From positions 1 to 27,633 of IMG/VR virus record IMGVR_UViG_3300025083_000170: DNA of 27,633 nucleotides; one strand, 5' to 3'. The DNA is from a virus. Under the pieces are notes generated by a model that made no database searches, was not told the origin of the DNA, and saw only the letters and a program-made list of their open reading frames with translations. The first letter of the stretch is position 1. Every line of letters starts with the position of its first letter. Both the position numbers and the translations under genes were made by a program. Below are positions 1-27,633 of the stretch, in pieces.

Positions 1-1123
1 AACGATTGATATATATTTTATATCAGACACCAAAGACTCAGCGTACTTGTACTACAGAAATTGTGCAGTACAGATTACTAAGGATGCAATCAAACCAATA
101 GACTACCTAGACTTAGGTGGTTACGTTTGGAGTGACCACGTGATTGATAGGAACTTTAATCTATGTGAGGTTGGTGACTGCGACTACAAGAAATTTATAA
201 ACAATGTATGTGGTAATGATTCGGAGCGAATTAAATCAATGGAGAGTACGATTGGCTTTATGCTTCACGCACACAAGAACCTATCCTACTGTCCGGCAGT
301 GATTCTAAACGATGAGGTTATCTCTGACAATCCTGAGGGTGGTACGGGTAAGGGTTTATTTATGAATGCTCTATCTAAAATGAAAAAGGTTGTAACGATT
401 GATGGTAAATCATTTACGTTTGAGCGTTCGTTTGCATACCAACTTGTATCAGCAGATACGCAGATACTTGTATTCGATGACGTTAAGAAGCACTTTGATT
501 TCGAGAGATTGTTCAGCGTGGTTACTGAAGGTCTTACGCTAGAGAAGAAGAACAAGGATGCTATCAAGATACCATTCTCAAAATCTCCTAAGATTGCAAT
601 CACAACTAACTATGCAATCAAAGGTTCAGGTAATTCATTTGCTAGACGTAAGTGGGAACTTGAATTGCATCAGCATTACAACAAGAACTTTACTCCGTTG
701 GATGATTTCGGTAAGTTAATGTTTGGCGATTGGGGTGATGACGAGTGGTGTGGCTTTGATAACTATATGATTGGATGTCTACAGAAATACTTAGGTGGAG
801 GTCTTAAGAAGAGTGCTTTTGTTAATTTAAATGTTAGACAATTATCCTCAGAAACAAGTCACGAATTTATTGAATGGTGTGGATTGGTTGAAGGAACTGA
901 AGGTTCGGCTAACCTACCTTCAAATACAAGACTAACTACTAATCAGTTATTCTTTGATTTCATTGAGGAGTATCCTGACTATCAACCAAGAGGAGGTCGT
1001 GCTTCATTGTCACGAAATAAGTTCTATAAATGGTTAGTTTCATACGCACTATTTAAAGAAGGAATTCAGCCTGAGGTTGGAAGAGACGTGCACGGTAAAT
1101 TTATAATCATAAAAACACAATAA
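1..1123 (+). CDS. Phage primase-helicase, SF3/DUF5906-like, 5' truncated
   Basis: This is the C-terminal part of a replicative primase-helicase. The frame stays open to the left edge (codons can be read from base 2), so the TTG at 47 is not the true start. Visible helicase motifs are a Walker A loop GGTGK (bases 338-352), a Walker B strand ILVFDD (464-481) and a sensor/motif C strand AITTN (596-610), the usual order in superfamily-3 phage helicases. The sequence before the ATPase (DTKDSAYLYYRN...) resembles the region that precedes the ATPase in Bacteroidota phage primases annotated as DUF5906. The N-terminal primase domain must lie outside the window. By family the protein would be a hexameric ATPase that unwinds phage DNA at the fork. 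The stop TAA shares a base with the ATG of the next gene, suggesting translational coupling. The helicase assignment is firm; the exact subfamily is inferred. Confidence 0.88.
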   Translation, partial: TIDIYFISDTKDSAYLYYRNCAVQITKDAIKPIDYLDLGGYVWSDHVIDRNFNLCEVGDCDYKKFINNVCGNDSERIKSMESTIGFMLHAHKNLSYCPAVILNDEVISDNPEGGTGKGLFMNALSKMKKVVTIDGKSFTFERSFAYQLVSADTQILVFDDVKKHFDFERLFSVVTEGLTLEKKNKDAIKIPFSKSPKIAITTNYAIKGSGNSFARRKWELELHQHYNKNFTPLDDFGKLMFGDWGDDEWCGFDNYMIGCLQKYLGGGLKKSAFVNLNVRQLSSETSHEFIEWCGLVEGTEGSANLPSNTRLTTNQLFFDFIEEYPDYQPRGGRASLSRNKFYKWLVSYALFKEGIQPEVGRDVHGKFIIIKTQ

Positions 1124-1383
1124 TGAAAGGATACGATACACTACTAGATTTCCTTGTTGAGCAATATGACGATAGGGAATTTCTAAAGGCAGATGGATAT
1201 GACTCTGCCTGTATAGGATTTGATTACAAGACAAAGAGATTAATATACTCTACAAGCAAGTGTATTAAGATACTTGTAGAAGGCGGAATGTCAGAAGAGG
1301 AAGCCTGCGAATACTTTCAGTTTAATACATTAGAGGCTTACGTTGGTGAGAAGACTCCAATATTTGCAATAGACGAATGGTAG
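1123..1383 (+). CDS. Conserved phage protein of unknown function (86 aa)
   Basis: This is a small acidic protein. It starts at the ATG of a TAATG overlap with the primase-helicase gene and overlaps the next gene by 7 bases (ATGGTAG). The C-terminal half has the pattern GGMSEEEACEYFQFNT followed by AYVGEKTPIF. I recognise this pattern from many small phage proteins of unknown function: an EEA-EYF helix, then a Y-x-G-E-x-T-P-I-F ending. No catalytic motif, signal peptide or membrane segment is visible. The position between two helicase genes suggests an accessory role in replication, but that is context only. The coding call is strong; the function is not known. Confidence 0.85.
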   Translation: MKGYDTLLDFLVEQYDDREFLKADGYDSACIGFDYKTKRLIYSTSKCIKILVEGGMSEEEACEYFQFNTLEAYVGEKTPIFAIDEW

Positions 1384-2621
1384 AGACTGTGAAGTGGAGA
1401 GAATACCAATCGGATATAATTGGTAGAGCCACAAATATACTCAAGACTAAGAACTTTGTGTACCTAGCTATGGAAGTTAGGACGGGGAAGACTCTTACTA
1501 GCCTTGGAATATGTGAGAAGGTTAATGCTGAGAATGTATTGTTCCTTACAAAAAAGAAAGCGATACAATCAATCAGTGATGACTACGACTTGCTATGCCC
1601 TGTAAGGTTTAGCTTGTTTACAATCAACTATGAGTCGATGCACAAGGCTCCCAATATAAAGTGGGATGTGATTATATGCGATGAGTCTCATAGTCTTGGT
1701 GCGTTTCCTAAACCAAATAAAAGAGCCAAGGGCGTGCGAGATTTGATTGTAAAGACAGGAGCAAAGGTTATACTTCTGTCAGGTACACCAACACCTGAAT
1801 CGTATAGTCAGATGTACCATCAAGTGTATGGAATAAAAGGCAATCCATTTTCTACGTTTAAAAACTTCTACAGATTCTGTGATAGATTCGTAAACGTAAC
1901 GGAGCGAAAGATAAACGGCTTAATGATTCGAGACTATTCAAATGGTATGCAATCAATACTAGATGCAGTCAAGCCATTTACTATAAGTCTTACGCAGAAG
2001 GAGGCAGGGTTTGTTACTGAGACTACAGAGGATGTGCTTGAGGTTAAGATGCTAGATACCACATACAACCTAGCCAATAAGCTAAAGAAAGACTTGGTTG
2101 TTGAGGGTAATGATGAGGTTGTATTAGCAGATACTCCTGTGAAGTTAATGATGAAGCTGCATCAGATATACTCCGGCACAGTAAAGTTTGAGGGTGGTAA
2201 TTCAATGATAGTAGACTACTCGAAAGCTGAGTTTATTAAAGAGCATTTCAAAGGTAAGAAGATTGGAATATTCTATAAGTTTAAGGAGGAGTTGAATGCT
2301 CTGAAGAAGGTATTCGGTGACGACTTAGTGACTGAACTTAGTCTGTTCCAACAGACTAATAAGCATATAGCTTTACAGATTGTTTCAGGTCGTGAAGGTA
2401 TATCCCTCAAGGATGCTGACTGCTTAGTCTACTACAACATTGACTTCAGTGCTACAAGCTATTGGCAGTCTAAGGATAGGATGACAACTAAAGAGCGTCT
2501 TAAAAATAAAGTTTATTGGGTGTTCTCTAAGGGAGGTATCGAGTCTAAAATCTATAAGGCAGTTACAAAGAAGAAAGATTATACCTTACAACATTTTAAA
2601 AGAGATTTATTATCTTTATAG
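1377..2621 (+). CDS. SF2 (SNF2/DEAD-like) DNA helicase
   Basis: A 414-aa superfamily-2 helicase/translocase. Motifs appear in the expected order: a Q-motif-like WREYQSD (residues 7-13), Walker A EVRTGKT (33-39), motif II DESH (102-105), motif III SGTP (135-138), and in the C-terminal RecA fold a motif V-like SGREGISL and a motif VI-like QSKDR (364-368). The length is typical of compact phage SNF2-type helicases found next to replication and recombination genes. The expected role is ATP-driven translocation on, or remodelling of, DNA during replication or recombination. The ATG start lies inside the end of the preceding gene (7-base overlap), and the stop is followed one base later by the ATG of the VRR-NUC gene, so all are probably one operon. 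Helicase identity is firm; the substrate is unknown. Confidence 0.92.
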   Translation: MVETVKWREYQSDIIGRATNILKTKNFVYLAMEVRTGKTLTSLGICEKVNAENVLFLTKKKAIQSISDDYDLLCPVRFSLFTINYESMHKAPNIKWDVIICDESHSLGAFPKPNKRAKGVRDLIVKTGAKVILLSGTPTPESYSQMYHQVYGIKGNPFSTFKNFYRFCDRFVNVTERKINGLMIRDYSNGMQSILDAVKPFTISLTQKEAGFVTETTEDVLEVKMLDTTYNLANKLKKDLVVEGNDEVVLADTPVKLMMKLHQIYSGTVKFEGGNSMIVDYSKAEFIKEHFKGKKIGIFYKFKEELNALKKVFGDDLVTELSLFQQTNKHIALQIVSGREGISLKDADCLVYYNIDFSATSYWQSKDRMTTKERLKNKVYWVFSKGGIESKIYKAVTKKKDYTLQHFKRDLLSL

Positions 2622-2622
2622 A

Positions 2623-2865
2623 ATGACAGAGCAACAGATACAATCTAAAAGAATCAAGGAGTTGGAGTCTCAAGGTTATTATGTTTTGAAATTAATCAAG
2701 ACTAATAAGAATGGGATTCCCGACTTGGTTGCATTCAAGCCTAACGCTGATGTATTATTCAGTGAGGTCAAGAAACCTACAGGGAAGGTGTCTAAATTAC
2801 AAGAGTATAGACTTAAAGAATTAGAAAGCTATGGATTCAGAACAGAAGTCTACAGAGGGGATTAG
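2623..2865 (+). CDS. VRR-NUC domain nuclease
   Basis: An 80-aa single-domain nuclease of the VRR-NUC branch of the PD-(D/E)XK superfamily. The catalytic pattern is clear: G-I-P-D (residues 31-34), then E48-V-K50, then Q60 in the following helix (KVSKLQEYRL), ending with the YGFRTEV strand typical of these minimal phage enzymes. The length matches the stand-alone phage and prophage versions. Family members cut structured or branched DNA. Placement directly after an SF2 helicase, a common pairing in phages, suggests joint work on replication or recombination intermediates. The start is the first ATG, one base after the helicase stop. The end overlaps the next gene by 35 bases. Confidence 0.9.
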   Translation: MTEQQIQSKRIKELESQGYYVLKLIKTNKNGIPDLVAFKPNADVLFSEVKKPTGKVSKLQEYRLKELESYGFRTEVYRGD

Positions 2866-3175
2866 ATTACTCTTAACAGAAGAGTTTGTTGATGACTTAG
2901 ATTTTTATCAGGACGATGAAGTAGAGTTTATAATCAAGAGTCTAAGTAGAGAGCAAGAAAAGTTTAAGGTTCTTAATAACTTAGCACAGTATGTGTATGG
3001 AGTTATTCAGATTGAAGACCCTTTATACTTTAAAGTTGAGTTCGTTAATCAAGAAGGCGAGAGGCCAACATATCTATCACTAGAAGGTGTAGGTGTTGAT
3101 GAGTTTCTTGACGCAATTAATAACAATCAAACACTAGAATTAAATGAAAATAGAGGAATTAATAGTAAGAAATGA
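2831..3175 (+). CDS. Hypothetical protein (114 aa)
   Basis: I do not recognise this protein. It is acidic, with a predicted helical N-terminal half (EEFVDDLDFYQDDEVEF) and a mixed, more strand-like C-terminal half (LYFKVEFVNQEGERPTYLSL). No signal peptide, membrane segment or metal-binding motif is visible. The ATG at 2831 is the only usual start near the end of the nuclease gene and gives a 35-base overlap with it. The 3' end overlaps the next gene by 32 bases. Overlaps of this size in shifted frames are unusual even in this compact operon, but the frame is open throughout and composition is like that of its neighbours. A role alongside the nuclease or the DNA-binding protein is only inferred from position. 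Confidence 0.72.
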   Translation: MDSEQKSTEGIRLLLTEEFVDDLDFYQDDEVEFIIKSLSREQEKFKVLNNLAQYVYGVIQIEDPLYFKVEFVNQEGERPTYLSLEGVGVDEFLDAINNNQTLELNENRGINSKK

Positions 3176-3695
3176 AACAAAGTCTGAAGTTAAAATAAGA
3201 TTAAAGGCTGTTGTTGAGTCTGTTTATAGGTTAGATATTTCTAGAAAGAACAGACAAAGAGAGTATGTATCTGCAAGGATATCCTATATACGAATTTTAC
3301 GTGACGTAGGTTTTGGTGTACAAGATATTGGTAGGTCAATAAATAAACATCACTCAAGCGTAATACACAATGATAAAAAGTTTGAAGTGTATTATAAGTT
3401 TGATAAAAGGTTTAGAAAATTTCACGATATTATACTAGAAAAGTTTTATGTTGATGAGAATACTGTTATTGACTACAAGGTGTGTGAGTTAGAAAATGAT
3501 AATAAATCTTTGAATTTAAAGATAAAAGAATTACATTCGCAAAACGAGCAACTAAAATTAAGAATACAATACCTTGAAAATCAGGCAGAAAAAAATAAGT
3601 CTCTTCACGAAATGATTAACATAAGAGTTAAGCCGGGAACAGAAAATAAAATTCATTCTAAACTAAACAGATTTTTCAATGGAGTATACTCATAA
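3144..3695 (+). CDS. DnaA domain IV-like DNA-binding protein with coiled coil
   Basis: A 183-aa basic protein. Residues about 38-82 resemble the helix-turn-helix DNA-box-binding domain at the C terminus of bacterial DnaA. There is a run of helix (SARISYIRILRDVG), then IGRSINKHHSSVIHNDKKF, which matches the DnaA signature pattern I-G-x(n)-H-T/S-x-V-x-H. Residues about 112-156 form a strong heptad-like coiled coil (CELENDNKSLNLKIKELH...), suggesting a dimer. There is no AAA+ ATPase domain, so it is not a full DnaA. In a phage replication operon it could bind an origin or act as a transcription regulator. The start is the ATG at 3144, overlapping the previous gene by 32 bases; the end overlaps the next by 17 bases. 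The HTH similarity is clearly visible; the biological role is inference. Confidence 0.78.
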   Translation: MKIEELIVRNETKSEVKIRLKAVVESVYRLDISRKNRQREYVSARISYIRILRDVGFGVQDIGRSINKHHSSVIHNDKKFEVYYKFDKRFRKFHDIILEKFYVDENTVIDYKVCELENDNKSLNLKIKELHSQNEQLKLRIQYLENQAEKNKSLHEMINIRVKPGTENKIHSKLNRFFNGVYS

Positions 3696-3909
3696 TAACA
3701 TAGAAGACATCTTAGGTTTTACAACTTGGGATGATAAGAAAAAGTTAGACGAACTTCTGCGTATAGATTGTAAGATGTATACTAATTTAGGTTCGGACTC
3801 AACTAAGAAAGAGGTTGCTGATGTTAAAGCAATATCTAAAAAGATTTATAAAGTAATACAAAAAATAAACCCACAGATGGGAAAGACTTTTCTTTCCTGC
3901 TTTGATTAA
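3679..3909 (+). CDS. Hypothetical protein (76 aa)
   Basis: A small lysine-rich, mostly helical protein. Its central stretch (RIDCKMYTNLGSDST followed by a helix and then KINPQMGKTFL) resembles small conserved phage proteins of unknown function that I have seen near replication genes of Bacteroidota phages. No catalytic motif or membrane segment is visible. The start ATG lies within the end of the DnaA-like gene (17-base overlap); the stop is 5 bases before the ATG of the next gene. Coding is likely from the compact operon arrangement; the function is unknown. Confidence 0.75.
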   Translation: MEYTHNNIEDILGFTTWDDKKKLDELLRIDCKMYTNLGSDSTKKEVADVKAISKKIYKVIQKINPQMGKTFLSCFD

Positions 3910-3914
3910 GAGTA

Positions 3915-4106
3915 ATGCAACAGAAGTCTAATCTCCACAAGTCAAGAATAACGCACATCAATTTACTGATGAAGGAGATACACGACTCTACCAATACCAT
4001 ATACGAATGCCTTATTGATAGAGAGCATAAGCAATCAAAGGCTGAGATAAAGCGTTTAATAAAAAAGCTCTCATCGGTTTTAGAATCTTTACAGGATGAC
4101 ATCTAA
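3915..4106 (+). CDS. Hypothetical small helical protein (63 aa)
   Basis: A short, highly charged, apparently all-helical protein (for example IHDSTNTIYECLID and SKAEIKRLIKKLSSVLESL), which may form a small helical hairpin. No known family is recognised. It begins 5 bases after the previous stop and overlaps the HNH gene by 11 bases. Operon position and the lack of another frame covering this interval support coding, but the evidence is weaker than for its neighbours. Confidence 0.62.
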   Translation: MQQKSNLHKSRITHINLLMKEIHDSTNTIYECLIDREHKQSKAEIKRLIKKLSSVLESLQDDI

Positions 4107-4488
4107 GACTCAGGAATGTAGGGATTGTAAAGAGCAGAAACCATTAAGTTATTATTGGTCTGCAGGTGTTAAGAATGGTAAGAAGTATTACAGAAAGCGA
4201 TGTAAGATTTGTTATAGTACAACTAAGTATAGTTATAAACATAAACTAAAAGATTGGTTTAAGGATTATAAACAGAATTTAGAATGCTTTAAGTGTGGAT
4301 ACTCTAAGAAGACTCATAAATCTTTTAATGTAAAGGCTTTACAGTTTCATCACACTGATGATAATAAAGAGTTCGCAGTATCAGAAGGTGTGTGCGATGG
4401 TTTTTCTATAAAGAGAATATTAAAAGAAATAAAAAAGTGTCAGGTACTATGTGCTAGATGTCACGCAGAACATCACTATGAGATTTGA
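4096..4488 (+). CDS. HNH endonuclease with N-terminal zinc ribbon
   Basis: A 130-aa basic protein. It has an N-terminal zinc-binding pair, C8-x2-C11 and C36-x2-C39, and a C-terminal HNH (beta-beta-alpha metal) module. That module comprises C64-x2-C67, the catalytic-type pair H85-H86 (ALQFHHTDDN), a connecting stretch, and C119-x2-C122-H123 followed by H126-H127. This is the layout of free-standing phage HNH enzymes, which cut DNA during packaging, homing or host takeover. It is not next to terminase genes, so a homing or recombination role is as likely as packaging. It overlaps the previous gene by 11 bases and the next by 11 bases, so it looks fully built into the operon rather than a recent insertion. 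Nuclease family is firm; role is open. Confidence 0.88.
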   Translation: MTSKTQECRDCKEQKPLSYYWSAGVKNGKKYYRKRCKICYSTTKYSYKHKLKDWFKDYKQNLECFKCGYSKKTHKSFNVKALQFHHTDDNKEFAVSEGVCDGFSIKRILKEIKKCQVLCARCHAEHHYEI

Positions 4489-4888
4489 ATCTGAGGTGGA
4501 CTTAACAAGAGAGCAGCAAGCTATACAAAAGTTTGTAGATATTTTCGGTGGTAGCTTTAAGAAGCTAGGCCCGAATGATATTGATTACAGAGTGTTTAAT
4601 AGCTCAAATGAACTCATTGCTTACGTTGAGGTTAAAGGAAGATTAAGACCTCTTAAAGAGGCTTATCCATTACCTGTCGCTGCACGTAAGATTGTTAAGC
4701 TATGCGATAAGAGATTGAATCCTGTAATGATATGGGCTTGTGAGGATGGTATCATCTACGCTAAAGTTTCAGAGATACAAGGTGATGTTAGGTGGGGAGG
4801 TAGAAAACCAAGAGCACACTCGGTTAATGACGAGGAGTTAATGATTTATTATAACCAACAAAAAGGATTTAAGTATGTACGATTCTGA
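4478..4888 (+). CDS. PD-(D/E)XK-like nuclease-fold protein (136 aa)
   Basis: The frame is open from a GTG at 4451, but I chose the ATG at 4478. It gives an 11-base overlap with the HNH gene, in line with neighbouring junctions, and removes a tail (MLDVTQNIT) that is just the HNH C terminus in another frame. Key residues are D34/D36 (PNDIDYRV), then the strand AYVEVKGR with E51 and K53. This fits a PD-(D/E)XK core: D-x(n)-E-x-K. A conserved-looking C-terminal part follows (VMIWACEDGIIYAKV, then VRWGGRKPR). Proteins of this shape occur in marine phages without assigned function. Nuclease activity is inferred from the motif; it could be a Holliday-junction or restriction-like enzyme, or a fold relative without activity. 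Confidence 0.75.
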   Translation: MRFESEVDLTREQQAIQKFVDIFGGSFKKLGPNDIDYRVFNSSNELIAYVEVKGRLRPLKEAYPLPVAARKIVKLCDKRLNPVMIWACEDGIIYAKVSEIQGDVRWGGRKPRAHSVNDEELMIYYNQQKGFKYVRF

Positions 4889-4967
4889 AAAACCTGACAT
4901 AAAAGAGTTTGTCTTTGCGGCAGTAGTTAGTGCAACAATTATTTACACTATATGTTATTTTATATAG
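4875..4967 (+). CDS. Candidate 30-aa single-pass membrane peptide
   Basis: A short frame starting at an ATG 14 bases before the stop of the preceding gene encodes a 30-residue peptide. It has a charged N terminus (MYDSEKPDIKE) followed by an uninterrupted hydrophobic segment of about 19 residues (FVFAAVVSATIIYTICYFI) reaching the C terminus. This is the shape of a one-helix membrane protein with a cytoplasmic N terminus. The overlapping start copies the coupling style of the rest of the operon. It is the last gene before the convergent terminator. A role as a small membrane effector, regulator or holin-like factor is possible but unsupported; the frame could also be fortuitous. Confidence 0.5.
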   Translation: MYDSEKPDIKEFVFAAVVSATIIYTICYFI

Positions 4968-5033
4968 AAAGTATTGTTATATTTGCTATGACTATTGTGC
5001 TAAATAATTGAGTGTTACTTGCTCGGTTGTATT
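4968..5033 (+). ncRNA. Possible short transcript between promoter-like site and terminator
   Basis: The gap between the two convergent modules has no convincing protein-coding frame. A TATATTTG element at 4978-4985 matches the Bacteroidota -7 consensus TAnnTTTG and points right; a perfect terminator hairpin lies at 5034-5068. If the site is active, a transcript of roughly 75 nt starting near 4991 would be made. No -33 TTTG is visible at the proper spacing, so this is speculative. The simpler view is that the gap is the 3' untranslated region of the + operon. Confidence 0.22.
4978..4985 (+). promoter_or_regulatory. Candidate Bacteroidota -7 promoter element
   Basis: TATATTTG matches TAnnTTTG, the -7 element used by the primary sigma factor of Bacteroidota. 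No clear TTTG is found about 19-22 bases upstream. The only gene-like product downstream on this strand would be the short transcript ending at the 5034-5068 terminator. Chance occurrence in AT-rich DNA is possible. Confidence 0.25.
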
Positions 5034-5068
5034 GGAGAGTCTGTTCGAACAGACTCTCCTTTTTTTTT
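5034..5068 (+). terminator. Strong Rho-independent terminator at convergent junction
   Basis: A perfect 26-bp palindrome (5034-5059; halves GGAGAGTCTGTTC and GAACAGACTCTCC) folds into an 11-bp stem with a UCGA loop. It is followed at once by nine T residues (5060-5068). This is a textbook terminator for the + strand replication operon. On the - strand the hairpin also forms but lacks a downstream T-tract. The stop codon of the leftward 2460-aa gene (TAA at 5069-5067) is embedded in the T-tract, so the two modules meet with no wasted space. Confidence 0.92.
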
Positions 5069-8000
5069 ATCTAACACTACCTCTACCTCTACCTCTGCTG
5101 CTAGACCTTCCTGAAGCTCCTCCTCTACCTCTAATCTTAGATTTGTTTCTATCGGTAGGTTTTGTGTAATTATACTTAGAATCTTTCTCTTCACGTTTAG
5201 CTTTTCTTTCAGCAGACTTCGCATCCTTAATAGCTTGACGCTCTAAATAGCCTTCTGATTCAGGTCCGAATGTTTTATTCCACAACTTCTTATTGTATCG
5301 CTTCATATCAGTCTCGTTGTCGTACTGACCTAGCTTATCTTCTTTGATTTGCTTAGCTGACTTTCCTTTAGGTCTGTATGAAGAGCTTATACCAAGCATA
5401 TCGTACACATTTTCTTCGTTAAAGTCTCCCGTAGCTGTACGGGCAAGTCCTATGAACGGGTCAAACTGTACACCTGCGGCAAATTCTAAAAGACCACGAG
5501 TAGTGTTACCAATAACTTTAGCGTAGTCACCTTTTTCAACGCCCTTCGATATCTTCTTTATCTTTTGATACACACCACCAAGAGGGTTAACAACATCACT
5601 AACAGGTTTGTCGCCCACGCCTTTAGCTTTATTAGATATCTCCTCAACTACGGTACCCAACATAGGTATTTTATATATCTGATTCATACCAACCATAGCC
5701 TCACCCATCTTCTGAAGTACTTCCTCTCTATCCTCTTCATCACCTTTAAGCATCCTAGCAGCGTTCGCAGCCACAGCAAATAGTACGTTAGCTACACCTA
5801 GGTTTAAGAATAAAGACCTTACATCCTTAGAGCTAAGAGGTTTCTTTCCTGAGATAGCTCTAGTTATATTGGTGTAGGATTGCATAACCTTATTCATTTG
5901 CAAGAATAAAGTACTCCCAAACATTGTAAACGCCCTAGTGTACGGGCTCTTAGCCATTTGAAGAGGAATCTTTTCAGTACCTCTACGTGTCTGCTGAGTA
6001 GCGTTATAGTCTTCAAACTTTGCCATAGCCTCAGCTTTGCTCATACCATTAGCTATATCACGGTTATAGTTAATCATATAACCCATCACGCCCATAACAT
6101 CACCTATTACTGTAGGTGCTGCTGCTGCAGTCTTAAGGGCTTGTCTAATCTTACCGATAGGGGGTTTACCTGATTCTTTGTAAATCAACCCACCTGATTC
6201 AAGGGAATGAACATCCCCTTCCAATCCTTGAAGTAAACGCTCTTGAAGCATTGGAGACATCTCCCAAGCTCTCTTTACATTAGACCTAAAGTTTACTATT
6301 AAGTTTGCCGCATCAACCATAAACATAACAGCATCAAGGCCGGGTATTTTCTTTTGTCCTTTTGGTCTATATGAATAATCTTCATACGCATTAATAAAGG
6401 ATGTAGCTTGCTTTGGTATCTGCATTAGCTTTAAAGCTAAAGCAAAGCTAGTGTATTTGGTTTGAAGCCTATCTAATATACTAGGCTCTAAAGCACTCTG
6501 ATAAGAGCCCGGATTTACATCCATATTTATAGCGTTCTTCACTGCCTTGGTTAGACCTGCTTGTTCAAGTAAAGTCTTTACTGCAGGGAAGTTCATTATT
6601 GCGGCTAATTTTTTAACCGTAGGAGCGTAGGCTTTAAACCTCTCCATCGAGTCGATGTGGTTATCTAAAACCTCAGTAAAGTTTGCATTCAAATCAATCT
6701 CACCCTCAACATTATCTCTATCCTTAAGAGCGTCAGCAAACTGAGCGTCTTGTATAGCTCTGAAATCACCATCCTCTAACATCTTAGAGTTTGTTTTTTC
6801 TTGATGAGTTTTAGTAGGGAAATAATTATCAATGTAACTAAGGTTAGAGTCGTTAACATCTCTATAAACCTCATTGGTTTCGTTGTAGTACTCAGTACTT
6901 AAGTATTCTACGGTCTTGTCTACAAACTCCACAACCTCTTTACCTAGAATAGCTTCAATCTCTTTTAGCTTTGCGTCAGTAAAACCTTGAGCGAGTAATT
7001 TTTTACGTTGCACTTCGTTCTTACTAAGAGCTAGGATTCTCATTAGCTCGTTTGCAGAGAAGTCCATCGTCCCAATGTCTTTACCTTTCTCTTTTATACC
7101 GCTCAATGTGTGGACACCTGTATAAAGTTTATTCTTTATATCAGCATAGCTATTAATACCTGTTATAGTTTTAGCTATAGAGTCAAATTTCTTACGCTTA
7201 ACTTGAAGTCCTTTAGTATAATTACTTACAGCTCTGTTTAGTGGCTTATATATATTGTCAGTAAAGAATGTCCCCGACTTGTCTAAACCGTTTGTTAGAG
7301 TACCTAAGTGAGTTAAAGAGTTTTTAAAAGCCTGCATAGATTTAGAGAATGATTTGAAATCAAAAACACCAACGTAGTCAGATATGGCTTTACCCAAACC
7401 TTTACGCCAAATTTTAGACTCTATATCTCGCTGCTCTTTCTTTAGCTGAGTAGGGCCTTTAAGCGTGCCATCCTCATTGTAAAGTTCAGAGTAACCATCA
7501 TTAATATCTTTATCTGCCTGCTTCTTTGTTTCTTTAATCTCAGCTCTAAACGCTTCCTTTCTTAGTTGAAGTGCAGAACGGCCGCCCTTCTTTCCTTCTT
7601 GAACATCCTTAAGTAAAGACTCTAGCTGTTCCAAAGACATATTATTTATATCTTTAATAGAGTCTAAACTTTCGTATGCGTACACCTTCTGCTTTTGAGT
7701 TGGAGTAAGGCTATCAAAATCCTGTTCAAGCAATGTGTCGATGTCGCTAAATAACTTATCTTTAATTTGAGCTGCAGTTTTATTATCTATAGCCATAGCT
7801 AAAACCTTTCGCATTGCATTAAAGAATGCTGCAGTCTCAGGGTCAAATGATTTAGATTTCTTAACAGCATCATTTACTTTGCCGACAATATCTTTAACTA
7901 TAGACTTCTTTAACTTACCTTCAGACTTGTTGTACACATTCTCCATATAGTCAACAAACCTATCAACTTGAGCTTCACTTGTTACATCTGTAGCTGCAAA

Positions 8001-11000
8001 TCTTTTTAGTATACGTTGAGCTTGACTGTTAGTGATGTTTCCATTCTTAACTAGCTTACCTACCTCGGCTGCTAAGTTCTTCTCAGCCTCAATGATAAAC
8101 TTCTTCATATCCTTACCACCTCTTATAGCGTCTTTAATACCTTGTATAATACCATCAGCAGCAGATAATGTTACTTGGTCTGATTTTTTTATACCCAATA
8201 TTCTTTTTACAGAAGGAGATGTCTTTTCTTTTGCTCCAAGTTTTTTTCTTAAATCTCTTACAGCGGTTTCTTTCTGTATGTCGGTAGCTGCTTTGTAAGC
8301 GTCTGTAGTTTTTAGTACAGCTACAGCACTATCAATCTTAGCTTGAAAACTCTTACCTCTCTTGCCTGTCTTTTCGTACTTACTTACTAAATCGGTAATG
8401 ATGTCAAACATCTTCATACCACCCTTAACGGTGGTCTCAATCTTAGAGCCTTTGATTTTTTTATTAGCCTCCTTAACCTCAGCCATTGCTTCGGTTATAG
8501 ACTTAGCGTCTAAACCTCTTTGCTTTAATGTAAATTCTATTTGCTTATCACTCATACCAAGAGCTAATGCTTCTTTGATTGTAGCCTTAACATCTCTACC
8601 TACCTCGAACCTAGCCTTAGATGATTGAGCTTCAGTCTTTGCGTCAAACTTAGTCTTAGATTTTGCATCTAAAGGTTTACCACCAAACAAGTCAGCAAGA
8701 CCTGTGTTAATAAATTCGTCAAGTGTTAAGTTTTCTATATCCTTCATCTTTAAATCTTCAGATGTAGTAAACTTCTCTTGAATATATTTAAAGGTAGCGT
8801 TCATCCACTCCTTAAACTTAGATTGTTGAGCAGCATTAGCAATAGTCTCACCTTTAGTAGCCATAAGTTCTACTAAGGCTTCCTCTCTAGCCAACTTAGT
8901 ATCACCGTACTTTTCAATCGCAGCTTTTAAGGCATCAGTACCTTCAACTAACTTTAAACCACGAGCCAAAAGAGCTGTACCTTTTTTACCTGAAGCATCT
9001 GAACGTAAGAAATCAGTCCATATATGACCGAACTCGTGTATTGGCGTAGCTAAGGAATCAAAAGCAGGGTTTATAAATATCTTACCATCCTTAGTTAAAC
9101 CAAGAATAGTTTTGCCATTAGACTCTTGAGTTCTAACGCCCGGTTGGTCTAGTATAGCATCAAACTCAACCTGACTTGTTGCTACATTAACCGATGGGAA
9201 GGCAAACTTTAATTTACCTATAAGTATGTCAAGGTTTGACTGCTTCGTTTTAGCAGCGTCAGATTGAAAAACCTTATCATTAAAGAAAGACCCCCCAACT
9301 TGCTGTGTTGCAAAGTCTTTAGTTGGGAACTTCCCTGTTTTTTCTCTCTTAAAAACTCTACTAGCTTTAGCTCTCCAAGTTGAGAATACATCAATACCGT
9401 GTTTTGGTTTAGAGATTAAAGCTATCGCTTTACCTTTAGGTCCGAAGCCATAGTTGTCGTGATTTACTTTTGTTACACCGCCTTTATCCGTAACATCAAT
9501 ACCAACAACAGCCACAATATCTCCGTGCTCTCCCTTCATCATTGAAGGTTCTCCGATTGCTTTGTATATGTTATCAGCAAAGAAAGCGTCTGTATTAAAC
9601 TTAGGATTCCCTTCAGCTAAAGATTTTATTACAGCCCTACTATTTGTTTTAGCCCCCGGTGGATATATCAATGATTCAAATAATAACTTTCTCTCGTCAA
9701 GATTTAGGGTGTTCATATCACCCTTAGCTCTTTGGTTTGCTTGTTTAACAACTAAGTCAGTTAACTGACCTAGGTTTTTAATCTTATTCTTATTAATAAA
9801 TTCCTTCAGTTTAATCGCTGAAGCAACTTTCTTTTTACCTACCGTAGATTTTTGAGAGGCATTCATTGCTGCGTCTAAAACAGATTGCAAATCTGCTAAA
9901 GCCTTTACTTGATTCTTTTTTGGTGCAGCCTTTATTGCAGGGCTTACATATCTAAATATAGCTTCATTAGAATTAATGGCACTATCAGACATTCTAGCTA
10001 TAGCCATAGGTACGTGACCTTGAGGTAGCTTTCCGTCAGCCCATAGCTTGTCAAACAACACTTTATTTTTTTCATATAATTTTACAGCGTTGTCAAATTG
10101 AGTTTTAGCACCATCTTTATTCACACCCGCCCAAGCGGCTTCTGTATTCTTACCTAGTATATTAAACATTAAACCCCCATCAACATCCATATTGTTCCCT
10201 TGAGCATCTTTTACTGTACCGGAAGCGAGGATGTCTGACATACCTGTTAGCATAGGTATACCATCAAAGAAGTCAATAGGTTTAATTAAATCGTTCTCAC
10301 TTTTAACACCTATAAAGTCTAAGACTTTTCGTGAAATCTTTTTAATCGAGTTACTTTCTTTTATTGGATTAACTTCATAATCCCTAGAAGCTCCTGATGC
10401 TTCAAACTCAATCTCATTCTTGTCCATCTTGTTCATCTCCTCAGTAATAGAAGATGTTTCTTGGTCTTGAGTTTCTAATCCATCTAATCTAAACCTAGGT
10501 TTACCCTCTACCCCCGTTTCGACATCAGGTTCTTGAACTTCTTGTGTAGTCTCTTTGGTAAGTTCGCTGACTTCGGCGTCTCCCTCTCCCACTGTTTGGC
10601 TATCTCCGGTTTGTTCTTGTACATCCACCGTCTCTGTGCTTGGCTCTTGAATGGCATCTGCTTGTTCTTTTAAAAGTTGTTCTTTCTTTGATTGTATCTG
10701 TTCTGCAGTTGGGTTTACTACACCTTCTTTATTAAGAGCTTCTACTGCAAACTCTTCAGTCACTATATTAGTTGTTGTGCTAACATCGTCACCATCAACT
10801 ATTGTCTCAGTTTCTCTAGCTTCACCTTCTGTAATAGGATTCTCCTGAAGGGATTTAATCTTAGACTTTATCTCTGATGATTTATCTTTAGCAAATTGAG
10901 TATCATTACCTTTTAAACCATCTAACTCAACCTGAAGCTCTGTTATTGCGTTTAATGTAGGTTCATTAATACTAGAGTCTACCTTTAAAATATCATTCTT

Positions 11001-12449
11001 TATAGTAGCCTCCTTAAACTTCTCGTCATAAATTGCTTGAAGTTCAGAATCGTTCTCTATATTAATATCTGCTTTAAGTAATTGCTCGGGAGTTGACTCT
11101 CGTAAAAACTTAGCCATCATAGGCCCCGACACCTTAGCGTCATTACCCGTACCATTAATCTTGTACTTAGGAGACTTATATAAACCATATCCTACGGATA
11201 TTGGAGCTGTAGCTGTACCTGCCACACCTTCAAATAAAATCTCTGCCACGTCCATCTCTTGACCTGCAGCTACCCTACCTGCTATCTCACCTACAGAACC
11301 ACCTACAGCTTCAGTTGCCCCACCGGCTGCTGAAGCTAATAATTTTCTACCCGTAGACTTAGCTACAGAGGTTGTTAATTTACTCGCTACACCACCAAAC
11401 GCTGCGTCTACAGCTCCAATAGTTAAACCTCTAGCTACAGCTTTAAATCTAATATCGTCCATCATCTCTTCGTCCTGAAGAACTTCACGGATATTTTCAT
11501 TAGTCATTGGCTTATCACCAAGCTGTTCTTGAAGTAGCTCTGAGTACGTAAGACCTGCTTCTAGAGCTGTACCTGCACCACCCATAGCTCCCGCTATAGC
11601 TCCTGCTCCAACACCAAAAGGTGTAAGTGTAGCTGACCCTGCAACAGCTCCTGCACCCGCACCTGTGGCTGCACCCGCTAATACTGCAGGCGTTAGCATA
11701 GCACTAACCGAGGATACGAATAGTTGTGGTATAACAGTTGGGTTAGCGGCAACGCCTTTTATAAAACCAAGGACACCACCACCATCTTTTTGATATATTT
11801 TTTGAAAGTCACGCATTTCATCAGATTCACCTGCGTCCTGCATTCTTTTTTGTGCAGCTATAAAGTCTTGTATATCTTCATCGCTTGCGTCAGCGCCCTT
11901 TGCAAATAATTCAAGTGACTCATCTACTGAACCACCCTGTGCTTGACCTGCTGCACCGGCTCTATATAAGTCACCAAATAAATCTGTAACTACATTCTTA
12001 CCGAATGCTCTTTCAAGGGCTGTATCTTTCTCGCCTTGCTCAAACTCAGCATCTGAGAAATCTAAATTAATGCTTTGAGGTTCAGGAGCAAAGTCTGTTG
12101 GAACAGACTCATCTACAATTGAAACCTCTTGCTCTTGTATTGATTGAGGGCTAGCCTCTTGTATTGGAACTGAAACATCCGATGAGATAACTTCTTCCTG
12201 CTCTGTTGGTGTAATGGATTCCGTAACGTCCTCTTGAACAATAGAAACGGATTCGTCTTTTTTTTTTACTCCAACAAGAGTAGAGAAATCTTCTATAGAT
12301 TTTCCGTATCCTTTTTCTTTAAATAAAGTATACGAATCATTTAAAGCATCAGGATTTGTATTTATAAGATTCACGTATTCATCAAAAGATTTAGTATAAC
12401 CTTTCTGTTTAAATAACTCGTAAGAATCTTTTAGTGCTTGCTCGTTCAT
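5067..12449 (-). CDS. Giant internal virion / ejection-type polyvalent protein (2460 aa)
   Basis: The largest gene, last in the virion operon and directly after two T7 gp14/gp15-like genes, so it takes the place of gp16. Order of parts: two N-terminal repeats (residues 5-33 and 35-61); a Glu/Ser-rich linker (about 62-140); Gly/Ala-rich hydrophobic stretches that could insert into membranes (about 225-300 and 335-425); an acidic linker (about 525-645); a zincin-type motif H1138-E-F-G-H1142 with a candidate third ligand in EEALVE (1190-1194); long lysine-rich helical regions; a hydrophobic segment near 2211-2232; and an Arg/Gly-rich C-terminal tail (about 2435-2460). No lytic transglycosylase motif was seen. 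Proteins of this type are packed in the capsid and injected with the DNA, forming a channel or modifying the host. The zincin motif suggests a metallopeptidase domain. The role is inferred from order and composition. Confidence 0.85.
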   Translation of the reverse strand: MNEQALKDSYELFKQKGYTKSFDEYVNLINTNPDALNDSYTLFKEKGYGKSIEDFSTLVGVKKKDESVSIVQEDVTESITPTEQEEVISSDVSVPIQEASPQSIQEQEVSIVDESVPTDFAPEPQSINLDFSDAEFEQGEKDTALERAFGKNVVTDLFGDLYRAGAAGQAQGGSVDESLELFAKGADASDEDIQDFIAAQKRMQDAGESDEMRDFQKIYQKDGGGVLGFIKGVAANPTVIPQLFVSSVSAMLTPAVLAGAATGAGAGAVAGSATLTPFGVGAGAIAGAMGGAGTALEAGLTYSELLQEQLGDKPMTNENIREVLQDEEMMDDIRFKAVARGLTIGAVDAAFGGVASKLTTSVAKSTGRKLLASAAGGATEAVGGSVGEIAGRVAAGQEMDVAEILFEGVAGTATAPISVGYGLYKSPKYKINGTGNDAKVSGPMMAKFLRESTPEQLLKADINIENDSELQAIYDEKFKEATIKNDILKVDSSINEPTLNAITELQVELDGLKGNDTQFAKDKSSEIKSKIKSLQENPITEGEARETETIVDGDDVSTTTNIVTEEFAVEALNKEGVVNPTAEQIQSKKEQLLKEQADAIQEPSTETVDVQEQTGDSQTVGEGDAEVSELTKETTQEVQEPDVETGVEGKPRFRLDGLETQDQETSSITEEMNKMDKNEIEFEASGASRDYEVNPIKESNSIKKISRKVLDFIGVKSENDLIKPIDFFDGIPMLTGMSDILASGTVKDAQGNNMDVDGGLMFNILGKNTEAAWAGVNKDGAKTQFDNAVKLYEKNKVLFDKLWADGKLPQGHVPMAIARMSDSAINSNEAIFRYVSPAIKAAPKKNQVKALADLQSVLDAAMNASQKSTVGKKKVASAIKLKEFINKNKIKNLGQLTDLVVKQANQRAKGDMNTLNLDERKLLFESLIYPPGAKTNSRAVIKSLAEGNPKFNTDAFFADNIYKAIGEPSMMKGEHGDIVAVVGIDVTDKGGVTKVNHDNYGFGPKGKAIALISKPKHGIDVFSTWRAKASRVFKREKTGKFPTKDFATQQVGGSFFNDKVFQSDAAKTKQSNLDILIGKLKFAFPSVNVATSQVEFDAILDQPGVRTQESNGKTILGLTKDGKIFINPAFDSLATPIHEFGHIWTDFLRSDASGKKGTALLARGLKLVEGTDALKAAIEKYGDTKLAREEALVELMATKGETIANAAQQSKFKEWMNATFKYIQEKFTTSEDLKMKDIENLTLDEFINTGLADLFGGKPLDAKSKTKFDAKTEAQSSKARFEVGRDVKATIKEALALGMSDKQIEFTLKQRGLDAKSITEAMAEVKEANKKIKGSKIETTVKGGMKMFDIITDLVSKYEKTGKRGKSFQAKIDSAVAVLKTTDAYKAATDIQKETAVRDLRKKLGAKEKTSPSVKRILGIKKSDQVTLSAADGIIQGIKDAIRGGKDMKKFIIEAEKNLAAEVGKLVKNGNITNSQAQRILKRFAATDVTSEAQVDRFVDYMENVYNKSEGKLKKSIVKDIVGKVNDAVKKSKSFDPETAAFFNAMRKVLAMAIDNKTAAQIKDKLFSDIDTLLEQDFDSLTPTQKQKVYAYESLDSIKDINNMSLEQLESLLKDVQEGKKGGRSALQLRKEAFRAEIKETKKQADKDINDGYSELYNEDGTLKGPTQLKKEQRDIESKIWRKGLGKAISDYVGVFDFKSFSKSMQAFKNSLTHLGTLTNGLDKSGTFFTDNIYKPLNRAVSNYTKGLQVKRKKFDSIAKTITGINSYADIKNKLYTGVHTLSGIKEKGKDIGTMDFSANELMRILALSKNEVQRKKLLAQGFTDAKLKEIEAILGKEVVEFVDKTVEYLSTEYYNETNEVYRDVNDSNLSYIDNYFPTKTHQEKTNSKMLEDGDFRAIQDAQFADALKDRDNVEGEIDLNANFTEVLDNHIDSMERFKAYAPTVKKLAAIMNFPAVKTLLEQAGLTKAVKNAINMDVNPGSYQSALEPSILDRLQTKYTSFALALKLMQIPKQATSFINAYEDYSYRPKGQKKIPGLDAVMFMVDAANLIVNFRSNVKRAWEMSPMLQERLLQGLEGDVHSLESGGLIYKESGKPPIGKIRQALKTAAAAPTVIGDVMGVMGYMINYNRDIANGMSKAEAMAKFEDYNATQQTRRGTEKIPLQMAKSPYTRAFTMFGSTLFLQMNKVMQSYTNITRAISGKKPLSSKDVRSLFLNLGVANVLFAVAANAARMLKGDEEDREEVLQKMGEAMVGMNQIYKIPMLGTVVEEISNKAKGVGDKPVSDVVNPLGGVYQKIKKISKGVEKGDYAKVIGNTTRGLLEFAAGVQFDPFIGLARTATGDFNEENVYDMLGISSSYRPKGKSAKQIKEDKLGQYDNETDMKRYNKKLWNKTFGPESEGYLERQAIKDAKSAERKAKREEKDSKYNYTKPTDRNKSKIRGRGGASGRSSSRGRGRGSVR
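12267..12437 (-). repeat. Two tandem ~28-residue repeats at N terminus of the 2460-aa protein
   Basis: Residues 5-33 and 35-61 align closely around ALKDSYELFKQKGYTKSFDE and ALNDSYTLFKEKGYGKSIED: conserved A-L-x-D-S-Y-x-L-F-K-x-K-G-Y-x-K-S-x-x-(D/E). The repeat unit is helical and amphipathic. It may be a docking or packaging module that holds the protein to another virion component; this is inference. Confidence 0.85.
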
Positions 12450-12458
12450 ATCTTAATC

Positions 12459-14687
12459 TTAATATTGTGATGTATCTAAGTCAGTCGTAATATCAGAATC
12501 CTTGTCGAATCCATACACATCAGCTAAACCGTTAAGGTTTGCTTTACCAATAGATGTTAAATAACTTCTAAGTTTATCTCTTTCTTCAGTATCAGATGAA
12601 TCAAAGTAGTTGTTAGTGTCAATTGTAACAGTCTCTTCAACTCCCGGGAAGGATAATGTAACTTGATTACTAAACCCAAGACCTCTTTCTCCCGCAGTCT
12701 CAATGACCATATTACCAAATCCTCTTAGTGGACCGTCACCTCCAATCATTTTCTCAAGAGCAGCCTTAAAGTTTTCATCGTCTGAACCTACCTCTGCGTC
12801 TGATATACTAAATAAATCTCTATCAATAGCGCCATCAACTATATTTGCTAACTGAAGCTCGTATGACGAGTCTACTTGCTCAGCAGTTTGAACCTCAGTA
12901 GAGGCATCGTAGTCAGTGTAAGTACCTTGGTCATCGTAACCCATATCATCCATAATGTCTACAACATTAAGCTCATTAGCTACTAACGCTGACATAGACT
13001 CAACAAAGTCTCTTTTATTCTCTATTGGTATACGTTTAACTATAGGCGTCTTTCCATCAACATCAAACATCTCAACAACAACCTCGTTGTTATTTCTTTC
13101 AATGCTTGTAATGTCTCTGTTAGCGTTAGATATATAGTTTAGAGCTGCATCAATTTGAGATTCAGAACCATCAAACACGTGGCCAATCTTACTAACGTAG
13201 TTAGACACAAGTTTTTTCTCTTTTATATCTTTAGCCTCCCACTGCGTAGGTTTGTTTATTTTTGTAATCTGTGCTTCAGTATATATATTTCTTAACTTTT
13301 TCTCCTCGTCAAGGTACTTAAGCTCTATTCTTTCTTTTTCTTCCTTAGTCTTAGCTGCAGCCATATCAGAATTGTGCTTAGCTGCACGCTCTTTCATAAT
13401 AGCTTCAGTGTTTTCAATAGATAAGTCCATTGTCTCAAGCTCCTTAGGATTCTTTAGAGCAAGATGTTTAATTACTTGGTCTAGCTTTTCATTAGATAAC
13501 CCCATAGCCTTCAACTCAAGTGGAGTTTTCTGAGCTATAACTGATATTTGTTGTTGAGCAGCCTCGTTGTCTAACTCCAACTTGCCTTTCTTAAGGCTTT
13601 TTGTATCCTCAAAGAAGTCAATGGCTTGCTGTGTTTGTTCGTTAGCCAACTTTTGAGACTCTCTTTTAACTTCCAAGCTAGAAGTTTCTGTAACACCTAT
13701 CTTAGAATCTATAGCCGTTCTAAGTATTTCAGCCGCTTCAGCCTCCTGATTCTTCGTAAGTAAAGGTTGTGAAGCACCGCTATTAGGGTTTGTTGGGTCA
13801 GGTACTAAATATATAACACCCTCTTCTTGTACCTCAGGTAGCTTGTTGTTTGGTAGTGTTTCAAACCTATACTCTTTACCTGCTCTATTTGTAAGTATAC
13901 TAGCTGCGTTGTGAGTGTTAACCAACTCTCTTTGTATTAAATCATTAGTGGCTTTTACAAAGTCAGGATTTTTCTTCATATCATTAAGAAGACCAACATC
14001 ACCACTTTCAATAACCCTTTGATACTTCACGTCATATGCTCCCTTGATTCCTTCAGAAAACTTATTAACATCGAAGTTATCTATCTTACGTTCAACTGTA
14101 TTCTTTAAGCTAAAGATTGACTTTCTGTCGCTAGGGTTTGAAGACATAACCATATTTCCGTCACCATCATCAACCATCTTGCCTACCGACATCTGTCCTG
14201 TAACCGGGTCAATATATACACCTGAGTTTGCAGGGTCACCAAATGCTTGTATCTGTGCGTTTTGGTATATCTCTTCAGCCGAAGCATTACCCGAATTAGC
14301 TCTTTCTAGACTAGCTGCATAATCAGCGTTAAACTTTTTTGAAACCTCAAACATATCTACTGTTCCTTGCTTAAGGTTTGCTCGCATTGCGTTGTATTGC
14401 TTAAGAGGTAACTGACCTGCCTTTAGTTTCTTATCTAAGTCAAGCATATATGCAGACGCATCAGAGGCAAATCTAGACATCCTTTCGTTAGCACCATCGT
14501 GCTGACCCTGAGGGGTGTCATTAAACTCACGCATATAATCACGTGACTCCTCGTCAAGTTTTATCTTTAAATCCTCACGTCTCTTTTCTTCAGCTAATAA
14601 CTTAGCACTAAGGTCAGTACTAATTTGTCCCCAATTAACACCTTCAACAACAGGTCTTTCGCTTTGCTTATAATATGACTTAGCCAT
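12459..14687 (-). CDS. Internal virion protein, T7 gp15-like position (742 aa)
   Basis: A long, hydrophilic, mostly helical protein with no signal peptide or membrane segment. It follows the 254-aa protein with a one-base stop/start overlap (TAATG) and is followed 9 bases later by the 2460-aa gene. The central part (about residues 335-480) is rich in Lys, Glu and Gln with coiled-coil character. It holds two adjacent short repeats near residues 386-435 (TPLELKAMGLS... and NPKELETMDLS...). The C-terminal region is strongly acidic. Size, helical character and order (small Ala-rich protein, ~740-aa protein, giant protein) match the T7 gp14-gp15-gp16 internal core proteins that exit the virion at infection. 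I see no direct sequence motif proving homology, so the function rests on synteny. Confidence 0.75.
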   Translation of the reverse strand: MAKSYYKQSERPVVEGVNWGQISTDLSAKLLAEEKRREDLKIKLDEESRDYMREFNDTPQGQHDGANERMSRFASDASAYMLDLDKKLKAGQLPLKQYNAMRANLKQGTVDMFEVSKKFNADYAASLERANSGNASAEEIYQNAQIQAFGDPANSGVYIDPVTGQMSVGKMVDDGDGNMVMSSNPSDRKSIFSLKNTVERKIDNFDVNKFSEGIKGAYDVKYQRVIESGDVGLLNDMKKNPDFVKATNDLIQRELVNTHNAASILTNRAGKEYRFETLPNNKLPEVQEEGVIYLVPDPTNPNSGASQPLLTKNQEAEAAEILRTAIDSKIGVTETSSLEVKRESQKLANEQTQQAIDFFEDTKSLKKGKLELDNEAAQQQISVIAQKTPLELKAMGLSNEKLDQVIKHLALKNPKELETMDLSIENTEAIMKERAAKHNSDMAAAKTKEEKERIELKYLDEEKKLRNIYTEAQITKINKPTQWEAKDIKEKKLVSNYVSKIGHVFDGSESQIDAALNYISNANRDITSIERNNNEVVVEMFDVDGKTPIVKRIPIENKRDFVESMSALVANELNVVDIMDDMGYDDQGTYTDYDASTEVQTAEQVDSSYELQLANIVDGAIDRDLFSISDAEVGSDDENFKAALEKMIGGDGPLRGFGNMVIETAGERGLGFSNQVTLSFPGVEETVTIDTNNYFDSSDTEERDKLRSYLTSIGKANLNGLADVYGFDKDSDITTDLDTSQY

Positions 14688-15451
14688 TAGTAAAGTTTTA
14701 TAGGGTTACCATACATATCAACAGCATCGGGCTGTCCGTAAATATTAAATGGATTTTGAAACTGCTGAGCAGGAGTCATTGAGAGTGACATATCAGGTCT
14801 AATTAATTGTGCTTGATTTGTAGGAATGGACGAAGGTGTTATAGTATCTAAAGTTACTGCCGTGTTAGTATCACCCGCTAATCTTGCAGCTCCCCCAACT
14901 TTATCCTGCTTATACAACTCAGAGTTCTCATACAACGACATACCTGCATTAGCAAGCCCTGTAACGCCTGACATTATAGCTTGGTTTTGTTGGTTCTGCG
15001 CTTGTGCTGCAGCTATTCCGGCACCCTCTGCTTGGTCTAAAGATAGATTAGCTCTTTCTCCCGCCAACCTTGATTCTTCTGCAGCCACTAATTTATTTAA
15101 AGCCTCTAAATCTTTTGTTTGCTTATCTGTAATACCTTGCTGTGCTATATTAGATTGAGCAAGTACTCGACCTGCAGTAGCAGCACCACCTCTCTCTGAC
15201 TCACGACCCATCTCCATTGCTTGTGCTGCCTGTTGAGCTATCGCTTCTCTTTGGTTTAGGTATGGTGTCTTACTGATACCAAGCTGCTCAAAGTAATTCA
15301 CGTCAAGCTGAGCTTCAGCCTTTTTAAACGCTGCGTCTGCCGCTGCTTGTGCGTCTTTAGCTAACTTTTTTTGTTTACCCGCTTGTGCAAAAGACATTCC
15401 TGTACTTGCTAAAGTTGCGCCCGTTGCTATTATTGCTGTTGCTGCTGCCAT
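14687..15451 (-). CDS. Internal virion protein, T7 gp14-like position (254 aa)
   Basis: An Ala/Gln-rich protein with a hydrophobic N terminus (ATAIIATGATLASTGMSFAQ, residues about 4-23). A long helical, coiled-coil-like region follows (QKKLAKDAQAAADAAFKKAEAQ and on to about residue 160), then a second Gly/Ala hydrophobic stretch (MSGVTGLANAGMSLYEN). This resembles the small internal virion proteins of podoviruses, for example T7 gp14 and phage proteins annotated internal virion protein B, which enter the host outer membrane at infection. It lies one base after the acetyltransferase gene and overlaps the 742-aa gene by one base, so the three ejection-type genes are probably co-expressed. Identification is by composition and order. 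Confidence 0.75.
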   Translation of the reverse strand: MAAATAIIATGATLASTGMSFAQAGKQKKLAKDAQAAADAAFKKAEAQLDVNYFEQLGISKTPYLNQREAIAQQAAQAMEMGRESERGGAATAGRVLAQSNIAQQGITDKQTKDLEALNKLVAAEESRLAGERANLSLDQAEGAGIAAAQAQNQQNQAIMSGVTGLANAGMSLYENSELYKQDKVGGAARLAGDTNTAVTLDTITPSSIPTNQAQLIRPDMSLSMTPAQQFQNPFNIYGQPDAVDMYGNPIKLY

Positions 15452-15452
15452 A

Positions 15453-15857
15453 TTATAATACTTTAATCATTTCTTTGTTGTATGAATCACCTGTCGTATA
15501 ACCCTGCTGCTCATAAACACCAATAAGTCCGTTATGCTTTATAAGGGCATAAGCGAACTTATTATCTAGGTTCTTTGCAACTGATGTTAATGTCTGTATC
15601 AATATTGATAACGCTTCTTTACGTGATTCTTTATACTCCTTGTTAGATATAATCCAATCTACCCACGCTACTTTTGAGTTGGTGTTATATAAAAAGCCTG
15701 CGCATACAGGTGTATCACCGTCCCAAACCATTATACCACCTTGACCATCTTGAGGTAAGAAATCTCTGCTAGGAGCTTCCCATCCCCAATCCTTCCACCA
15801 TCCCTTAAGGATGTTGTCGTAATCTTCGTGCTGTAGTGGAGTTGTATTGAATTTCAT
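15453..15857 (-). CDS. GNAT-like N-acetyltransferase (134 aa)
   Basis: A compact protein with the GNAT strand-helix layout. It has a start helix (HEDYDNILKGWW), strands GGIMVWDGDTPVCAGFLY and VAWVDWIISN, the helix SRKEALSILIQTLTSVAKN, and a C-terminal strand/turn (LIGVYEQQGYTTGDSYN). The usual acetyl-CoA loop Q/R-x-x-G-x-G/A is not obvious; the matching place reads KEYKESRKEAL, so binding may differ or be weak. Similar short GNAT-like proteins sit in tail or internal-protein modules of many marine phages, where they may modify virion or host proteins; the target is unknown. A TATCTTTG promoter-like element ends 7 bases before the ATG. Confidence 0.78.
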   Translation of the reverse strand: MKFNTTPLQHEDYDNILKGWWKDWGWEAPSRDFLPQDGQGGIMVWDGDTPVCAGFLYNTNSKVAWVDWIISNKEYKESRKEALSILIQTLTSVAKNLDNKFAYALIKHNGLIGVYEQQGYTTGDSYNKEMIKVL

Positions 15858-15864
15858 CTAGTAG

Positions 15865-15872
15865 CAAAGATA
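15865..15872 (-). promoter_or_regulatory. Candidate -7 promoter element before acetyltransferase/ejection genes
   Basis: On the - strand TATCTTTG matches the Bacteroidota -7 consensus TAnnTTTG and is followed by C, as is common. It ends 7 bases before the ATG at 15857, so a transcript would be nearly leaderless. No good -33 TTTG is seen at the expected distance. It could give extra expression of the acetyltransferase and the three ejection-type genes. Confidence 0.4.
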
Positions 15873-15879
15873 CTAAATT

Positions 15880-16677
15880 TTAAGGATAACTTTTCATTAA
15901 CTCAGACTCAATAGCAAAAAGCTCACTAGCTGTGGTTACCGTGCTAGGAAGCGTAAGAGTTATCTCAGTATAATGCCCCATCACACCAAGCGATTCAGCC
16001 TGTGCATTTTTAAAGTACATAACAAAATCACTTGGACTTGGGAGTGTACCTCCTGTATTGTTTATTCTAATATAGTTAGTGATTATAGTATCACCATTAC
16101 TCACTGCGGTAACAACTCCGGCAAAAGAAAGGGTAGAGCCCGAACCTGCATATATTGAATCACCTACAGATAATTGGCTGTTAATGTCAACAGAAACAGC
16201 AAATCTTAAATCAGTTACTGAACCTCCACCGGCTAAAGAATTTACCTCACCAACACCACCATTAGCTCGTGACTTAAAGTCAGACTCAGTTAATGCACCG
16301 CCTGAAGCTGCACCATTAGTCCGAACGTAAGCAAAGTAGTTACCTTCTTTTTTTACAAACGATGTGCTATCTATAGAGCTTGACTGAGCCGCTACATCTG
16401 TAAGTAGTTCAGCAGACCACGCGTCAGTAGACTCAAGATTAAGCGTTTTAAAGAGCTTATTATCTAGAGGCATCTCATTTATCACGGTCTTTATAGTAGA
16501 CGTATACGTAGTGCCGTAATAGCTATTACGAGTCTCATTGGTATTATGCCTATATAGCTGACCATTCTTAAAGCTATAAAAGAAATTATTCATCCCTATC
16601 ATATACTCAGGATTGTAGCTATAGAATGAAGGGAATCCTTTAGAACCTTCGCTGTATGTAAGTGTATAGTTTGGCAT
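15880..16677 (-). CDS. Phage tail structural protein (265 aa)
   Basis: A structural protein of a family that I recognise from Bacteroidota and marine podoviruses. The N terminus has the pattern GFPSFYSYNPEYMIGMNNFF, then SFKNGQLYRHNTN and STIKTVINEMPLDNKLFKTL, and later GNYFAYVR. The middle to C-terminal part is beta-rich with Gly/Ser loops (LRFAVSVDINSQLSVGDSIY). No enzymatic motif or membrane segment is visible. It lies between the cysteine-containing tail protein and the acetyltransferase, downstream of the tail hub gene, so it is probably a tail-tip, nozzle or fibre-attachment component. The family pattern is clear to me; the exact place in the tail is inferred. A likely start context is AAATAAAGAT before the ATG, without Shine-Dalgarno. 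Confidence 0.75.
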   Translation of the reverse strand: MPNYTLTYSEGSKGFPSFYSYNPEYMIGMNNFFYSFKNGQLYRHNTNETRNSYYGTTYTSTIKTVINEMPLDNKLFKTLNLESTDAWSAELLTDVAAQSSSIDSTSFVKKEGNYFAYVRTNGAASGGALTESDFKSRANGGVGEVNSLAGGGSVTDLRFAVSVDINSQLSVGDSIYAGSGSTLSFAGVVTAVSNGDTIITNYIRINNTGGTLPSPSDFVMYFKNAQAESLGVMGHYTEITLTLPSTVTTASELFAIESELMKSYP

Positions 16678-16686
16678 ATCTTTATT

Positions 16687-17724
16687 TTAACAATCTTCTA
16701 CTTGACTAATTATCCCATCCTTTGAATAAAAAATGCACGTGTAATCCGGTATAGGTGTACCTTGGGTAGCTTCAGGGAAATCTATAGATAAAGCCTTCCA
16801 CCAACCATCATCAAGTTTTTCATAATCAAGGCTGCTTGTACTACTAGCTATAAAAATATAATCTCCGTTTTTAAACTTACCGTCTACAGTTCCTCTAACT
16901 TTGCCGTGAACTAGTGTTCTGCCTCCAAGGCCTTTAGCGCAAGCCGAACCTTGAGTTGTACTAACAGTTGTACTTAAACTTGAGTTAAAGGTGTGTAAAG
17001 CAGTAGGGCACTCAACATTAACCGTTGGTGTAGGACCACCACATGGATAGACTGCAATAACATCTATAGTGTCAAGCGCTGTGGTAGTCTTTGGTATATA
17101 AGTTACAATATCACCAACAGTTGTTAATAGTCCGTTAGTAGGGTCTGTCATCTTGTTACTATACGAAAAGCTACTTGTAGTTCCGGTTGGCACAAACAAA
17201 CCTGTATTTGGATTATACTTATACTCAGGAAGTTCAGCACTTCCATTAGTCCAACCTTGACAAACCCTCATGCCGTTAACATAAAAATAACTAGGTACTA
17301 AGCTGTTAGGAGCTGTAATGACATTATTCTGAATACCTGCTAATCCTGTAGAAGAGAATGTGTTGTACGCTGCAGCTAAATCACCCGTACCTCTTATAGA
17401 TATACCTATAGGCCTACCACTTGATTGAGTTATTCCTGAGATGGTAGCCTTTATAGCACCTCGAGAAGCATTCATCTTATAGTTAATACGACATTCAGAT
17501 GCCGTCACAGGTTGTATTGTAATATTTTTTTCGCAATTAAATTCACCGCACGCAGGGCAGTCTTCCACAGGAAGTAAACCAATGCCTGTTACTTGTCTTC
17601 TAACAACTAAGCCGTCAGAATAATAACCATCTGCAGCAAAAGTGGTTAAAGCACTTGTTGTGTAAACCGCAGTTGAGCTCTGAAGATTAGCTCCGTCTAA
17701 AAAAAAATCTGAATATTCTGCCAT
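16687..17724 (-). CDS. Tail structural protein with Cys cluster (345 aa)
   Basis: The N-terminal pattern FLDGANLQSSTAVYTTSALT followed by ADGYYSDGLVVRRQ is shared by tail proteins next to the hub protein in Bacteroidota phages. A cysteine group follows (EDCPACGEFNC, then ASEC), leading into a beta-rich region (MNASRGAIKATISG). Further single cysteines and a C-terminal EDC complete the protein. Such clusters might bind zinc or form disulphides that hold the tail together. There is no signal peptide. It is 15 bases downstream of the 1556-aa hub gene, whose C terminus is also Cys-rich, so the two may interact. Function is inferred from position and composition. Confidence 0.75.
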   Translation of the reverse strand: MAEYSDFFLDGANLQSSTAVYTTSALTTFAADGYYSDGLVVRRQVTGIGLLPVEDCPACGEFNCEKNITIQPVTASECRINYKMNASRGAIKATISGITQSSGRPIGISIRGTGDLAAAYNTFSSTGLAGIQNNVITAPNSLVPSYFYVNGMRVCQGWTNGSAELPEYKYNPNTGLFVPTGTTSSFSYSNKMTDPTNGLLTTVGDIVTYIPKTTTALDTIDVIAVYPCGGPTPTVNVECPTALHTFNSSLSTTVSTTQGSACAKGLGGRTLVHGKVRGTVDGKFKNGDYIFIASSTSSLDYEKLDDGWWKALSIDFPEATQGTPIPDYTCIFYSKDGIISQVEDC

Positions 17725-17739
17725 TTTTTATTTTAATTA

Positions 17740-20700
17740 TTAACAATCACAATTTACAATCTCTATAGTAATGTCTGTAGCACCTACAGGAGTGTAAGTT
17801 GGATATATACTTGAACACGTTACAATAGATTGATTAGTAAAAAGTTCACTAGCCCCATCTGAGACCAATACTTCTATAGTGCTAGTACCGTTGTTGGTAA
17901 TTCTATAAGTGGTATCTACAGCAGCGTTACAAGCACACTCACAGCAAACAGCCTCTAATCCTGTTGATGTAATATCCGAGTCATAACATAACAAAGTTTC
18001 ATTTGCTGCTCTTAAATCCCAAACTAAATACAATATCTTATTACTGCCCGTTATAGTAGGTAAATCAAACGTATCAACAAAAGTAGGGTTTACACCTGTA
18101 GGGGTAGCTGAGTTAGCCGCAGGAATAGCATTTAATAAGTTACGTAGCCCTGTCTGATTGTTTGCATAATCTATTGGGGTTACAAGGAACTTAAATTTAT
18201 CAAGCCTATCGCCTGTATTTCTAACATTATATGTATCACTTGAATACTTAAAAGTAGACATATCCATAGTGGCACCGCTAAATGGTATAATTCCGTGACC
18301 TTGGAATCCATCATATATTACATATGAAGATGCAAAAGGTGGTTGAGCATTTTGTACAAAATTAGACACCTGAGTAGGACCTGACACCAAACCTTCAACA
18401 CCCGAACCAACTCTGTATGTCCAACGATAATGTATTGACTTACCTTCATCTTCATTATTCGTAAGAACAATAGCTCTAACCTGAAGTGCATTAGCCGTTG
18501 GGCATATAGATGTCACTGACACAACAGGTTTATCTTCAGCATTAACTTTAGATATAGTGATTGTAAGCTCGTTAGGGAATATTAAATTCTTTACAAAAGT
18601 AGGGGAATAAGTAGATGGAACTACCTCAGAAAATTGCTGAACTCCGTTCCAAGTCCCTGTAACATTAACCGATGCGGTAGTACTAAACTGAGTTGTTACC
18701 GTACCAATATCATCAGATAAATTAATAACATAAGATATTGAGTCCTCAGTATCAAGAGTGATTGTATTTGAAGAACCACAAGGTATAGATTCAATTTTTT
18801 GAGGTAATAATACATCGTTGCTAGATAGAACGTACTCATTCATATAGGGGTCGTAGCCACCTAATTTTTGAGTATTAAAACTATCTTGAAATAAATCTCT
18901 AAACCATCCACGCATACCATACTCCGATATAACATTTAACTGCTCGTTAGAAGCACTGCTTCCTTTAAGCTGTATTAAAGAACCTCTCTTAGCATCAGTA
19001 AAAAACTTATCAACTCCATATGAAACGAAACTCTCAGTGTTGTCACTAATACCAAAGTCTTCAATTCTAGCTATCTGCTTACCTAACACCTCAGGCACTG
19101 ACGTAAGAACATCTCCCCCTGATGCGTCTGACAATAAGTTCTTGCCCGATAGAACGTACGAAATCTTATCCTCTTGCAATGCAAGTATGTCAGTCTCACG
19201 AGCAAACATTTTATTGATAGGCCCAAAAGAAGCCTCAAGTGGCTTAAAGTTTAGCAGCCCTAAGTTAAATTCGTTAAGTCTATTTAAGTTGGTTTCATCG
19301 TTATATAAGCCACTATATGTTATATCAGAACTTCTATGAGCTCTCTTGTAATCCTGTTCTGAAACAGTTGTTACACGATTACCTATACTCATCTCCTTCC
19401 CCTTAATAGAGTCTCTAATCTTGTAGCTCTCAGCACCATTACCAAATGAATAGCAGTTAGCAAAATTCAAATTAAATATACCATCAACAGATGAGGTTTG
19501 ATTGGTATCTCCTGTAATGTTAGACTCGTGAAAACCTAATGCAGATACAGGGTATGAGTCCTGACCTTCATACCAAACATCAGGTAAAGACTCTGATGGC
19601 TCAGTTTCAAATATAACAGTACCGTCAGATAATATAATCTTAAAAGATGCTTTTATCTTAGCCCTACCGCTTGAACTATAGCTACTTGATGGACAAGCAT
19701 CAAACCCTCTAATTAAAAACTTTATTTCATTAAGAGTGGCAGAGTCAGTACTTTTAAACCAAGCAAAGTTTACTTTGGTATTACCTGATGTAGTAGTACC
19801 ATTCCTCCAATTCGTAATATTTGTTTGTTCTTGAGTATCGTAATCAAAAGAAATTCCGCTACTAGTATTTGCAGATGAGAACGTAGAAGCTATATTGTCA
19901 CCGTTAAACCAATCAATAATATCATCATAGTTATCTGAAGCTGTAAATGTTCTATTAAATTTAAAGTAAAGATAATCACAAGATTGAGTAAAGTTAGTAG
20001 ACGCATTCCTATATAAATTAAGATTCATCTCTATTGAAGAACCTTGAGGTATAGCGTAATTACTAAACGTATTATTTGCTATACTCTCTTCAAAGTTTTT
20101 ATAATCTAAAAAAGTAGGTGCTGCGTTAACTGAAGATGGTGATTCTTGCGAACCGGGATTTACATAACTATTCTCCTCAAGACTTGTAGAAAAATTAGAA
20201 GGTTGTATTTTCATATACGTACCTGCAGGTAGCGTTACATTAGGGTCGGTTGTTATTATATCTCCTTCAGCTAAAGTAACCTTCTCAAGAACGGTTGCGT
20301 ATAAGCAACTATCTGAAGGGCCTGATGCTGACCTTTTTACAATATATCTATCACCCTCTTCAACCTTAGCTATGTTTTCTCCTTCTAATTTAAAATAGGT
20401 AAAACTTGTACCCGCTTCCTCAAAGTATAATTGAGAGTATATAGTCTCGTAATCTTCACCATCAGGTTTTATTACAAACTTAAATCTTTTAGCAAAATCA
20501 GGAGCTATTTGAGATGTAGGCATTGTAAGTTTAATAGTATTTTTATTTATACTATTAGCACACGGTATGTATATATTGTTGTTATTACTAACTAAAGCTG
20601 TTGAAGCTCTATTAAACTCATCCATATAAACAATACCAACTTCATATCCTCTATTGCTATGTAAACTTAAAGAGCTGCCTATTTCTGAATACGAGAAGTC

Positions 20701-22410
20701 AATGTTTGTTAAATTAAAAAGCTCGTAAACTGTATTGGATGTTGATGGAGCCGAAGTATCTGTAGTATAACCCATAGTTATAACAGATAAATTTAAAACA
20801 AATGAACCTGTGGATGCAGTAACTAATATAGGTTCTCCTGCCGTAGCTATACCGCTTTCAAATTTAGTGTATGAACCTATTTCAGTTAGTAATGAATCGT
20901 TTATTATATCTGTAAAAGTAGAACCTGTCCCTGAAAGAGCTACTGTTTTAATATTACTTGCCGTACCCATTTTCTCTTGAAAATCAATACTATTAACTAA
21001 CTCAGATACGCTATTAAAATCTTGTAAAAGAGTATAATTAAACGCAACTGTAGTAGGAGGGTTTATACTTGTGGGAATAGGGGCACTCGGAGTTGAAGGC
21101 TCCCAATCATCGTGTTCAATTGTAAAGCTAAGTGTAAGATTACCTCCTGCTTTTAATTCTGTTATTTCACTAAGATTTACTTCTACTCTACCACTAGACT
21201 CTTCTGCGTTTGCTAAAATATATTCTTGCCCGTCTAAAGGAACATCAAAAGTAGTTATTGGTGTAAGCCCAAACGACTTACTAATTGACTCAATATAATA
21301 ATCAAATTTAGTTTTTACACCATCACGCTTTAAATCATACCCGTCAACATAATTACCATACATAAGTCTATTTCCCATAAGGGTCTGACTTTTAGCTAAT
21401 AAAGGTACATTATCGTAAAGTCTTAATATCTCACCACTTGAAAGTATCGTAAATATTTTACTGTCTTCAAAAGTATATTGTTGGTCTGTATTATTAGGAA
21501 GCGTAGTTGCATCTATAGATTCAATTACTTTTATAATATTAGATGATGATTCTTTAAATAATATCTCTACCTCAACAACCTCACTACCTCCTGTGTTATA
21601 CGTAAGAGTAGCTCCGTTTTTTGAGTTGACCATCCCTTCATTTAAAAAGTTATCTGAAGATAGTGAAAATGGTTGAGGAACAAAACTAGGGTTTGTGAAT
21701 TGAGACGTGGCTGAGTACTCGTTGTTTTTATATTTATACCTATAAGAAAAACAGATAAACCTTTCTTGCATAAACGTATCTAAAGAACCTGTAACTGTAT
21801 TTATAACAGATGGAGCATATGACGGTGGTTTAACTACAACAAGAATATCATTGTAGTGAAAGTTATCCACCCCACCAATACTCGCAGGGTAAGCATACGA
21901 ATCGTTTACATTAATTTTTCTAGGAGGGTTGTAGTTATCTGTAAAAAATAATAAATCACCAATTTTATTTACATTAGATATAAGATGTGATGGACTAAAG
22001 TTTAAGGTAGTATTAGTCGTGTCTTCAGAGTTCTTAAAACTTTTTACGTGGTATCTTAAGTTAAATGTTTTAGTGTTAAATGATACTATTAAATCAGCCT
22101 TACCTGTAGATGTCGATGTAGAATTGCTGTCGTGTATAAACCAATATATAGTTTCATTTACACCATCTTCAAAAGCTCCTATACATCGAGCGTTTGAACT
22201 AAGATTATAAGTGGTAGAACCGAAAATACCTAGATTTACTGAAGTTAAAATAGTGTTACCCTTTGAGTTTTCTACAGAACCAATCTCCGAATCCTCAGTA
22301 GAACCAAGGCGTACGTTCATTGCATCAATATACTGACCGTTAGGCACAAGTCTCTCGTCAAGCGACTTGTTCATCTTACCCGCTATAAAATTTCTTTTAC
22401 TATTAGCCAT
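17740..22410 (-). CDS. Tail hub/stabilisation protein (P22 gp10-like), 1556 aa
   Basis: The N terminus (residues about 7-50: NFIAGKMNKSLDERLVPNGQ, then YIDAMNVRLG and VENSKGN) is a pattern I recognise from the tail stabilisation/hub proteins of crAss-like and other Bacteroidota podoviruses, likened to P22 gp10. What follows is long and beta-rich, consistent with a beta-propeller and added beta-sandwich domains; residues about 1210-1310 look Ig-like. The C terminus holds a striking cysteine run (VCCECACN) followed by a further domain that ends in NCDC. In the virion it would form the tail tube end and carry fibres. It is much longer than P22 gp10 (about 470 aa), so most of it is added domains. 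The start is 1 base after the stop of the connector gene. Confidence 0.82.
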   Translation of the reverse strand: MANSKRNFIAGKMNKSLDERLVPNGQYIDAMNVRLGSTEDSEIGSVENSKGNTILTSVNLGIFGSTTYNLSSNARCIGAFEDGVNETIYWFIHDSNSTSTSTGKADLIVSFNTKTFNLRYHVKSFKNSEDTTNTTLNFSPSHLISNVNKIGDLLFFTDNYNPPRKINVNDSYAYPASIGGVDNFHYNDILVVVKPPSYAPSVINTVTGSLDTFMQERFICFSYRYKYKNNEYSATSQFTNPSFVPQPFSLSSDNFLNEGMVNSKNGATLTYNTGGSEVVEVEILFKESSSNIIKVIESIDATTLPNNTDQQYTFEDSKIFTILSSGEILRLYDNVPLLAKSQTLMGNRLMYGNYVDGYDLKRDGVKTKFDYYIESISKSFGLTPITTFDVPLDGQEYILANAEESSGRVEVNLSEITELKAGGNLTLSFTIEHDDWEPSTPSAPIPTSINPPTTVAFNYTLLQDFNSVSELVNSIDFQEKMGTASNIKTVALSGTGSTFTDIINDSLLTEIGSYTKFESGIATAGEPILVTASTGSFVLNLSVITMGYTTDTSAPSTSNTVYELFNLTNIDFSYSEIGSSLSLHSNRGYEVGIVYMDEFNRASTALVSNNNNIYIPCANSINKNTIKLTMPTSQIAPDFAKRFKFVIKPDGEDYETIYSQLYFEEAGTSFTYFKLEGENIAKVEEGDRYIVKRSASGPSDSCLYATVLEKVTLAEGDIITTDPNVTLPAGTYMKIQPSNFSTSLEENSYVNPGSQESPSSVNAAPTFLDYKNFEESIANNTFSNYAIPQGSSIEMNLNLYRNASTNFTQSCDYLYFKFNRTFTASDNYDDIIDWFNGDNIASTFSSANTSSGISFDYDTQEQTNITNWRNGTTTSGNTKVNFAWFKSTDSATLNEIKFLIRGFDACPSSSYSSSGRAKIKASFKIILSDGTVIFETEPSESLPDVWYEGQDSYPVSALGFHESNITGDTNQTSSVDGIFNLNFANCYSFGNGAESYKIRDSIKGKEMSIGNRVTTVSEQDYKRAHRSSDITYSGLYNDETNLNRLNEFNLGLLNFKPLEASFGPINKMFARETDILALQEDKISYVLSGKNLLSDASGGDVLTSVPEVLGKQIARIEDFGISDNTESFVSYGVDKFFTDAKRGSLIQLKGSSASNEQLNVISEYGMRGWFRDLFQDSFNTQKLGGYDPYMNEYVLSSNDVLLPQKIESIPCGSSNTITLDTEDSISYVINLSDDIGTVTTQFSTTASVNVTGTWNGVQQFSEVVPSTYSPTFVKNLIFPNELTITISKVNAEDKPVVSVTSICPTANALQVRAIVLTNNEDEGKSIHYRWTYRVGSGVEGLVSGPTQVSNFVQNAQPPFASSYVIYDGFQGHGIIPFSGATMDMSTFKYSSDTYNVRNTGDRLDKFKFLVTPIDYANNQTGLRNLLNAIPAANSATPTGVNPTFVDTFDLPTITGSNKILYLVWDLRAANETLLCYDSDITSTGLEAVCCECACNAAVDTTYRITNNGTSTIEVLVSDGASELFTNQSIVTCSSIYPTYTPVGATDITIEIVNCDC

Positions 22411-22411
22411 A

Positions 22412-23335
22412 CTACTTAATCCACTTGTTTTGTCCTCTTAGATTCATAAGCAATCTACCCGGATGTATGTTACTGATTCTTATCTTTGCATTACGTAGAA
22501 GCGATGACTTCTTTTTTCTTGCTCTATTTACAATATACTCCTGAACGCCTAACTTACTATCTAAGATAGAGTATTGGATGTATGCGTACACGTACTCCTC
22601 AAACAATTTATTAACTGTTATAAGTGAGTTGTCACCACCCTCCATACCATCAGATACATACTCTACTATAACACTCTTACCTGACATCGTAGAATCAAAA
22701 TTAATAACCCCTGCCTTCGAATCTATTCTAAAGGTAGGGTTAGCATTAGCCGTCTCCGTATTAAGACCGTAGCGAGCTCCTATTGCAAAATCAAAGTACC
22801 ACATACCATCACAGCAATAACCTTCTGCGTTGTTGTATGCGCTATTCTCATTCAAGTATATCGTCTTCTTAGTACCTGTAATTCTATCAACGTCAATTGG
22901 TGAAAACTCAGGCTTTAATACACTGCCCGATTCGTCAAATAATATCTTAGCATTATTATCTTGCAAGTATGCTTGTGCTGATGTTAACTGAATATTCTCA
23001 GTCATTGGATATAGTACACCATTCTCATACAGAGAAACACGAACCCAATTAACATAGTCTGAAGGCAACACGAATCGTACTGCATCATTCACTGTAAGTT
23101 GAAGGGTTTTAATCTCCTTAAACGCATCGTAGTTAAGCTCCTGCACTGCACGCTTAGCGTGAAATAGAATCTTAAATCGGTCCTCGTTATTCACTAGAGA
23201 GTGGTTTCCTTGATACATCAACATAAAGTTGTTGACTATATCCTTTAGACTAACGTATTGGTATGAACCCCAATTAGCATCCTCAGGATTTGCTCCTGAA
23301 TTTTCGTAGTATTGATACTGAGATATATATGCCAT
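22412..23335 (-). CDS. Head-tail connector/ring protein (307 aa)
   Basis: A structural protein with a pattern that I recognise from crAss-like and related Bacteroidota phages: an N terminus with YQYYENSGANPEDANWGSYQ and a following YVSLKDIVNNFMLMYQGNHS, then LFHAKRAVQELNYDAFKEIK and VLPSDYVNWVRVSLY. The mix of helices and strands suits a ring or tail-tube protein between portal and tail hub. It shares a one-base stop/start overlap (TAATG) with the 237-aa gene upstream. No membrane or catalytic motif. The family pattern is confident; its exact place among the ring proteins is not known from sequence alone. Confidence 0.8.
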   Translation of the reverse strand: MAYISQYQYYENSGANPEDANWGSYQYVSLKDIVNNFMLMYQGNHSLVNNEDRFKILFHAKRAVQELNYDAFKEIKTLQLTVNDAVRFVLPSDYVNWVRVSLYENGVLYPMTENIQLTSAQAYLQDNNAKILFDESGSVLKPEFSPIDVDRITGTKKTIYLNENSAYNNAEGYCCDGMWYFDFAIGARYGLNTETANANPTFRIDSKAGVINFDSTMSGKSVIVEYVSDGMEGGDNSLITVNKLFEEYVYAYIQYSILDSKLGVQEYIVNRARKKKSSLLRNAKIRISNIHPGRLLMNLRGQNKWIK

Positions 23336-24048
23336 TATTGTTGTAAGTTATTTTGTTGTTCTTCTCCCTGTGCGTACTGCACCACCATCGCTTCACGTAT
23401 CTCAACACCTGCGTACTGACATATCTTTACAACCAAATCATTTAGGTTGTCAAGCGGTAGCTCAAAGTCTTGATAATCACTTGCAGATGGATTGAATACA
23501 GGACCTTGCGCTTGTAAAGCTATACTATAAGTCCATTTAGGTGTTAAAGGGTATCTAACGTACTGAGCTGATATATCGTTAGCACCATTAAATGTACTAG
23601 GATAAATTGTCATTACAGAGCCTTCAGTCGTGTATGCAGGAAAATCAACGCTAGGTGCTGTAAGTAATGAAGCGTTAAGCATTGTAATCTTTGACTGACT
23701 AACCCTTTCAGCTTCTCCTTTAAACGCACCACCACTTGAACAAAGTACCTTATTGATTAAGTAATAATCTGAAGGCATTGTGTATGTATTAGTAGCAACT
23801 TGAACTAACGAAGCTGTCTTTGAAAATAAATCAATAGTCTCTTGTATTCCTTTAGATAAGTTAGCATACTCAGTTCCTGACCTACGTGCATTCTCTAAGT
23901 TAAGCTGTGTGTTGTATTGGTAAAAACAATCCTCAAATATCTCTAACTGTGCTTGTTGTGCATACAGGTTAAAGTCTGATGGGGAAAGGTATCCATAGTT
24001 ATTCTTATTAAGTATAGCAAGGACTGTATTTCTTACTGCATTTATCAT
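23335..24048 (-). CDS. Tail tubular / head-tail ring protein (P22 gp4-like type), 237 aa
   Basis: The N terminus (INAVRNTVLAILNKNNYGYL, then SPSDFNLYAQQAQLEIFEDC) matches a family found directly before the ring protein in crAss-like and relative phages, often annotated as a tail tubular or connector protein. Strands such as NTYTMPSDYYLINKVL and a C-terminal helical part ending in EQQNNLQQ follow. It is the first gene after a - strand terminator and has its own promoter-like TATATTTG just upstream, so it may begin a separate tail transcription unit. The ATG start is preceded by an A/T-rich leader (GATTTTAAG) and no Shine-Dalgarno. Confidence 0.8.
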   Translation of the reverse strand: MINAVRNTVLAILNKNNYGYLSPSDFNLYAQQAQLEIFEDCFYQYNTQLNLENARRSGTEYANLSKGIQETIDLFSKTASLVQVATNTYTMPSDYYLINKVLCSSGGAFKGEAERVSQSKITMLNASLLTAPSVDFPAYTTEGSVMTIYPSTFNGANDISAQYVRYPLTPKWTYSIALQAQGPVFNPSASDYQDFELPLDNLNDLVVKICQYAGVEIREAMVVQYAQGEEQQNNLQQ

Positions 24049-24063
24049 CTTAAAATCTTTTCA

Positions 24064-24071
24064 CAAATATA
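24064..24071 (-). promoter_or_regulatory. Candidate -7 promoter element for the tail module
   Basis: On the - strand TATATTTG fits TAnnTTTG of Bacteroidota promoters. It ends 15 bases before the ATG at 24048 and follows a terminator with only GCG between the T-tract and the element. No -33 TTTG at normal spacing was found. The terminator-promoter order is a natural boundary between head and tail transcription units. Confidence 0.42.
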
Positions 24072-24074
24072 CGC

Positions 24075-24105
24075 AAAAAAAAAGAGCCCTATAAAAGAGC
24101 TCTTT
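24075..24105 (-). terminator. Rho-independent terminator after the beta-sandwich structural genes
   Basis: Read on the - strand, AAAGAGC (24105-24099) pairs with GCTCTTT (24087-24081), with an 11-base loop, and the run of nine T residues (24083-24075) gives the uridine tract. It lies 22 bases after the stop of the 499-aa gene. It separates the head-surface genes from the connector and tail genes. Leak-through is likely, giving graded expression. Confidence 0.8.
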
Positions 24106-24127
24106 AGTAGTTTGTTTGCTTGCTGTA

Positions 24128-25627
24128 TTAGCTTGCAACTATATCAGTTATAAGCACCGGAGGAGTTATCTCTAAGACCTCAGCAGTATTATTGCTATTC
24201 GCTAAACGAATGATACTGTCTTGGAAGAAGTTTCTCATCTGCACTCTTGAAGATGCGGATGCACCTGCGTAAGTTATAGTAAGATTGTCAGCTCCATCAG
24301 TAAGTCCGTTGTTTATTACAACAGTATTGTCTGTTGGTGCACTTACCATTGATACATTATCAACTCCGATAAGCTTTGGTTGGTTCACAACCTCTTGAAC
24401 TGATGCAGAGTCAAGGGTTATTTCATAATCCTCACTATCGTTAAGGGTACTAAGAACAAAAACCGTTTGGTATGATGTCGTTTTAAACCTAAACTCATTC
24501 TCACCGAGCTTTAAATCTTTAAGTTCAATAAAGCTTGTACCCGTCCATACTCTAAAGTTTATACCCTCAGTAAAAGAGAGTACATTAAATTTTAACAAAA
24601 CTTCAGTACCTGAAGAGTATGCGCTAGTATTACCATATACTTTAGTATCCTGCCCGGTCATAGTCAGGTTGCTATTACTAAAGGTAATTCCTTCTTGAGC
24701 TTCACCCTGTGGCCTTTCCCACCCATAAGCAAACTGATTGGTTGCTTGTAATGATATACCTGCGTAGTTTGTTTGTTTAGAACCAAGTCTATCGCCTGCG
24801 TAAAATGAAATAAGTGTGTTATTAGAGAGGGCAGTAAAAACAAAATCAACCGAGCCGCCTGTAGTATCAACATTAAATGAAACTACTCCTATAGAATTAT
24901 TAGCTAAATCACCTGTAACGCTGTCAATCTTAAGCCTGTACTCAGCACCTGCAATTGTAGGAACTACTAAAATAACAGCTTGATTTGTTGCACTAGATAC
25001 ACACTCTAGAATATTTGACTCAACATTTGCAGATGATAAAGTAGAAGATAGCCATTGTGAAGACACAGTAGTTACAGCAGTACCGTCAGCTATAGCTGTA
25101 AAATTACCGTTACTTACACGTTCAACAATACCTGTTTCTTTAACAGACACATTATCAAACTCCATATATTCTCCTGATACAACTGTTCCATTTTTTATTA
25201 ATAAATACAAGTCTTGAGTTGCAGTTGCAGTAAAAATGTAACTATGAATCCCATTTGTTTGAAACTTAGTTCCACCCAAAACATCACCTGTATTAAATGT
25301 TGTTCCTAAAAAAAGTTGAGATTGTGCATTTGAAGACGTTCCTTGAAAACTTTCATATTTTATCTCATACGTTTTACCTGAAACTACTGATAACGTAGGT
25401 GCTCCATTAATAGATGTAAATCCTGCAGCAGTTCCATCTCCATTTGTTACACGGATTTTATCATTAACAATACTTAATTCTACTGCAGGGTCATTGCCGG
25501 CCCAACCCGATAACCCTGATGAGAAATCACCGTTTGTTACCAATTCAGGACCGTACTCCTCAAAAGAACCATTACTCAGGACCTCAGGTCCCAAGTATGA
25601 TTTATTTAGTTTTAAAAAATTTGCCAT
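24128..25627 (-). CDS. Virion structural protein with three CBM-like beta-sandwich modules (499 aa)
   Basis: A short N-terminal part (residues 1-25) and a conserved-looking C-terminal core (about 417-499: LIGVDNVSMVSAPTDNTVVI, then GLTDGADNLTITYAGA, RNFFQDSIIRL) flank three modules at about 26-164, 168-296 and 300-413. The modules follow the plan of carbohydrate-binding families such as CBM4/9: an ELVTNGDFSSGLSGW-type opening, alternating strands, and an NVSVKE- or SASVQEV-type closing strand. Such domains on virions are used for weak binding to polysaccharides or cell-surface glycans. Its opening stretch is very similar to that of the neighbouring 492-aa protein, showing shared ancestry. Location on the capsid surface is inferred from the position between a head protein and the connector genes. 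It is followed by a terminator. Confidence 0.75.
   Translation of the reverse strand: MANFLKLNKSYLGPEVLSNGSFEEYGPELVTNGDFSSGLSGWAGNDPAVELSIVNDKIRVTNGDGTAAGFTSINGAPTLSVVSGKTYEIKYESFQGTSSNAQSQLFLGTTFNTGDVLGGTKFQTNGIHSYIFTATATQDLYLLIKNGTVVSGEYMEFDNVSVKETGIVERVSNGNFTAIADGTAVTTVSSQWLSSTLSSANVESNILECVSSATNQAVILVVPTIAGAEYRLKIDSVTGDLANNSIGVVSFNVDTTGGSVDFVFTALSNNTLISFYAGDRLGSKQTNYAGISLQATNQFAYGWERPQGEAQEGITFSNSNLTMTGQDTKVYGNTSAYSSGTEVLLKFNVLSFTEGINFRVWTGTSFIELKDLKLGENEFRFKTTSYQTVFVLSTLNDSEDYEITLDSASVQEVVNQPKLIGVDNVSMVSAPTDNTVVINNGLTDGADNLTITYAGASASSRVQMRNFFQDSIIRLANSNNTAEVLEITPPVLITDIVAS
25521..25570 (-). repeat. DNA-level repeat shared with 26851-26900 (copy 2)
   Basis: My gap-free alignment of 25521-25570 with 26851-26900 gives 36 identical bases of 50. 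Both encode the module opening (F-E-E-x-G-x-E-L-V-T-N-G-D-F-S). This is a trace of duplication or recombination between the two neighbouring structural genes. Confidence 0.7.
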
Positions 25628-25628
25628 C

Positions 25629-27107
25629 TTATGAAAGTGTTATTGCTATTGTTACCAATAGTTGATTATATTTATGGTCTCTAAACTCATTAAGAGGAAT
25701 GTCTAACCTACTAGCTGTTGCTGACTGAGAATTTAATCTCTGAACAAACCTCTCAATCACGTCAGCCACAAAGTACGTGTTGACCGCATCGTTAAGTTGT
25801 GTTAGAGTTACCTTGTCAGCCTGAGGACCTGCAGCAAACCAAAATGATGATTGGATAGGTACACTCGTAGCTTCGTCATACTCAGACATAATGTAGTTAT
25901 CTATCCGAAGAATCTGATTCCCTCTTGTATCACCATTAGGTGCAAATATAAAAAACGCATCTCCTGCATCTGAAAGAATATCGTTAGATAATAACAACGT
26001 GTTATTGTCAAGCACTTGCAAAACAACAGCCTCGGTATCATCGTCAGAGTTAAACACTACATCACCAACCTTACATTGCTTTAAGAAATCACCACTTACT
26101 ACCTGTAGATAGTTGTACTGAACCTCTTTAACTGTAATACCACTTAATGTAAATGTTAAAGCGTTAGTCCCTGAAACGAATCTTAAATCAGGAGATGTGC
26201 TTTGGTCTTCATCATAAACAGAGTTAAACAAGTTACTACCATTAGTACTCCTAAACTTTAAGTCAGTTCCAACCTGACCAAATGCCCCTGTACTACTAAT
26301 ACCTGCAGTGTTTGCTTGACTCATATTAGATAAGGTAAATCCTACTTGATATGACTTACCGTCTACAAGCTGTGAAGTTACATTAGGTACTAAATAGTCA
26401 GTACTAGTAGCCACACCTCTAGAAGCTGACGAACCATTTAAAGTCCAACCATTTCCTGCGGTAAAGTTTGCAGGAATATAATCACTAGAAACTATCTCCT
26501 TACCTAAAACATACGGTACTTCTTTTACGGATACATTCGAAATAGAACCTGCAAAAGTGCCATCAGATGCTCTTAAATTTAATATATCATAATTTCCACT
26601 AGCATTAACAACTTCTGTATATGTACCATCTACACTTCTTGCAGGTGTATCTTTAACTCCATCTCCACCTAATCTAATTAAAAATGAACCTGCTGAAACA
26701 TCTAAAGTATATGTAATAATATAACTTTTACCACTTACAAAAGAGACATCTTGAGATGCACTTGTACTCCCACTTTGGGCAGTTCTAGTTATTCTATTGT
26801 TTACTTCATCTATATCCCAACCTGCACCCTCTGTCCAATCAGAATCAGTAGAAAAATCCCCATTCGTAACCAATTCAGCACCTTTTTCTTCAAAGTTTCC
26901 GTTCTGTATTAATTCATTACCTAATATTGGCGATTTACTACCCGGTATTGTTTGGTCAAAATAACCATTTTTAATAAGACTTTCTCCAATGAAATTATTA
27001 TTGGTTGCTTCTTCTTGTTTACCACTCAAAGATTTAGCAATAGTACCTAATTGTAAAGATGTTTCTGCCCATCTTCTTTGTTCTTCTGTGAATTGTATAG
27101 CTTCCAT
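25629..27107 (-). CDS. Virion structural protein with two CBM-like beta-sandwich modules (492 aa)
   Basis: An N-terminal helical part (residues 1-40: QFTEEQRRWAETSLQLGTIA) and a C-terminal core (about 330-492, for example VSGDFLKQCKVGDVVFNSDD and VLQVLDNNTLLLSND) enclose two beta-sandwich modules at about 76-196 and 201-329. The first opens with ELVTNGDFSTDSDW and ends with NVSVKEV; the second ends with ITVKEV. This layout, a small core protein with inserted glycan-binding-like modules, is mirrored in the next gene, which starts one base after this stop. A repeated opening (NELIQNGNFEEKG and AELVTNGDF) suggests module gain by duplication. Placement after the head protein suggests a capsid decoration or head-fibre role. 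The module family is inferred from pattern; binding has to be tested. Confidence 0.75.
   Translation of the reverse strand: MEAIQFTEEQRRWAETSLQLGTIAKSLSGKQEEATNNNFIGESLIKNGYFDQTIPGSKSPILGNELIQNGNFEEKGAELVTNGDFSTDSDWTEGAGWDIDEVNNRITRTAQSGSTSASQDVSFVSGKSYIITYTLDVSAGSFLIRLGGDGVKDTPARSVDGTYTEVVNASGNYDILNLRASDGTFAGSISNVSVKEVPYVLGKEIVSSDYIPANFTAGNGWTLNGSSASRGVATSTDYLVPNVTSQLVDGKSYQVGFTLSNMSQANTAGISSTGAFGQVGTDLKFRSTNGSNLFNSVYDEDQSTSPDLRFVSGTNALTFTLSGITVKEVQYNYLQVVSGDFLKQCKVGDVVFNSDDDTEAVVLQVLDNNTLLLSNDILSDAGDAFFIFAPNGDTRGNQILRIDNYIMSEYDEATSVPIQSSFWFAAGPQADKVTLTQLNDAVNTYFVADVIERFVQRLNSQSATASRLDIPLNEFRDHKYNQLLVTIAITLS
26851..26900 (-). repeat. DNA-level repeat shared with 25521-25570 (copy 1)
   Basis: Partner of the repeat at 25521-25570; same orientation, same encoded motif, 36 of 50 bases identical in a gap-free alignment. 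Confidence 0.7.
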
Positions 27108-27110
27108 ATC

Positions 27111-27633
27111 TTAGTTTACTTTACCTCTATTTGGCATATCTATTGTTCGTGTATTTGCTTTTCTCCAACCTTTAGCATTCCTTAATCCAGCACCTTTTGG
27201 TTCTTGATTTGTTACATCTTTATCGTTATCCAAGCCCTTGTTTGGTAAAAACTTACCTTTTACTCTTTTTCTGAACCAAACTTGTCTAACGAATTTATGA
27301 TGGCAGTAACAACCACCTTTGTACAACCAAATAGAATATTTCGATTTACCTCTTTCAGCAAATTCTCCATTTATTCCATCAGCTGACATTTCGTTTATAT
27401 CCTCAAATCTATATGATACACCCATCTTTGCATTGGCTACCATATTTCTACAAAATAACCGGCTATTTTTAGATAAGTTTTCTGAGTATCTGTATCTTAT
27501 TTTATAAAGCCCTTTATCTATTTTAGACTTTGAATCCGGGTCTGCATATCGCTTAAAAAAGTTGTATGGTGTATTATGTGTTTCAGCTTCTAATTCCGGG
27601 TCTAGTACATCTGTTTCTTCTAACAATTCCCAT
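27111..27633 (-). CDS. C-terminal part of a head-associated structural protein (MuF-like?), 5' truncated
   Basis: The frame stays open to the right edge of the window (residues W-E precede the first possible start, TTG at 27626), so this is the C-terminal 173 or so residues of a longer protein. It has a pattern that I know from head proteins of Bacteroidota phages: YKIRYRYSENLSKNSRLFCR, then SYRFEDINEMSADGIN, then SIWLYKGGCYCHHKFVRQVW. The Cys...GG-x-x-C-H-H arrangement recalls the C terminus of MuF-type minor head proteins, where Cys and His residues close the domain, but I cannot prove this here. The last 50 residues are basic and rich in Asn and Gly. It lies three bases before the 492-aa gene and probably belongs to the head operon with the portal and capsid genes beyond the window. 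Confidence 0.65.
   Translation of the reverse strand, partial: WELLEETDVLDPELEAETHNTPYNFFKRYADPDSKSKIDKGLYKIRYRYSENLSKNSRLFCRNMVANAKMGVSYRFEDINEMSADGINGEFAERGKSKYSIWLYKGGCYCHHKFVRQVWFRKRVKGKFLPNKGLDNDKDVTNQEPKGAGLRNAKGWRKANTRTIDMPNRGKVN

Follow-up and report, generated by a model that had tools for sequence, protein, structure and literature searches.

Two neighbouring genes in a viral genome fragment each appeared to encode a small protein core enlarged by tandem modules resembling carbohydrate-binding modules (CBMs), which raises the question whether both are real virion proteins and whether such modules could form an exchangeable glycan-binding coat on the phage head. The fragment, referred to here as the window, is 27.6 kb long (27,633 nucleotides; IMG/VR record IMGVR_UViG_3300025083_000170), and its virion genes resemble those of podoviruses of marine and brackish flavobacteria. 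Based on these genes, the named relatives are the Flavobacterium elemo phages, Maribacter phage Panino, Cellulophaga phages phi38:1 and phi19:3, and the uncultured phage ctfjg026. Two neighbouring virion structural proteins of 237 and 307 aa (22412-24048, minus strand; phrog_14543 and phrog_13977) served as anchors for finding relatives. The conserved gene order among these runs from terminase, portal, probable scaffold and probable capsid protein to a 250-aa protein, after which come a slot of variable content, a pair of ring-like proteins and a muzzle-like protein of 1500 aa. The phage that makes up most of the window, phage A, is a podovirus related to flavobacterial phages. It is also represented by a 59.8-kb contig that is independent of the window (L105/L137) and encodes portal, scaffold, capsid, 250-aa, 439-aa, 499-aa and ring proteins; positions 1-12400 of the window are collinear with this contig at 100%. 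As the probable major capsid protein of a relative gave no sequence match among solved structures, the label capsid protein rests on the PHROG virion-structural annotation and on position.

Some further features were observed among the virion genes. The muzzle is apparently split into two genes separated by a variable gene for a 345-aa protein: one encodes the muzzle-like 1556-aa protein (17740-22410), the other a 265-aa protein (15880-16677) that matches the C-terminal domain of the crassvirus muzzle (2.6e-15). A 134-aa protein is encoded amid the virion genes (15453-15857); an NCBIfam search with it was without a match, and at this position ctfjg026 has a gene with the annotation N-acetyltransferase.

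The 499-aa protein (24128-25627, minus strand) is 100% identical in L105/L137. The initial annotation had described it as a short N-terminal part, three beta-sandwich modules and a C-terminal core, and this layout, with three beta-rich modules, stands unchanged in the independent contig. Residues 1-16 (MANFLKLNKSYLG...; 25580-25627, minus strand) form the N-terminal part of the core and also start the module-free homologues, as illustrated by the 100-aa homologues of the 499 core, which begin MAKFLKF. They are followed by module 1 (residues 24-165; 25133-25558), module 2 (residues 166-296; 24740-25132), which is homologous to modules of both genes, and module 3 (residues 297-412; 24392-24739), a beta-rich module of a separate sequence type that has no sequence link to the other modules and matches only itself at E<1e-3. 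The C-terminal core (residues 413-499; 24131-24391; this and the three modules on the minus strand) is homologous to stand-alone proteins of 94-101 aa.

The neighbouring 492-aa open reading frame (25629-27107, minus strand) is different. The two genes had been taken as a pair of virion proteins, and both reading frames are indeed present, but the 492-aa one is a chimera with the N-terminal part of one phage, phage B, and the C-terminal part of phage A, so that the pair holds only with the corresponding 439-aa protein of phage A. Residues 1 to approximately 154 correspond to phage B (contigs L091-L093), and the sequence after approximately residue 194 corresponds to phage A (L105). At the nucleotide level, positions 21000-26524 of the window show zero differences from phage A, and positions 26645-27633 (minus strand) are phage B sequence that comprises the end of a portal-fusion gene and the start of a 609-aa spike-base protein, 99.6% identical to L091-L093. 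Within this segment, 27111-27632 (minus strand) encodes the C-terminus of the portal-fusion protein, which is not from phage A. When the segment was compared with contig 3300025084_000023, the module part alone matched (231 bp, 94%); the segment as a whole is not phage A sequence. Sequence comparison places the join in a 120-bp tract that is identical in both phages (26525-26644, minus strand). In sample 3300006990 a phage A contig (L106) starts at 26644 and a phage B contig (L092) ends at 26525, which are the edges of this tract, and in sample 3300006925 a phage A contig (L155) ends three bases past it. The gene that phage A truly has in this place encodes 439 aa and starts MAKYLGIPLQVASGTT.

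Because the contigs of both phages break at the tract edges in one sample, as at a shared repeat, the 492-aa protein most probably corresponds to no real gene of either phage and would result from an assembly mis-join in a module that the two share. A real recombinant, with the head and portal genes of phage B linked to the tail genes of phage A by recombination within the shared module, is very improbable. The 350-bp shared module with its 120-bp identical tract would be suitable homology for such an event, and a probable capsid gene precedes that of the portal in the left part of phage B; the idea that a real recombinant would be without a capsid gene was dropped for this reason. Against it stand the exact coincidence of both donor contig breaks with the tract edges, the absence of the junction from every other viral contig in the collection, and the origin of the phage B portal and the phage A ring proteins from unrelated systems.

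In the part that belongs to phage A, module 2 of the 492-aa frame (26121-26510, minus strand) is identical to L105 and matches the module profile at 2e-12, and the C-terminal core (25632-26096, minus strand) is homologous to module-free proteins of 180-181 aa found in seven contigs (L013, L014, L016, L132-L135). Modules 1 and 2 of the 499-aa protein and both modules of the 492-aa frame are related by sequence, with a best E-value of 1e-43 between a 499 and a 492 module of relatives. The initial annotation had assigned a common opening and a common closing strand to all modules. By direct reading, a full opening of the LVxNGxF type is present in three of the five (499 modules 1 and 2 and 492 module 1) and absent from 499 module 3 and 492 module 2, the latter opening EIVSSDYI, and the closing strand recurs only loosely (VSVKE, ISLQA, ASVQE, VSVKE, ITVKE). 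Truncated extra openings that lack a module body were also seen, namely EVLSNGSF at residues 15-22 of the 499-aa protein (25562-25585) and, in the phage B region, ESLIKNGYF and NELIQNGNF at residues 42-50 and 64-72 of the 492-aa frame (26892-26984); they are possible scars of module loss.

AlphaFold models were made of the 499-aa protein (mean pLDDT 75.5; model mba8f1fc89272) and, in place of the 492-aa frame, of the 439-aa protein of phage A (mean pLDDT 76.3). Module 1 of the 439-aa model gave a Z-score of 15.0 (rmsd 2.3 over 122 residues) to the hyaluronan-binding CBM 4d0q; for the same protein the scores were 14.7 against a porphyran-binding CBM and 12-14 against CBM16, CBM4, CBM22 and CBM29. 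Module 1 of the 499-aa model matched the CBM16 module 2zey (Z 12.6, rmsd 2.8, 123 residues), and its module 2, taken as residues 167-297, the C-terminal domain of 8ic1 (Z 12.2). On these predicted models the modules are of the CBM-type jelly-roll (galactose-binding-like fold), in agreement with the fold proposed earlier for both proteins. The match lists for the full-length models are filled by the modules and say nothing on the fold of the cores. Pfam CBM_4_9 (PF02018) had no match at E<=1 in the 499-aa and 492-aa proteins of the window, and sister proteins matched it at 1.2e-9 and 1.7e-5. As proteins that bind other ligands can have this fold as well, it is no proof of sugar binding. Weak matches to the phage modules were found in unrelated cultured phages, and some proteins of other phages that are predicted to be minor tail proteins or tail fibres contain similar modules.

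Comparison of the same two genes across related phages bore out the suggestion that modules are gained and lost while the cores stay. Members of the 492 family have a constant C-terminal core; those with no module measure 180-181 aa, those with one 297-310 aa, with two 439-461 aa and with three 562-606 aa. In the 499 family, cores that are 97-100% identical are accompanied by module 1 identities that fall to 22-36%. In some relatives the core is 98-99% identical to that of the window protein and module 1 only 28-35%, and L116/L117 share this module at 89%; module 3 of the window protein reaches 64% with L123, where the core is 77% identical, and 31-35% with relatives whose cores are 97-99% identical. 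At the level of sequence, these comparisons demonstrate the replacement of modules one at a time by recombination at module boundaries.

Core homologues without modules (94-181 aa) fill the same gene slot in other relatives. They begin with the same strand as the module-bearing proteins (MAKFL, MAKYLGIP), which places the modules after this first strand and before the remainder of the core. Among 59 distinct slot layouts, from loci that were chosen by similarity and are no census, 20 were empty, 25 held the core family only, 11 were module-bearing and three held other genes; one contig (L150) carries two 492-type genes and one 499-type gene. The presence or absence of modules needs only two changes on the tree of the neighbouring ring protein (48 rows). 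The module-bearing state as a whole thus turns over slowly, and the identity and number of the modules quickly.

Two other kinds of gene were observed around this slot. Proteins of three relatives (L056:2166-3386, L074:7985-9271 and L045:2-883) contain a type B sorting domain of the type IX secretion system (T9SS), with TIGR04131 scores of 42-48 bits that exceed the cut-off of 35. In L056 and L074 their genes occupy the slot between the 250-aa and ring protein genes; in the truncated L045 the gene immediately precedes that of the ring protein. The L056 and L074 proteins have a signal-peptide-like stretch near the N-terminus; such a phage gene may make use of the type IX secretion route of the host. 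Furthermore, L044:1604-2545 and L053:9050-9991 encode an enlarged ring protein R1 of 314 aa, which matches the 492 core at residues 125-182 with about 34% identity, as if a domain of a slot protein had moved into the ring protein.

The other contributor to the window, phage B, has a portal-fusion gene followed by the gene for the 609-aa protein, which starts MEAIQFTEEQ. Its portal is nearest to that of Nonlabens phages P12024L/S, and the ring protein of phage A was not found in longer relatives of phage B; judged by its genes, phage B is a different kind of phage and unrelated to phage A. The initial annotation had proposed a role on the capsid surface, and this is directly indicated for the phage B part, which belongs to a family of head-spike bases of gene transfer agents (GTAs). 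The 609-aa protein and a 94-aa protein of L093 match the spike base family RCAP_Rcc01079 (NF048002) at 33.0 and 46.2 bits, above the cut-off of 28, two proteins of L096 match it at 39.2 and 32.2 bits, and a related 85-aa base matches the solved base of the Rhodobacter GTA (RcGTA) at 4e-6. The design seen in the phage A slot recurs in phage B, which has a small module-free paralogue beside one in which modules are inserted behind a similar N-terminus. In six further contigs (L098, L165, L168, L176, L178, L182) an NF048002 spike-base gene lies directly before a long fibre with related CBM-type modules, and these neighbours are putative GTA-like head-spike pairs of various uncultured phages. The phage A cores are not members of this family: NF048002, like the rest of NCBIfam, had no match at E<=1 in the 499-aa protein, the 492-aa protein or the two module-free cores tested.

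Phages A and B nevertheless share one whole module, which corresponds to module 1 of the 492-aa frame (26525-26876, minus strand) and has 15 differences in 350 bp (95.7% identity over about 350 bp). The sharing is seen in un-joined contigs from several samples and is genuine, with unrelated flanks. Beyond these two phages, the best full-length viral match to this module has approximately 40% identity, with partial matches spanning 22-46 residues, and no close relative was found in bacterial genomes.

Where the phage A proteins sit on the virion has to be judged from their surroundings. Pfam, NCBIfam and PHROGs offered no convincing family for the phage A cores, a profile search against solved structures gave nothing convincing for them either, two module-free cores had no match in 50,697 phage records, and cultured phages held no detectable homologue. 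With neither known family nor structure nor cultured homologue, a head location for phage A rests on gene order, and together with the parallel of the phage B spike base this order suggests that the cores are attached to the head. It is rather unlikely that the two proteins are tail or adaptor proteins whose modules act in tail adsorption. Their slot lies directly upstream of the ring proteins, and the similar modules in other phages' proteins of predicted minor tail or tail fibre function would agree with such a role, but the slot may be empty or hold variable numbers of small paralogues, which fits dispensable decorations, and the related module of phage B sits in a capsid spike-base protein, as similar modules elsewhere follow spike-base genes. 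We consider it equally doubtful that the modules mainly serve as structural spacers or shields, for stability, dispersion or masking, and bind no sugar. Rapid divergence and swapping are typical of binding specificity, and the highest-scoring solved structures are CBMs that bind various polysaccharides. In favour of spacers, the modules diverge quickly with only the fold conserved, and T4 Hoc has been reported to aid particle dispersion (PMC10385173).

Swappable lectin-like modules on head-decoration proteins are the best reading, in which the capsid location in phage A and the binding of glycans are both inferred. In the account that we prefer, the slot between the probable capsid genes and the tail-ring genes of phage A holds a family of small proteins of about 95-180 aa, and in some lineages the small core is interrupted after its first strand by tandem CBM-type beta-sandwich modules. 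The small core would most likely bind the phage head, and the tandem modules would most likely project from it and hold the particle on the polysaccharide of hosts or algal particles, an ecological role that the modules presumably have. Recombination at module boundaries swaps one module at a time, even with the unrelated phage B. Taken as a whole, with small head-anchored cores, inserted and singly exchanged polysaccharide-holding modules and the 492-aa frame as an assembly join, this explanation is probable. More tentatively, unrelated marine flavophages may share a pool of single, precisely exchanged glycan-binding modules placed on unrelated capsid-decoration scaffolds, namely a GTA-type spike base of the capsid vertex in phage B and an undescribed core family in phage A. 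If so, lectins of the capsid surface would be mobile units whose evolution is not tied to the remaining virion parts. A complete adhesin-type module has moved recently between two unrelated phages and fits two different probable capsid scaffolds, which provides a system for testing how phages alter the surfaces to which their heads attach. The window is also a warning that, in collections built from metagenomes, shared modules can give rise to viral contigs and proteins of mixed origin.

Several known systems resemble these proteins in part. The predicted fold is that of the jelly-roll CBMs of families 4, 9, 16, 22 and 29, whereas the window's own modules lie outside the Pfam models and their glycan binding is presumed. 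The head fibres gp21 and gp29 of crAss001, a phage with related muzzle proteins, sit on capsid hexons and are expected to bind outside ligands (PMC10172136). However, they consist of an N-terminal anchor and one C-terminal domain, and no sequence match between them and the phage A proteins was found among solved structures. T4 Hoc and Hoc-like fibres have a conserved capsid-binding core and a variable number of beta-sandwich domains, and some phages have two such proteins (PMC10385173). The likeness to phage A is one of layout only, a conserved core carrying a string of variable beta-sandwich domains in differing number; the Hoc domains are Ig-like and precede a C-terminal core, whereas the CBM-type modules of phage A are inserted within an unrelated core, and no Ig-like or Hoc capsid-binding Pfam match was obtained.

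Another parallel is offered by the RcGTA head spike (base Rcc01079, fibre Rcc01080), in which a pentameric base on the capsid pentamers holds a fibre needed for binding to the host capsule (PMC7296036). The 609-aa and 94-aa proteins of phage B fall into this base family, with the difference that the modules of phage B are inserted in the base protein itself, and with the phage A cores standing outside the family. A glycan-binding coat on the head is a reasonable hypothesis. In a survey of domain shuffling (PMC10684548), tail fibres and spikes were the only proteins reported to show recent sharing across phage families. As in that survey, a near-identical fragment is common here to otherwise unrelated proteins, but the proteins involved are the capsid spike-base protein of phage B and the probable decoration protein of phage A, so that the head-side exchange between the two phages would be unusual, yet of no new kind.
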